A stretch of DNA of 49,539 nt from a bacterium (GTDB taxonomy: Archaea > Thermoplasmatota > Thermoplasmata > Lutacidiplasmatales > UBA184), in the NCBI GenBank assembly GCA_027309555.1, contig DAIDCO010000004.1, positions 1 through 49,539 of the forward strand, written 5' to 3'. Below are positions 1-49,539 of the stretch, one piece after another. How positions within the stretch are numbered: the first letter of the stretch is position 1; every line of letters starts with the position of its first letter. Under the pieces are notes generated by a model that had not been told where the DNA came from, ran no database searches, and was given only the letters and a program-made list of their open reading frames with translations. Both the position numbers and the translations under genes were made by a program.

Positions 1-248
1 GGGCGGAAGGTCTCGAGGCGTACCTGTCGCTCGCGCGCGCGACCGCGCGACCGGTGGTGCGCTTCGCCGTCGCCGCCGCGGCGGTCGAAGCCGCCCGGAT
101 CGGGGTGCCGAGCACGGTAGTGGTCCTGGACCGGGAGCTGCCGCAGCTCCTGTCGGCGTTCGCGGTCGGGAACCCGCCGCCGCTCGACGTGCGTCCGCTC
201 CCCGCGCTAGGCGGGCGCGGGCGGCGGCACCCCGGCCGCACTGGGTGA
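1..248 (+). CDS. C-terminal end of an unrecognised protein (5' cut by window)
   Basis: An open frame runs in from the window edge (codons starting at base 3) and stops at a TGA at 246-248, giving about 81 residues. The visible part is Ala/Val-rich and looks like the end of an alpha/beta domain, but I recognise no motif. It converges on the ABC ATPase gene and overlaps its 3' end by about 42 bases on the opposite strand. The last 20 residues (Gly/Arg-rich) may therefore be read-through past an ancestral stop. No function is assigned. It could also be chance coding in GC-rich DNA, although the open frame right up to the edge favours a real gene end. Confidence 0.4.
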   Translation, partial: AEGLEAYLSLARATARPVVRFAVAAAAVEAARIGVPSTVVVLDRELPQLLSAFAVGNPPPLDVRPLPALGGRGRRHPGRTG

Positions 249-1532
249 GACCGCGAGCTCCGCCCGCAGCGCGGCCAGGACACCTGTGAGGTCGTCCACG
301 TTCCTCGCCCCGGCCGCGCGGAGCTCGGCAACGATCGCTTCCGCCCGGCCCCCGGTAAAGTCTCGCTCGGCGATGGGCGGAAGGCGGACGAGCAGGGTCG
401 GTACCTGCGAGACGTAGGGGAGTAGGTCTTCGAGATTCGCGAGATTCGAGGGGCCCACGGCGAACGGGGCGATGACGATCGCCCGGGCCGCGGCGAGGAG
501 CGTTCGATGCTGGACGCGCACCTCGGGACCGAGCGGGGCGAAGGGGCTCTCGATGGCGCTCGGGATCCCGAGCGCCTCCGCGACCTCGGCGTCCGAGTCG
601 AGGAGGTGGAGCGCGCCCGCCGTGACTCGATACCCTTGTTCCGAGAGCCCGCGGAGGATCGGGGCTGCCGCGCCTCCTCCTCCCACCACGTGGACCGGCC
701 CCACGAACGGGGAAGGGAAGGTGCGGGGCGCCGTGACCGTGATCTGGTGGGGCACGAGGTACGGAAGGCCGGTGCGGCGGTCCCGCTCGAGGTCGGCGGA
801 GACTCCCCAGACCCGGGCCAGCAGGTCCTCGGAGAGGACCTCGGTCGGGGGCCCGTCGGCGACGCGGCGTCCGTGAGAGAGCACGACCAACCGGCCGGCG
901 AACCGCGCCGCGAGGTTGAGGTCGTGAAGTGCCGCGACCACCGTGACCCCCCGGGAGCGGGAGAGGGCGCGCACGCGGCCCAGGAGGTCGAGCTGGTGGC
1001 CAATGTCGAGATGCGTGGTCGGTTCATCGAGGAGCAGGAGCCTCGGCTCCTGGGCCAACGCGCGCGCAAGAATCGCTCGTTGCCGTTCCCCACCGCTGAC
1101 CGACAGTACGCCGTCGGCCGCACGCGCGCCCAGTCCGACCTCGTCCAGAAGCCGCAGGGCAAGCCGTCGGTCCCCCACCGACTCCCCTTCGAGCATGCCC
1201 CGGTGCGCATATCGCCCGTACGCCACGTAGTCGAGGAGAGGGACGTTGTCCCGCATCGGCTCGTCCTGGGGCACCCACGCTACGCGACGGGCCCGCTCGA
1301 GCGGGGTCAGTTCCTCGACGCGGTCTCCGAAGATCCTCGCGTGCCCTTCCGACGGTTGGAGGAAGCCGAGCGCGGTTCGGAGGAGGGTCGTCTTCCCCGA
1401 TCCGTTGGGACCGACCAAAGCCACGAACTCGCCTGCGCGGACTCGGAAGCTCACTCCGACGAGGGCGGCACGGGAGCCGAACCGCACGACGAGGTCGCGC
1501 ACCTCGAGAGCAAGCGGCTCGTCCCCGGTCAT
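207..1532 (-). CDS. btuD: ABC transporter ATPase, cobalamin/siderophore importer type (BtuD/FecE-like) with extra C-terminal domain
   Basis: This is the nucleotide-binding subunit that would energise import through the adjacent permease. Visible motifs are Walker A GPNGSGKT (residues 41-48), signature VSGGE (145-149), Walker B LLLLDEP (165-171) and the H-loop ALHD near 201. The ATPase ends near residue 265. A further ~165 residues follow, starting with VVGGGGAA (282-289), which looks like a Rossmann-type nucleotide-binding loop. I recall haloarchaeal BtuD proteins also having C-terminal extensions, but I do not know this domain's role. The start is the ATG that overlaps the permease stop as ATGA, with a purine-rich stretch before it; a longer upstream frame would run deep into the permease gene. 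Substrate (B12 or iron chelate) is inferred from family and operon only. Confidence 0.85.
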   Translation of the reverse strand: MTGDEPLALEVRDLVVRFGSRAALVGVSFRVRAGEFVALVGPNGSGKTTLLRTALGFLQPSEGHARIFGDRVEELTPLERARRVAWVPQDEPMRDNVPLLDYVAYGRYAHRGMLEGESVGDRRLALRLLDEVGLGARAADGVLSVSGGERQRAILARALAQEPRLLLLDEPTTHLDIGHQLDLLGRVRALSRSRGVTVVAALHDLNLAARFAGRLVVLSHGRRVADGPPTEVLSEDLLARVWGVSADLERDRRTGLPYLVPHQITVTAPRTFPSPFVGPVHVVGGGGAAAPILRGLSEQGYRVTAGALHLLDSDAEVAEALGIPSAIESPFAPLGPEVRVQHRTLLAAARAIVIAPFAVGPSNLANLEDLLPYVSQVPTLLVRLPPIAERDFTGGRAEAIVAELRAAGARNVDDLTGVLAALRAELAVSPSAAGVPPPAPA

Positions 1533-2608
1533 CCCCCTCCCATGGTCGAGCGCTCGCTGCGTCGGAACAGGATGGCGAGGAAGAACGGTACTCCGACGAA
1601 CGCCGTGAAGATCCCGATTGGAAGCTCGGCGAAGAACAGGTCGATGTCCCATGCAGCGAGGAGGAATACGGCCCCGACCACGAGCGAGCCGGCGAGCACG
1701 GCCCGGTAATCGACGGCGACCAGCCGACGAATGACGTGGGGGGCGACGAGTCCGACGAATCCGATAATCCCGGCAAAGGCGACCGCCGTGGCCGTGGCAA
1801 GGGACGCGAGCAGGATCAGTCGGACCCGGACCCTCGAGGGGTCGACCCCTACGCTCTGCGCGACGTCATTGCCCAGCTGGATGAGGTTCAGCTCTCGAGA
1901 GTGGAGGAGAAGTAAGAACGAAACAGCGAGGAGCACGAGAAATGTGATCCCGACCTCGGGCCAGGTCCCACCGGCCACCGAACCGAGCAGCCAGTCGGTG
2001 ATCTGAGTGCTCGCTTGGCGATTGTAGATGAGGAGGAAGGCAACGATCGAGGAGAGCAGGCTCGACAGCCCGACGCCGGCGAGGAGCAACGTCTCCACCG
2101 AACCGACTCGGCTTCGGGCGACCGCGAGCATCACGAGCCCCGTCGCGAGCGCTCCCGCGAACGCGAAGAGCGGGAGGGCGGCCGTGACCTGCGGCGACCC
2201 GATGAAGAAGACGAACACGATGACCGCGCCGAGCGTGCCTCCGCTCGAGATGCCGAGCAGGAACGGGTCCGCGAGCGGATTACGGAACAGCCCCTGGAGC
2301 GTACCGCCACTGATTCCAAGGGCGGCCCCGACCCCGATGGCGAGGAGAACAGCGGGGACGCGGATCTGCCAGACGATGACAAAGTACGTCGAGCAGGAGT
2401 CGGGAAGCGACGCTCCCGCGCAGGGGTTGGGGAAGAGGAGCCCCCCCGTGAGCTCGTGACCCAGCACCTGGAGCACGACCCCCGCCGGAATGGCCGTGGG
2501 ACCAAACAACGGTGAGACGAAGGCGAGGCCGGGCAGTCCGGCGACGAGGAGCCACAGCCAGCGATACGAGCGCCGCGGCGCTGGGTCGGTCGGGCCGCGC
2601 GGGTCCAC
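1529..2608 (-). CDS. btuC: FecCD/BtuC-family permease
   Basis: This 359-residue integral membrane protein is very hydrophobic throughout, with about ten segments. It contains family hallmarks such as GLFRNPLADPFLLGISSG near residues 105-122 and GLVAPHVIRRL in the region that contacts the ATPase, as in BtuC and FecCD. It would form the membrane channel through which the ligand released by the binding protein enters the cell. It starts with GTG, 22 bases after the binding-protein gene, and its stop overlaps the ATPase start by four bases, so the three genes are one operon (binding protein, permease, ATPase). The substrate cannot be told from the permease alone. Confidence 0.88.
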   Translation of the reverse strand: MDPRGPTDPAPRRSYRWLWLLVAGLPGLAFVSPLFGPTAIPAGVVLQVLGHELTGGLLFPNPCAGASLPDSCSTYFVIVWQIRVPAVLLAIGVGAALGISGGTLQGLFRNPLADPFLLGISSGGTLGAVIVFVFFIGSPQVTAALPLFAFAGALATGLVMLAVARSRVGSVETLLLAGVGLSSLLSSIVAFLLIYNRQASTQITDWLLGSVAGGTWPEVGITFLVLLAVSFLLLLHSRELNLIQLGNDVAQSVGVDPSRVRVRLILLASLATATAVAFAGIIGFVGLVAPHVIRRLVAVDYRAVLAGSLVVGAVFLLAAWDIDLFFAELPIGIFTAFVGVPFFLAILFRRSERSTMGGG

Positions 2609-2630
2609 GTCGATCGGGTCCCCGGCCGGC

Positions 2631-3665
2631 TCAGGGGTGGAAGATGGCGAGGAGGGCCGGCAATCCGTCCAAGATCATCGACGGATCCGGCTCCGTGAGG
2701 TAGTTCGAATCGATGCCGTACACGTGGCCGCCCTGCACCGCGGGCAGGCTCGACCAATCCGGGGCCGTCGTATAGTAACTTTCGTTGAGGCCGAAGCCGG
2801 TTCCGTACACCACGATGGCCGGGTTGTCCGCAAGCACAGTTTCCGCCGGAAGCTCTGGGTAGGGGTTCGAGTTCGTCGCGGAGATACTGGTGGCTCCCGC
2901 CAGCGTGACGAGCGAGGTCCCGAACGTTCCCGCGCCGTACGTCCAGTAACCATTCGAGTCCACGCTGTAGGTCACGAGCACGCTCGGGGTCGTGGAGAAC
3001 GTCGCCCGCGCAGCGCTTGCGTTCGCGAGCTCGACCGAGAGCTGGGAGTTGAGGATCGTCGCATTGGTCGCGACTCCGAAGATCTCCGCCAGCAACGTTA
3101 CGTCGCGGAGGATGCCCTCGAGGTCGGGCGGCTGGAGCATGACCACGGGAAGTCCGAGCACCGACCCGATCTGAGCGACCGCCGTTTGAGAGACGATTGT
3201 GGACGCAAGGACGAGGTCCGGCGTCGCGTTGGCGAGGTCTTCCAGCGTAAACACGGGGGCGACCTGGACGCACATGGACGGGGTGAGATTCCAGAGAGCC
3301 ACCTGGTCGGAGGAGTAGTCGTCGTAGAGCCCCCCGAGCGCGGTCGCATAGCAGTCCACGGCCACGACGTGCGCCCGCAAGCCGAGCCGGTACACCGTGT
3401 CCATGATGCTTGGGGAAAGCACCGCGACGCGGGCCGGGTCGAACGGTACGGTCACGCAGCGGCCGAGATCGTCGGTGAGGCTGAGGTTGCCGGCGGTCGC
3501 GCCGCCGGCGCACGTCGCGCCGGCGGCCGCGGGAGTGAGCGAGTAGAACAGCGCGGTGGCCCCCGCGGCGCCTCCTGCACACACTATCGCCGTGACGGCA
3601 AGCCATGTGAGAGAGACGGCCGTTCGCGAGGGACGGGCAGTCGCACGAGAGTCATTCAATGCCAT
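2631..3665 (-). CDS. btuF: Substrate-binding protein of the BtuF/FhuD (cluster A) type
   Basis: This 344-residue extracellular binding protein has an N-terminal hydrophobic anchor (about residues 13-38), no clear lipobox, and then a two-lobe periplasmic-binding fold. The DLGR and ARVAVLSPSIMDTVYRLG stretches begin lobe 1, and the segment about TPDLVLAS and NPAIVVYG matches the family's conserved loops. It would capture cobalamin or a chelate for the BtuCD-like pair downstream. I chose the ATG at 3665 over the GTG at 3683: the TATA-like box at 3691-3700 predicts transcription starting near 3670, so the GTG would not be transcribed and the ATG message is nearly leaderless. The substrate is not determined. 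Confidence 0.82.
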   Translation of the reverse strand: MALNDSRATARPSRTAVSLTWLAVTAIVCAGGAAGATALFYSLTPAAAGATCAGGATAGNLSLTDDLGRCVTVPFDPARVAVLSPSIMDTVYRLGLRAHVVAVDCYATALGGLYDDYSSDQVALWNLTPSMCVQVAPVFTLEDLANATPDLVLASTIVSQTAVAQIGSVLGLPVVMLQPPDLEGILRDVTLLAEIFGVATNATILNSQLSVELANASAARATFSTTPSVLVTYSVDSNGYWTYGAGTFGTSLVTLAGATSISATNSNPYPELPAETVLADNPAIVVYGTGFGLNESYYTTAPDWSSLPAVQGGHVYGIDSNYLTEPDPSMILDGLPALLAIFHP

Positions 3666-3690
3666 TGGATTCGAGACAAACACCGTTTCA

Positions 3691-3700
3691 CATAAGCTTT
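3691..3700 (-). promoter_or_regulatory. TATA-like box of the btuF-btuC-btuD operon
   Basis: On the minus strand the bases read AAAGCTTATG in otherwise GC-rich DNA. The centre lies about 30 bases before the ATG at 3665, the spacing expected for an archaeal promoter with a leaderless or very short leader. Confidence 0.5.
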
Positions 3701-4050
3701 CTCGCGGGGTTCGGGGCCCACACTCCCTCGTCGTGGCGTCGTGCCTCGGTGTCCGCTCACCCGCCGACCCGAGCGAGGTCCCTCCGTACTGGCCGCCCTT
3801 GTCGAGGTCTCGGTCTCGCTGGCCTCGGGGCGGGGGGGCGGCCGCACGAGCGGGAACTCCCTCCGCGAACGGTTCCGATGACGGGGGAACGCGGGAGCTC
3901 AGGTACTCACCGATCTGAGGACGCCGGATCCGTTGCCGCGGCCGGGAGGGGGGACTATCCGCCCGACACCAACCGGAGGCGGCCGCCTCCCGCGGGCAGG
4001 ATCGTCAGAAGAGCTGCCCTCCCAATGCTCGCTGCGCGGGGTTGCATCAC
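3701..4050. other. Intergenic stretch with no gene seen
   Basis: Between the importer operon promoter and the tRNA-Trp promoter there is no frame with family motifs or a plausible start signal. I checked for a cobalamin riboswitch, but the operon leader is too short to hold one. Nothing else is supported here. Confidence 0.4.
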
Positions 4051-4060
4051 AAAGGATATC
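4051..4060 (+). promoter_or_regulatory. TATA-like box of tRNA-Trp
   Basis: The sequence AAAGGATATC is centred about 32 bases before the first tRNA base at 4088, consistent with a start site a few bases upstream of the mature 5' end. Confidence 0.5.
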
Positions 4061-4087
4061 ACCCCGCGCAGCCCCCTGTGCAGTCGT

Positions 4088-4247
4088 GGGAGCATAGGCT
4101 AATCTGGTAGACCAGCGGGCTCCAGTCAGGGCGGTCGGTCGACCCCCTGGGATTAGGGTCTGCGGAGGGGCGCACTGCGCCCCCATGACGAGTGACTGGA
4201 GCGCGCGGAGAGACCCGCATATCGGGGTTCAAATCCCCGTGCTCCCA
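4088..4247 (+). tRNA. tRNA-Trp (anticodon CCA) with an 87-nt intron
   Basis: A full cloverleaf is visible. The acceptor stem is GGGAGCA (4088-4094) with TGCTCCC (4240-4246), and the discriminator is A4247. The D-loop carries GG (4106-4107). Anticodon stem GCGGG (4115-4119) pairs with CCCGC (4214-4218). Anticodon CCA is 4122-4124, and the T-arm is CGGGG-TTCAAAT-CCCCG (4223-4239). CCA is not encoded. The D-stem has one C-A mismatch (positions 12-23). The two halves of the anticodon arm are separated by an intron after position 37, the usual archaeal site. Mature length is 73 nt. Confidence 0.92.
4126..4212 (+). other. Intron of pre-tRNA-Trp with a segment antisense to the anticodon loop
   Basis: Splice sites are predicted at AG^T (4125/4126) and AG^A (4212/4213). 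In this model CTCC (4120-4123) pairs with GGAG (4207-4210), leaving 3-nt bulges, as in the bulge-helix-bulge substrate of the archaeal endonuclease; the inner helix beyond it is weak. The intron also holds TGACTGGAGC (4193-4202), a perfect 10-nt complement of GCTCCAGTCA (4119-4128), which spans the anticodon loop and the 5' splice site. It follows a near-consensus box C (ATGACGA, 4185-4191). In haloarchaea the tRNA-Trp intron is a box C/D guide RNA; here I see no convincing box D, so that role is only a possibility. Confidence 0.65.
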
Positions 4248-4490
4248 TCTCCTTCCATCCGGGGACTCCCGGTCAGGTCGGCCGACTGAGTGGTCCCGTC
4301 AGGGAACCCTCTGCTTAGACAAGGGTCAGAAGAGTCGATGGACGAACCCCGCCGCACGCAAAGCGCAGGATTCGTACGGGGGGAACCGATCTAACCCTGG
4401 GTGTTACGAATCGTGCCGTTCCAAACGAATCGATTTCGGGACCCGAAGTGCACCATCGGAGTCATCTTCTAACGCGTTGTCCTGTCGGGC

Positions 4491-5162
4491 ATGAGGGATC
4501 GGGAACCGTTCGAGGTAGCCCCGCGGACGCGAACCTCGACTCCTCCGAGGCCCGCCCGCAGCACGACGCGTTCGGTCTCAGCCGTGCTCTTCCTCGTTGC
4601 CGGGGTGTGCGCCATAGCGTCCGCTTTCGTGGCGTGGTGGTCCTACACATTCAACGGATTCACCATGCTGTTTCTCCCCGGGGCGTCGTGGACCTGGTCG
4701 GCCGGTAGCATAACATCAACCCAGAGCTTTGCCAGCACCGGCTTGGGTCCCGTGGGCAGTCTCTATGAGGCGATTCTCGCGCTCGCGATCATCGCGGGGC
4801 TCCTGGGTATCGTTGCAGGGTCCCTTGGCCTTGCTTCGGTCCTCGGCCGGCGGAAAGAGCCCCGCAGAGGGGTTGTCGAGGGACTGGTCATCACGACCGT
4901 CGTGCTCCTCGGAGCCGCAGCTGTCCTCGCTCCTGCCATTCAGCCTTGGGCAATCAACGATTCGACCAACCACTCCCGTTGCAACGGTCTCAATGGCACG
5001 TCGCCGTGCAGTTCCTTCTGGGGCAGTCAATCGGGGGTTTCGTGGGGGCCGGCGATTGGGTGGTACCTGGCAGCCACGGGGCTTGCCCTTACGATCCTGG
5101 GGCTGTGGCTCTGGGGATCCGGTCGGACCGAGAATGCATCGAGCGGCACGGCCAGGAGTTGA
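4491..5162 (+). CDS. Orphan membrane protein with four predicted segments
   Basis: This 223-residue protein has hydrophobic segments at about 29-50, 90-118, 130-152 and 186-208. A polar, probably extracellular loop between the third and fourth carries several Asn-X-Ser/Thr sites and two Cys. The Arg/Pro-rich N-terminal 27 residues look cytoplasmic. I recognise no family. It lies between tRNA-Trp and a degenerate copy of the tRNA 3' end, next to another orphan membrane protein, so it may belong to an integrated or duplicated segment. The start ATG lacks a clear ribosome-binding site or TATA box. Confidence 0.6.
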   Translation: MRDREPFEVAPRTRTSTPPRPARSTTRSVSAVLFLVAGVCAIASAFVAWWSYTFNGFTMLFLPGASWTWSAGSITSTQSFASTGLGPVGSLYEAILALAIIAGLLGIVAGSLGLASVLGRRKEPRRGVVEGLVITTVVLLGAAAVLAPAIQPWAINDSTNHSRCNGLNGTSPCSSFWGSQSGVSWGPAIGWYLAATGLALTILGLWLWGSGRTENASSGTARS

Positions 5163-5351
5163 CAATCCGGTCGGCTATCGTTTCCCCGATAGCGGAGGGG
5201 CTGGCGCATGAAAATGAACCGTTGATTTGTAACCCCCCAGGATGCCTAAGGCCATCGACGATTCTGACCCAGGCATTCACGAATGGTGCGCTGTTCAGGC
5301 CAATGCGGAACGAACCAAGGTCACATAATTCGGGTTGAGGACATCTCCGCC

Positions 5352-5828
5352 GTGGCCAAGCCTCGGAAATGGGGAAGAGTCGTCACCTATCTCGCCGGCG
5401 CCGCGCTCGTGCTCCTGCTCGTCCAGTACTTTCTCGGGCTATGGACGAACGTCTACGCCCCGGCTCAGTTTGCCTCGTTCGATCACGGCTCGGGGGCTAA
5501 CTACCCCCCCTCGCTGAACGTCCACATCACGATCGCCGACGTGCTCTTCCTTCTCTCCATCGTCGCGCTGGTATTCGCTGCGCTAGCACGGCAGCTTCGG
5601 CTGATCGTCGCTTCGATTGTGCTCATGGTCTCCATCTTTGTCGCGGGAGAGTTCGGGATGGCGTTCGTGAACTCCGCCCCGAACGACCCGATTGACTCCT
5701 TCGGAATGGGAGCGATGTTCCTCGTCGCGCTGTTTTCCGCGGCGGCGCTCGTCATGCTGTCCGCAAGAGCACGGTCCGCAGAGGGCCCCGAGGCGACGCC
5801 CACCGCCTCCAGCCCCCGTCCCAGCTAG
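5352..5828 (+). CDS. Small four-helix membrane protein of unknown function
   Basis: From the GTG at 5352 this is 158 residues with four hydrophobic segments: about 9-29, 57-77, 84-105 and 116-135. A short extracellular loop after the first (FASFDHGSGANYPP) precedes the conserved-looking LNVHITIADVLFLLS helix, which has a His in the membrane. The upstream frame is open to 5283, but the extra residues are polar and Cys-containing and do not look like a membrane protein N-terminus. The family is not identified; small archaeal and actinobacterial four-helix proteins look similar. It sits inside the region bounded by the tRNA-Trp 3'-end repeats. Confidence 0.6.
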   Translation: MAKPRKWGRVVTYLAGAALVLLLVQYFLGLWTNVYAPAQFASFDHGSGANYPPSLNVHITIADVLFLLSIVALVFAALARQLRLIVASIVLMVSIFVAGEFGMAFVNSAPNDPIDSFGMGAMFLVALFSAAALVMLSARARSAEGPEATPTASSPRPS

Positions 5829-6423
5829 GACTCGACCCTTCTTAGATTCGGACGAACCCTGTCCGCCCCTCTCCGTTGTACCCGCCCGACCTCTATGGCT
5901 TTCGAGGATCAGATGCGGACGTTCACGATACGTACGCCTTTCCGGATGCCCCAGCGTGTGTTTTCCATGGTGATGCGTGCTCCCCCAGGCGCGGATCAGC
6001 TAGTGCGGGCGGCACCGCTCGCGCGGGTCCCGAAGAATGGGGTCGCCACCCTCCCCCCCGAAGGTCCCCGCGAGAGTCTCGTCGACCTGGTCCCCTGGAA
6101 CGTTTCCTGATACCACGCCACGGGGAGAACCGCCGTAAAGTGGTGGTGTAAAGGGGCGGTTCCCCGTGCTCCCAAATCCCTTCGTGGCGGCAATGCCGGT
6201 CGGGAAGGGCCGGCCAATGGTCCCCCCCCAGGGAGTACCCTCCACCTTGGGTGATTTCACGGGGGTCGACGGGCGGATCCGAGCGCACGGAAATTCGCCG
6301 TCTCGAGCGGGAGTTGGGGGGGTCGGACGATGGATACCCTCCCGAGAGTCGTCGATCCGCTGTCGGGTGAGTGCGAGCGTATCGACCGACAAAGCGTCTC
6401 TGGATTCCTCCGCGCTTCGGGAC
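5829..6423. other. Gene-free stretch holding a degenerate tRNA-Trp 3' end
   Basis: No convincing coding region is seen in these ~600 bases; a 71-codon open frame at 5895 has no recognisable motif or start signal. The notable content is the repeat at 6162-6246, described separately. The 3' part may be the downstream region of the minus-strand membrane protein gene that ends at 6424. Confidence 0.4.
6162..6246 (+). repeat. Degenerate copy of the tRNA-Trp 3' end and its downstream flank
   Basis: CCCCGTGCTCCCA here is identical to the last 13 bases of tRNA-Trp (4235-4247), and it is preceded by a collapsed T-arm (GGGG-CGGTT-CCCC). The following ~70 bases keep gapped similarity to the tRNA flank: shared blocks include CCGGTC, GGCCG, TGGTCCC, CAGGGA and ACCCT in the same order. 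This is the pattern of a duplicated 3' end or an old att site. Confidence 0.5.
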
Positions 6424-6864
6424 TCAACGCAAGGTACCGGGAAGATGTCTTCCCGACGATCCCCCGACAACCATCATCACGATGGCGGCCAGGATACCGA
6501 CCACTGCGAACCCCTCCATCGCGTACAGTGCGGAGTTACTGCCGTCGAGGAGGAAGGCCGTGCCGGCGATGGTCGCTCCCAGCGCTGCGATCGCGGCGAG
6601 ACCCGCGGAGGCTCGCGGCAGGGGTGGGTAATGGCGACCTACGGAGGAAAAAGCGTACCCCGCGACCCCGAGGGTGACGAGCGCCAGGCCGATGTGGCCT
6701 GCGAGGGTCACCGGAAGGTAGCCGCTCTCCAAGGCCAGGGAGCCCCCGACGGCCGAGGTCAGTAGAAACATCACGAGTACCCGCGCTCCCCAGACCCGGA
6801 GGGAGGGTCCTGCGGTCGCCTCCGCACTCCGGGGGGTCTTGGGCGCAGCGGACTGTGTTGCCAT
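6424..6864 (-). CDS. Small four-helix membrane protein (unknown)
   Basis: This 146-residue protein has hydrophobic segments at about 27-46, 52-71, 83-103 and 112-133, with short polar ends. A GHIGLALVTLGVAGYAF stretch in the second segment includes a His, reminiscent of small membrane proteins of unknown function, but I assign no family. It starts two bases after the stop of the AhpD-like gene and is surely co-transcribed with it. A longer start at 6915 would overlap that gene and is rejected. The pairing suggests a shared stress or redox role, which is inference only. Confidence 0.65.
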   Translation of the reverse strand: MATQSAAPKTPRSAEATAGPSLRVWGARVLVMFLLTSAVGGSLALESGYLPVTLAGHIGLALVTLGVAGYAFSSVGRHYPPLPRASAGLAAIAALGATIAGTAFLLDGSNSALYAMEGFAVVGILAAIVMMVVGGSSGRHLPGTLR

Positions 6865-6866
6865 CG

Positions 6867-7418
6867 TCAGTTCGGGTTTCTCGCAGTCGTCTCGCGGGTC
6901 GCTTCGGAGGCCCACTTCCTGGCGGCTTCGGGGTCGTCTCCGTCCCAGTCCGCGGCGACCTGTCGCGTGGTGACGTTGAGGCGGTTATACAGGTTCTGGG
7001 TGGCGACGCCGAGGACCAGGAACGCCAGCTCGCGCTCTTGGAAGTGGCGCGCCGCCTCGTCCCATACCACGTCGGGAACAGGGTCCGACCGGTCGCTCAA
7101 CCGTGTCATCGCCTCCGCGAGGGCGAGTGCGGCTCGCTCCGGAGCCGTGAACCGCGTCGACTCCCTCCACGCAGAGACGGCGAAGAGCCTCTCCTCGGTC
7201 TCTCCGAACTTCCTCAGCAACATGCAGCCTCCATCGAGGCAAAGGGCGCAGCCGTTCAGCTGGCTGGCTCGGAGCATGGCGAGAGCGAGGGCGCGCGCGG
7301 GCGGTCCCTGGAGCTGACCGAGGAGTTGCCCAAGGGTCTGTAAGGGGGCCATCGCCTCGGGAACGATCGCCGCCGGGTTCCTCAGTCGGGTCTTGGGCGT
7401 CACCGTGGCCGTCTGCAT
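6867..7418 (-). CDS. Carboxymuconolactone decarboxylase/AhpD-family protein lacking the motif His
   Basis: This 183-residue all-helical protein belongs to the AhpD/CMD family of peroxidase-related alkylhydroperoxidase-like proteins. The active-site region SQLNGCALCLDGG has the redox pair C57 and C60, but the family's CxxCxxxH has Gly at position 64 instead of His, with an additional Cys at 65. The second half (ALALAEAMTRLSD and later LGVATQNLYNRLNVTTR) is typical. In AhpD the Cys pair reduces peroxide with help from the His, so activity may be altered. The start is the ATG at 7418, behind a GAGGAG site and about 58 bases from the TATA box; the ATG at 7457 would precede the predicted transcript start. 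It heads a two-gene operon with the membrane protein downstream. Confidence 0.82.
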   Translation of the reverse strand: MQTATVTPKTRLRNPAAIVPEAMAPLQTLGQLLGQLQGPPARALALAMLRASQLNGCALCLDGGCMLLRKFGETEERLFAVSAWRESTRFTAPERAALALAEAMTRLSDRSDPVPDVVWDEAARHFQERELAFLVLGVATQNLYNRLNVTTRQVAADWDGDDPEAARKWASEATRETTARNPN

Positions 7419-7473
7419 CTTTCTTCGCTCCTCGGCGCAGTCGCCTGCGCGTCCCATTACATAACCAAATTAG

Positions 7474-7479
7474 TATATA
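7474..7479 (-). promoter_or_regulatory. TATA box of the AhpD-like gene
   Basis: TATATA lies in an AT-rich patch within GC-rich DNA. It predicts transcription starting near 7451 with a leader of about 33 bases containing a GAGGAG site before the ATG at 7418. Confidence 0.5.
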
Positions 7480-7568
7480 CAGTACGGGTCCCCGTCCAGA
7501 ACCATCCGCGGCGTTCGTCCCAATACGAAAGTGGAGTGGTCCGCTCAACGGCTCACGCGAGGGATAGG

Positions 7569-7576
7569 TAATTAAT
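7569..7576 (+). promoter_or_regulatory. TATA-like box of the ArsR-family gene
   Basis: TAATTAAT predicts a start site near 7598, six bases before the ATG at 7604. This supports the downstream Met as the true start and a leaderless message. Confidence 0.45.
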
Positions 7577-7603
7577 GCCGTAGTTATGCTTAACCGACCC
7601 AGC

Positions 7604-7939
7604 ATGACTCGGGACGTCTTCTCGGCCCTGGCCGACCCGACTCGGCGGCAGGTGCTGGACCTGCTGACCCGTCGCGAGCGGGCTGCCGGTGAGCTCGGGC
7701 GGGCGTTCCCGTGGATCAGTCAGCCGGGGATGTCGAGGCATCTGAGAGTCCTTCGGGAAGCCGGTTTGGTGCGCGTGCGCCACGAGCGCCAGCACCGGTA
7801 CTACTCTCTCCGGAGCGAGCGGTTGGCCGAAGTCGATGCGTGGATCTCCAAGTACCGCGGATTCTGGGAGACGGAATTGGACTCCCTCGAGGCCTATTTG
7901 GAGACCGCGAAGCGAGGCCGGTCGGAGAAGCGGAGCTGA
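7604..7939 (+). CDS. ArsR-family winged-helix transcription regulator
   Basis: This 111-residue DNA-binding protein opens with the classic VFSALADPTRRQVLDLL, then a helix-turn-helix (ISQPGMSRHLRVLREAGLV) and the wing HERQHRYYSL. There are no Cys metal ligands, so it belongs to the metal-independent branch often paired with SRPBCC (AHSA1) proteins, exactly the gene that follows. It would sense an unknown signal and repress its own short operon. The ATG at 7604 is preferred over the one at 7586 because of the TATA spacing. The divergent neighbour is the AhpD-like operon, so the 185-base gap could serve both. Confidence 0.9.
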   Translation: MTRDVFSALADPTRRQVLDLLTRRERAAGELGRAFPWISQPGMSRHLRVLREAGLVRVRHERQHRYYSLRSERLAEVDAWISKYRGFWETELDSLEAYLETAKRGRSEKRS

Positions 7940-7998
7940 GCGAAACCCCTCCCCGGAGGCCGATCCCCGGAAGCGAAGGGGGCCCGGGACTTCTCCGC

Positions 7999-8469
7999 AT
8001 GGACCGAGGGAAGGCGAGCGTGGTCTTCCGACGCCTCCTCCGCCATCCGATTCAGGACGTGTGGGCAGCCATCACCGAGCCGAGGAAGGTCGAAATCTGG
8101 TTCATGACCAAGGTTACCGGCAGGTTTTCACCCGGCGGGCGACTCGACATGGAACACCCGAACGGGGTTCACGCTACCGGTCGGGTGTTGGAATGGCATC
8201 CGCCGCGCACCTACGAATACGAGTGGGACCTCCCCCCCGGTCCGAACCATCCGGAAGCGGAGGCCTCTATTGTCCGCTGGGAACTGACTCCCACGGGAGA
8301 GGGGACGTTACTGGTCTTGACCCACCGGAAGCTCGGTCGGCCGACGGCGGAGGTCTTCGTGCGAGGACTGGCCGTATTCCTTGATCGGTTGTCCGCCCAC
8401 CTGGATGGGGTACCGCTACCCCACCCCCCCTGGGTCCCGCGCGAGGCGAGTTCCAAGCCCGCGACGTGA
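7999..8469 (+). CDS. SRPBCC/AHSA1-domain protein
   Basis: This 156-residue protein has a START-like helix-grip fold. It shows the family's opening (RLLRHPIQDVWAAITEPRKVEIWF), the GGRLDM turn, the VLEWHPPRTYEYEWD strand and a long C-terminal helix. Proteins of this family bind hydrophobic ligands or, for AHSA1, Hsp90; the archaeal ArsR-linked ones have no established ligand. It follows the ArsR gene by 59 bases on the same strand and is probably its operon partner and target. A longer in-frame extension to 7711 overlaps ArsR and is rejected. Confidence 0.85.
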   Translation: MDRGKASVVFRRLLRHPIQDVWAAITEPRKVEIWFMTKVTGRFSPGGRLDMEHPNGVHATGRVLEWHPPRTYEYEWDLPPGPNHPEAEASIVRWELTPTGEGTLLVLTHRKLGRPTAEVFVRGLAVFLDRLSAHLDGVPLPHPPWVPREASSKPAT

Positions 8470-8520
8470 CGCCGGATCCCCCCTGACCGGGGCGATCTTC
8501 CGCCGCCCATCTACCTCCGC

Positions 8521-8601
8521 CGGTTGGGACGCGCCAACCGCAGAGTAGGGTGGGAACCCAAGCTCCCACCTGCCGGTCTGAGCGGCCGGGGCCGTTCGGC
8601 C
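8521..8601. terminator. Cluster of perfect hairpins between two convergent genes
   Basis: The 152-base gap between the SRPBCC gene (+) and the MFS gene (-) contains CGGTTGG-N6-CCAACCG (8521-8540) and GGTGGGA-N8-TCCCACC (8549-8570), each with a perfect 7-bp stem. A third GC-rich inverted repeat, CGGCC/GGCCG, follows. Without T-runs this is not a canonical archaeal terminator, so a role in ending or insulating the facing transcripts is inferred from position. Confidence 0.45.
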
Positions 8602-8621
8602 GGGAGATGCGCGGGCGCGCC

Positions 8622-10127
8622 TCACTCGGAGGTCGTCCCGAGCACGTTCGGGGCGTCCGTACGCGTAGCCGCCGAAGGGCGCCTTCCCAGGACCTCGCGT
8701 CCGAACAGGATGAATCCGCCGGCGAAGACGAAGGCGATGGCCGCGAGGGCGAACGCCCATTGGAATGACACGAAGGCCGGCACCGGCACGCCGAAGCGGA
8801 TGACGACGTACGTCGTGAGCAGCGAGCCCGAGATCGGGGCACCGAGCGAACTTCCGACGTTGCGGAAAACGGCGCTCATCGACGTCGCGAGACCCATGTC
8901 TCGCGGGTCGACCGTAAGTACGAGCAGGTTGATCATGCCGGCGTTCACGATCCCGATTCCCGCACCGACCACGAACTCCACGGCCAGCAGTGAGACGAGC
9001 GATTGGGCCGGGATCGCGAGCAGGAACGCGGCGCCCGTGATCGCAGCGCCGATTACAGTGATGGGACGTGTTCCGATGCGGGAAACGAGGATTCCCGCGA
9101 TCGGAGCGAAGATGAGCATGCCGATCGCGAGCGGCACAAGCGAGAGCCCCGCGCTGAGCGTGTCCATGCCGTACCCGCCGGACCAGGACGGGGCTTCAAA
9201 GAGGAACGTCATGGAGAGGAGGGCGAGGTACATGCCGAGTCCCGCGACGGCGCCGACAATGTTCGTCACCATGACGTTGCGCTGACGCAGGAGACGGAAG
9301 TCGAGGATCGCCTCTCCTCCGTTCCGCTGGTAGCGGAGCTCGAAGAGGACGAGCGGAACGAGGAGGATGCCTCCCGCCACGAACAACGCCTCGGTTGTGG
9401 TCGAGAGCCAGCCCCACGAGGGCCCCTCGGAGAGAGCCAGGACGACCAGAGCGAGGGCGCTGCCCAGGAGGGCGGCGCCAACATAGTCGACCTTGGCCTG
9501 GGGCCGGCGGTACTTCGATTCCCGAACGTAGACGAAGACGAGAATCGCAAGCAGGATCACGAACGGGATGGCCGAGTGGTAGGTCGTCCTCCACCCGTAC
9601 GTGTAAGAGACCCAGGCGCCGACCGGAAGGCTGACCGCGAATCCCGCGCCGAACATGGCGCTGAGGATTCCCTGGGCGCGAGGCACCATCTCCCGCGGAA
9701 ACTCCTCCCGCACCAGGCTCAAGCCGAGCGGGAAGATCGTTAGCCCGATCCCCTGGAACGCTCGCGCGGCGATCATGAAGTCGTAGTTGGGGGAAAAACC
9801 GGTGATCGACACGCAGACCGTGTAGATCCCAAGGACGATTCCCAGCATCCGCTTCTTGCCGTAGATGTCGCCGAGCTTCCCGACAACCGGGCTGAGCGCG
9901 ACGCCCGTGACGATGTACGAGGAGAGGATGAGGCTCGCCTGACCGGGGGTGATCTGGAACTCCCGAGAGATCGCACCAAGCGAAGGGGTTAGCATGCCCT
10001 CCACGTACAGGACGAGCGTGATGACCGCCGCCAGGATCACCATGACGCGGCGGGCGTAGGCCGCGTCGTACCCGTTCCGGTTCCCTCCGTTTCCGGCCGG
10101 TGGGGCGCGGCTGGTCCCGGCGGGCAT
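8622..10127 (-). CDS. MFS efflux transporter, EmrB/QacA-like (DHA2)
   Basis: This 501-residue multi-pass protein has MFS motif A (GKLGDIYGKKRM) after the second segment, and ARAFQGIGLTIFPLGLSLVREEF in the segment 4-5 region. The hydrophobicity pattern fits about 14 helices, as in drug-proton antiporters of the DHA2 group. It would export amphipathic compounds using the proton gradient. Its ATG shares one base with the stop of the MarR gene (TGATG), so translation is coupled and it is the regulator's obvious target. The larger open frame that extends upstream to 10469 runs through the MarR gene in another frame and is a shadow. Confidence 0.88.
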   Translation of the reverse strand: MPAGTSRAPPAGNGGNRNGYDAAYARRVMVILAAVITLVLYVEGMLTPSLGAISREFQITPGQASLILSSYIVTGVALSPVVGKLGDIYGKKRMLGIVLGIYTVCVSITGFSPNYDFMIAARAFQGIGLTIFPLGLSLVREEFPREMVPRAQGILSAMFGAGFAVSLPVGAWVSYTYGWRTTYHSAIPFVILLAILVFVYVRESKYRRPQAKVDYVGAALLGSALALVVLALSEGPSWGWLSTTTEALFVAGGILLVPLVLFELRYQRNGGEAILDFRLLRQRNVMVTNIVGAVAGLGMYLALLSMTFLFEAPSWSGGYGMDTLSAGLSLVPLAIGMLIFAPIAGILVSRIGTRPITVIGAAITGAAFLLAIPAQSLVSLLAVEFVVGAGIGIVNAGMINLLVLTVDPRDMGLATSMSAVFRNVGSSLGAPISGSLLTTYVVIRFGVPVPAFVSFQWAFALAAIAFVFAGGFILFGREVLGRRPSAATRTDAPNVLGTTSE

Positions 10128-10606
10128 CAGGCCCTCCCCCGACGGTGGGAACCGTCCCGCTCTCGGTGCTCCCGGATGCCCACGCAGAGCGCTCGCAAGG
10201 TCGCTGCGGTACGCGCGCGCTGCTCCACGGGGAGCCGCTCGCTCGAGGCGCGGACAACGGCAGCGACCTCGCGGTCGAACTCGCGCAGCATCCGCTCCGC
10301 CCGCGGAGTGATCCGTACGACGATCCCTCGACGGTCGGACGTCGAGTGGCGGCGGCTGGCCCAGCCACGGGACGCAAGGGAGGTGACCAGCGAGGTCGCG
10401 GCCGGACGAGAGATGCCGAGCGCGTCCGCGAGCGCCGACACGCGAAGACCGTTGGCCTCGCGGATCCACCGCAGCGCGAGGTGTTGGCCCAGCGAGACGT
10501 GGTCGCGGCGGAGCAGGTGGGCGTGGAGATGCTTCGTCTCGACGAAGGTCTCCCAGAGCGCGGGCCAGATATCTCCCGCGGCCGGGCCGGACGGGGCAAG
10601 GGACAT
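10127..10606 (-). CDS. MarR-family transcription regulator
   Basis: This 159-residue winged-helix dimer is typical of MarR. It has a helical N-terminus (LLRRDHVSLGQHLALRWI), helix-turn-helix LADALGISRPAATSLVTSLASRG with the wing RHSTSDRRGIVVRITPRAE, and a C-terminal dimerisation helix. It is the first gene of a two-gene operon with the MFS pump. The 5' region holds an AT-rich palindrome between the TATA-like box and the start codon, the arrangement expected for autorepression relieved by a pump substrate. The ATG at 10606 is about 28 bases from the TATA-like element, consistent with a leaderless message. Confidence 0.9.
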   Translation of the reverse strand: MSLAPSGPAAGDIWPALWETFVETKHLHAHLLRRDHVSLGQHLALRWIREANGLRVSALADALGISRPAATSLVTSLASRGWASRRHSTSDRRGIVVRITPRAERMLREFDREVAAVVRASSERLPVEQRARTAATLRALCVGIREHRERDGSHRRGRA

Positions 10607-10610
10607 GATG

Positions 10611-10642
10611 ATTAAGCTAACTTAATGATTAGATAAGACTAA
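10611..10642 (-). promoter_or_regulatory. Probable MarR operator/promoter with two inverted repeats
   Basis: ATTAAG-CTAA-CTTAAT (10611-10626) is an inverted repeat with perfect 6-bp arms, and TTAG-ATAAGA-CTAA (10629-10642) is a second with 4-bp arms. On the minus strand the second overlaps the TATA-like CTTATCTAA centred near 10634, and the first covers the predicted start site just before the ATG at 10606. The block is strikingly AT-rich compared with its surroundings. Confidence 0.6.
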
Positions 10643-10726
10643 CCTTATGGTTCCGGGGCGTCGCGTGCTCCGTGCGCTCCTGTCGCAAGCCTCATCGGTC
10701 CGCCCGTCTAGGGGAGGGAGACCACG

Positions 10727-11131
10727 ATGCCGCTCGAATACACGGGGATCCGAGTACGGGACCTCGCCCGCTCGATCCGGTTTTACACCGAGGGCCTCGG
10801 GATGCGGCTCGGTCCCACGGGCCGAATGGCGGCGGGGGGTACCTGGCAGGAACTGCGCGACCCCGTGTCGGAGACCGTCCTCGAGCTCAACTTCTACCCG
10901 GGCGACCCCCCGTACCGGGAAGGCGACGAGCTCGACCACCTCGGCTTCCGGGTCGAAGGCCTGGACCGCGTCATCGCTCGGCTCGTCGAGCTCGGCGGGC
11001 GGGTGCGGATCCCACCGTTCCGAGAAGGGAACGATCGACTTGCCTTCCTCTCGGATCCGGATGGCGTCTGGGTCGAGCTAATCGAGCGGGAGTCGGAAGA
11101 GCTCCCGCCCACCTCCCGGTTCGGCGCGTGA
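10727..11131 (+). CDS. VOC/glyoxalase-fold protein
   Basis: This 134-residue protein has two beta-alpha-beta-beta-beta modules. It contains DLARSIRFYTEGLGMRL at the first helix, LELNFY and LDHLGFRV at the middle, and FLSDPDGVWVELIERE at the end, where the Glu matches a metal ligand of glyoxalase I. The His expected in the first strand is not evident, so the metal site may be incomplete. The family includes lactoylglutathione lyases, dioxygenases and resistance proteins; the substrate is unknown. A strong GGGGAGGGAGA site precedes the ATG. It is divergent from the MarR operon and could share its control. Confidence 0.8.
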   Translation: MPLEYTGIRVRDLARSIRFYTEGLGMRLGPTGRMAAGGTWQELRDPVSETVLELNFYPGDPPYREGDELDHLGFRVEGLDRVIARLVELGGRVRIPPFREGNDRLAFLSDPDGVWVELIERESEELPPTSRFGA

Positions 11132-11198
11132 GCGGGGCATCGTCCGGCGTCGGGCGACGGGCATATGAAGCGGGGGCCGCCATGTCCCGCCGGTCACC

Positions 11199-12968
11199 GT
11201 GGGTTCTTCGAGCGCCGCCGATCCCCGCCCTGCCGAGGTTCCGCGCGCAGCCTATTCGCTGACCCTGAGCTCGGGGGTCGTCTTCGCGACGAGCCTCGCG
11301 ATCCAACTGATCGGTTTCGCGGGCAGCTTCTACCTCATGCACCGCATCGGGATTAGCGATTCGGGACGGACGCTGCTCGGGACGGCCCAACTCTTCCTGC
11401 TGATCGGATCCTCGATCAACGGCATCGGCGACCTCCGCCTTGGAAGCGCGTACACCTATTTTCTGGCGCGGGGCAAACCGCCCGCCGACAACACCGCGAC
11501 CTACCTCGGAATGCGGGTGGCGATGGTCGGGGCCGCGGGCCTCATCCTGTTTGTGGTCTCCCCGATCTCCTTCGGCGGCGCCGGAGCGATCGCCCAGGGG
11601 GGCACGGAGCTCACGTCGATCGGGATCTTCCTGACCCTACCGATCCTCTGGTCGTTCTCCACGGTCTATAACCAGATGTTCATCGGCCTCGGGAACTCGC
11701 TGCGCGCCCAGTTCCCCTCGCTGGTCGAGGCGATCGTGCGCCTTCCGGTGCTGATCTACGTCGCGTTCAATTTCGCATCGGGCAGTGGGGCGGTCCTTGG
11801 GGTCACGGTCGCCTATGCCGTGGGCGCGGCCGCGTCGGCGCTCTTCAGCGTTCCGGCGATCCTGCCCCGCCTGCGCGGCTTTCGCTTCTCCGAGGCCACC
11901 CGTCTCTTTCGGTACGCCTGGCCCCTCATGGGCAGCCTCCTCCTCGGATACCTAGTCACGAACATGATCCCGCTCCTCGTCGCGACGCTCGGCCGGGACC
12001 AGCTCTCGATCTTCCTCGCCGCGAACGGATGGCGCATCCTGGTGCTGTCCGTCCCCGCGGCCGTGACGACGCCCCTGTTCCCGTACCTCGCGGGGCTCCA
12101 TCAACGAGAGGAGTATGAATCGGTCCGGCGCGGGACCTGGCTGGCCCTCCGCTATTCGGCGATGCTCCTCGTCCCCGGGGTCGTCGCGCTCGTGACCTAC
12201 CGGTACAACTTCCTGAACGACTTCGCGGGCCTCGGGTACGCGGGCCCGGGGAACATTCCGCTCGCGATCCTCGTCGCCGGCGCGTTGCCGCTCGCGCTCA
12301 GCCAGATCATGCAGTCGAGCATCAACGCGATCGGCCGCCAGCGGCTCGAGCTCTACATCACGGGTACCCAGGTCGGAGTCTTGTTCACGGCGGTGCTGCT
12401 CTTGATGCCGCCCTGGGGGGTGCTCGGGCTCTTTCCGCTCGGCGCAGGGTTGGTCGCGGCCGCCGTCGCCGTGCTCGTCTCCTCGATCGCCGCGCTCGCT
12501 CTCAACACCTACTTCATGGAGTCCCTCATCCGGGTCCACATTCGGCCGCGGCCGATCGTGGCGATCACCGGGAGCGCCGCCGGTTCCTTCGGCGTGCTCT
12601 GGCTCTTCACCTCCTCCCACTCCCGGCTCCAGCTGTTCCCGGTGAATGGCTGGGAGCAGCTGCTCGCGGCCGTACTGATGGGTTTCGCCGTCTACTTCCT
12701 CATCCTCGCCAGCGTGGGAGAGCTGACGCAGCGCGACGTCCGGCGGATCGGCCAGTCGATCGGCCTTCCGCGACGCCTGTGCGAACTCCTCGCCCGCATT
12801 TGCTGGAAGGAGACCTCACCCGACCTCGACCCCGTGGACCTCTCGCGGGCCCCCGGCCTGCGGGCGACGGAGCTTCCCGAGACGTTCAGCGGTACGCGTG
12901 AGCTCCCCGACCTCGCCTCCCCGCTCCCGGAAGGGGAGCGGTCGGATCCCGAGGACCCCGAGCGCTGA
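11199..12968 (+). CDS. Polysaccharide/lipid-linked sugar flippase-like membrane protein (MOP superfamily)
   Basis: This 589-residue protein has about 12-14 hydrophobic segments from residue 20 to about 500. The family-like opening (SGVVFATSLAIQLIGFAGSFYLMHRIG) and SYTY/GIGDLRLGSAYTYFLARG resemble Wzx/RfbX and MurJ-like exporters of the MOP superfamily. A cytoplasmic tail of ~85 charged, Pro-rich residues follows. It probably moves lipid-linked oligosaccharide across the membrane for S-layer glycosylation, an inference from family. It starts with GTG; there is no glycosyltransferase next to it, so it is not in a typical glycan cluster. Confidence 0.75.
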   Translation: MGSSSAADPRPAEVPRAAYSLTLSSGVVFATSLAIQLIGFAGSFYLMHRIGISDSGRTLLGTAQLFLLIGSSINGIGDLRLGSAYTYFLARGKPPADNTATYLGMRVAMVGAAGLILFVVSPISFGGAGAIAQGGTELTSIGIFLTLPILWSFSTVYNQMFIGLGNSLRAQFPSLVEAIVRLPVLIYVAFNFASGSGAVLGVTVAYAVGAAASALFSVPAILPRLRGFRFSEATRLFRYAWPLMGSLLLGYLVTNMIPLLVATLGRDQLSIFLAANGWRILVLSVPAAVTTPLFPYLAGLHQREEYESVRRGTWLALRYSAMLLVPGVVALVTYRYNFLNDFAGLGYAGPGNIPLAILVAGALPLALSQIMQSSINAIGRQRLELYITGTQVGVLFTAVLLLMPPWGVLGLFPLGAGLVAAAVAVLVSSIAALALNTYFMESLIRVHIRPRPIVAITGSAAGSFGVLWLFTSSHSRLQLFPVNGWEQLLAAVLMGFAVYFLILASVGELTQRDVRRIGQSIGLPRRLCELLARICWKETSPDLDPVDLSRAPGLRATELPETFSGTRELPDLASPLPEGERSDPEDPER

Positions 12969-13075
12969 GCCTCCAGAAGGGAGCGACGGTGCGCCGGGCG
13001 CGGGACGTCTGTCGCCCGGCGAGCGTCAGAGAGCTTATGGCCCCCTGCCCCGTTTTCGGTCGGAGGCTCCCCACG

Positions 13076-13471
13076 ATGGTCCAGGTCGAGATGCGCCCGG
13101 CGGCAGTGGCGCAGGTCCAGGCGCTCCTGAGCAGCCAGAAGCCCGAGGTCGGTGTGCGGGTCTATGCCCAGGCGGGCGGGGGCGGGTGCTGTGGCGGCGG
13201 CAGCGCGGTCCAGTTCGGAATGGCGTTTGCTCAGCCCCGACCCGACGACGAGGTGGTCCGCGTCGACGGGGTGCGGCTCTTGGTCGACCCGGCGAGCACG
13301 CGATTCGTGGATGGCGCGGTCATCGACTATGTCGAAGACATCACGGAGTCGGGATTCAAGATCACGAACCCTACCCTGCCCGAGCCGGACTCCGCGGGCC
13401 GGGAGGGGGGGTGCTCCTCCTGCGGGAGCAACGCCTCGAACGGCGGCGGTTGCGGCTGCGGGTCCCACTGA
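13076..13471 (+). CDS. HesB/IscA-like iron-sulfur assembly protein with Cys-rich tail
   Basis: This 131-residue A-type carrier-like protein has the fold pattern of HesB (alternating strands, VRVYAQAGGGGCCGGGSAVQFG and the VDPASTRFVDGAVIDYVE stretch before GFKITNP). Classic IscA has one Cys near residue 35 and a C-terminal C-x-C. Here C38 and C39 are adjacent, and the tail carries CSSC (113-116) and CGCGSH (126-131). Such proteins hold or deliver Fe-S clusters. The ATG at 13076 is chosen because a GCTTATGG TATA-like box at 13033-13040 precedes it at a leaderless spacing. It stands alone between the flippase and the ABC genes. Confidence 0.78.
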   Translation: MVQVEMRPAAVAQVQALLSSQKPEVGVRVYAQAGGGGCCGGGSAVQFGMAFAQPRPDDEVVRVDGVRLLVDPASTRFVDGAVIDYVEDITESGFKITNPTLPEPDSAGREGGCSSCGSNASNGGGCGCGSH

Positions 13472-13510
13472 GCCGACCCGAGTTGCCCCCGACGTTCGCC
13501 CTGAGGTCTT

Positions 13511-13521
13511 TCCTTAAATAT
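13511..13521 (+). promoter_or_regulatory. TATA-like box of the ABC-2 exporter operon
   Basis: TTCCTTAAATATC lies about 28 bases before the ATG at 13545, giving a leaderless transcript. Confidence 0.5.
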
Positions 13522-13544
13522 CGGTCCGCGGCTCGCGCGCGCCC

Positions 13545-14471
13545 ATGACGGGGGAAGCGCTTCGGAGCCAGGACCTGCGGAAGGTCTACACCTCCCGCGG
13601 AGCCCCGCCAGTCGTGGCGCTCGCCGGCGTCTCCATGGAGGTCCGGCGCGGGGAACGCGTCGCCCTCCTCGGACGGAACGGGGCGGGGAAGACGACGTTC
13701 CTCAAGATCGCTTCGACCCTCCTACGCCCGACGTCGGGGACGATCGAAGTCTTCGGGTTTGACGTCTCGAGAAATCCCGAGAAGGCCCGACCGTACATCG
13801 CGGTCGTGCCTCAGGAGGGCAAGCCGTTCTTCCATCTGACGCCCCGTGAGCAGGTCTACACGTACCTGCGCGCCCGGGGGATCGCCCGAGAGACCGCCCG
13901 CGCCCGAACGGAGGAGTCGCTCGAGCGGATGGGTCTCCTGGAGTTCGCCGACCGTCTCGCGATCACGCTCTCCGGCGGGCAGCGCCAGCGGACCATGGTC
14001 GCGACCGTCATCGCGACCGAGGCACCGCTTCTCTTCCTGGACGAACCGTCGATCGGTATGGATCCGTTCGCCCGTCGGGACGTATGGGCGTCGCTGCGGT
14101 CGCTCACCCAACGCGGGTCGACCATCCTACTGACCACGCATTACCTCGACGAGGCCGATGCGCTCAGCCACCGGCTTTACATCGTCGAACGGGGCGAGGT
14201 GCTCGTCAGCGGCACGGCCGAGGACCTCAAACGGTCGGTCGGGGGCACGCTGAAAGTAGCGATCCCAGGGGGCGCGCGAGAGGTCGAGCGGTTCCGTTCG
14301 TTCGGTTCCTGCGTCGCGGACGGCGAGCACCTCAGCGTCATCGTGGCGCCCGAACGGCTCGGCGAGATCATGGAGCTCGCCGTCCGCTCTCGCCTCACCG
14401 CGACCGTGGGCCCGGTCACGCTGGAAGAAGCGTTCCTCCGGGTGGTCGGTCGGTCGATCAATGAAGAGTAG
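13545..14471 (+). CDS. ABC-2 type exporter ATPase (DrrA/CcmA-like)
   Basis: This 308-residue ATPase has Walker A GRNGAGKT (43-50), Q-loop VVPQEGKPFFHLT, signature LSGGQRQR, Walker B LLFLDEPSIGMDP and the H-loop TTHYLDEADALSHR. The C-terminal ~80 residues form the accessory domain typical of DrrA-like subunits of drug, lipid and polysaccharide exporters. It overlaps the first permease by 11 bases, and the second permease follows after three bases, so the unit is ATPase plus two unlike permeases. The cargo cannot be inferred from the sequence. Confidence 0.88.
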   Translation: MTGEALRSQDLRKVYTSRGAPPVVALAGVSMEVRRGERVALLGRNGAGKTTFLKIASTLLRPTSGTIEVFGFDVSRNPEKARPYIAVVPQEGKPFFHLTPREQVYTYLRARGIARETARARTEESLERMGLLEFADRLAITLSGGQRQRTMVATVIATEAPLLFLDEPSIGMDPFARRDVWASLRSLTQRGSTILLTTHYLDEADALSHRLYIVERGEVLVSGTAEDLKRSVGGTLKVAIPGGAREVERFRSFGSCVADGEHLSVIVAPERLGEIMELAVRSRLTATVGPVTLEEAFLRVVGRSINEE

Positions 14472-15228
14472 CGAGCTGCCACCGCTGGCCTCGGTCCCGT
14501 TCCGGGGGCTCGGGGCCTTTCTCTGGACCGAGGTCCTTGTCCAGGCGCACGAGAACCTCGCGATGGCGACGTCGATGATCGTCCAGGGCGTTCTGCTCGT
14601 CTTTGTCGTGATCCTCGCGCCGGGACTGATCGGGATCGCGCTGGTGGGGGCGATCCTGTTCTCCATGTTCGCGATGGGCCAGCGGGTCCTGAACGAGGCC
14701 GCCTACATCCGGATCGACCACAAGGCGAACGACCTCTACCTCGCGGGACCACTTTCCCCCGAGGCGTACTTCCTGGGGATCTCGCTCGGCATCCTGGTCG
14801 TGTACCTGACGCCCGTCGTGCTCCTCGGCGTGATCACGGCCGTGGTCGTCCCGCTGTCGGTCGAGGTCGCCGCCCTGCTCGTCGGGCTCGCGGCGGTGGT
14901 TTGGCTGTTCGCGGCCTCGATCGGCTACGTCTTTTCGACGTTCTTCCGCGACAACCGCGCGATCTGGGCGTACGCGAGCCTGTTCTTCAATGTCTTCGGG
15001 GTGCTCCCACCGGTGTTCTACCCGTTCGCGCGGTTCCCCCCCGCCCTCCAGCCGATCGCTCTCATGATGCCGCCGAGCGCGGCGGCCGCGATCGTCCAGC
15101 ACGCCCTCGGCGCGACGGCGCTCACCGGTGCGGAGCTCGCCCTCGCGCTCGGAAGCCTCGCGGTCGAGACTGTGGGAGCGTTCCTCTTCGCCATCTTCTG
15201 GGCGCGACGCAGCGTCCGGGGAGACTAG
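14461..15228 (+). CDS. ABC-2 type permease, first of two
   Basis: This 255-residue membrane protein has six predicted segments, a short amphipathic N-terminus and the family-like extracellular stretch YPFARFPPALQPIALMMPPSA before the last helices. It starts inside the end of the ATPase gene (11-base overlap). With its neighbour it would form a heterodimeric membrane channel. Confidence 0.78.
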   Translation: MKSSELPPLASVPFRGLGAFLWTEVLVQAHENLAMATSMIVQGVLLVFVVILAPGLIGIALVGAILFSMFAMGQRVLNEAAYIRIDHKANDLYLAGPLSPEAYFLGISLGILVVYLTPVVLLGVITAVVVPLSVEVAALLVGLAAVVWLFAASIGYVFSTFFRDNRAIWAYASLFFNVFGVLPPVFYPFARFPPALQPIALMMPPSAAAAIVQHALGATALTGAELALALGSLAVETVGAFLFAIFWARRSVRGD

Positions 15229-15231
15229 ATC

Positions 15232-16011
15232 GTGCACGTCGCGAGCGAATTCCCGAAGGTCCCCACGCGGGGGCGCGCCCTTCCGGCTTTCCTCATCGTG
15301 GGCTGGCGTTGGATCGGGCGGAACCCGGCCGTCGCGATCGCCCCGATCCTCCTTCCGTTCATCTTCCTGTACTTCCTGTCGTTCATCTCGCCGCCCTCGC
15401 TCCTTCCGCTCGAGATCGTCGGGGCGATGCTGTTCACGATGCAGAACATCGGCTCCTGGGTCCTCGGCGACAGTGCCACCTGGCGGATCGAGTGCTCGCT
15501 CCAGGACATGTTCGTCGCGAGCTCCCTCGGTCGGCTCCGATACTTGTTCGGGATCGCCTTCTCGAACCTGATCGCGATGCTGCCGGCCCTGTTGCTCCTC
15601 GGGGTCCTCCTCTCCTGGGTCGGGGGCCAGCGGGGGGTCCCCCTCACGCCGTACGCCGCACTCGTCCTGGTGGGAAGCCTCGCCACCCTTTGGGTGCTCT
15701 TTTCCTCCATTGGGATCGCGATCTCGAGTCGCCTCCGCACCCAGCGCGAGATCTGGCCGGTCGGCAACCTGACGTTCACGATCCTCGGCATGCTCTCGCC
15801 GCTCTACTACCCCATCTCGGCGCTCCCCCCCCTCTGGCAGGATGCCGCCCGGTTCCTCCCCGCGACGTACGCCGCGCTTCTCATCCAAGGCGCGCTCGGA
15901 ATCACGCCGGCTTCCCCCGCCGAGATGGCCGGCTACGCCAGCCTCCTTGCGGTCACAGTCGTCGCGGTGCTGTTCGTCGCCCTACGCCTCTACCGCTGGG
16001 GGGAGGAGTAG
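15232..16011 (+). CDS. ABC-2 type permease, second of two
   Basis: This 259-residue six-segment membrane protein is similar in plan to the preceding one (SPLYYPISALPPLWQDAARFLPATY parallels the first permease's YPFARFPPALQP region), implying an old duplication. It starts with GTG three bases after the first permease stops. The paired permeases suggest a heteromeric exporter rather than a homodimer. Confidence 0.78.
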   Translation: MHVASEFPKVPTRGRALPAFLIVGWRWIGRNPAVAIAPILLPFIFLYFLSFISPPSLLPLEIVGAMLFTMQNIGSWVLGDSATWRIECSLQDMFVASSLGRLRYLFGIAFSNLIAMLPALLLLGVLLSWVGGQRGVPLTPYAALVLVGSLATLWVLFSSIGIAISSRLRTQREIWPVGNLTFTILGMLSPLYYPISALPPLWQDAARFLPATYAALLIQGALGITPASPAEMAGYASLLAVTVVAVLFVALRLYRWGEE

Positions 16012-16185
16012 GTGGAAACGTTCAAACGGGGACCCGGCATAGCATGCCCATTGCGTCCCGTGGTACGGCCGGCCCGATCCCTTCTCGCCCCGGGACGTGC
16101 TGGTGTCGGGCGATCGCGCCCCTTCTCACGCTCCATCCTTCCGGACCGGGAGTCCCGTTCGACGGGAGGGTAGAGAGACCGTACG

Positions 16186-16503
16186 ATGGGTAACGACGAG
16201 TTCGACGAGATCCTGTCCGCGCTTGACCGTGAGACGGCGCGCATCCGCGTGCGCGCCGAGCCCCGCCGATACAACAAGCCGGCGACTGTCATCTCGGGCT
16301 TCCCGCCCGGTGTCGACCTTCCCGACATCACGCGGCAGCTCAAGAATCGACTCGCTACGGGCGGCTCGGTCGTCGAAGGCGAGGTCTACCTGCAGGGCGA
16401 CCACCGGGCCCGCATCCGCGAGGAGCTCGGCAAGCTCGGCTTCGACCCCGAGACGATCGAGGTCTCCGATGCCGCTCTGCCGAAACGGGGCCGACGGGGC
16501 TAG
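16186..16503 (+). CDS. Translation initiation factor aIF1 (SUI1 family)
   Basis: This 105-residue SUI1-domain protein has the family core: a KPATVISGF strand, LKNRLATGGSVVEGEVYLQGDH (the ribosome-binding loop and following strand) and the closing helix REELGKLGF. The N-terminal helix (EFDEILSAL) and the basic C-terminus are normal. aIF1 sits near the P site of the small ribosomal subunit and helps select start codons. It is monocistronic between the exporter operon and the rhodanese. Confidence 0.9.
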   Translation: MGNDEFDEILSALDRETARIRVRAEPRRYNKPATVISGFPPGVDLPDITRQLKNRLATGGSVVEGEVYLQGDHRARIREELGKLGFDPETIEVSDAALPKRGRRG

Positions 16504-16613
16504 GCCCGACCCCGTTCGTTCCGCACCGATTCCCGCCCGATCCGTCCCGGCGGCTTCGTGACGCTCCCCGGGTCGGACGACCCGGTGGGGCGAATTTGCA
16601 CACGTCAAAGAAC

Positions 16614-16620
16614 GTATATT
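16614..16620 (+). promoter_or_regulatory. TATA-like box of the rhodanese gene
   Basis: GTATATT is centred 35 bases before the ATG at 16652, within an AT-rich patch following the aIF1 gene. Confidence 0.45.
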
Positions 16621-16651
16621 CGACCAGCGCTCCCTCCCTCCGAGGACCCGC

Positions 16652-17506
16652 ATGGCCGCCTACGCCCATCCCGAAGTGCTTGTCGAGAACGACTGGCTCG
16701 AAGCCCACCTCTCCGACCCGAAGGTTCGGGTCGCCGAGGTCGACTACGACCCCGCAGCGAACTACGAGATGGCCCACCTACCGGGGGCCGTGCTCTTCGA
16801 CTGGCGCCGGGACATCAACGACCCCGTGAACCGGGACATCCTGAGCCCGGAGGCGTTCACGCGGCTGTTCCGGACCGCCGGCATCGACGACGACACGGTC
16901 GTGGTCCTCTACGGGGATTTCAACAACTGGTTCGCGGCGTTCGCCTTCTGGGTCTTCACGTACTACGGCGCCCACCGTCTTCGGCTCCTGAACGGGGGCC
17001 GGAAGAAGTGGATCGCCGAGGATCGCCCGCTGACGAAGGCGGTCCCGCAGCCGACGCAAGGGAGCTTCGCCGCCCGGCCGGCCGACCCGAAGCTCCGGGT
17101 GTTCCTCGAAGGCGTCCGCGCCGCCCTCCCCGAGGTGAAGGCGGGACGCCTCTCCCTCGTGGACGTCCGGGGTCCGAAGGAGTTCTCGGGAGAGATCACG
17201 GCCCCGCCCGAATACCCCACCGAGCACGCTCAGCGGGGCGGTCACATCCCGGGGGCAAAGAACATCCCCTGGGCGCAGGCGGTGCGGGACGACGGCACGT
17301 TCAAGTCCCGCGAGGAACTCGAGGCGCTCTATCGGGGGCACGGCGTGCTCCCGAGCGCTCCGGTCTTCACCTACTGCCGGATCGGCGAACGCTCGAGCCA
17401 CACTTGGTTCGTGCTGAAGTATCTCCTGGGGTACCCCGACGTGAGGAACTACGACGGTTCGTGGACCGAGTGGGGGAACCTGGTGCGGACCCCCATCGAG
17501 AAGTAG
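16652..17506 (+). CDS. Two-domain rhodanese (thiosulfate/3-mercaptopyruvate-type sulfurtransferase)
   Basis: This 284-residue protein has two rhodanese domains. The N-terminal inactive one (about 1-130) has HLPGAVLFDW and LLNGGRKKW. The C-terminal active one (about 145-284) has LVDVRGPKEF, HIPGAKNIPW and the catalytic loop CRIGERS with Cys242. The six-residue loop CRIGER fits thiosulfate sulfurtransferases rather than mercaptopyruvate enzymes. The Cys accepts sulfane sulfur as a persulfide and passes it to thiols or carrier proteins. It is convergent with the GcvH/TusA-like fusion gene 32 bases away, which may be a partner in sulfur transfer (inference). Confidence 0.9.
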   Translation: MAAYAHPEVLVENDWLEAHLSDPKVRVAEVDYDPAANYEMAHLPGAVLFDWRRDINDPVNRDILSPEAFTRLFRTAGIDDDTVVVLYGDFNNWFAAFAFWVFTYYGAHRLRLLNGGRKKWIAEDRPLTKAVPQPTQGSFAARPADPKLRVFLEGVRAALPEVKAGRLSLVDVRGPKEFSGEITAPPEYPTEHAQRGGHIPGAKNIPWAQAVRDDGTFKSREELEALYRGHGVLPSAPVFTYCRIGERSSHTWFVLKYLLGYPDVRNYDGSWTEWGNLVRTPIEK

Positions 17507-17538
17507 TCCGGCCTCTCCCGGGCGGGCGCTCGTCGAGT

Positions 17539-18261
17539 TCAGGCGCGCCGGCGCCGGGGGTGGGGGTCGGCCTCCTTGCGGACGAGAAACTGGTGGAGGC
17601 TTTCCTCCCGCCGATGCGCGAGGAGCGAGTGGCCGGTCTGGTCGGACCAGCGGACCATCTCGATCGGGCTCGTGGGGTCGTCCGTCACGACCAGGACCGC
17701 CTCGCCCGGGCCCCGGCGCGCGAGTTCCTCATTGAGCTGCGTCAAGATCGCCGAGCACTCGCGTCCGATCTCGAACATCTCGAGGTCGGGGAGGACGGGC
17801 CAGCAGCGGATCCGTTGGCGTCGGATCCGGTCCGCCAACCGCTCAGCGACCGCCCCCGCGGTTTCGAGGAGGCGCGCGGGGTCCTCGGGGCGGGCCGGCC
17901 GGACCCGGACGACCCAGCCGTCCGAGTACGGGGCGTCGTTCAGGAGACGAGGGCGTTCGAGCAAGGCGTCGTTCCGGGCGACGATCGTGCCGTCGACCGG
18001 CATGCGCACGGCCCCGGTGTACCGCACGCTCTCGACCGTCGCCACCGACCTTCCCCGAGCGACCTCGTCCTTTCCGGGCCGGAACGTGACTCGCCCGAAC
18101 CGGCCGGCGAACGCAGCGAGCGGACCGAGCAACCCAACGAGCGCGGTCCCGTCGTGGTCGACCGAGGACCACCAGGTGTCGTTCTCTAGGTCGTACAGTC
18201 GGTCCTCCGGCAGGACGCACCCTTCGATCTCCACGGACCGAGCAGGCTCCGGGACCTTCAT
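17539..18261 (-). CDS. GcvH-like domain fused to a TusA-like domain; lipoyl Lys replaced by Arg
   Basis: This protein has 240 residues. Residues ~8-127 match the glycine-cleavage H-protein/lipoate-binding fold (VARGRSVATVESV, MPVDGTIVARN, LLNDAPYSDGW). The lipoylated Lys of the ESVK motif is Arg80 here, at unchanged spacing to the PVxG turn. Residues ~150-232 match the TusA fold (AVLVVTDDPTSPIEMVRWSDQTGH, then FLVRKE). The TusA CPxP site reads CSAI, keeping the Cys (C169) but not the prolines. In sulfur-oxidising microbes GcvH-like LbpA works with TusA and rhodaneses; this fusion is next to a rhodanese but cannot carry lipoate at the usual site. The ATG at 18261 is used because the longer frame adds only low-complexity residues. 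Confidence 0.72.
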   Translation of the reverse strand: MKVPEPARSVEIEGCVLPEDRLYDLENDTWWSSVDHDGTALVGLLGPLAAFAGRFGRVTFRPGKDEVARGRSVATVESVRYTGAVRMPVDGTIVARNDALLERPRLLNDAPYSDGWVVRVRPARPEDPARLLETAGAVAERLADRIRRQRIRCWPVLPDLEMFEIGRECSAILTQLNEELARRGPGEAVLVVTDDPTSPIEMVRWSDQTGHSLLAHRREESLHQFLVRKEADPHPRRRRA

Positions 18262-18311
18262 ACCGTCTCGGGCGCGACAACCTTTTGGTCGGCCCCCACT
18301 CCATCCCCCCG

Positions 18312-18506
18312 ATGGCGTCGCGGACACGCGCGGAACCTCTTGCTTCCCCCGCGTTCCGCGCTCGATGCCGGTGCGGCCACCTCCCGACGCACCACATGAT
18401 GGTCGTCTCGATCGGGACGACGGGAAGCTTTCGTCTCGACTCGAAGGGGCCCTGCGCGCTCTGCGGCGAAGCCGCTTGCCGCCGTTTCACACCGGGTGCA
18501 CCGTAG
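18312..18506 (+). CDS. Small zinc-binding protein
   Basis: This 64-residue protein has a Cys/His pattern CRCGHLPTHHM followed by CALCGEAAC, enough for one or two zinc sites, and a short beta hairpin (MVVSIG...SFRLD) between them. Similar tiny zinc proteins with a CxCGH...H and a C-terminal CxxCG are common in archaea, mostly without known function. It is divergent from the GcvH/TusA gene, 50 bases away. The ATG at 18312 leaves the Cys motif intact; the GTG at 18285 adds nine unremarkable residues. Confidence 0.6.
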   Translation: MASRTRAEPLASPAFRARCRCGHLPTHHMMVVSIGTTGSFRLDSKGPCALCGEAACRRFTPGAP

Positions 18507-18547
18507 CGGGGACTTCGCAGGACTCCGGGAACGCGGGCCCCAGCGGC

Positions 18548-19006
18548 TTAGCCGTACGCCGCGCGGATCAGGTAGTCCTTGAAGCGTTGCAGCCGCTCGT
18601 CCCAGAAGTGGAAGTGCCAGGAGCGGGCCTCTTCCCACGCTTCGCCCGAACCCCATCCAGAGTGTTCGAGCGTCACGTCGATGCCCTCGGGGGACTCCTG
18701 GAGGCGCACGTAGACCCGGCTCTCCGTCCCGGGGCGATTCATCAGCGCGGTGAACGCCGGAGGAGCCTGCCAGGAGAAGCCGATGTCCACGTCGTTCGTC
18801 CGCTGGAGGACCGTTCCCCGGCTCTCGAACGCCTCCGGCTCCGTGAATCGAAGTCGGTACTCTCCTCCGACCTCCGATCCGACCGCCGCTTCGGCGCAGA
18901 GCCAGCCCTGGAGTTGATCGGCCGTCGTGAGCGCCGCGAAGATCATCGGTATCGGCAACGGCACGGTGACCTGGAGCAAGATCGGGTCTAGCGGCTCGTC
19001 GACCAC
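18548..19006 (-). CDS. SRPBCC/AHSA1-domain protein
   Basis: From the GTG at 19006 this is 152 residues. It has the usual opening (ILLQVTVPLPIPMIFAALTTADQLQGWLCAEA), the GGEYRLRF turn, VTLEHSGWG and the closing helix WDERLQRFKDYL. It is a START-like hydrophobic ligand-binding fold; no catalytic role is assigned. The start is chosen because a CCTTTAGG TATA-like box near 19032-19039 would place transcription at about 19009, and the family normally begins just before ILLQV; the frame open to 19171 adds an unlikely Pro/Gly-rich stretch. This is the second AHSA1-type gene in the window, here without an ArsR partner. Confidence 0.8.
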   Translation of the reverse strand: MVDEPLDPILLQVTVPLPIPMIFAALTTADQLQGWLCAEAAVGSEVGGEYRLRFTEPEAFESRGTVLQRTNDVDIGFSWQAPPAFTALMNRPGTESRVYVRLQESPEGIDVTLEHSGWGSGEAWEEARSWHFHFWDERLQRFKDYLIRAAYG

Positions 19007-19039
19007 GTTGCCCGCTCCCTCTTTCGGGCCTAAAGGTTT

Positions 19040-19314
19040 TGCGTGGACGATGGGGGAGGGGCCCACCTCGGATTCCGGGTCGTCCATGCGAGGCGGACCG
19101 CGGCTAGAGAGACCAGTGTGTCTGTCAACGGCCTTCGCACCGTTCGATTTCTGCCCCCAGGGCCAAGGCAAGGGCCCTGTGGCCGGACGGCGGGCCCTCC
19201 ATCACAGGACCGAGATCCGGTCATGCCGGTACACCGTTGCCGTCGTCGGACGGGCGGCGCGGAGGGAGCGAGCTCCCGAACACCCCCCCACCCGGTCGCC
19301 CGGAGGTCTATCCC
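19040..19314. other. Intergenic stretch with nothing recognised
   Basis: About 275 bases lie between the AHSA1 gene's promoter and the 3' end of the aldolase gene. No frame shows family motifs, and no tRNA-like or repeat copy is seen. Confidence 0.35.
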
Positions 19315-20064
19315 CTATACCTCGAGGTAGTGCCTCGCTCCTTCGATCAGGAATCGGATGTCCGATGCCAGGGAGATGAACCGGAACCCGAGATCGACGG
19401 CGGTCTTCTTCTCCTCGGGGTCGACGATGAGCGTACCCGGGACCTTCCCGTGCCGTTCACAAGCTTCGACCACCCTGCGCATGGCATCGTGCACTTTCGG
19501 GCTCTTCCGGTCGTCAAGGAGGCCCAAACTCAGGGTCAGGTCTTGCGGTCCCACGAAGAGCAGGTCGAGGCCGCTGACCCCCGCGATGGCCTCCAAGTGG
19601 TCGAGGGCCTCCCGGGTCTCGATCTGAACCCCGACCAGGGTCTCGGCGTTCGCGCCACGGAGGTAGCTCGCGAGGTTCGTGCCGTAACGGGAGGCCGCGG
19701 AAGCGGCCGCTCCCCGAACACCATCGGGAGGGTACTTGGAATAGGCCACCGCCGCCTTCGCCTGAGCCTCCGTGCTGACGAGAGGGGCCAGGATCCCGTG
19801 AGCCCCCGAGTCGAGGGCCTGCTTGATCAGGTACTGGTCGACGTCCCCGACCCGAACCAACGGGGAGGGACCCCCTTCGGCGAGGATCGCCGTCATCGCC
19901 GCGAGGGTCTCCGGATTCACCTGCGCGTGCTCCGTATCGATCACGAACCAGTCGAAGCCGAGCCCCCGGATCGCGTCGAGCGCGACGAACGAGGAAGCGG
20001 AGATCCAGGATCCGAACGACAGCTGCTTCGAACCGAGCAATCGGTCCTTGAGGGAATTCTTCAC
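19315..20064 (-). CDS. HpcH/HpaI-family class II aldolase
   Basis: This 249-residue TIM-barrel aldolase is of the HpcH/HpaI (2-oxo-acid aldolase/citrate lyase beta) family. Visible landmarks are FGSWISASSF at the first strand, DWFVIDTEHA (active-site region), GAHGILAPLVST, the metal Glu in VGVQIETREA and the metal Asp in LLFVGPQDLTLSLG. Such enzymes cleave 4-hydroxy-2-oxoacids to pyruvate and an aldehyde with a divalent metal. The exact substrate is unknown. The GTG at 20064 fits a TATA-like AAACGTATTC near 20100; the longer frame to 20127 would start at or before that element. It lies in the accessory stretch downstream of a tRNA-derived repeat. Confidence 0.85.
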   Translation of the reverse strand: MKNSLKDRLLGSKQLSFGSWISASSFVALDAIRGLGFDWFVIDTEHAQVNPETLAAMTAILAEGGPSPLVRVGDVDQYLIKQALDSGAHGILAPLVSTEAQAKAAVAYSKYPPDGVRGAAASAASRYGTNLASYLRGANAETLVGVQIETREALDHLEAIAGVSGLDLLFVGPQDLTLSLGLLDDRKSPKVHDAMRRVVEACERHGKVPGTLIVDPEEKKTAVDLGFRFISLASDIRFLIEGARHYLEV

Positions 20065-20157
20065 CGAGGTTACCGAACCCTCAGCGGGCGCCGGGGAGAA
20101 TACGTTTCCCCCCGCCAGAGCCCACACGGACCCGAAAGAAGGATCGAGGGTTCGGAA

Positions 20158-20228
20158 GTGGACGGGTCGGGATTCCCTGGCTTGCGAAGCGGAGGAGTTT
20201 CAGGAAACCGGTTCGTACGTCCCTCTAC
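20158..20228 (-). repeat. tRNA-derived repeat, copy C (71 nt)
   Basis: On the minus strand it opens GTAGAGGGACG and ends AATCCCGACCCGTCCAC. The end matches the tRNA-Ala 3' acceptor (AATCCCGACCAGTCCA) at 14 of 16 positions, and the GTAGA opening matches tRNA-Ala positions 7-11. It aligns without gaps to the 71-nt copies at 21790-21860 and 23167-23237; by hand 52 of 71 bases agree with the 23167 copy. The bases just upstream (AGGTGGG) can still pair with CCCGTCC as a decayed acceptor stem. Confidence 0.6.
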
Positions 20229-20448
20229 CCACCTTTGGCATCGAAGAGCCCCCGGCTCGGTTGAACTCGTCGAGCGTCCGTGGTCCTCCTGCTGGTTGTC
20301 GCGACGCCTCTTGTCGTGCGCGAGCATAGAGCACGAATGCTGCGCGTCCGCGAGCTTTCGGATGAGGAGCCCTCCGCTGGGCGATCCGTCGGCTCAGTCG
20401 GATCCACTGTCTGACCAAGCCCCGTCCCGCACACCCCTGACGGACGGG
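20229..20448. other. Non-coding gap upstream of repeat copy C
   Basis: No gene is seen between the repeat and the 3' end of the M29-like gene. Open frames here are short and lack motifs. Confidence 0.35.
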
Positions 20449-21570
20449 TCACGAGAGGAACTTTCCGCCACGGACAATGGGAGTCCCGTCGATAGAGATC
20501 TCGGAGCCGGCGAGACAAAACCAGGTAAAGAAGTTCGATCCGTTGGTGCCTCCAAGGCCGCGGTTCCCCCCGATCGCCAGGGAAACGCAACCGCGCTCCC
20601 ACTTCTCCAGGTTGGGGACGTCCTTGACGGCCGGATTCAGCCCGAGGGTGAGCGCGCTGGCCCGGTCCTTGCCTGCCGTGCCGCTTGCGTACTGACGCGC
20701 AAGTTCTCCCGAGCCATCCTCGATGGAGTACGACGTGAGCTTACCATCAGCAAATTCGACCGTCGCGCCGGCGTGCCAGTTCCACCAGATATTTGTCCGG
20801 CGGTTAGCGTGAAAGCGCCCCTCGGCGGTGTCGGAGTCCAGGATGACATCGACGAAGCCGGCGGGGATGTTCGTCAACATTCCGGAATCGCTCGAACCCC
20901 TGTCCCACGGTTGGGGTCTTCCGTCTTGCATCCGGGGAGCGACCCCCGCCAAGGCGACTTCCAGGTCGGTTCCGTTGGAGTGGGTGATCCGAACCCTCTT
21001 TCCGCGTGAGAGTACCTTGCTGAGCCTAGTCCCGCTCTTAGCTATCTCCTCGGGGTCGATCAGGGACGCCCTCAGAACCTTCTCCTCCCATCGGGCACGG
21101 TCTAGACCCCACCTCCGAGCCCGTCCCTCTGTCACGAAACCCGTGGTCATCCGTACACCGCGGAGGCCCGTCTTCCGAGCGACCGCGTACCAGGGCCAGT
21201 TCCAGGCGAACGCTTCGTCGCCCGTTTTATCCGGGATCCTCTCGAGGCGGTCGGTATCGGCGGGACCCCAGAAATTCACGTAGACGTCCGCGGCTTTCAA
21301 CGCCGCCCACTCCGGGGCGCTCGACCTGCCGAGGAGCTTGCTCTGCTTCCGGTCGATCGCGCGCCACCACGAGTCTTCGTCGTTGTAGATGAGAAGCGCG
21401 TTCCCGTCCACTCGGCGGACCTCATCGAGCATCGCCGTGGCCATCGGCAATGTGTGGTTCCATGACTCGATGATCACGTTCTCTCCTGGTCGGACCTTGA
21501 GATACTTGGACACGATGTTGCGGGCAGCTTCGCGCTGAAGCTTCGAGGGGGATTCCGCGCCTTCCGACAT
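20449..21570 (-). CDS. M29 aminopeptidase (AmpS/PepT) homologue lacking the metal ligands
   Basis: This 373-residue protein aligns over its whole length with the M29 leucyl aminopeptidase family: N-terminal ENVIIESW, middle HSNGTDLEVALAG, then the catalytic half with NIPAG, TAEGRF and NRGLGG. In active members Glu follows the Pro-rich turn (here Phe239), a His lies in the TVHIA-type strand (here Ser330), and a C-terminal HxD is present (here FFTWF, 347-351). All these dinuclear-metal ligands appear replaced, so peptidase activity is unlikely and the protein may bind rather than cleave peptides or another ligand. Reading is intact, so it is not a pseudogene. ATG 21570 is used; GTG 21576 is equally possible. 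Confidence 0.75.
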   Translation of the reverse strand: MSEGAESPSKLQREAARNIVSKYLKVRPGENVIIESWNHTLPMATAMLDEVRRVDGNALLIYNDEDSWWRAIDRKQSKLLGRSSAPEWAALKAADVYVNFWGPADTDRLERIPDKTGDEAFAWNWPWYAVARKTGLRGVRMTTGFVTEGRARRWGLDRARWEEKVLRASLIDPEEIAKSGTRLSKVLSRGKRVRITHSNGTDLEVALAGVAPRMQDGRPQPWDRGSSDSGMLTNIPAGFVDVILDSDTAEGRFHANRRTNIWWNWHAGATVEFADGKLTSYSIEDGSGELARQYASGTAGKDRASALTLGLNPAVKDVPNLEKWERGCVSLAIGGNRGLGGTNGSNFFTWFCLAGSEISIDGTPIVRGGKFLS

Positions 21571-21744
21571 ATCCACTGTCCCGCTATGTGAGACGTGAAG
21601 AGACGATAACCGATTTGAATCGGTAGGTGAAGGAGAGAATACCTATCCGGAGTCCGAAAGGGACTCACCTCCCCACGACGAGGCGTAGACCGTGCGTCGG
21701 GCACGCTCCGCGCGGCCGACCCTCGACCTGCGCGCTGATCCGGT
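21571..21744. other. Intergenic, promoter region of the M29-like gene
   Basis: An AT-richer patch (GGTTATCG, minus strand, near 21612) could be the TATA element of the M29-like gene. Nothing else is recognised. Confidence 0.3.
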
Positions 21745-21860
21745 CCCGCCATCGGCCCACGCACGTCGTCCGGCCCCGCGGGCGTCGACATGGCCCGGTC
21801 GGGATTCCTCGACAGGTGAGAGCAAGGACCCGGTGAAACCAGGAGCACGCGTCCCTCTAC
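21745..21860 (-). repeat. tRNA-derived repeat, copy D (71 nt) plus 45-nt flank
   Basis: The core 21790-21860 reads GTAGAGGGACGC at its 5' end on the minus strand and GGAATCCCGACCGGGCCAT at its 3' end. It is the same length as copies B and C. Beyond it, 21745-21789 continues to match the 3' flank of tRNA-Ala at 24130-24175; over about 56 aligned bases I count roughly 43 identities with one gap. So the duplicated unit included both the tRNA 3' end and its downstream DNA. Confidence 0.6.
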
Positions 21861-22044
21861 ACTTCGTCAGTTTCTCGGGGAAACAGAAGCCGCAGGGCCC
21901 GCCCCACGTGGTCCAGAGTTACTCGGTCGATGGAATACGGGCGCCCGTGCACTGATCACGGTCCCATCATCGATCGCGCGCAGCCTTCAGGGAGACTTGT
22001 CGCTCGGAGCGCATTTCATTAGTGCAGCCTACTTCCGGAAGGCC

Positions 22045-22443
22045 GTGCTCGACCATCTGAACGCATACGCTCTGAGCGTTCGCGATGTGAAGAAATGTGC
22101 CGAATTCTACCGGGACAAAATCGGACTGAAACTCATGGAGCTTCAGGACGAGTTCGCCTACCTGAAGTTCGGAGACAAGCCTGGGCCTGGGGTCGCCCTA
22201 GTCTCCGCAGCGGGTCTCGCCCGAGAGATTCCTAAGGAAAGAGTGCGACCCGGCGAGAGCCTTCTCCAACGCAACTACTTCGCTGTTTTCCTCGACGACG
22301 CGGACCGGGCCTATGAGGAGTTACGACAGAGAGGAGTTCGGTTCGTGCAGCCTCCGGCGACTCGAAGCAACGGACAGCGGTACGCTTTTTTCGAAGATCC
22401 TGAGGGGAATCTCTGGGAAATATCCCACTTTCCTAAGGAGTAG
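22045..22443 (+). CDS. VOC/glyoxalase-fold protein
   Basis: From the GTG at 22045 this is 132 residues with two VOC modules: LDHLNAYALSVRDVKKCAEFYRDKIGLKL, FAYLKFGDKPG, NYFAVFLDDADRAYEELRQRGV and FFEDPEGNLWEISHF. The first-strand His, YFAVF and the C-terminal Glu are in the places used for metal binding in this superfamily. It may be a lyase, dioxygenase or resistance protein; the substrate is unknown. The TTG at 21997 would add an ill-fitting N-terminus. With the DinB-like gene it forms the content of the interval between repeat copies D and B. Confidence 0.8.
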   Translation: MLDHLNAYALSVRDVKKCAEFYRDKIGLKLMELQDEFAYLKFGDKPGPGVALVSAAGLAREIPKERVRPGESLLQRNYFAVFLDDADRAYEELRQRGVRFVQPPATRSNGQRYAFFEDPEGNLWEISHFPKE

Positions 22444-22496
22444 GACGAGATGGCTCCCCGGGAAGTTCATCCGAAACCGTCCGCGACTTCTGTGGC

Positions 22497-23045
22497 GTGC
22501 GGGAGGGGACCGTGAGGAAGGTACGGCCGCCCCGGAAGGTGACCGAGGCTGAGCTCGCGCGAGCGTGGATTGAATGGCTGGTGGACACGCGGCCCGGGTA
22601 TCTGGAATCCCTGCTCGCGCTCTCTCAGAAAGAGCGGCTCAGGGATCGGGGGGCCTCCTTCCCGTCGATTCAGGACATCTTCCTGCACATTTTGGACAAC
22701 AATGTCTGGTGGCTCGAGAGCGTGCCCCAGAATCGCCAGGAGTCCCACCGAGGAGTGAACGGTCGCCTCTCCGATCCCGAAATCAGAAGGCAGGTCCGCC
22801 GGATCGCGCGGCTAAGCAGGAAGCTCGCGAAGTCGCTTACTCCGTCTCGACTCGACCGGAGGTTCGTGGTCCGGGGTGTCCAGGGCAACGGCAAGCCGTA
22901 CGAGATCAAGATGAACCTTCGAACGATCATTTGGCACATGGTGGAAGAGGAACTGCAACATCGGGGGGAGATGAACGCCCTCTTCTGGCAGATGGACGTC
23001 GACGCGCCGACACGAGCCTGGTTCAGTAGCGCACTGGCCGAGTGA
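22497..23045 (+). CDS. DinB/YfiT-like four-helix metal-binding protein
   Basis: This 182-residue helical protein has the DinB-superfamily His pattern: one His in the second helix (IQDIFLHILDNNVWWLE), and His plus Glu in the last (IIWHMVEEELQHRGEMNALFWQ). These would form a nickel or zinc site as in DinB and bacillithiol or mycothiol transferases. In archaea the cosubstrate thiol is unknown. It may start at 22497 or the GTG at 22512. It follows the VOC gene by about 50 bases on the same strand, so the two may be co-transcribed. Confidence 0.75.
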   Translation: MREGTVRKVRPPRKVTEAELARAWIEWLVDTRPGYLESLLALSQKERLRDRGASFPSIQDIFLHILDNNVWWLESVPQNRQESHRGVNGRLSDPEIRRQVRRIARLSRKLAKSLTPSRLDRRFVVRGVQGNGKPYEIKMNLRTIIWHMVEEELQHRGEMNALFWQMDVDAPTRAWFSSALAE

Positions 23046-23128
23046 GCATGCCTACTTCGCCACGACTCTCGGGGGTGCGCGAACCGCAGGCTTCGGGACT
23101 CGCCCCCCCCGCGCTGACTGCGGCCAGG
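23046..23128. other. Intergenic, nothing recognised
   Basis: A short GC-rich gap lies between the DinB-like gene and repeat copy B. Confidence 0.3.
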
Positions 23129-23237
23129 TAGTCGGTCGCGCGTCGCCCGACCCGGCGAAGGTCGCAATGGACTGGTTGGGATCCACAGACTTGTGGAGCG
23201 GAGGAGTCCGGGAAGATCGTTTCGTGCGTCCCCCTAC
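23129..23237 (-). repeat. tRNA-derived repeat, copy B (71 nt) plus flank
   Basis: The core is 23167-23237. The segment 23129-23182 aligns with 24135-24190, the tRNA-Ala 3' end and its downstream flank, with about 47 of 56 positions identical by hand, including ATGGACTGG and CGACCCGGCG. The 5' part (minus strand GTAGGGGGACGCACG) matches copies C and D rather than tRNA-Ala itself. Confidence 0.65.
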
Positions 23238-23389
23238 GCGTGGTCCAGCTCCCGGGGGAATGGATGGTGCCAAGAGCTCGGTAAGAAGTCCAGAGTCACC
23301 GTGACGAGAAAGGAGGGGGGGACTACCGGCTCCTCGCGGTTGGATTTCCGAAGGTGCGTTACGGTCGTGGAATCCGATGAATAGCCGGC
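23238..23389. other. Intergenic gap between repeat copy B and the acetyltransferase gene
   Basis: No gene or RNA is recognised in these 152 bases. Confidence 0.3.
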
Positions 23390-23998
23390 TTAACTCCGAC
23401 GACTCCAAGCGGAGGAGACCCGATTGGCGGGTCGCATTTCCTTTCGCAGCAGCCCAAACAGTACCATGTCCATGCACTTCCCCTTCACGCAAACCGCCGC
23501 GCGCTCTCGGCCCTCCTCAACAAATCCCAACTTTCGGAGCACCCTCAGCGACGCGATGTTGCGATCCAGTGCCTGGGAGGCTATCCTACGCAAGCCGAGT
23601 CGCTCGAACGCCTCCCGACACAGGAAGTACGATGCTTCGGTCGCGTACCCCTGGTTCCAAAAGTGGGGGTCGATCCAATACGAAAGGCTCTCAACTTTCT
23701 GGTGCGTCCAGCTGAGTCCCCGCAAACCAATCCGACCGATGCACTTTCCGGTCTCACGATGGACAACGCTGAGAGAGAGGTGCTCGCCCCTCCGGTACTC
23801 GCTGCGCGTGCGAGAGACCATCGCGACGGGGTTCCGCATCTCTTGCTTGGAGTGAAGTGGAGCGCCTACCGCCATAGCCGTGCGAGGGTCGCGCAAACTG
23901 CGCCGCAGATCGGGAACATCCTGCCGAGAAGGCAGACGAAGGATGAGACGAGGGGTCTCGATCGGAAGGCGAACCTTTGCCAGCCTCGGCGGCACCAT
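23390..23998 (-). CDS. GNAT-family N-acetyltransferase (RimJ/RimL-like)
   Basis: This 202-residue acetyltransferase has the RimJ/RimL layout: IETPRLILRLPSRQD at the start, GKCIGRIGLRGL, VESLSYWIDPHFWNQGYATEA (motif A, acetyl-CoA pyrophosphate loop QGYATE), and the C-terminal LDRNIASLRVLRKLGFVEEG typical of this group. It would transfer acetyl from acetyl-CoA to a protein N-terminus or a small amine; the target is unknown. The ATG at 23998 (MVPPRL) or 24007 are both possible. It is the only gene between repeat copy B and tRNA-Ala. Confidence 0.88.
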   Translation of the reverse strand: MVPPRLAKVRLPIETPRLILRLPSRQDVPDLRRSLRDPRTAMAVGAPLHSKQEMRNPVAMVSRTRSEYRRGEHLSLSVVHRETGKCIGRIGLRGLSWTHQKVESLSYWIDPHFWNQGYATEASYFLCREAFERLGLRRIASQALDRNIASLRVLRKLGFVEEGRERAAVCVKGKCMDMVLFGLLRKEMRPANRVSSAWSRRS

Positions 23999-24175
23999 CG
24001 CGATCACTCCGCCTACGCATCTCGAATCAAAATCCTATGGGGCCCTTCTCGAGGTACCCAACGGCCGAGCCGTGGAGCGTTGCAGAATCTCCGCCACGCG
24101 CGGGTCTCGCTCTCGCGTGGTCCCGACAGCCCGCTAATCGGTCACGCGCGTCGCACGACCCGGCGTCTGTCGAAA

Positions 24176-24249
24176 TGGACTGGTCGGGATTTGAACCCGA
24201 GGCCTCCGGTTTGCAAAACCGGCGATCTTCCGGACTGATCTACCAGCCC
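24176..24249 (-). tRNA. tRNA-Ala (anticodon UGC)
   Basis: A complete 74-nt cloverleaf is read on the minus strand. The acceptor is GGGCTGG/CCAGTCC with the G3-U70 wobble that marks tRNA-Ala, and the discriminator is A73. The D-arm is GATC/GATC, the anticodon arm CCGGT-TTTGCAA-ACCGG with UGC at 34-36, and the T-arm TCGGG-TTCAAAT-CCCGA. No CCA is encoded and there is no intron. The GCA triplet one base further along is not the anticodon once the 7-nt loop is framed. Confidence 0.95.
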
Positions 24250-24276
24250 ATCCGGCGGACACGGACGCCCGAGGGT

Positions 24277-24283
24277 CTTATCC
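24277..24283 (-). promoter_or_regulatory. TATA-like box of tRNA-Ala
   Basis: GGATAAG on the minus strand is centred about 31 bases before the tRNA 5' end. It overlaps the last codons of the Nudix gene upstream. Confidence 0.45.
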
Positions 24284-25000
24284 TTTCGGAGCCGGGTCGG
24301 GAGCCACCGCCTCCCAGGCTCGGTCGAGCTTGGGAACGGTCGGGCGTCGTCGTATCTCCGCGGGCTCGACCCACTCCGCCCGGACATGCTCCCAGTCGAG
24401 GCGGATCTCCGGATCGGCGACGCGGAATCGGAATGGGTGGACGACGAACACGCGGCGGGCGTCGCGGGCGAGGACCGGGGCTCCGGCCGCGGCCAGCGCC
24501 AGCCGTCCTCGGTCGAGTCCCACTTCCTCCTTTAGCTCTCGGTAGACTTGGTCGAGCGGCGTAGGGTCCTCGAGGTAGCCCGACACCCCCGCCCAGCGTC
24601 CGCGGAAGCTCCCGACCTTCTCCGATCGTTGGAGCAGGAGGATGAGCCCGTCCGGCCGCTCGAGGAACGCCGTCACGACGCGTACCTCCTCGACGCCCTC
24701 GATCGTGAGCGTACCTTTCGATCCATTCACCTCGACCCGTTCCCGCTCGCGCACGAGGTCGGCGTCTAAGCCCGCGACGACCGGGAGGCCGGTACGCGTC
24801 CGCGTCGTCGGGGGCGCTCCGTAGAGGAGTACGGCCCGGGCGACGGTCGGGAGACGGTGGGCGGGGGGCCACCACAGGGCGGGAAGCGCCAGGACCTCAG
24901 GCTCGCCCCGGCCCGACGCCCACGCAAGCGGGTCGTCTACGCGGTGGACCGGTCCGGCGGCCCACCCGGGCGCGACGGGAACGACGGGGAGAGCCATCGC
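24278..25000 (-). CDS. Nudix hydrolase with an N-terminal swivelling (PEP-utiliser-like) domain
   Basis: This protein has 240 residues. The first ~105 resemble the mobile domain of PEP-utilising enzymes (ARAVLLYG, VVAGLDADLVRERERVEVNGSKGTLTIEG). Residues ~110-230 are a Nudix domain: LLLQRSEKVGSFRGRWAGVSGYLED, then YRELKEEVGL. The RELKEEVGL half of the Nudix box is intact, while the usual first Glu is not obvious and the box is one residue short, as in some SGYLE-type members. It would hydrolyse a nucleoside diphosphate derivative; the substrate is unknown. I use the ATG at 25000; the frame is open to 25063. It is divergent from the flavin oxidoreductase. Confidence 0.7.
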   Translation of the reverse strand, partial: AMALPVVPVAPGWAAGPVHRVDDPLAWASGRGEPEVLALPALWWPPAHRLPTVARAVLLYGAPPTTRTRTGLPVVAGLDADLVRERERVEVNGSKGTLTIEGVEEVRVVTAFLERPDGLILLLQRSEKVGSFRGRWAGVSGYLEDPTPLDQVYRELKEEVGLDRGRLALAAAGAPVLARDARRVFVVHPFRFRVADPEIRLDWEHVRAEWVEPAEIRRRPTVPKLDRAWEAVAPDPAPKG

Positions 25001-25088
25001 CCGTCGCACCCCGAGCTCCTTCTTCGGCTTGTCGCTGACGGTCGCTCGGCCGGGAAACCACATCTACTCCTCGAACGTCGGCCGGTCG

Positions 25089-26078
25089 GTGAAGCTCAGC
25101 GCCTTCTCGGTCGTCGACGAGTACTCGACGCCCGAGCGGTCGGACCGCCTCGTGGACGTGCTCGCCCTCGCGGAGGCGGCCGAGACTGGTGGGCTTTCCG
25201 CCCTCTGGGTCGCGGAGCATCACTTCCACGCCGGAGGAGTCTGCCCCAGCCCGCCCGTCCTCCTCGCGGCCGCGAGCAGCCGGACGCGACGCCTTCGTCT
25301 GGGGGCGCTCGTGAGCGTCCTTCCGTTCCACTCGCCGATCGAGCTCGCCGAACAGTACGCGATGGTCGACCGCCTCTCCGGGGGCCGGCTCAATCTCGGG
25401 GTGGGCAGCGGCTACATCCCGATGGAGTTCGCCGGTTTCGGGGTCGATCCCGCCACGAAACGGACTCGGTTCGACTCCGCGTTCGATACCCTGGTCGCGG
25501 CGCTCCGCGGAGAAGAGGTCCGGGGCGACGGACCGGACGCGTCCCGAGTGCGGATCAATGTGCGTCCGGTGCAGTCCCCCCACCCTCCGATCTGGGTGGC
25601 CGTGCAGCGACGCGACGCGATCCCGTTCGTCGCCGAGCGGGGTGCCTCCGTCGCGCTCATCCCGTACGCGACGCTCTCCGGACTTCCCGAACTCGCCGAG
25701 GAGGTCAGGGAGTACCGGGCCCATCGACCTGCCGGCAGCGACGGCGAGGTTGCGGCCGGACTCCACCTCTATGCGGGCGACCACCCGGACCGGGCCCGGG
25801 CCGCGCTCCAGCGATACCTCGATAGCCGCCGCAAGACCCAGAGCGCCTTCTTTCTCGAGAAGGTCGCCCAGAACCCCGCGCACGCCAGCGCGCGGACGGT
25901 GGAGGAAAGCGGGTGGGCGCTCATCGGGAGCCCCCGGGAGGTGGCGCAGGGACTCGACGCGTTCGGCGCGACCGGGATCGACGAGGTCCTGGGTCTCTTC
26001 GATTTCGGGGGTCTGCCCATCGAAGAGGCGACCCGGTCCGTGGTCGCGCTGGGGCGGGCCCTCTCCGCCGCACGGTGA
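25089..26078 (+). CDS. LLM-class flavin-dependent oxidoreductase (luciferase-like)
   Basis: This 329-residue TIM-barrel flavoprotein belongs to the bacterial luciferase-like family. It has the opening KLSAFSVVDEY, the hallmark WVAEHHF, LRLGALVSVLPFHSPIELAEQYAMVDRLSGGRLNLGVGSGY (flavin phosphate region), and a C-terminal GSPREVAQGLDAF module. Relatives use FMN or, in archaea and actinobacteria, F420. The substrate is unknown. The GTG at 25089 gives the standard N-terminus; the frame is open to 25029 with poorly fitting residues. Confidence 0.88.
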   Translation: MKLSAFSVVDEYSTPERSDRLVDVLALAEAAETGGLSALWVAEHHFHAGGVCPSPPVLLAAASSRTRRLRLGALVSVLPFHSPIELAEQYAMVDRLSGGRLNLGVGSGYIPMEFAGFGVDPATKRTRFDSAFDTLVAALRGEEVRGDGPDASRVRINVRPVQSPHPPIWVAVQRRDAIPFVAERGASVALIPYATLSGLPELAEEVREYRAHRPAGSDGEVAAGLHLYAGDHPDRARAALQRYLDSRRKTQSAFFLEKVAQNPAHASARTVEESGWALIGSPREVAQGLDAFGATGIDEVLGLFDFGGLPIEEATRSVVALGRALSAAR

Positions 26079-26160
26079 ACCGTCCGTCTCGGTGCTCGGG
26101 CGCCCGCCTCCCGGTCCGACGGCCGGGCGAGCTATAGGGCCCTGCCGCCTGGGAGGACCG

Positions 26161-26904
26161 ATGGTCGTACGGGGCAAGCCCGGGCGCAAGCCGAAACGGA
26201 TGTACCTGCGGCTCGTGCGCGGCGCAGGGACGGAGCCCGAGCGCCCCGGTACCCGGGCAACTTCGCTCTTCCTCGAGAGCCTTCACCGGGTCGGACGGTT
26301 GGTTGCCCACGGGGAGCTCACGGAGCCGGTCGGCGATTTTCTCATCTTTCGGGCACGAGAGCGCGAAGAGGCGAAGCGGGTGCTCCGTGCCGACCCCTGG
26401 GCCAAGATCGAGGGGAACCAGTACGACCTCCTCGAGTGGGATCCGCGGTCGCTCGGTTCCGGCGTGAACCTCGAGCTGCCCCCCGCCCGCGGCTCGGGAC
26501 GGCTCACGCTCCTTCAGCGGGTCGGGGTCGTGGTCACCGACCGGGATCGGGCGATCCACTTCTACTGTGACGGGCTCGGGCTCGAAGTGCGGACGCAGGA
26601 TGATGCGACCGATTACGTCGAGCTTTCCCTCGGCAAGGGCGCGGCGGCGCTGTCGTTGATCGTCCCCCGGACCGAGTGGGGGGAGCCATACTACTCCGAA
26701 GCCCGGTCCCGCCTCGGAAGCCGTACCGGGATCGTGTTCCAGACCGACAGCGTTCCGGCTCTCGAGCTGAGACTCCGTCATCTCGGTGCCGACGTAACTC
26801 AGCCTCCGCGCCGCGAGCCCTGGGGCGGCCGGACCCTTCGGTTCACCGACCCGGACGGCAACGAGTTCCTCGCTTTCGACACCGAAGCCCGCGCACGGGG
26901 CTGA
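26161..26904 (+). CDS. Fusion of a YciI-related domain and a VOC/glyoxalase domain
   Basis: This protein has 247 residues. Residues ~10-105 match the YCII-related fold (MYLRLVRG, LESLHRVGRLVAHGEL, GDFLIFRAREREEAKRVLRADPW, YDLLEWDPR), a ferredoxin-like domain found near dehalogenases and in sigma-factor clusters. Residues ~115-247 form a VOC domain (VGVVVTDRDRAIHFYCDGLGLEV, FTDPDGNEFLAFDTE). Each is usually a separate small protein, so this single chain is notable. No substrate can be given. The ATG follows a GGGAGGACC site. It stands between the flavin oxidoreductase and an MBL hydrolase, both on the same strand. Confidence 0.75.
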   Translation: MVVRGKPGRKPKRMYLRLVRGAGTEPERPGTRATSLFLESLHRVGRLVAHGELTEPVGDFLIFRAREREEAKRVLRADPWAKIEGNQYDLLEWDPRSLGSGVNLELPPARGSGRLTLLQRVGVVVTDRDRAIHFYCDGLGLEVRTQDDATDYVELSLGKGAAALSLIVPRTEWGEPYYSEARSRLGSRTGIVFQTDSVPALELRLRHLGADVTQPPRREPWGGRTLRFTDPDGNEFLAFDTEARARG

Positions 26905-26998
26905 CCCCTCGCTCCGTCGGCCCGGGAAGGGGAGGGGTCGCCGCACGGTTTCCCGAAGGTCTTTAGGGCTTCGCGGTCTCGGGACGCAGAGGACCGAG

Positions 26999-27667
26999 AT
27001 GGCCGAGATACTCCCCGGAGTGCACCTGGTCGATGGAGTCGACCCGTCGCCGGACTTCACCACCCACGTCTACCTCGTCAAGGATCAGGGAAGCTCGTGG
27101 ACGCTCATCGACACGGGCCTCCCCGGCGCGCACGAGGCGATTCTCGCCTACCTCGCAAAGATTCGCGTCGAGGCCACCGCGGTCCGTAAGATCCTCATCA
27201 CGCATTTGCACCGGGACCATACGGGCTCGCTCGCGGAGATGGCGGAGCGGACTCGAGCTCGCACGTTCGCCCACTGGATCGAAGCTGCCTACATCGGCCT
27301 CGACCCTAAGTACGACGGCCCGGGGACCCCGCCCGCAGAGGCGTTCGCGGTCGACGAGCGCTTCAAGGATGGCGACCCGATCGACGCGGCCGGGGGGCTC
27401 ATCGCCTATCATACCCCGGGACACACGCCGGGTCACACCTCCTTTTACCAACCCGCGCGGCAGCTGCTCTTCTCGGGGGACCTGTTCTTCGTTCGCGGCG
27501 AGAAGGTGACCCTGACACCGCCGGAGTTCACCCACCACACCCCGACCGCGACGATCAGCGCGCGGCGAATGGCCCAGCTCTCGGTGGACTCCCTCTTGAG
27601 CTACCACGGGGGGCCGATCTTGAAGGACGGGGGTCGCGCGGTCCGCGCGCTCACCCACAAGCTCTAG
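26999..27667 (+). CDS. Metallo-beta-lactamase-fold hydrolase
   Basis: This 222-residue enzyme has the full di-metal site: HLHRDH, the next His in HTPGHTPGHT, Asp in FSGDLFF, and His in YHGG near the C-terminus. The compact size and early VYLVKDQGSSWTLIDTGLPG resemble glyoxalase II-like and quorum-quenching-type hydrolases. It would hydrolyse a thioester, lactone or similar ester; the substrate is unassigned. A TCTTTAGGG TATA-like element near 26960 lies about 35 bases upstream of the ATG. It is downstream of the VOC fusion gene with about 95 bases between. Confidence 0.88.
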   Translation: MAEILPGVHLVDGVDPSPDFTTHVYLVKDQGSSWTLIDTGLPGAHEAILAYLAKIRVEATAVRKILITHLHRDHTGSLAEMAERTRARTFAHWIEAAYIGLDPKYDGPGTPPAEAFAVDERFKDGDPIDAAGGLIAYHTPGHTPGHTSFYQPARQLLFSGDLFFVRGEKVTLTPPEFTHHTPTATISARRMAQLSVDSLLSYHGGPILKDGGRAVRALTHKL

Positions 27668-27717
27668 ACGTGCCCCACGCCGGGAATCCATCGGGCCGCT
27701 CCGCGGCCCGAGCCGAA

Positions 27718-27792
27718 TGGGACTGGCCAGATTTGGACTGGCGTCTCGGAGTCCCGAACCCCGAAGGATGGACCAAGCTACCCCACAGTCCC
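27718..27792 (-). tRNA. tRNA-Pro (anticodon CGG)
   Basis: A 75-nt gene is read on the minus strand. The acceptor is GGGACTG/CAGTCCC with A73, and the D-loop contains TTGG with the T13-T22 mismatch I recall for archaeal tRNA-Pro. The anticodon arm is CGGGG-TTCGGGA-CTCCG with CGG at 34-36. The T-arm is GCCAG-TCCAAAT-CTGGC, so position 55 is C instead of the nearly universal U. No CCA is encoded and there is no intron. The upstream TATA box is strong, which argues for a functional gene. Confidence 0.88.
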
Positions 27793-27820
27793 AGACGGGG
27801 CTCGACCACTCTCCCGCGCT

Positions 27821-27829
27821 ATTTATGCG
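27821..27829 (-). promoter_or_regulatory. TATA box of tRNA-Pro
   Basis: CGCATAAAT on the minus strand is centred about 33 bases before the tRNA 5' end. Confidence 0.55.
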
Positions 27830-27925
27830 TAGGGGACCCCAAACCCGCCCGGCGCGGGCATCCTCGGGCGTTTCAGTACCTCGGGTGGGATGTTTACAAG
27901 CCCCTAGCCACTCGTCCTCCACCGA

Positions 27926-29260
27926 ATGACCGCGACGGACATCGCTCCGCCGATACCGGGGCTCGCGCCGGTGTCTTCGCTCTCCTGGAGCATTCCCGGG
28001 CTTCGGGAGGACCCGACGATGTGCCTGCGCTGTCGGTCCGCCCAGCTCCTCTGCGGTAAGCCGGTCTGTCCGATCCTCCTCAAGTACCGCGCCTTCGAGC
28101 GTACGCTCCCGATGGTGGGGGGGACCGAGCTCGAAGGGAGTTCCCCACCGGGTCTGTTCGTCGGGCGGTTCGGCTACCCCAAGGTCGCCCTCGGTCCCCT
28201 CCTCAGCCCCGAGCACGGTTCGACCGAGCTCCTCGACACCCCCGAGGAGTGGGTTGGCCGCTCCGTCCAGGAGGTCGTCGGGTTCCGCACCGGGCTCGTT
28301 CGGGGGACGACCCGGGTCCGTGTGACCGATGCCGAACAGCCGATTCCGTTACTCGCGGAGCTCCAGCTGCTCGGGATCGCGGGGGAGTCGGTGGAGTCCG
28401 AAGCGACGTTCCGCCGCCCCCCCCGTGGCCACCTCTCCCTCTCCGACTCCGCGCCGCCGTTCGGGCCCTCCGCGCCGATAGAGCGAATGCACCTCGACAT
28501 CCGTCGGGTCGACCCCCACCTCGACCGCCTCGCTTCCGACACCGACGCGAACGCGCGTATTGCGGTCGGCGAGCTCTACGCGCGCGGGGTCCGGGTCAGC
28601 CGCATTCAGCGCGCCTTCAGTGTCGGTGTTCTCGGCCGCCACGGGCGCCGACGCCTCGTCCCGACACGTTGGAGCATCACGGCGGTCGATGACCTGCTTT
28701 CGAAGCGGAACCTCGAGCGAGTCCGCGACCTGCCCGAGCTTTCCGAGATCCTCCTTTACAGCCTCACCGCGCTCGATAACCGCTGGCTGATCGTGCTGCT
28801 GCCCGGAGCCTACCGCTATGAGTCGATCGAGTCGTGGTATCCGAACACCCTGTGGAACCCGAGCTCGGGCCAGGTCGTTATGATCGGCGACCATGAGGGC
28901 TACCGGGGCCGCACGACCTACGCCTCGATCGGAGGTTGCTACTACGCGGCCCGCCTTGCGACCAGCGAGGCCCTCCTCTCGCTCGGGCGCCAGGCCGGGG
29001 TTCTCGTGCTGCGCGAGGTCCATCCCGGTGAGATCCTCCCGCTCGGCGTCTGGAACGTCCGCGAGCATGTGCGCGCCGCGATGCGGGCGCCTCCGCAACG
29101 CCTTTCCGGCCTTCCCGAACTCCTCGAGCGGATCCGGACCACGTTCGCCATCCCGCTCGAGCGATGGAAGGCGACCAGCGCGCTCCTCCACGATGCCCGA
29201 ACTCAGCGCCGCTTGGACGAGTGGGTTGCGCCCGGCGCCCCCGCGGAGCTGTTGAGTTAG
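27926..29260 (+). CDS. nreA: Archaeal DNA repair protein NreA with C-terminal PIP-like motif
   Basis: This 444-residue protein has the NreA (DUF650/DUF651) layout. An N-terminal zinc motif has C33, C36, C43 and C48 (MCLRCRSAQLLCGKPVCP). There is a conserved YPKVALGPL region and a long alpha/beta body with SKRNLERVRDLPEL and the motif near NTLWNPSSGQ. In Haloferax NreA acts in DNA-damage survival and binds PCNA through a C-terminal PIP motif. Here QRRLDEWV (427-434) near the end fits Q-x-x-L-x-x-W. The ATG is about 34 bases after a TTTACAAG element. It is convergent with, and overlaps by four bases, the zinc-ribbon protein gene. Confidence 0.85.
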   Translation: MTATDIAPPIPGLAPVSSLSWSIPGLREDPTMCLRCRSAQLLCGKPVCPILLKYRAFERTLPMVGGTELEGSSPPGLFVGRFGYPKVALGPLLSPEHGSTELLDTPEEWVGRSVQEVVGFRTGLVRGTTRVRVTDAEQPIPLLAELQLLGIAGESVESEATFRRPPRGHLSLSDSAPPFGPSAPIERMHLDIRRVDPHLDRLASDTDANARIAVGELYARGVRVSRIQRAFSVGVLGRHGRRRLVPTRWSITAVDDLLSKRNLERVRDLPELSEILLYSLTALDNRWLIVLLPGAYRYESIESWYPNTLWNPSSGQVVMIGDHEGYRGRTTYASIGGCYYAARLATSEALLSLGRQAGVLVLREVHPGEILPLGVWNVREHVRAAMRAPPQRLSGLPELLERIRTTFAIPLERWKATSALLHDARTQRRLDEWVAPGAPAELLS

Positions 29261-30177
29261 GCGAACGCCGCGCCGCATCGCCCGCAGAACGTGTCGGTCG
29301 CGGCCCGAGCCGCCCCGCAGCTGGAGCAGACCACCGGCCCCCGGGGGGTCCCGCAACCCCGGCAGAACGTATCTTCCGTGAGCGCGGGGTAGCCGCACTG
29401 GGGGCAACGCTCCGCCCCTGCGACCCGCTCGGCGGTCCGGTCGACGTCGGACGATCTCGGCGGTGGGGAGGGAGACCCGGGCGGTCGCGTCTCGATCCGG
29501 GTCGCGGGACTCGGGGGAAGGGCCTCCACCCGACGGCCGAGCGCGCGACGCCCCTTGAGCGCCAGCGCGAACGCGTCGGTGAACTCCGCTAGGTCGAATG
29601 CAGCCTGCGCCCGGCGATGGAGGGCGGCCGCCTCGGCCGTGCCGGGCGCGTCGGGATGGTCGGCACCGGCCTGCGTGACATCCTGCTCGAGGAGCTGGAG
29701 CTGGAACTTCGCTTCGGCCCGGTTCTTCGCGATGGCGGGTCCGGGGGACTCCGGCACGGCGCTGTCGGGCGGCGTACCCGGTCCGATCGAGGCGGTCGGT
29801 CCGGCGAGGCCCGGTGACGAGGGGAGGGGCGCTCGGCCGATTCGGGTGTTCACGAGCGATTCGTGGGCGAGCTGGGCGGATTGGTACGCCCGGTCGTACG
29901 CTCGCGTGTCGAAGGCACCTTGGGCCTCCGCGATCCTCTGCCGGGCCCGGGTCACATCGGCCCCCTGGCGCTCGAGAATATCGGCCTCGCGTCGGGCCAT
30001 GACCAGCCGGTTGAAGGCCCGGTCCTGGCTCAGTTCGGGGCGATCGTGGAGCTCGTGAAGGAGCTGCGCTCGCCGCCGGCGCAGGCGTTGCATCACGAAC
30101 AGGAGAAGCCCCGCGGCCGCGACCGCGAGCACGACGACGAGGACGATGGCCGTGATCTCGATCGAGCTGAGCGCCAC
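29257..30177 (-). CDS. Membrane-anchored protein with coiled region and C-terminal double zinc ribbon
   Basis: This 306-residue protein has one N-terminal transmembrane helix (about 7-28), a charged helical region of ~80 residues that may form a coiled coil, and a Pro-rich linker. A second helical region (LLEQDVTQAGADHPDAPG onward) precedes two zinc ribbons at the C-terminus: CPQCGYP...FCRGCG and CSSCGAA...FCGRCG. The ribbons probably bind protein or nucleic acid at the cytoplasmic face. Such membrane-helix plus zinc-ribbon proteins are frequent in Thermoplasmata, with unknown function. It starts with GTG, with a TATA-like CTAAATAC (minus strand) near 30240. Confidence 0.7.
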   Translation of the reverse strand: MALSSIEITAIVLVVVLAVAAAGLLLFVMQRLRRRRAQLLHELHDRPELSQDRAFNRLVMARREADILERQGADVTRARQRIAEAQGAFDTRAYDRAYQSAQLAHESLVNTRIGRAPLPSSPGLAGPTASIGPGTPPDSAVPESPGPAIAKNRAEAKFQLQLLEQDVTQAGADHPDAPGTAEAAALHRRAQAAFDLAEFTDAFALALKGRRALGRRVEALPPSPATRIETRPPGSPSPPPRSSDVDRTAERVAGAERCPQCGYPALTEDTFCRGCGTPRGPVVCSSCGAARAATDTFCGRCGAAFA

Positions 30178-30249
30178 TCTCGTCCCATCCGCGGGTACGG
30201 GCCGGCTCCGGCCGCGGTCGCGCCGACTAGGGCGGGTCGAGGTATTTAG

Positions 30250-31539
30250 TTAGCACGCCGCCGTGGTCGGCCGGCCGAGCAGGTACGTGGTGCGGGCGCC
30301 GTCGATCCGCACCGCGAGCTCGATCCCGAGCGGCGGTCGCTCCCCGAGGACGACCGGTAGGTAGTTCGGGAGGCGAGCGACCGCGCTCGATCCCGGTCCG
30401 TACTCGATGACCCGGGCCGGCATCGTCCGCCCGATCCATCGCTCGAGGCGGGCGCGGGCGACCCGCTGGCGGAGGGCGGCGAGCGTCCGCGAACGGCGTT
30501 TCGCGATCCCCGGAGGAAGGGGCGGAAGTCGCGCCGCCGGGGTTCCCGGGCGGGCCGAGAAGCGGGTCACGTTCACGATCTCCGCACCGAGCGTTCCGAG
30601 CAGTCCCTCGGTCGCCCGGTGGTCGTCGTCGGTCTCGCCGGGGAAGCCCGCGATCACGTCGGTCGCGAGCATGAGGTCCGGATATCGGGCGCGGGCCGCG
30701 GCTACTTGGGCGGCGAACTCGTCGACCGTGTAGCCGCGATGCATCGCTGCGAGGATGCGGTCGGAGCCGCTCTGGACCGGAAGGTGGAGGAACCGGTAGA
30801 CCCGCTCGGAACCCAGGGCGGAAAGGTACTCGGTGAGGACCGGCCCGAGCGTTTGGGGGCTCATCATGCCGACCCGGATCCGGAAGTCGCCCGGTACATC
30901 CTCGAGCGCCCGCAGGAGGTCCGGTAGCCGTTCCCCTCCGAGTTGGTCGCAGCCCCACGCGGCGGTGTCGAGCGAGGTGAGCCGCACCTCGGAAGCCCCC
31001 CGCGCGACCGCCGCCCGCACGCGGCGGACGACCTCGGGGATCGGGACGCTGGCGAGAGCGCCGCGGGCGAGGCGACTGAAGCAGTAGCTACAGCCGCTCG
31101 TGCACCCCTGGGCGATCACGACCTCCTCCGTCGCGGCTGGGCCGGGGGCGAGCGGTCGCAACGCGGCGCCCTCTCCGGAGTCGGTCGAACCGCTCCCGAG
31201 CGGTCGATGGTTCGCAGCCAGGACGAACGGAATGCTCGACTGCTCCCGGATAGGGACGAACGTCGTGCGCAACCGACCGGGACCCTCGAGGAGCCCCGTG
31301 CGGAGCGGAACCAGGCAACCGGTGACGACCACGCGGTCGAGGCGGTTGGATAGTGCCCGCCAGCGACGGACCATTCGGGCTTCCGTCGGGCCGATGACCC
31401 CACAGGTGACGAGCACGCCCGCGTCGGCCGCGCGGAGGTCCGTTACGAGCTCGTGGCCGGATTCCGCAAGCTGCCGCGCGATCGCGGCCCCCTCGCCCCG
31501 GTTCTGGGCGCATCCGAAGCTCTCGAGGTAGACACGCAC
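30250..31539 (-). CDS. tRNA t6A37 methylthiotransferase, archaeal MtaB/CDKAL1 type
   Basis: This 429-residue methylthiotransferase has the UPF0004 domain with three cluster Cys (C10, C46, C75) and radical-SAM CTSGCSYC (C146, C150, C153). Later family stretches are LPVQSGSDRILAAMHRGYTV and ATDVIAGFPGETDDD, and a short C-terminal TRAM-like part follows. The enzyme converts t6A to ms2t6A next to the anticodon, using two 4Fe-4S clusters and SAM. It starts 32 bases downstream of the SAM synthetase stop on the same strand, so it may share its transcript and certainly its cofactor. A CDKAL1/MtaB assignment over MiaB or RimO is from its archaeal context and the short N-terminal domain. Confidence 0.88.
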   Translation of the reverse strand: MRVYLESFGCAQNRGEGAAIARQLAESGHELVTDLRAADAGVLVTCGVIGPTEARMVRRWRALSNRLDRVVVTGCLVPLRTGLLEGPGRLRTTFVPIREQSSIPFVLAANHRPLGSGSTDSGEGAALRPLAPGPAATEEVVIAQGCTSGCSYCFSRLARGALASVPIPEVVRRVRAAVARGASEVRLTSLDTAAWGCDQLGGERLPDLLRALEDVPGDFRIRVGMMSPQTLGPVLTEYLSALGSERVYRFLHLPVQSGSDRILAAMHRGYTVDEFAAQVAAARARYPDLMLATDVIAGFPGETDDDHRATEGLLGTLGAEIVNVTRFSARPGTPAARLPPLPPGIAKRRSRTLAALRQRVARARLERWIGRTMPARVIEYGPGSSAVARLPNYLPVVLGERPPLGIELAVRIDGARTTYLLGRPTTAAC

Positions 31540-31571
31540 GGCCGGGGCTCCCTACCCCCGCGTCCGACGGC

Positions 31572-32768
31572 CTAGAAGACCGAGAGCTTGTCGGTCAGGA
31601 GGCGGCGGGGGATCGTGTCGATCTGGTCGAACCAACTCTGCGCGACCGCCTCTGCCTTTCCCTTCACCTGCGCGAGCTTGACGCCGTCCGCCGGCAGGAT
31701 CTGGAGGCTGGCTACCTGGGGCTGGTCGACCGGTTTCCCGATCTGGGAGAGGATACGGACGTGCACCTCCCGGACGTTCCCGCCCGCTTCCTTGACGATG
31801 TCGTTCGCGATCAGGTTCCCGAGAAGGTTGTAGATCTTGCCGACGTGGTTCACCGGGTTCTTCCCGGCCGTGGCCTCGAGGCTCATCGGGCGGCAGGGCG
31901 TGATGAGCCCGTTCGCGCGGTTGCCCCGCCCCACCGAGCCGTCGTCGCCCGCTTCCATCGAGCAGCCGGTGACCGTGAGGTAGTAGCGGCCGAGCTCGGG
32001 GTCGTCCGCGGTGTTGACATCGATCGCGACCTCGCGCCGGGTGAGCTTCGCCGCGAGGTCGGCGAGCTTCTCTTGGACCTCGGCGCAGACCGACTGGTAC
32101 TCCCGGGGGTCCGCGACCTCGCTGTCGACCAGCGCGGCGGCGACGGTCAGGCGGATCTTTTCGCCCTGCCGATAGCCCATGACCTTGACGTCCTCGCCGA
32201 CGGCGGGGAGCTTCTTCTTGAGCTTGAGGGTGAGGAATCTCTCGCTCTCCAGGACCAATCGCTCGGTGTCGGAGAACGGGGCGAAGCCGACGCCGAAGCT
32301 CGTGTCGTTCGCGAGGACCGATTTCTGGTCAAAGACCCCCCTCAGGTCGACCGACCCCTGGCCGATCTTACAGTCGAACTCGACGTGCTTGTTGACGTCC
32401 ACATGCGAGCAGACCGACTGGACGTACTGGCGCGCCGCGTTGATCGCCACGTCGCGGTAGGGGAGCTTCTCGCCGTTGACCTCGGTGGTCGCGCGCCCGA
32501 CCAAGAGGATGTAGATCGGGCTCGTGATGACGCCGCCCCCGAACTTCGGTTCGGAGCCGCCGCCCACGACCTGGGTCTCGTCGGTGTTGTGGTGAAGGAT
32601 CTTGCCGAACTCGTCGAGGTAGAGCCGGCAGAGGGCGCGGCTTACCGACTCCGACACCCCGTCGGCGATCGAGTCCGGGTGGCCGAGACCCTTGCGCTCG
32701 ACGAGCTCGACCTCTTGGTCTTCGATGTGGACGGTGCGCAGCGGCTCGACCTGGATATTACGGGCCAT
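31572..32768 (-). CDS. Archaeal-type S-adenosylmethionine synthetase
   Basis: This 398-residue enzyme is of the archaeal MAT family, which is only distantly related to bacterial MetK. Landmarks are [18 protein letters not shown] at the N-terminus, [61 protein letters not shown] and GKIYNLLGN near the C-terminus. It makes SAM from methionine and ATP. It lies between two radical-SAM tRNA-modification genes on the same strand. A TATA-like GTTAAACC near 32806 precedes the ATG. Confidence 0.95.
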
Positions 32769-32850
32769 TGGGCGTTCCCTTCGACCGGCGAGACGGGGGT
32801 GGGTTTAACGATTGCGCGAGCGGGGGGAGGGGAACCGTGGCGAATCCCCG

Positions 32851-34404
32851 TCAGGGGTTGTGTCCGGCGAAAACTCTCTTCGCCATGTGGGGGCCGGCCC
32901 GTTCGTAGCCGAGGTGGCGGTAGTACGACCGAGTGCCGACGGCGCTCGTGACGTAGATCCGGTCGAACCCCTCGGATCGGGTCGCCTCCTCGGCGGCCGA
33001 GAGGAGCCGACGTCCGAGCCCCCGGTGCTGGTAGTCCGTCAGCCGCCCACCCGCTTGGCCGACGGGCACCTCGCTGCCCAGGACCTTGAGCTCGCGGACG
33101 ACGGGTGCGTCGAGCGCCCCCGCCCGGTCGCCCGCGGGAAGCCGCAGCCGGAGGAAACCCGCGACAGAGTCGGAGCCCGGTTCCTCCCACGCAAAGAAGA
33201 GCTCACGAGCCCCTGCAGCCCGGTACTCGGTGCGGGTCAGTTCGAAATCCTCGATCGCCGGCGCGGCGCGGCGCCCCACCTCACGGCACCGCAGGCATCG
33301 ACAGCGACGGCCTTCCGAGGCGAGCCGTCGGATCGCGAGCTCTCGCAGGTTGCTCGTCCGGACCCCGGACGCGATGAGGCGGGCCGGAATGTCGCGCTGG
33401 ATCCGCTGGATGCGCACCCAGGGCGGCAGCTCCCGCTTTAGCGCGGCGAGGAGCGCAGTGGCCGTCTCCGTGTCGTACGGCTCGTACCGACCGTGCTTCC
33501 ACTCCTCGTAGAGCGAAGTGCCGGGGAGCACGAGCGTCGGGTAGATCTTGAGGAAGTCGGGGCGGTAAGACTCCTCCGCCCAGAGGCGACGAAAGTCGGT
33601 GAGGTCCTTCGCTGGGTCCATCCCCGGCAGGCCGAGCATGAGGTGGTAGCCGACCTTGAGCCCCTGGTCCCGAGATTCCGCGGTCGCGCGTTCCACGTCC
33701 CCCGTCGAGTGGGCCCGGCCCACCGCCGCGAGCACGTCGTCGTGGAGACACTCGACCCCGATCTCGACCCGCGTGACGCCGGCGTCCAGAAGGAACGGTA
33801 GCACCCGACGGTCACACCAGTCGGGTCGGGTCTCGACCGTGAGGCCGACCATTCGGTGCTCGGCGAGCTCGTTCCGGGCTTGGGCCCCCTCAAGGGTGGA
33901 CGACGGAGTGCCGTTGAGCCCATCGTAGATGCCTTGGAACACCTTCGTCTGGTAGCTGCGCGGCCGGGCCGGGAACGTCCCCCCCATGACGATCACCTCG
34001 ACCTTGCTGGTCGGATGCCCGATCGCCTCGAGCGTCTCGATCCGGTGCCGCGTGATCGCCGCCGGGTCCCAGTGGAACTGGGCCCCGCGCAAAGCGGACG
34101 GCTCCTCGCCCGTGTAGCTCTGCGGGCTCGCGTACTCGATTCCGCCGGGGCAATAGGTGCAGCGCCCGTGGGGGCAGCGGGCCGGGGCCGTCATCACCGC
34201 GACGATCGCGACACCCGAGAGCGTCCGTGAGGGCTTGCGACGGACCGCACCAGCGTAGCGACGGGCCTCCTTGGGAGGGAGTCCGTTCAGCCAGTCGACG
34301 TTCGAGGGAAGGGGGCCGCCGGGGGCCGTCCGCTTCCACGCGAGCTTCGCCCGATGCACCGCTTCGGGAGAGGAGGATGGCGCTTCGGTCAGCGGTGGAG
34401 CCAC
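32851..34404 (-). CDS. elp3: Elp3-like tRNA uridine(34) acetyltransferase
   Basis: This 517-residue protein has the two Elp3 domains. The radical-SAM domain carries CPHGRCTYCPGG (C77, C82, C85) followed by SPQSYTGEEPS and VMGGTFPARP. The C-terminal GNAT domain (about 370-517) includes YQHRGLGRRLLSAAEE. Archaeal Elp3 works alone to build cm5U-type side chains at the tRNA wobble uridine from acetyl-CoA, using SAM. I take the GTG at 34404, which overlaps the IDI-2 stop by 16 bases. The open frame to 34920 runs through IDI-2 and is a shadow. It is the last gene of the IPK-IDI operon. Confidence 0.92.
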   Translation of the reverse strand: MAPPLTEAPSSSPEAVHRAKLAWKRTAPGGPLPSNVDWLNGLPPKEARRYAGAVRRKPSRTLSGVAIVAVMTAPARCPHGRCTYCPGGIEYASPQSYTGEEPSALRGAQFHWDPAAITRHRIETLEAIGHPTSKVEVIVMGGTFPARPRSYQTKVFQGIYDGLNGTPSSTLEGAQARNELAEHRMVGLTVETRPDWCDRRVLPFLLDAGVTRVEIGVECLHDDVLAAVGRAHSTGDVERATAESRDQGLKVGYHLMLGLPGMDPAKDLTDFRRLWAEESYRPDFLKIYPTLVLPGTSLYEEWKHGRYEPYDTETATALLAALKRELPPWVRIQRIQRDIPARLIASGVRTSNLRELAIRRLASEGRRCRCLRCREVGRRAAPAIEDFELTRTEYRAAGARELFFAWEEPGSDSVAGFLRLRLPAGDRAGALDAPVVRELKVLGSEVPVGQAGGRLTDYQHRGLGRRLLSAAEEATRSEGFDRIYVTSAVGTRSYYRHLGYERAGPHMAKRVFAGHNP

Positions 34405-35534
34405 GGTCGCGTCTCCCCGGTGACCACGTAGGGTGCCTTTTGGAGGTCGGCGAGGGTCCGGGACCCGGTGAGGAACATCGCGACCTTGAGCTCGTGGACG
34501 AGGGTCTCGAGCTCGGTCTTCGTCTCGGCATAGCCGGTCGACGCAGCCCGAAGAACTCCGCCCGCGGTGCCGGCCGCGGTGGCGCCGAGGGCGACCGCCC
34601 GGGCGACATCCAGTCCCGAACGGACCCCCCCGCTCGCGATCACCGGGAGGCCGAGCGGCACGAGCTCGAGGACCGACACCGGAGAGGGGATCCCCCAGTC
34701 CCAGAACGTCTTGCCGACCCTCGCCTCGCGATGCGCTCCCTGGTCGACCGCGCGATAGTACTCGACCGCCGCGAACGACGTGCCTCCCGTGCCGCTCACG
34801 TCGAAGGCCCGCACGTCCCGCTCCCGCAGCGCCTGCGCGACGGAGTGCGAGATGCCGGCACCGGTCTCCTTGACGAGGACCGGAAACTCGCGAGCCAGTG
34901 CTCCGATCTGCTCGAGGCAACCTCGCGCGCGCCGGTCCCCCTCGGGCTGGACCACTTCCTGTAGGAAGTTCAGGTGGACCGCGAGGACGTCGGCATGGAT
35001 CAGCTCCATCGCGGCCCGAACTTCCGACGCGCCCACCACCCGATCGCCGGGGTTCTGGGGAATGATCTGGGGGGCGCCGATGTTCGCGAACTTGAGCGGT
35101 ACCGCGTGCTGCGCGACGGTCGCATAGCTCTCGGGGTACTGGCCTTTCAGCACCGCCGCCCGCTCGCTCCCCACGCCCATTGCGACGCCGACCTCCGCGG
35201 CCGCGCGGGCAAGGTTGTCGTTGATCTTCCTGGCGTCCGGGAAGCCCCCGGTCATCCCGGTGATCACGATCGGGGCTGCCAGCCGATGGCCGAGGAGCGT
35301 CACGGAGGGGTCGATCTCCGCGAAATCGACCTCAGGGAGCGCCCGGTGGACGAGCTGGATATCGTCCCAGTAGCGGTACCGTCCTTCGACCTCGCGACCG
35401 AGGACCACCTTCACATGCTCGGCCTTACGGTGGCTGAGGTCGAGCCCGCCCGATTCGGGGGGGTCAAGGGGCCCCTGCGTGCGCCCAGCTCCCGTAGACC
35501 ATCTCCCCTCGGATCGCGCGAGAGAGCGCTCCAT
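34389..35534 (-). CDS. fni: Type 2 isopentenyl-diphosphate delta-isomerase
   Basis: This 381-residue FMN TIM-barrel enzyme has the N-terminal substrate motif HRKAEHVKVVL, IVITGMTGGFPDARKINDNLARAA, VGSERAA, HLNFLQEVVQPEGDR (active-site region), and phosphate-binding SGGVRSGLDVARAVALGA. It interconverts IPP and DMAPP, supplying the primer for archaeal isoprenoid lipids. The only start before the essential HRKAEH motif is the ATG at 35534, which makes the gene overlap the end of the IPK gene by 71 bases, an unusually long overlap. Consecutive pathway steps in one operon support both assignments. Confidence 0.94.
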   Translation of the reverse strand: MERSLARSEGRWSTGAGRTQGPLDPPESGGLDLSHRKAEHVKVVLGREVEGRYRYWDDIQLVHRALPEVDFAEIDPSVTLLGHRLAAPIVITGMTGGFPDARKINDNLARAAAEVGVAMGVGSERAAVLKGQYPESYATVAQHAVPLKFANIGAPQIIPQNPGDRVVGASEVRAAMELIHADVLAVHLNFLQEVVQPEGDRRARGCLEQIGALAREFPVLVKETGAGISHSVAQALRERDVRAFDVSGTGGTSFAAVEYYRAVDQGAHREARVGKTFWDWGIPSPVSVLELVPLGLPVIASGGVRSGLDVARAVALGATAAGTAGGVLRAASTGYAETKTELETLVHELKVAMFLTGSRTLADLQKAPYVVTGETRPWLHR

Positions 35535-36282
35535 CGGTGAGTCCGCTAATAAGACCTGCGTCGGTCCCCCCCCGGGCGATCGCCCGCATCGCCTCGGCCT
35601 TCGCCCGGATTCCGCCGGTGACGTCCCTCGTTCCCGAAGGGGAACGGAGCCCGGCGACCACCGCTTCCGTCACCTCGGGGATGACCGCCCGGCGTTGGTC
35701 GGCCGGTCCCTCGAGGATTCCAGCCACGTCGCTCACGAAGACGACCCGGTCCGGGCGCAGACGGGCCGCGAGCTCGACCGCGATCGTATCCGCGCTGAGG
35801 ATCGATGAGCCCCACTCGTCGTCCGGAACCACGTCGCCGAAGGAGACCGGAAGGAGGCCGCGCGCGAGCGCGCCCGGGAACGCGGAGGGGTCGAGCGCCA
35901 CCAGTCGACCGGCGGCATTGCGGACGTGGGTGGCCACCGGCACGGAGATCGGGGAAGCGTGGGCCCGGAGGAGGGCCCGCAGTACCTCGAGGTGGAGGCG
36001 CCGCACCTCGGCCGAGACGATCGCCGCCCCGCGCGCCCGCTGACGGGCTGGCACGCTCGGAGCCGGAGCCCGTGCGAGCCCGAAGCGACGGGCGCCCGGG
36101 TGGCCGAACGAGCCCGCGCCGTGCAGGAGGACCACGGCCCGCTCGGGCACCGCCGCCACCTCGCGGGCGAGCCGGTCGAGGACCTTCGGGCGCAATCGCT
36201 CGACCTCGCGTTTTCGAGTGATGACGCTGCCGCCGAGCTTGACGAGAACGAGGGGTCGCTCGGAGGACGACGGCCCGGCCAT
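35464..36282 (-). CDS. Isopentenyl phosphate kinase
   Basis: This 272-residue amino-acid-kinase-fold protein opens with VLVKLGGSVITRK. HGAGSFGHP contains the catalytic His, SGDVVPD-type nucleotide loop VSFGDVVPDDEWGSSILSADTIA follows, then FVSDVAGI and the C-terminal TGGIRAKAEAM. It phosphorylates isopentenyl phosphate to IPP, the last step of the archaeal alternative mevalonate route, and feeds the isomerase encoded next. The ATG at 36282 gives a normal length. The frame is open far upstream (to 36573) through another gene and that part is rejected. Confidence 0.92.
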   Translation of the reverse strand: MAGPSSSERPLVLVKLGGSVITRKREVERLRPKVLDRLAREVAAVPERAVVLLHGAGSFGHPGARRFGLARAPAPSVPARQRARGAAIVSAEVRRLHLEVLRALLRAHASPISVPVATHVRNAAGRLVALDPSAFPGALARGLLPVSFGDVVPDDEWGSSILSADTIAVELAARLRPDRVVFVSDVAGILEGPADQRRAVIPEVTEAVVAGLRSPSGTRDVTGGIRAKAEAMRAIARGGTDAGLISGLTDGALSRAIRGEMVYGSWAHAGAP

Positions 36283-36302
36283 CGGCTCGCTTCGCCCGAC
36301 GG

Positions 36303-36521
36303 CTACGCCCGGTCGGGGCCGGTGCCGCGCAGAAAGAGCATGTAGGCTCCGAGGAAGAGCGGAAGGAGGGAGGCGAACGCGATCCAGTTCTGGGTCAGGA
36401 GCCAGTACGAGAGGCCGAAGAGGCCGACACCGCAGAGGACCGCCGCGACGACGAGGAACGGGATCGAGAGCGTGCCCGTGCTCGAAGTGGGCGCTCCGTC
36501 CCCGTGGGGGTACTCTGTCAT
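36303..36521 (-). CDS. Small two-helix membrane protein
   Basis: This 72-residue protein has an N-terminal polar stretch of ~19 residues, then two hydrophobic helices (about 20-41 and 46-66), ending in charged residues. I recognise no family; archaeal small membrane proteins of this plan are common. It is 20 bases upstream of the IPK gene on the same strand and is probably the first gene of the IPK-IDI-2-Elp3 operon. A short AT-rich element (TTTGAAGG) precedes it. Confidence 0.6.
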   Translation of the reverse strand: MTEYPHGDGAPTSSTGTLSIPFLVVAAVLCGVGLFGLSYWLLTQNWIAFASLLPLFLGAYMLFLRGTGPDRA

Positions 36522-36697
36522 CGGCCGGCGAAGAACCTCTCTCCTTCAAATGCATTCGGTCCCGTCCCGGCATCCGTCCGCGATGCGCCGGGGACCTCGC
36601 CGACCGCTCACGGCCGATTTTTCGTCGAGCGCGTGCAAAAGATAGATATGGAACGCGCCCCTCGCACTGCCGCCCGAGGCCCGGGCAGGCTTAGACG

Positions 36698-38131
36698 GTG
36701 CCACCTGCTCCTGAGGACCGGCCGGCGGAGACGCCGGAGCGGCCCGAACCCACGTACGCCACGAACCCGGCGGTCGCGCCCGTCGGCGACCGCCGACCGG
36801 CCGGGGGACCCGCGAACCCCTCGAACGTCACAGGGGCCGCGCCCCCGACCGGTACCCCGAGTTCCGCGAGCGAGTTCCTGGATGCGCTCCTCCAGTCGAA
36901 GAGCGAGCTGTTTCGAGGGACGAAGGAGGTGCTTCGTGATTCCTACGTGCCGAGCCGGCTTCCCCACCGCGAGCAGCAGGTTCGCCAGGTCGCCGAGATC
37001 CTGGCGCCGGCCCTGCGCGGGGACATTCCCTCGAACCTGCTCATCTACGGGAAGATCGGTACGGGGAAGACCGCGGTCGTCGCCCAGGTGCGGCAGGAGA
37101 TGCTGCGCCGGACCGAGCTGACGGGCCAGCTCAGTTTCGTGACCCTCAACTGCGGGAACATCGACACTCCGTACAGCCTGCTCCAGACGACCGGGAACTC
37201 CTTCGCGAAGACGGAGGGCGAACGGATCCCCACGGGTTGGTCGCTCGACCGGGTCCAGGCCGGAATGCGCCGGCTGATGGACGCGAAAGGGGGCACGATC
37301 ATCCTGGTTCTTGACGAGATCGACCGCCTCGTCGCGCGAAGCGGGGACGGGGTCCTCTACACCCTCAGTCAGCTCAACACGGAGCTCGAGACGGCGCGAA
37401 TGGTGCTCGTCGGCATCTCGAACGACCTCAAGTTCACCAATCAGCTCGACGCTCGCGTCCGCAGCCGGCTCAACGAGGAGAAAATCCTCTTCCCACCGTA
37501 CGATGCCCTCCAGCTGCAGGACATCCTGCGCGAACGGGCACGCGAGGCGTTTCGGGACGGCGTCGTCGACCCGGGGGTCGTTGAACGGTGCGCGGCCTAC
37601 GCGGCTCTCGAGAACGGCGACGCCCGACGGGCCCTCGCCCTGCTGCGACTGTCAGCCGAGATGGCCGAACGCGACCACGCGAAGCGAATCACGCCGGACC
37701 ACGTAGTGAAGGCGAAGAACCGGCTCGAACAGGACATCATCGTCGAATGCTGCCGGACCCTCCCGCCTCACTGCAAGGTCCTCCTCTATGCGATTCTCCA
37801 ATCCTACGAGCGACGTCGCACCGGCGTTCTCACCGGCGAGGTCTACGAGAGCTACAAGCGACTCGCCGAACGTCTCGGACTGCAACCGCTGCACGCGCGG
37901 TCGATCTCGAACTACGTTTCCGAGCTCGAGTCGCTCGGGCTCATTCGCGCGACCATCGTCTCTCGCGGTCGCGGAGGACGTACCCGCGAGATCATCGTCG
38001 ACGTGCCGATCTCCGAGACCATGCCCGCCCTCGAAGAGGACCCCCTGATCGCGCCGGTCGGGCGTCCGAAGTCCCGGGGTCAGATGCTTCTCACGAACTT
38101 CGACAATCCGGGCCGGACCGGGCCGTTCTGA
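36698..38131 (+). CDS. orc1/cdc6: Orc1/Cdc6 replication initiator with C-terminal PIP-like motif
   Basis: This 477-residue AAA+ initiator has a disordered Pro-rich N-terminus of ~55 residues, Walker A GKIGTGKT (118-125), Walker B IILVLDEID, sensor 1 VGISND, sensor 2 NGDARRAL, and a C-terminal winged helix (VLTGEVYESYKRLAERLGL and SISNYVSELESLGLI). It recognises origins and loads MCM. The last ~70 residues extend past the winged helix and contain QMLLTNFD (462-469), matching the PCNA-binding consensus Q-x-x-L-x-x-F. It starts with GTG; an AAAAGATAGATAT element about 50 bases upstream is the likely promoter. Confidence 0.93.
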   Translation: MPPAPEDRPAETPERPEPTYATNPAVAPVGDRRPAGGPANPSNVTGAAPPTGTPSSASEFLDALLQSKSELFRGTKEVLRDSYVPSRLPHREQQVRQVAEILAPALRGDIPSNLLIYGKIGTGKTAVVAQVRQEMLRRTELTGQLSFVTLNCGNIDTPYSLLQTTGNSFAKTEGERIPTGWSLDRVQAGMRRLMDAKGGTIILVLDEIDRLVARSGDGVLYTLSQLNTELETARMVLVGISNDLKFTNQLDARVRSRLNEEKILFPPYDALQLQDILRERAREAFRDGVVDPGVVERCAAYAALENGDARRALALLRLSAEMAERDHAKRITPDHVVKAKNRLEQDIIVECCRTLPPHCKVLLYAILQSYERRRTGVLTGEVYESYKRLAERLGLQPLHARSISNYVSELESLGLIRATIVSRGRGGRTREIIVDVPISETMPALEEDPLIAPVGRPKSRGQMLLTNFDNPGRTGPF

Positions 38132-38148
38132 CGGTCCCCGACCTCCAC

Positions 38149-39618
38149 TCAGTCGCGGGACTCGATCGCGAGTATCATCTCGCGACTCGCACTGGATCCG
38201 AGCGTGCCGGTCGGAACCATCGTTCCTCCACCGGCCGGGGCGAACGTCGGATTGCCCGTGCAATTGACGGTCAGGATCGGGGTCGACTGAACCACCGCCC
38301 CGCTCGTCGCGTTGATATCAGCCGAGTAACTCGACCCCGGCCCCGTGACCCCGGCCGAACAGGTCGTGAACGATACGGCCCACATCGACGGCTCGGTGAA
38401 ATTGTAGCTGCCGTACGAGTAGGTGTACGATCCGATGAGGCTGTAGGCCGCATCCGCCGAGGAGTGGGCGGCGACGAAGGCCGAACCGTTCGTCGTCGAC
38501 GCCGCGGCGGACCCGGCAGCCGGGCTATCAATAACGCTGCTCGGGACGGTGAAGTTTCCGAATCCGGAGGTGAAACAGCTGGAGCCGCTCTCTTCGCCCG
38601 CGTACGTTCCCTGCCCGTTCAGTACGACAGCTGCGAAGGCTGCCTGGGGCGAAGCCTGGTAGTACAGGAAGACCCACGCGGGGGCCACTCCCGAATGATA
38701 GTTGCCGGTGAACGTCGGGAGCGTTATGGTTCCGGTCGCACCTCCGGTGAGCGTGCAGTTCGACTTGGTCGTGTTGGTCGTGCTGTTCGTGTACGGATTG
38801 CGGCTATCGATACCGAAGGCGCCCCAAAGTTTCGCCGACGATGAGTAGGGTGCGACCGTGCTATCCGCGACGGGCTTCGCTTGACTGAACGTTTGGGCTC
38901 CACCGCCTCCGCCGCCCGAGGGGCTGAACGCGATGGCTTGCGAAGCGGGTCCGCCCGAGACCGCGACGTTCCCCGAGGCGGAGCTGGGGGTGTAATTGGG
39001 CACGGCACCGACCGAGTACGGCCACGTCCCGTTTCCAATAATGAAAGCGATGGTACTGGTGGTCGCGCTGCCCAGCGTTCCGTTGAAGGTGACGGACCAG
39101 CTGGTACCCGAGGGGAGACCCGACTCGGTGAACGTCACCGAGTAGCTCCCGGGGGGAAGGGCGGTGAAGGAGATTGCCTGAGATTGCGGACCTCCCGAGA
39201 CGGTGACCGTCCCGGTCGCGGGGGTCGCCTTGTAGCCGGTCGCGACGGCGGTCCAGCCGTACGTGCCATTGGGGTCCTGGAAGACGATCGAGGTTCCGGT
39301 CGACGCGAGTTGCGTGCCCCCGAGGGTGACCGACCAGCTGGTACCGCTCGGAAGGCCCGACTCGGAGAACGTCACGTTGTACGACGGGCCCCCGCCCCCC
39401 GAGCCGCCCTTCCCCGAGCTCGAAGTGAGCCCGGGGATGACCCCGGAGAACAAGAGCGCGAGCACGATCACGGCCACGATCACGACCGCCAGGATCCCCC
39501 CGAGCAGCCCCTTCGACCGTCCGAGCGTACCGGCCCCGCCCGTCGACGGTGGGGGTGACGAGCTCCCGTTCGGTGGGTTCGGGGAAGGCGTCGAAGATGC
39601 GGGCGGAGGAGTTCCCAT
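38149..39618 (-). CDS. Surface-exposed anchored protein with ESGLPSGTSWSV repeats
   Basis: This 489-residue protein has a Pro/Ser-rich cytoplasmic start, one membrane helix (about 38-60), then a Gly linker and an extracellular part rich in Ser, Thr, Gly and Asn-glycosylation sites. Two tandem domains share the motif TFSESGLPSGTSWSVTL and TFTESGLPSGTSWSVTF, spaced ~86 residues apart, each closing with VSGGPxSQAI. This repeat is typical of Thermoplasmata secreted proteins, including thermopsin-like ones. The C-terminal ~240 residues form an unrecognised domain with four Cys. It could be an adhesin or S-layer-associated protein; no catalytic motif is seen. Confidence 0.72.
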   Translation of the reverse strand: MGTPPPASSTPSPNPPNGSSSPPPSTGGAGTLGRSKGLLGGILAVVIVAVIVLALLFSGVIPGLTSSSGKGGSGGGGPSYNVTFSESGLPSGTSWSVTLGGTQLASTGTSIVFQDPNGTYGWTAVATGYKATPATGTVTVSGGPQSQAISFTALPPGSYSVTFTESGLPSGTSWSVTFNGTLGSATTSTIAFIIGNGTWPYSVGAVPNYTPSSASGNVAVSGGPASQAIAFSPSGGGGGGAQTFSQAKPVADSTVAPYSSSAKLWGAFGIDSRNPYTNSTTNTTKSNCTLTGGATGTITLPTFTGNYHSGVAPAWVFLYYQASPQAAFAAVVLNGQGTYAGEESGSSCFTSGFGNFTVPSSVIDSPAAGSAAASTTNGSAFVAAHSSADAAYSLIGSYTYSYGSYNFTEPSMWAVSFTTCSAGVTGPGSSYSADINATSGAVVQSTPILTVNCTGNPTFAPAGGGTMVPTGTLGSSASREMILAIESRD

Positions 39619-39753
39619 GAGTGGACCTCCCGCCGCGATGGCGCAGGTCGATACTAGAAGGTTGAGGTCGGTGCGGGAACTGCGTGTAGTTCCCGGTAAT
39701 GGCCCCGGTTTGGGTTCCCGGACTGCGAGGGCTGGTCCCGTCCGTTCCGCGCC

Positions 39754-39963
39754 CTAGGTCGGAACCTCGTCCCGGACGGCCCCGGCGGTGACCTCGGTCC
39801 CCGAGTCGACCCGCCGGCGCGCGCGTTCGCGCTTCAACTCTCGCAGGTCCCGGTCGATCTCCTTGAGTTCGGAGGAAGCCCGTCGCAAGCGGACCCGCGC
39901 GATCTGTTCGAGCGCCTCGATCTCGCGATCGATCTGCGCGTCGGTCGCGCGGTATCGGCTCAT
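39754..39963 (-). CDS. Small charged coiled-coil protein
   Basis: This 69-residue protein is almost entirely a charged helix (QIDREIEALEQIARVRLRRA and ELKEIDRDLRELKRERARRR) with a regular heptad-like Leu/Ile pattern. The family is not recognised. Its ATG overlaps the aldehyde dehydrogenase stop as ATGA, so it is translationally coupled to that gene. Basic residues toward the end could bind nucleic acid, or it may be an accessory subunit; neither can be decided from sequence. Confidence 0.6.
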   Translation of the reverse strand: MSRYRATDAQIDREIEALEQIARVRLRRASSELKEIDRDLRELKRERARRRVDSGTEVTAGAVRDEVPT

Positions 39964-41456
39964 TCCACGGTCTCGCTGTCGATCTGCGCCTTCTGGAGTT
40001 TCGAGGAGAAGTCGACAAAGACGGTCTTGATCTCCGTGAACTCGTCGACCGCGACGCTGCCGGCCTCGCGTCCACCGTTGCCCGTGCTCTTGATCCCACC
40101 GAACGGCAGCTGAACCTCCGCGCCGATCGTCGGGGCGTTCACGTACGTGATCCCCGCTTCGAGGTCCTCGATCGCTCGGAACGCGCGGTTCACGTCGCGG
40201 GTGTAGATCGCGGAGGACAGTCCGTAGTCGACATCGTTCGCGACTCGGACCGCCTCCTCGTAGCTCGCGACCCGGAGGACCGAAAGGACGGGTCCGAAGA
40301 TCTCCTCCTTCGAGATCCGGGTGCCGTGCGTGGTCTCGAAGATCGTCGGCTCGAGGAAGTGGCCGCGGTCGTAGGCGCCACCGGTGAGCTTGTGCCCCCC
40401 GTAGCGGAGCGTCGCCTCCTTTTGCCCGACCTCGATGTAGTCGAGGATCTTCTTCTCCTGGTCGAGCGAGGCGACCGGGCCCATCGCGGTCTTCGGGTCG
40501 AGCGGGTCCCCCACGGGGAAGCGGTCGAGTCGGTCGGTGAGCAGCGCGAGGAACTCGTCGTAAACCCGTTCGTGGATGATCAGTCGGCTGGTCGCCGTAC
40601 ACCGTTGGCCCGAGGTTCCGAACGCCCCAAAGAGGACCCCGTCGAGCGCCAGCGGGAGGTCGGCGTCCTCCATGAGGATCACCGGGTTCTTCCCTCCGAG
40701 CTCGAGGTGGACCATCTTGAGGCCCTGCGCGCCCCGCACGTAGACCTCGCGACCGGTCGAGACCCCGCCGGTGAACGACACGGAGCGCACGCGCGGGTCG
40801 TCGATGAGCGCGTTCCCGACGACGCCGCCGGGCCCGGTCACGAGGTTCAGGACCCCGTCGGGCAGGCCAGCCTCTTCGTAGACCTTCACGACCTCCGCGG
40901 CGCACCGGGCGGTGCCCGAGGCCGGCTTGAACACGACCGTGTTGCCCGTGATCAGGGCGGCCGCGATCTTCCAGTTCGGGATCGCGGTCGGGAAGTTCCA
41001 CGGGGTGATGCAGGCGACCACGCCCTTCGGCTGTCGGACCGTGAGGCAGAACTTCGAACGGAGCTCGCTCGGGACGGTCTCGCCGAAGAGCCGGCGGCCC
41101 TCGCCCGCCATGTACTCGACGAAGTCGATCGACTCCTGCACGTCGCCGAGCCCCTCGCCGATCACCTTCCCCATCTCGCGCGTCACGATCCGGCCGAGCG
41201 CCGACTTCGCGTGGCGCATCCGGTGGGCGACCTCGAGGAGGATCTCCCCTCGCTTCGGCGCGGGCGTCTCCTTCCACGGCCGGAACGCGACGTGGGCCGC
41301 CGCGATGGCGTCGGTGGCATCCTTCGCGGTTCCCGAGACGAACGACCCTACGGTCTCTCCGTTGGCCGGGTTGGTGGTCTCAAACCGCTTCGCTCCCGTG
41401 GGCACGACCCACTTTCCCCCGATGTAGAGCCCGAACTCCTCCGCCTGGGTTGCCAT
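39960..41456 (-). CDS. NAD(P)-dependent aldehyde dehydrogenase
   Basis: This 498-residue ALDH-superfamily enzyme has oxyanion Asn in TPWNFPTAIPNWKIAAAL, cofactor loop FTGGVSTGREV, catalytic Glu in HLELGGKN, nucleophile Cys in GQRCTATS, and the C-terminal IFGPVLSVLR and PFGGIKSTGNG. The QRCTATS context resembles alpha-ketoglutaric semialdehyde and related semialdehyde dehydrogenases, but the exact substrate cannot be fixed. It is divergent from seryl-tRNA synthetase and co-translated with the small coiled-coil protein downstream. ATG 41456 gives the standard start. Confidence 0.93.
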   Translation of the reverse strand: MATQAEEFGLYIGGKWVVPTGAKRFETTNPANGETVGSFVSGTAKDATDAIAAAHVAFRPWKETPAPKRGEILLEVAHRMRHAKSALGRIVTREMGKVIGEGLGDVQESIDFVEYMAGEGRRLFGETVPSELRSKFCLTVRQPKGVVACITPWNFPTAIPNWKIAAALITGNTVVFKPASGTARCAAEVVKVYEEAGLPDGVLNLVTGPGGVVGNALIDDPRVRSVSFTGGVSTGREVYVRGAQGLKMVHLELGGKNPVILMEDADLPLALDGVLFGAFGTSGQRCTATSRLIIHERVYDEFLALLTDRLDRFPVGDPLDPKTAMGPVASLDQEKKILDYIEVGQKEATLRYGGHKLTGGAYDRGHFLEPTIFETTHGTRISKEEIFGPVLSVLRVASYEEAVRVANDVDYGLSSAIYTRDVNRAFRAIEDLEAGITYVNAPTIGAEVQLPFGGIKSTGNGGREAGSVAVDEFTEIKTVFVDFSSKLQKAQIDSETVE

Positions 41457-41492
41457 GCTGCTCGCCTCTCGGCCGGGAGCACGGTCGGGCGT

Positions 41493-41501
41493 GCTAAAAG
41501 C
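41493..41501. promoter_or_regulatory. Shared TATA-like element between divergent aldehyde dehydrogenase and serS
   Basis: GCTAAAAGC is the only AT-rich patch in the 100-base gap. It lies 37 bases from the dehydrogenase ATG and 56 from the serS ATG, and reads as TATA-like on both strands (GCTTTTAGC on the minus strand). Confidence 0.4.
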
Positions 41502-41556
41502 AGTAGGGGGCGGCGAGGGGGCAAGCATTTTCGCGGGCAGGCCCTGGGGATGCAGG

Positions 41557-42852
41557 ATGATCGACGTCGAACTCCTCCGCAAAGAACCCGCGCGCGTGGA
41601 GGAGAACCTCGGCCGGCGCCAGCGGACCGAGTACCTCGACGTGGCCCGAGCGGCACGCGAGAAGGACACCGAGTGGCGGGCCCTACTCCTCGCGGCCGAC
41701 GACCTCCGCCGGCGTCGCAACGCGCTGAGCCAGGAGATCGCCAAAGCACGGGCGGGCGGCGCCCCCTCGCCCGCCCTCGAAGACGAGGCCCGGACGATCC
41801 CCGATCGCCTGCGGGCTACGGAGGCGCGGGAGCAGGAGCTTCGGCTCGAGCGGGACGTTCTTCTACGCCGACTTCCGAATCTGATCGACGACTCCGTGCC
41901 GTTCGGCCGGGACGATTCCGAGAACGTCGTAGTCGCGACGTGGGGCGAGCCGACGGCCGACGGCGCACACCTCGCGTCCCACGGGGAGCTCCTCGAGCGG
42001 CTCGGGATGGCGGAGTTCGACCGCGCCCACCGAGTGAGCGGAGCGGGCTTCTACTACCTGCGAGGAGGGGTCGTCCTGCTCGACCTCGCGCTCCAGCGGA
42101 TGGCGCTCGACCTCCTCGTCGAGCGCGGATTCACCCCGGTCGAGCCCCCCCTCCTGCTCCGGCGGGCTCCGTACGAGGATGTCACCGACCTCGCGGACTT
42201 CGAGAAGGTGATGTACCGGGTAGAGGGCGAGGATCTCTATCTCATCGCGACAAGCGAGCACCCGCTCGCGGCGCTGTACCGCGGGGAGATCCTCGACGAG
42301 GATACGCTGCCGATCCGGCTCGCGGGGGTCAGCCCATGCTTCCGCAAGGAGATCGGCGGTCACGGGGTCGATCAGAAGGGGATCTTCCGCGTCCACCAGT
42401 TCCAGAAGGTCGAGCAGTTCGTCTTCTGTCGCCCGGAAGATTCGTTCCGGATCCACGAGGAGCTGCGCGCGAACGCCGAGGAGCTGCTCCGACGCCTCGG
42501 GGTGCCGTACCGGGTGGTGAACGTCTGCACCGGGGACCTCGGGACCGTAGCGGCCAAGAAGTACGACATCGAAGCCTGGTTCCCCCGTCAGCAAGCCTAC
42601 CGGGAGGTGGTGAGCTGCTCGAACTGCACCGACTACCAGGCCCGGCGGCTCCGGATCCGAATGGGTAAGGCGGGCCGGCCGGGGAAGACCATCCCGCACA
42701 CGCTCAACTCCACCGAGGTCGCTACCTCGCGGACCCTGGCCGTCCTTCTCGAGCAGTGTCAGGAGCCCGACGGCACGGTCGCAATCCCCGCGGCCCTCCG
42801 ACCCTACCTCGGCGGCCGGACCTCCCTGGTCCCCGAGACTGCCGCACGGTGA
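41557..42852 (+). CDS. serS: Seryl-tRNA synthetase (standard class II type)
   Basis: This 431-residue synthetase has an N-terminal tRNA-binding coiled coil (about 30-105) followed by the class II catalytic domain. Motif 2 lies in LAGVSPCFRKEIGGHGVDQKGIFRVHQFQKVEQF, and TSEHPLAALYRGE binds serine. The C-terminal NSTEVATSRTLAVLLEQCQ contains motif 3. It charges tRNA-Ser (and tRNA-Sec where present). This is the common form, not the zinc-dependent type of some methanogens. The ATG at 41557 follows a GCAGG site. Confidence 0.96.
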   Translation: MIDVELLRKEPARVEENLGRRQRTEYLDVARAAREKDTEWRALLLAADDLRRRRNALSQEIAKARAGGAPSPALEDEARTIPDRLRATEAREQELRLERDVLLRRLPNLIDDSVPFGRDDSENVVVATWGEPTADGAHLASHGELLERLGMAEFDRAHRVSGAGFYYLRGGVVLLDLALQRMALDLLVERGFTPVEPPLLLRRAPYEDVTDLADFEKVMYRVEGEDLYLIATSEHPLAALYRGEILDEDTLPIRLAGVSPCFRKEIGGHGVDQKGIFRVHQFQKVEQFVFCRPEDSFRIHEELRANAEELLRRLGVPYRVVNVCTGDLGTVAAKKYDIEAWFPRQQAYREVVSCSNCTDYQARRLRIRMGKAGRPGKTIPHTLNSTEVATSRTLAVLLEQCQEPDGTVAIPAALRPYLGGRTSLVPETAAR

Positions 42853-42946
42853 GGTCGAACGCCCTCTCCTCCGACCGGCCCGATCCGGGCGTTTCCGGGC
42901 CAGCCCGGGCCAATGCGCCTAAGCCTCCGGGGCGGTGGGGCGGACG

Positions 42947-44689
42947 GTGAGGAACGCGGTGCCTCGGCAGCGTCGGCTCGATGATTTCTCGGGCGAGGGC
43001 CCGGTTCCCGGCCCCCCCCGGTCCGCTCCGGGCCGGCCGCACCCTCCGCCGTTGCCCGGGGTCTGGCGGATCGTGGACGGGATGGTCGAACATCCCCTCG
43101 TTCGCGACGGGGAGATACGGGCGCTACCGTTCCAGCTCGACCTCGCGCGGATCGGCCTCGAGGAGGACCTCCTGGTGGTCCTGCCGACCGGCCTCGGCAA
43201 GACCGTGATCGCCGCCTTGCTCGGGGCCGAGCTTCTGCGCGCGCGGGACGGCAAGGTGCTCTTCCTCGCGCCCACCCGTCCGCTCGTCCAACAGCACGCA
43301 GAGTCGTTCGCCCGATGGCTGCTCCCGCTGCGAGCCTCCCGCTTCACCGGCACGATCCGGCGCCCGGTCCGTGAAGGGGCGTGGGAGGGCGCGGACCTCG
43401 TGTTTGCGACCCCGGAGATCATCCAGAACGATCTTGCGGCGGGTCGCTATGGCCTCCGGGACGTCGCGCTGATCGTGTTCGACGAGGCCCACCACGCGGT
43501 CGGCAAGTACGTCTACGTCCCGATCGCCGCCCGGTATGCCACCGAGCGTCCCGTCGGGAGCCGAGTGCTGGCCCTCACCGCCTCGCCGGGCGGGCAGGAC
43601 GCGCGGATCGAGGAGGTCGTGGCGAACCTTGGGGTCCACCGCATCGAGGCCCGGTCGCGCGAGGACGAGGGGGTGCGGGAGTACGTCCAGCCGGTCGACG
43701 TCGACCTCTGCTGGGTCGACCTTCCGCCGGCCGTGTCCCACATCCGCGACCTCGTGGGAGAGGCCTCGCGGGCGACGGCCCGCAAGCTCCAGAAGATGGG
43801 CTATCTGCGCAAGAAGCCGATCGCCTCGCTCTCGGTGAAGGACCTCATCGCGTTGCGGGCGGAGATCTTTGCCCGCCCCGGTCCGATGGTGCGCCGCTTC
43901 GGGCCGCTCTTTCACCAACTCGTGCTCCTGCACCTTCACCACGCGCAGGAGCGGCTCGAGACCCAGGGGCTCGCCCCGTTCCTCCAGTACTTCGAACGGC
44001 TCGCGGCGAAGGAGAAATCGGCTCGAGGGGACCGCGCGGTCCTCCAGCTCCCCGAGGTCGTTCGGGCCCGCCGGGAGGCGGAGGAGTTCCTGCGCTCGAC
44101 GCGAGAGCCGTCCCATCCGAAGCTCGACGCGCTCGTCGACCTGGTCCGGACCACGCTCGGCGCGGGGCGGGATCACCCTCCGAGGGTACTCGTCTTTGCC
44201 CAGTACCGCGACACGATCCAGACCATCCAGGAAGTGCTCGAGCTCCAGGGGTGGACCGTGGGCCGGTTCGTCGGACAGTCGACCCGGGACCGGAAGGACC
44301 CGGGGATGAACCAGAAGGAGCAGGCCCGAGTCCTCGGTGGGTTCCGCCAGGGCCGGTTTCCCATCCTGGTCGCGAGCAGCGTCGCGGAGGAGGGACTCGA
44401 TGTCCCCGATGTCGACCTCGTCGTCTTCTTCGAATCCGTCCCGAGCGAGATCCGGGCCATCCAGCGCCGCGGCCGCACGGGCCGTAGCTCGATCGGCCAC
44501 GTGGTCGTCCTGCTGACGCGGGAGACCCGGGACGTCGCCTACCAGAAGTCGGAGGCCCGACGGGAAAAGGCGATGCATCGCATCGTCCGTCGGCTCTCCT
44601 CCGAGGCGCGGCGGCGGCCGAGCGCCCCGCGCGCCGACGGGGACCGGCCCCCGGCCGGGGAGGAGCCCCGCCCGGACGACCCGGTATAA
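42947..44689 (+). CDS. Hef/FANCM-type SF2 DNA helicase without nuclease domain
   Basis: This ~580-residue helicase opens with Hef-type motifs: PFQLDLARIGLEEDLLVVLPTGLGKTVIAALLG (motif I), VLFLAPTRPLVQQHAE (Ia), IVFDEAHHA (II), LALTASPG (III), an inserted helical domain, then VLVFAQYRDTIQTI, VASSVAEEGLDVPD (V) and QRRGRTGRS (VI). Full-length euryarchaeal Hef adds an XPF-like nuclease; this protein ends shortly after the helicase. It would remodel stalled forks. QRRLDDFS (residues 8-15) at the N-terminus fits a PCNA-binding motif. Starts at 42935, 42947 or 42959 (all GTG) are possible; TATA spacing favours 42947 or later. Confidence 0.87.
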   Translation: MRNAVPRQRRLDDFSGEGPVPGPPRSAPGRPHPPPLPGVWRIVDGMVEHPLVRDGEIRALPFQLDLARIGLEEDLLVVLPTGLGKTVIAALLGAELLRARDGKVLFLAPTRPLVQQHAESFARWLLPLRASRFTGTIRRPVREGAWEGADLVFATPEIIQNDLAAGRYGLRDVALIVFDEAHHAVGKYVYVPIAARYATERPVGSRVLALTASPGGQDARIEEVVANLGVHRIEARSREDEGVREYVQPVDVDLCWVDLPPAVSHIRDLVGEASRATARKLQKMGYLRKKPIASLSVKDLIALRAEIFARPGPMVRRFGPLFHQLVLLHLHHAQERLETQGLAPFLQYFERLAAKEKSARGDRAVLQLPEVVRARREAEEFLRSTREPSHPKLDALVDLVRTTLGAGRDHPPRVLVFAQYRDTIQTIQEVLELQGWTVGRFVGQSTRDRKDPGMNQKEQARVLGGFRQGRFPILVASSVAEEGLDVPDVDLVVFFESVPSEIRAIQRRGRTGRSSIGHVVVLLTRETRDVAYQKSEARREKAMHRIVRRLSSEARRRPSAPRADGDRPPAGEEPRPDDPV

Positions 44690-44731
44690 ACGTTCGCCGA
44701 CCGCGTGCTAGCATGCGACTCGGTCAGGGAA

Positions 44732-44741
44732 GCTAAATAAC
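44732..44741 (+). promoter_or_regulatory. TATA box of the kdp operon
   Basis: GCTAAATAAC is centred about 36 bases before the kdpF ATG at 44773, predicting a 10-base leader. A second AT-rich element, GGTATAAACG, lies just before the end of the helicase gene near 44683. Confidence 0.5.
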
Positions 44742-44772
44742 CGGCCCCGGGTCCAACGCCCCGACCGGGCCT

Positions 44773-44886
44773 ATGGATCTCCTCCACGTGGTGGCCCAGC
44801 ACCTCGGACTGGCCGTACTCACGGTGGTCTCAGCGGCGCTGGTGATCTACCTTGCCTACTCGATGGTCCACCCCGAGCGGTTCTGA
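44773..44886 (+). CDS. kdpF: KdpF, small subunit of the potassium-importing Kdp ATPase
   Basis: This 37-residue protein has one membrane helix and the KdpF C-terminal signature (VIYLAYSMVHPERF), matching the usual YLxYAL...PERF ending. KdpF stabilises the KdpABC complex. It is immediately upstream of kdpA (15 bases), in the standard gene order. Confidence 0.85.
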   Translation: MDLLHVVAQHLGLAVLTVVSAALVIYLAYSMVHPERF

Positions 44887-44901
44887 GACGTACGGAGGGA
44901 C

Positions 44902-46611
44902 GTGTTCGCGTTCCAATCGATATGGGACGTCCTGTTCCTGATCGCCCTCGTCCTCGCGGTCGCGCCGTTCTTCGGGGCCTACCTCGGCCGCGTGTACATG
45001 GACCGGCCCGCGTTCGGGGATGTGCTCCTGAACCCGATCGAGCGGACGGTGTACCGTCTCCTCGGCACCTCCCCCCGTCGCGCGATGAGCGCCCGGGAGT
45101 ACATGTTCGCCGTCCTCCTCGTCAACGCCGGGGTCTTCGCCTTCCTCTACGCCTTCTTCTTCTTCCAGAACCTCCTCCCGTACGACGCGACCGCGGCGCC
45201 GGGCATGGGCTGGGACCTCGCGTTCCACTCCGCCGCGAGCTTCACGACGAACACCGATTTCACGCACTTCACCAACGAGACTCAGCTCAGCCTCGGCTCG
45301 CTCGTCATTGCCTGGCCCCTCGCGCTGTTCGTCTCGGCCGCGACGGGGCTGTCGGTCGCGGTGGCGATGATCCGCGGTTTCGTTCGCAAGGACGGAACGG
45401 TCGGCAACTTCTACGTCGACCTCGTCCGGACGATCTCACGGGTGCTGCTCCCCCTCTCGGCCCTCTTCGCGCTGGTCCTCGTGCTGCTGGGGGTCCCCGA
45501 GACGTTCACGAACTACGTGATCGCCCACCCGATCACGGGCGGGACCCAGGAGATCTTTCTCGGCCCGGTCGCCTCGTTCCAGGCGATCTCGTTCCTCGGG
45601 ACGAACGGAGGCGGGTTCTACTCGGCGAACGCCGCTTCGCCGCTCGCCAATCCGAGCGCGCTGTCGAACCTCTTCGGCGTGTTCGTCATGCTCCTCATCC
45701 CGTTCTCGACGCCGTTCGCCTTCGGCCAGATCATCCGACGGCGGGGCGAGTCCTGGCCGTTCATGGGAACGATCCTCATCGTCTTCGCGGTCGCCCTCGC
45801 CCTCTTCATCACCTACCAGGCCGCGCTCAATCCCGCCCTCGGGGCGATCCCTTCGCTCGGACTCTCCCCGAACGGCTACCCGGTCGGGCAGGAGACCCGG
45901 TTCAGCCTGCCCGAGGCTTCGTTGTTCCAGGTCGTGAGCGTGTATACGAACACCGGAGCGACCAACATGCAGATCGGCGCGCTTTCCCCCGTGGCCCAGC
46001 TGGTGCTCCTGTTCGGCATGTTCACGCAGAGCACCCCGGGCGGCGAAGGGACCGGCTTCGGCATGTTGCTCCTCTTCGCGGTCCTCGGAGTCTTCGTTGG
46101 GGGGCTCATGGTCGGGCGGACCCCGGAGTACCTCGGCAAGAAGATCACGACCGGCCACGTCCGCTGGGCGGCGCTCGCGCTCCTGGTTCATCCGGCGTCG
46201 ATCCTGATCCCTCTCGTGGTCGCGGTGGCGGGCGGGTTCGTGTCCACGGCGTCCGTGTCCCTGCCGACTTCGGCCCACACGTTCACCTCGGTCCTCTACG
46301 AGTTCACGTCGGAATCGGCCAACAACGGAAGCGCGCTCGCCGCCGGCCCGTTCAACGACACCACTACGTTCTTCAACGTCGCGGGGGGCGTCGTGATGTT
46401 CGTGGGCCGCTTTGTTCCGATCTGGGCGATGTTGAAGGTCGGCGGGATGTTCTCGGAGCAGGAGGTCCTGCCGCCCGGTCCGGGGACCCTCCAGACCGCG
46501 AGCGCGACGTTCACCGTGTACATCACCCTCTTCCTGATCATCGTCTCGGTGCTCCTCTTCCTTCCGGTCATCGCCCTCGGCCCGCTCGCCCAAATCGTGG
46601 GAGGTCCGTAG
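44902..46611 (+). CDS. kdpA: KdpA, potassium channel-like subunit
   Basis: This 569-residue membrane protein of the K+-transporter superfamily has about ten helices and four pore-loop regions. These include SAASFTTNTDFTHF, SFLGTNGGGFYSANAA, NTGATNMQIG and EFTSESANNGSALA, the TNGGG-type selectivity-filter segments. It starts with GTG. It selects K+ and passes it to KdpB, the P-type ATPase subunit encoded next. Length and order are normal. Confidence 0.95.
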   Translation: MFAFQSIWDVLFLIALVLAVAPFFGAYLGRVYMDRPAFGDVLLNPIERTVYRLLGTSPRRAMSAREYMFAVLLVNAGVFAFLYAFFFFQNLLPYDATAAPGMGWDLAFHSAASFTTNTDFTHFTNETQLSLGSLVIAWPLALFVSAATGLSVAVAMIRGFVRKDGTVGNFYVDLVRTISRVLLPLSALFALVLVLLGVPETFTNYVIAHPITGGTQEIFLGPVASFQAISFLGTNGGGFYSANAASPLANPSALSNLFGVFVMLLIPFSTPFAFGQIIRRRGESWPFMGTILIVFAVALALFITYQAALNPALGAIPSLGLSPNGYPVGQETRFSLPEASLFQVVSVYTNTGATNMQIGALSPVAQLVLLFGMFTQSTPGGEGTGFGMLLLFAVLGVFVGGLMVGRTPEYLGKKITTGHVRWAALALLVHPASILIPLVVAVAGGFVSTASVSLPTSAHTFTSVLYEFTSESANNGSALAAGPFNDTTTFFNVAGGVVMFVGRFVPIWAMLKVGGMFSEQEVLPPGPGTLQTASATFTVYITLFLIIVSVLLFLPVIALGPLAQIVGGP

Positions 46612-46612
46612 C

Positions 46613-48733
46613 GTGGCGGAGCCGGGCGCGCGAGTATCGGTCCGGCGGGTGCCGCACACGTCGCTCGCGACGGTCCTCGCCGACTCGTTCCGTTTGTTCC
46701 ACCCGCGGAACCAGGTCCGCTACCCCGTCATGTTCTCCGTCTACATCCTCTTCCTCTTTCTCGTTGTGCTGACGCTCGTTCCGCAGCCGTTCCCGGACCT
46801 CGCGCGCACCTACAATCCGAACTACTTCCTATGGGTCACGGTCATCCTGTTCCTGACCCTGTGGTTCGCGAACATCGCGACCGCGATCGCCGAGGCGCAG
46901 GGACGCGCGCGCGCCGATGCGTTACGTGAGATCCGCAGCGGGATCCGAGCGCGGCAGGTCCTGCCGGACGGGACCGACCGCTGGGTCCCTTCCGACGTGC
47001 TGCACGTCGGCGACACGGTCGAGATCCGGGCCGGCGAGCCGGTGCCGATGGACGGCGACGTGATCCACGGGGCTGCCCTGATCGACGAGTCGATGATGAC
47101 CGGAGAGTCGGAGGCGGTGACCCGGGAGAGCGGCGGGGACAAGACGAGCGTGCTCGGAGGGACGCGCGTGCTCCAGGGAACCGCCCGTGTCCGAGTGACC
47201 GCGATCCGCGGGCAGTCGTTCCTCGACCGGATGATCCGTCTGGTCGAGGGGCAGGGCCGGGAGCCGACCCCGAACGAGCTCGCGCTCATCGTGCTGCTCT
47301 CCGCGCTCACGATCGCCCTCTTCACGGTCGTGGTGACGTTCGTCTTCCTCGCTAGCGACACCCACATCGTCTCTCTCGACCTCGCCACGGTCATCGCGCT
47401 GTTCGTCTGTCTGATGCCGACCACGATCGGAGCGCTCCTACCAGCGATCGGCATTTCGGGCATCAATCGGACGGCCCGCGCGAACGTGATCGCCAAGTCG
47501 GGGAAGGCGGTCGAGGCGGCCGGGGACCTGGACGTCCTCATCCTGGACAAGACCGGGACGATCACGGTGGGGAACCGCCTCGCCGTGCAGTTCGTCGAGG
47601 CGCCGGGGGTCTCCGCCTCCGAGTTGCTCGAAGGGGCGCTCCTCGCCTCGAGCCTCGACGACACGCCCGAAGGTCGCTCGATCGTTCGCCTCGCCGCCCG
47701 GCGCAACGCCCCGACGCGCCGGCTCGAGCCGGGACAGTTCAAGGTGCTGCCGTTCGCCGTCGAGCGTCCGATGAGCGGGATCGTGCTGCCGGACGGCACC
47801 GAGGTCTACAAGGGGGCGGTCAAAACGATGGAGGCGTACGGAGCGCTCCTCCCGCCCGAGCTCCGCGCCGCCGCCTCCGAGGCTTCGCGGCAGGGGATGA
47901 CGCCGCTCGCGATCACCTCGAACCGCCGCGCGCTCGGCCTTGTCATCCTGAAAGACGTGGTGAAGCCCGGCATACGCGACCGGCTCCGCGAGCTCAAGAC
48001 GATGGGGATTCGCACGATCATGTGCACCGGCGACAACCGTCTCACGGCCGCGGCGATCGCCCGGGAGAGCGGGGTCGATGAGTTCGTCGCGGAGGCCCGG
48101 CCGGAGTCGAAGCTCACGTTGGTCGAGCGGGAGAAGGCTCGCGGCCGGCTGGTCGCGATGACCGGGGACGGGACGAACGATGCCCCCGCCCTGGCGCGCG
48201 CGGACGTCGGGCTCGCCATGAACAGCGGCACGAGCGCGGCGAAGGAGGCCGGTAACATGGTCGACCTCGACAACGACCCGACGAAGCTGATCGAGGTCGT
48301 CTCGATCGGCAAGCAGCTCCTGATCACCCGGGGAGCGCTCACAACGTTCTCGATCACGAACGACGTGGCGAAGTATTTCGCGATTATCCCGGCGATCTTC
48401 ATCGCGTCGGGCGCGGCCGCGCTGCCCGGCATCGACGTCATGAACGTGCTCGGCCTCGGGAACCCTCAGCTCGCGGTCCTCGCCGCGCTCCTGTTCAACG
48501 GGCTCATCATCCCGATCCTGATCCCGCTCGCCCTCGTGGGCGTCCCGTTCCGCCCGCGCTCGGCGATCGACCTCCTCCGGCGCAATCTCATCCTCTACGG
48601 CTTCGGGGGGCTTGTCAGCGCGTTCGTCGGGATCAAGCTGATCTACCTCCTGCTCGCCTGGGCCTCGACGTGGTCGATCTACCAGAGCTGGGGCGTCGCC
48701 GTCGGTCACTTCCTGCCGATCGGAGGGCTATGA
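46613..48733 (+). CDS. kdpB: KdpB, P-type ATPase subunit
   Basis: This 706-residue P-type ATPase has MMTGESEAV (actuator), LCLMPTT-like VCLMPTTIGALLPAIG in the membrane, phosphorylation loop ILDKTGTITVGN, CTGDNRLTAAAIA and AMTGDGTNDAPALARADVGLAMNSGTSAAKEA. All catalytic motifs are intact. ATP hydrolysis here drives high-affinity K+ import through KdpA. The start is GTG at 46613, with one base between it and the kdpA stop. Its stop overlaps kdpC by four bases (ATGA). Confidence 0.97.
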   Translation: MAEPGARVSVRRVPHTSLATVLADSFRLFHPRNQVRYPVMFSVYILFLFLVVLTLVPQPFPDLARTYNPNYFLWVTVILFLTLWFANIATAIAEAQGRARADALREIRSGIRARQVLPDGTDRWVPSDVLHVGDTVEIRAGEPVPMDGDVIHGAALIDESMMTGESEAVTRESGGDKTSVLGGTRVLQGTARVRVTAIRGQSFLDRMIRLVEGQGREPTPNELALIVLLSALTIALFTVVVTFVFLASDTHIVSLDLATVIALFVCLMPTTIGALLPAIGISGINRTARANVIAKSGKAVEAAGDLDVLILDKTGTITVGNRLAVQFVEAPGVSASELLEGALLASSLDDTPEGRSIVRLAARRNAPTRRLEPGQFKVLPFAVERPMSGIVLPDGTEVYKGAVKTMEAYGALLPPELRAAASEASRQGMTPLAITSNRRALGLVILKDVVKPGIRDRLRELKTMGIRTIMCTGDNRLTAAAIARESGVDEFVAEARPESKLTLVEREKARGRLVAMTGDGTNDAPALARADVGLAMNSGTSAAKEAGNMVDLDNDPTKLIEVVSIGKQLLITRGALTTFSITNDVAKYFAIIPAIFIASGAAALPGIDVMNVLGLGNPQLAVLAALLFNGLIIPILIPLALVGVPFRPRSAIDLLRRNLILYGFGGLVSAFVGIKLIYLLLAWASTWSIYQSWGVAVGHFLPIGGL

Positions 48734-49359
48734 GTCCCCCCGGTCCCATCGCCATCTCGGGCCCCCGTCGGCCACCCGCCCACTCGGTCGGCGGCCACGT
48801 CCGCGCCGCCGGGCTGTTCCTGGTCGCGATGATCTTCGTCGCCGGGTTCGCCTATCCGCTCGCCCTCACCGGGATCGCCGAGGTCCTCGACCCCCACGCG
48901 GCGGGGGGCTCCCTGCTCTACCACAACGGCACGCTCGTCGGCTCGAGCCTGGTGGCCCAGAACCTGAGCCGCCCGTACCTGTTCTGGGAGCGCCCGTCGC
49001 TGACCGACTATAGCTTCCTCAACGGGTCCCCCTCCCCGCCCGGGCCGAGCGACCCCGCGCTCCGGGCCCTGATCAACGAGACCCTCGGCTGGATGCGGGC
49101 CTACGGCAACCTCACGGTGAACGCGACGGTGCCGATCTGGTGGGCCGCTCCGTCGGCCTCCTCGATGGATCCGGACCTCGTCCCCGAGGCGGTCCTCGTC
49201 CAGATCCCGCGCGTCGCGGTGGCGACGAACCTCTCGATCGCCGATCTCCAGTCGTTCGTCAACAAGCATATCGTCACGTCCGTGGTCCCCTACTTCGGGA
49301 TCTCCTACGTGGACGTGCTCGAGCTCGACCTCGCCCTCCTGCCGCTGATCGGAAGGTAA
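48730..49359 (+). CDS. kdpC: KdpC, catalytic chaperone subunit
   Basis: This 209-residue subunit has a single N-terminal membrane helix (about 26-48, FLVAMIFVAGFAYPLALTGIAEV) and an extracellular domain with the KdpC stretches NLSRPYLFWERPSLTDYSFLNG, SDPALRALI and the AVLVQIPRVA...LSIADLQSFVNKHI region. The domain has several Asn-X-Ser/Thr sites, as expected for an archaeal exported domain. It is translated from the ATG overlapping the kdpB stop. Confidence 0.92.
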   Translation: MSPPGPIAISGPRRPPAHSVGGHVRAAGLFLVAMIFVAGFAYPLALTGIAEVLDPHAAGGSLLYHNGTLVGSSLVAQNLSRPYLFWERPSLTDYSFLNGSPSPPGPSDPALRALINETLGWMRAYGNLTVNATVPIWWAAPSASSMDPDLVPEAVLVQIPRVAVATNLSIADLQSFVNKHIVTSVVPYFGISYVDVLELDLALLPLIGR

Positions 49360-49361
49360 CG

Positions 49362-49539
49362 ATGTACCGGCACATCCTCGTACCCGTACAGGAGCCCGCC
49401 GAGGTCGAACCGCTCATCCGGTTCGCCGCGATGCTCCTCGAGGCCGACGGAGAGATCCGCGTCCTCCACGTCATCCCGACGACCACGCTGCCCCAGGTCA
49501 CGCGCGAGTGGCGGGCCTCGGTCCACCTGGTCGTGGGGG
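49362..49539 (+). CDS. UspA-family protein, N-terminal part (cut by window end)
   Basis: The first ~59 residues are visible: MYRHILVPVQEPAEVEPLIRFA, then IRVLHVIP, the first two strands and helix of a universal stress protein fold. It begins two bases after the kdpC stop, so it belongs to the kdp operon. In bacteria a Usp domain is part of the sensor KdpD; a stand-alone Usp behind kdpC suggests a nucleotide-sensing regulator of the pump, as inference. Confidence 0.8.
   Translation, partial: MYRHILVPVQEPAEVEPLIRFAAMLLEADGEIRVLHVIPTTTLPQVTREWRASVHLVVG

Follow-up and report, generated by a model that had tools for sequence, protein, structure and literature searches.

Three repeats of equal length, 71 nt each, lie behind the tRNA-Ala(TGC) gene of an uncultured Thermoplasmata archaeon, and the question they raise is whether they descend from that tRNA, act as RNAs in their own right, or mark the joints left by incoming DNA. 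An earlier note, made from the sequence alone, described them as derived from the tRNA and suggested constraint or a shared mobile unit rather than random decay. Here we analysed the window, that is, the whole 49.5-kb stretch of DNA that contains them, which comes from a fragmented MAG (114 contigs, 90% complete), and compared it with 78 congener genomes (pattern search and family count), 60 relatives (blastn), and 120 genomes sampled from the class. The repeats, named R1, R2, and R3, are very probably attP/attR sites of three DNA elements stacked serially into the tRNA-Ala 3' end by a tyrosine recombinase. These sites and the units A, B, and C that they delimit are listed in Table 1.

Table 1. 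Features of the array behind tRNA-Ala(TGC), in window coordinates.
Feature	Coordinates	Strand	Details
HpcH/HpaI aldolase, host gene on the far side of the array	19315..20127	-	PF03328, E 5.4e-36
R1, attR-type joint into host DNA	20158..20228	-	arm motif GTAGAGGGACGTACG 20214-20228, core 20159-20172; P arm, no P' arm
Unit C, 1632 bp, tRNA-distal	20158..21789	-	bounded by R2 and R1 cores
M29-like aminopeptidase, 375 aa (unit C)	20449..21576	-	PF02073, E 5.4e-7
P' arm behind R2	21745..21789	-	30/45 to tRNA-side arm
R2, attP-type joint	21790..21860	-	arm motif GTAGAGGGACGCGTG 21846-21860, core 21791-21804
Unit B, 1377 bp	21790..23166	-	bounded by R3 and R2 cores
Glyoxalase/VOC protein, 148 aa (unit B)	21997..22443	+	PF00903, E 6.6e-19
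DinB-family protein, 182 aa (unit B)	22497..23045	+	PF05163, E 2.9e-8
P' arm behind R3	23122..23166	-	G092 cargo homology ends at 23117
R3, attP-type joint	23167..23237	-	arm motif GTAGGGGGACGCACG 23223-23237, core 23168-23181
Unit A, 1008 bp, tRNA-proximal	23167..24174	-	bounded by cores of tRNA and R3
GNAT acetyltransferase, 205 aa (unit A)	23390..24007	-	PF13302, E 3.7e-26
P' arm adjoining tRNA	24130..24174	-	30/45 to R2 arm, 26/45 to R3 arm, 12/45 to R1
tRNA-Ala(TGC), attB target, tRNA-side joint of the array	24175..24250	-	core TCCCGACCAGTCCA at 3' end

All three repeats are found on the strand of the tRNA and align without gaps over 71 nt, R1 and R3 with the 52 identical positions already reported for one pair, R1 and R2 with 43, and R2 and R3 with 42, against a background in the window of about 19 ± 3.7 and a best unrelated position in 49.5 kb of 39. 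The match of the repeat ends to the tRNA-Ala 3' end holds for the final ~14-16 nt, and this core, TCCCGACCAGTCCA, is common to the tRNA and to R1, R2, and R3. When the 14-nt tRNA 3' end was searched on both strands of the window with up to 2 mismatches, only the tRNA and the three repeats were recovered, apart from a single stray site at about 14.6 kb. Derivation from tRNA-Ala stands for the core only. The remaining ~56 nt upstream, which represent an attP arm, are 30-40/56 identical between repeats, whereas their match to the tRNA is at chance (15, 9, and 13 of 56, with about 15 expected), and the opening GTAGA that had been equated with tRNA positions 7-11 is a coincidence.

On the other side of the core, the 45 nt downstream of the tRNA, R3, and R2 are mutually identical at 25-30 positions, which confirms that two of the repeats continue about 45 nt into the flank of the tRNA (R3 and R2 values in Table 1, against an expected ~13 ± 3), and the P' arm beside the tRNA gives a blastn E of 1.6e-10. 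R1 reaches only 11-15/45, with chance at 13, and this missing P' homology is the telling detail of the arm pattern. Read along the minus strand, the order tRNA, R3, R2, R1 gives B-core-P', P-core-P', P-core-P', P-core-B': the att sites are hybrids whose arms swap at the core, and the tRNA 3' end is duplicated at the far boundary beside an intact tRNA-Ala, both of which characterize tRNA-targeted integrative elements. Such a reciprocal exchange of arms follows from serial site-specific insertion at one attB, and it bears out the suggestion of a shared mobile unit.

In the mechanism that we propose, the recombinase would bind the tRNA-identical core and, probably, the arm site GTAGRGGGACGYRYG; the core of the incoming element would then recombine with the tRNA 3' end, restoring the tRNA, and each arrival would push the earlier elements away from it. 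Internal joints would consist of P arm, core, and P' arm, and the last joint of P arm, core, and host DNA; unit A would presumably be the newest and unit C the oldest. The motif GTAGRGGGACGYRYG lies about 55 nt from the core, and it is the fixed distance between this arm-type motif and the tRNA-identical core, not a conserved RNA, that sets the constant 71 nt. A related motif, GACGYRYG, occurs in the P' arms, equally oriented and no more than ~35 nt beyond the core, and may serve as a second arm site.

Other origins of the repeats have to be weighed against this pattern. They might be SINE-like copies, tRNA pseudogenes, or a tRNA-like regulatory RNA, as would be suggested by their 3' end and by a length close to that of the tRNA (71 vs 74 nt), but over 56 of the 71 nt the likeness to the tRNA is no more than random, the tRNA is the sole RNA family reported by Rfam near them at E ≤ 1, and the RNAalifold consensus fold is weakly supported, with 1 of 11 pairs covarying and different folds for the individual repeats. 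This reading, which leaves the exchange of P' arms unexplained, is highly improbable, and short tRNA-like repeats in such genomes may be recombination joints instead of RNAs. Spaced direct repeats on a single strand would also arise if one segment behind the tRNA had been duplicated locally in tandem; however, each interval between the repeats holds different DNA with unrelated cargo, the upstream part of the repeat does not come from the tRNA, and the arms exchange reciprocally, which leaves duplication very little credence, since neither duplication nor RNA models yield arm exchange. The cassette-like layout of single-gene units and the report of integrons from MAGs of nine archaeal phyla (PMC9668308) bring to mind a CALIN of integron-type cassettes, with the repeats as attC sites. 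Nevertheless, the boxes RYYYAAC and GTTRRRY are absent from R1, R2, and R3, the repeats have no common fold of the kind conserved in single-stranded attC sites, and the core is a tRNA 3' end, so that membership in integrons or CALINs was rejected as scarcely credible.

The GC content of the units is 0.61-0.64, vs 0.68-0.71 in their surroundings. Neither tblastn nor profile searches in all frames found a credible integrase trace in units A, B, and C; no integrase is encoded within them, and for this reason we describe them as integrase-free units working like tRNA-targeted elements, and not as autonomous members of that class. Their cargo has close relatives elsewhere: M29-like genes standing alone in other Thermoplasmata are 73-81% identical to that of unit C, and VOC-DinB pairs in congeners are 72-83% identical at the DNA level to that of unit B. 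When the cassettes of units A-C were sought in other genomes, the cargo genes were found alone, without att arms. In the congener G092, the homology starts at the VOC gene and breaks off at window position 23117, 3-4 nt short of the P' arm of unit B, which means that the arms directly abut gene-derived DNA. In G083, a VOC-DinB pair adjoins tRNA-Ala(CGC), on a contig that stops before any second core.

As the units have no recombinase and yet keep both arms, the simplest reading is that an autonomous tRNA-Ala element supplied the enzyme that moved them in trans, and a candidate for such an element is present in the genus. The earlier note had proposed looking for copies of the repeats in relatives, whose complete absence would have told against its reading. 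By blastn, only the three were found in the host genome and none convincing in the 60 relatives, but a search of the 78 congeners for arm, spacing, and core recovered, besides the three window sites, one in G033 and two more, in G010 and G017, that are probably due to chance (n=4 tRNA-Ala-type sites: R1, R2, R3, and G033); analogues of unrelated sequence occur at other tRNAs. The G033 site lies 7.2 kb behind tRNA-Ala, where it forms the distal boundary of an element of that length. It keeps GTAGRGGGACGYRYG at nearly identical spacing and aligns with R1-R3 with one gap, retaining GTAGAGGGACGCATG, GCACAAGT, and the core (49/70 to R3); the P' arm of this element has no resemblance to those of the window.

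The G033 element codes for a primase-polymerase, a serine resolvase, and the 465-aa protein P0001, whose gene starts ~60 nt behind tRNA-Ala, directly downstream of it. Judged by its catalytic residues and predicted fold, P0001 is a tyrosine recombinase. Its family is nearly invisible to Pfam (PF00589, E 0.06; PHROG integrase, E 4e-10), its invariant residues are R162, K212, R301 (with YxxR replacing HxxR), H324, and Y332, and the structure predicted for it (mean pLDDT 82) agrees in fold with archaeal XerA, Cre, IntI, and lambda integrase. The family is present in 31 of the 78 congeners and in 33 of the 120 genomes from the class, and a search of P0001 against viral contigs gave no match. At most of the 30 family loci inspected, the stretch retrieved includes an adjoining tRNA, which usually comes immediately before the integrase gene. 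The two closest relatives, those of G033 and G095 (77% identical), both sit at tRNA-Ala(TGC), with the integrase directly behind the tRNA; the right end of the G095 element was not located before the end of the contig. The host genome has six members of the family, none of them at tRNA-Ala in this 90% complete assembly, and the closest of the six, C31 (49%), follows a displaced 3' end of tRNA-Arg.

Small units of a similar kind recur at other tRNAs, as seen by searching the downstream side of the fetched tRNAs for copies of their own 3' end, with the antisense strand as a control, which gave 0 matches among 46 tRNAs. In the host, the unit behind tRNA-Met measures 0.65 kb, encodes an antitoxin together with a ParE-type toxin, and ends in a 23-nt copy of the core; tRNA-Thr(GGT) is followed by a 6.6-kb unit closed by a copy of the tRNA 3' end. 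G033 has two tandem units of 0.66 and 0.92 kb at tRNA-Thr(GGT), whose joints share TTTGAACCCATAGCTCA ahead of the core, two of 2.4 and 3.6 kb at tRNA-Met (with a nucleotidyltransferase and an AlkZ-like glycosylase), and one of 1.6 kb with diphthamide-synthase-like cargo at tRNA-Ala(CGC); G022 has one 2.1-kb unit with a ParE-type toxin at tRNA-Leu. No credible integrase was found in these units of the host, G033, and G022. Some of the single core copies are weak when taken alone (E 0.001-0.02), and the strong cases are the tandem ones with common arms.

How the units came to be without an integrase admits two answers. On balance, we consider it most likely that they travelled as circular cassettes devoid of an integrase, and that the recombinase of an autonomous tRNA-Ala element, such as those of G033 or G095, would have inserted them in trans. 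Three results weigh against this explanation: no integrase of the tRNA-Ala type was found in the host assembly, the P' arm of the G033 element is unlike those of the window, and the relatives yielded no exact empty site. The main rival, still a live one, is that three autonomous integrative elements were inserted in tandem and then shrank by deletion, losing integrase and replication genes, to leave a decayed additive island. For archaeal elements that lack an integrase, its loss once they have integrated is the accepted account (PMC8371274). Autonomous elements of 7-13 kb do occur at tRNAs of the genus, and decayed integrases with in-frame stops are known. In autonomous elements, the first gene codes for the integrase and lies ~45-150 nt behind the tRNA. 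Decay would thus require three independent deletions of a first-gene integrase, each sparing both att arms and the cargo, and no integrase trace is left in the units; moreover, the three P' arms are alike even though no integrase gene follows them, and small units of like kind are found at other tRNAs. We therefore regard decay as rather unlikely, and favour the cassettes for their alike P' arms, small and similar sizes, intact cargo, and recurrence at other tRNAs. Stacked att sites together with trans-mobilised integrase-free cassettes make, as a whole, a likely explanation of the array.

Serial addition at tRNA genes has been described in bacteria, where the additive islands of Alteromonas (fGI1, PMC4119200) and 'Ca. 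Methylopumilus' (fGI-2, with cassettes down to 330 bp, PMC10872708) share with our array the conserved tRNA target, the serial addition, and the repeated occurrence of the tRNA's final ~20 nt. Unlike these bacterial islands, the array is archaeal and made of tandem single-gene-sized units whose P and P' arms are conserved at a fixed distance, and a congener carries an autonomous element that matches it, complete with recombinase. Archaea, too, are known to have tRNA-targeted elements in tandem, as well as pieces of tRNA that integration has left behind (PMC6563490, PMC9897764). The non-suicidal tyrosine-recombinase elements (PMC6563490, PMC8371274) resemble our units in the use of the tRNA 3' end, short direct-repeat att sites, and tandem occupation of the site; however, they are defined by their own integrase, with cryptic ones from 2.6 kb up, whereas the window units are smaller and have none. 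Tycheposons and hitch-hikers (PMC10872708, PMC11389934) offer another parallel, as tRNA-anchored cargo on tyrosine-recombinase elements with helper-dependent transfer, but tycheposons are described as spanning 4-200 kb and having the recombinase at the tRNA, and for our units the relation to a helper would be a putative one. Integrons and CALINs (PMC9668308) are alike in outline, with small gene units, one recombination site each, no recombinase nearby, and, as in the sister arrays found here, toxin-antitoxin cargo; their attI is replaced here by a tRNA, and their attC by a core with arms.

With respect to the open-access literature, tandem integrase-free units of one or two genes with conserved attP arms, which in these Thermoplasmata are accompanied by an autonomous element that matches them, seem to be new. 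A broader reading, possible but more doubtful than not, is that the genus runs an integron-like stacking system, in which tRNA genes would serve as capture sites, chromosomal single genes would become integrase-free cassettes bounded by attP arms, and tRNA-specific recombinases of plasmids, resident or visiting, would insert and excise them in trans. If the trans-mobilisation that we propose is true, this archaeal group can add genes singly at safe sites with no need of a complete mobile element, an idea directly testable in vitro, since the recombinase and the att sites that match it are available.

It would also help to account for the species-to-species variation of the DNA behind a tRNA gene within the genus. 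No exact empty site was found among the relatives. The DNA behind tRNA-Ala(TGC) is different in all 30 congener loci compared, and stacked variable units of this kind are what distinguishes additive islands. In G083, tRNA-Ala and the aldolase stand 1.8 kb apart without the array, with other genes, those of a metal ABC transporter, between them.

The genome to which the window belongs encodes six tyrosine recombinases of one family, hardly recognised by Pfam, whose loci include those on contigs C103 (stretch L103), C31 (L178) and C18 (L161). The members differ in the tRNA behind which they lie. On C31, a displaced 3' end of tRNA-Arg(CCG) precedes the integrase, and on C18 a second integrase, for which an in-frame TAG was reported in one comparison, lies directly behind tRNA-Arg(CCG) itself. 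Together, these two loci probably mark another place in the genome where insertions have stacked in tandem, the second of its kind here.

The downstream arms of tRNA-Thr(GGT) on C41 (L142) and tRNA-Thr(CGT) on C11 (L147) are nearly identical (TTGGTCCAAGGGTNCGTATCCGTTGACG). On C11 the arm is followed by an integrase; one was also looked for on C41 and none was found. Downstream of tRNA-Met on C76 (L158) there is a unit of 0.65 kb that carries genes for an antitoxin and a ParE-type toxin; at its closing end the 3' end of tRNA-Met is repeated.

In the congeners, an integrative element of G033 located at tRNA-Ala encodes a tyrosine recombinase of 465 aa along with a primase-polymerase and a serine resolvase, and the tRNA-Ala(CGC) of G083 directly precedes the VOC-DinB pair, where the view stops at the contig end, short of any closing att site. 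The tRNA-Trp(CCA) gene of the window, with a long intron (87 nt by the ARAGORN reading), scores above the Rfam tRNA threshold.

Coordinates of the tRNA-associated features
Feature	Location	Positions	Strand	Size
tRNA-Trp(CCA) gene	window	4088-4247	+	
VOC-DinB pair behind tRNA-Ala(CGC)	L241 (G083:C75)	1-1449		
Integrative element at tRNA-Ala	L082 (G033)	6078-13315		7.2 kb
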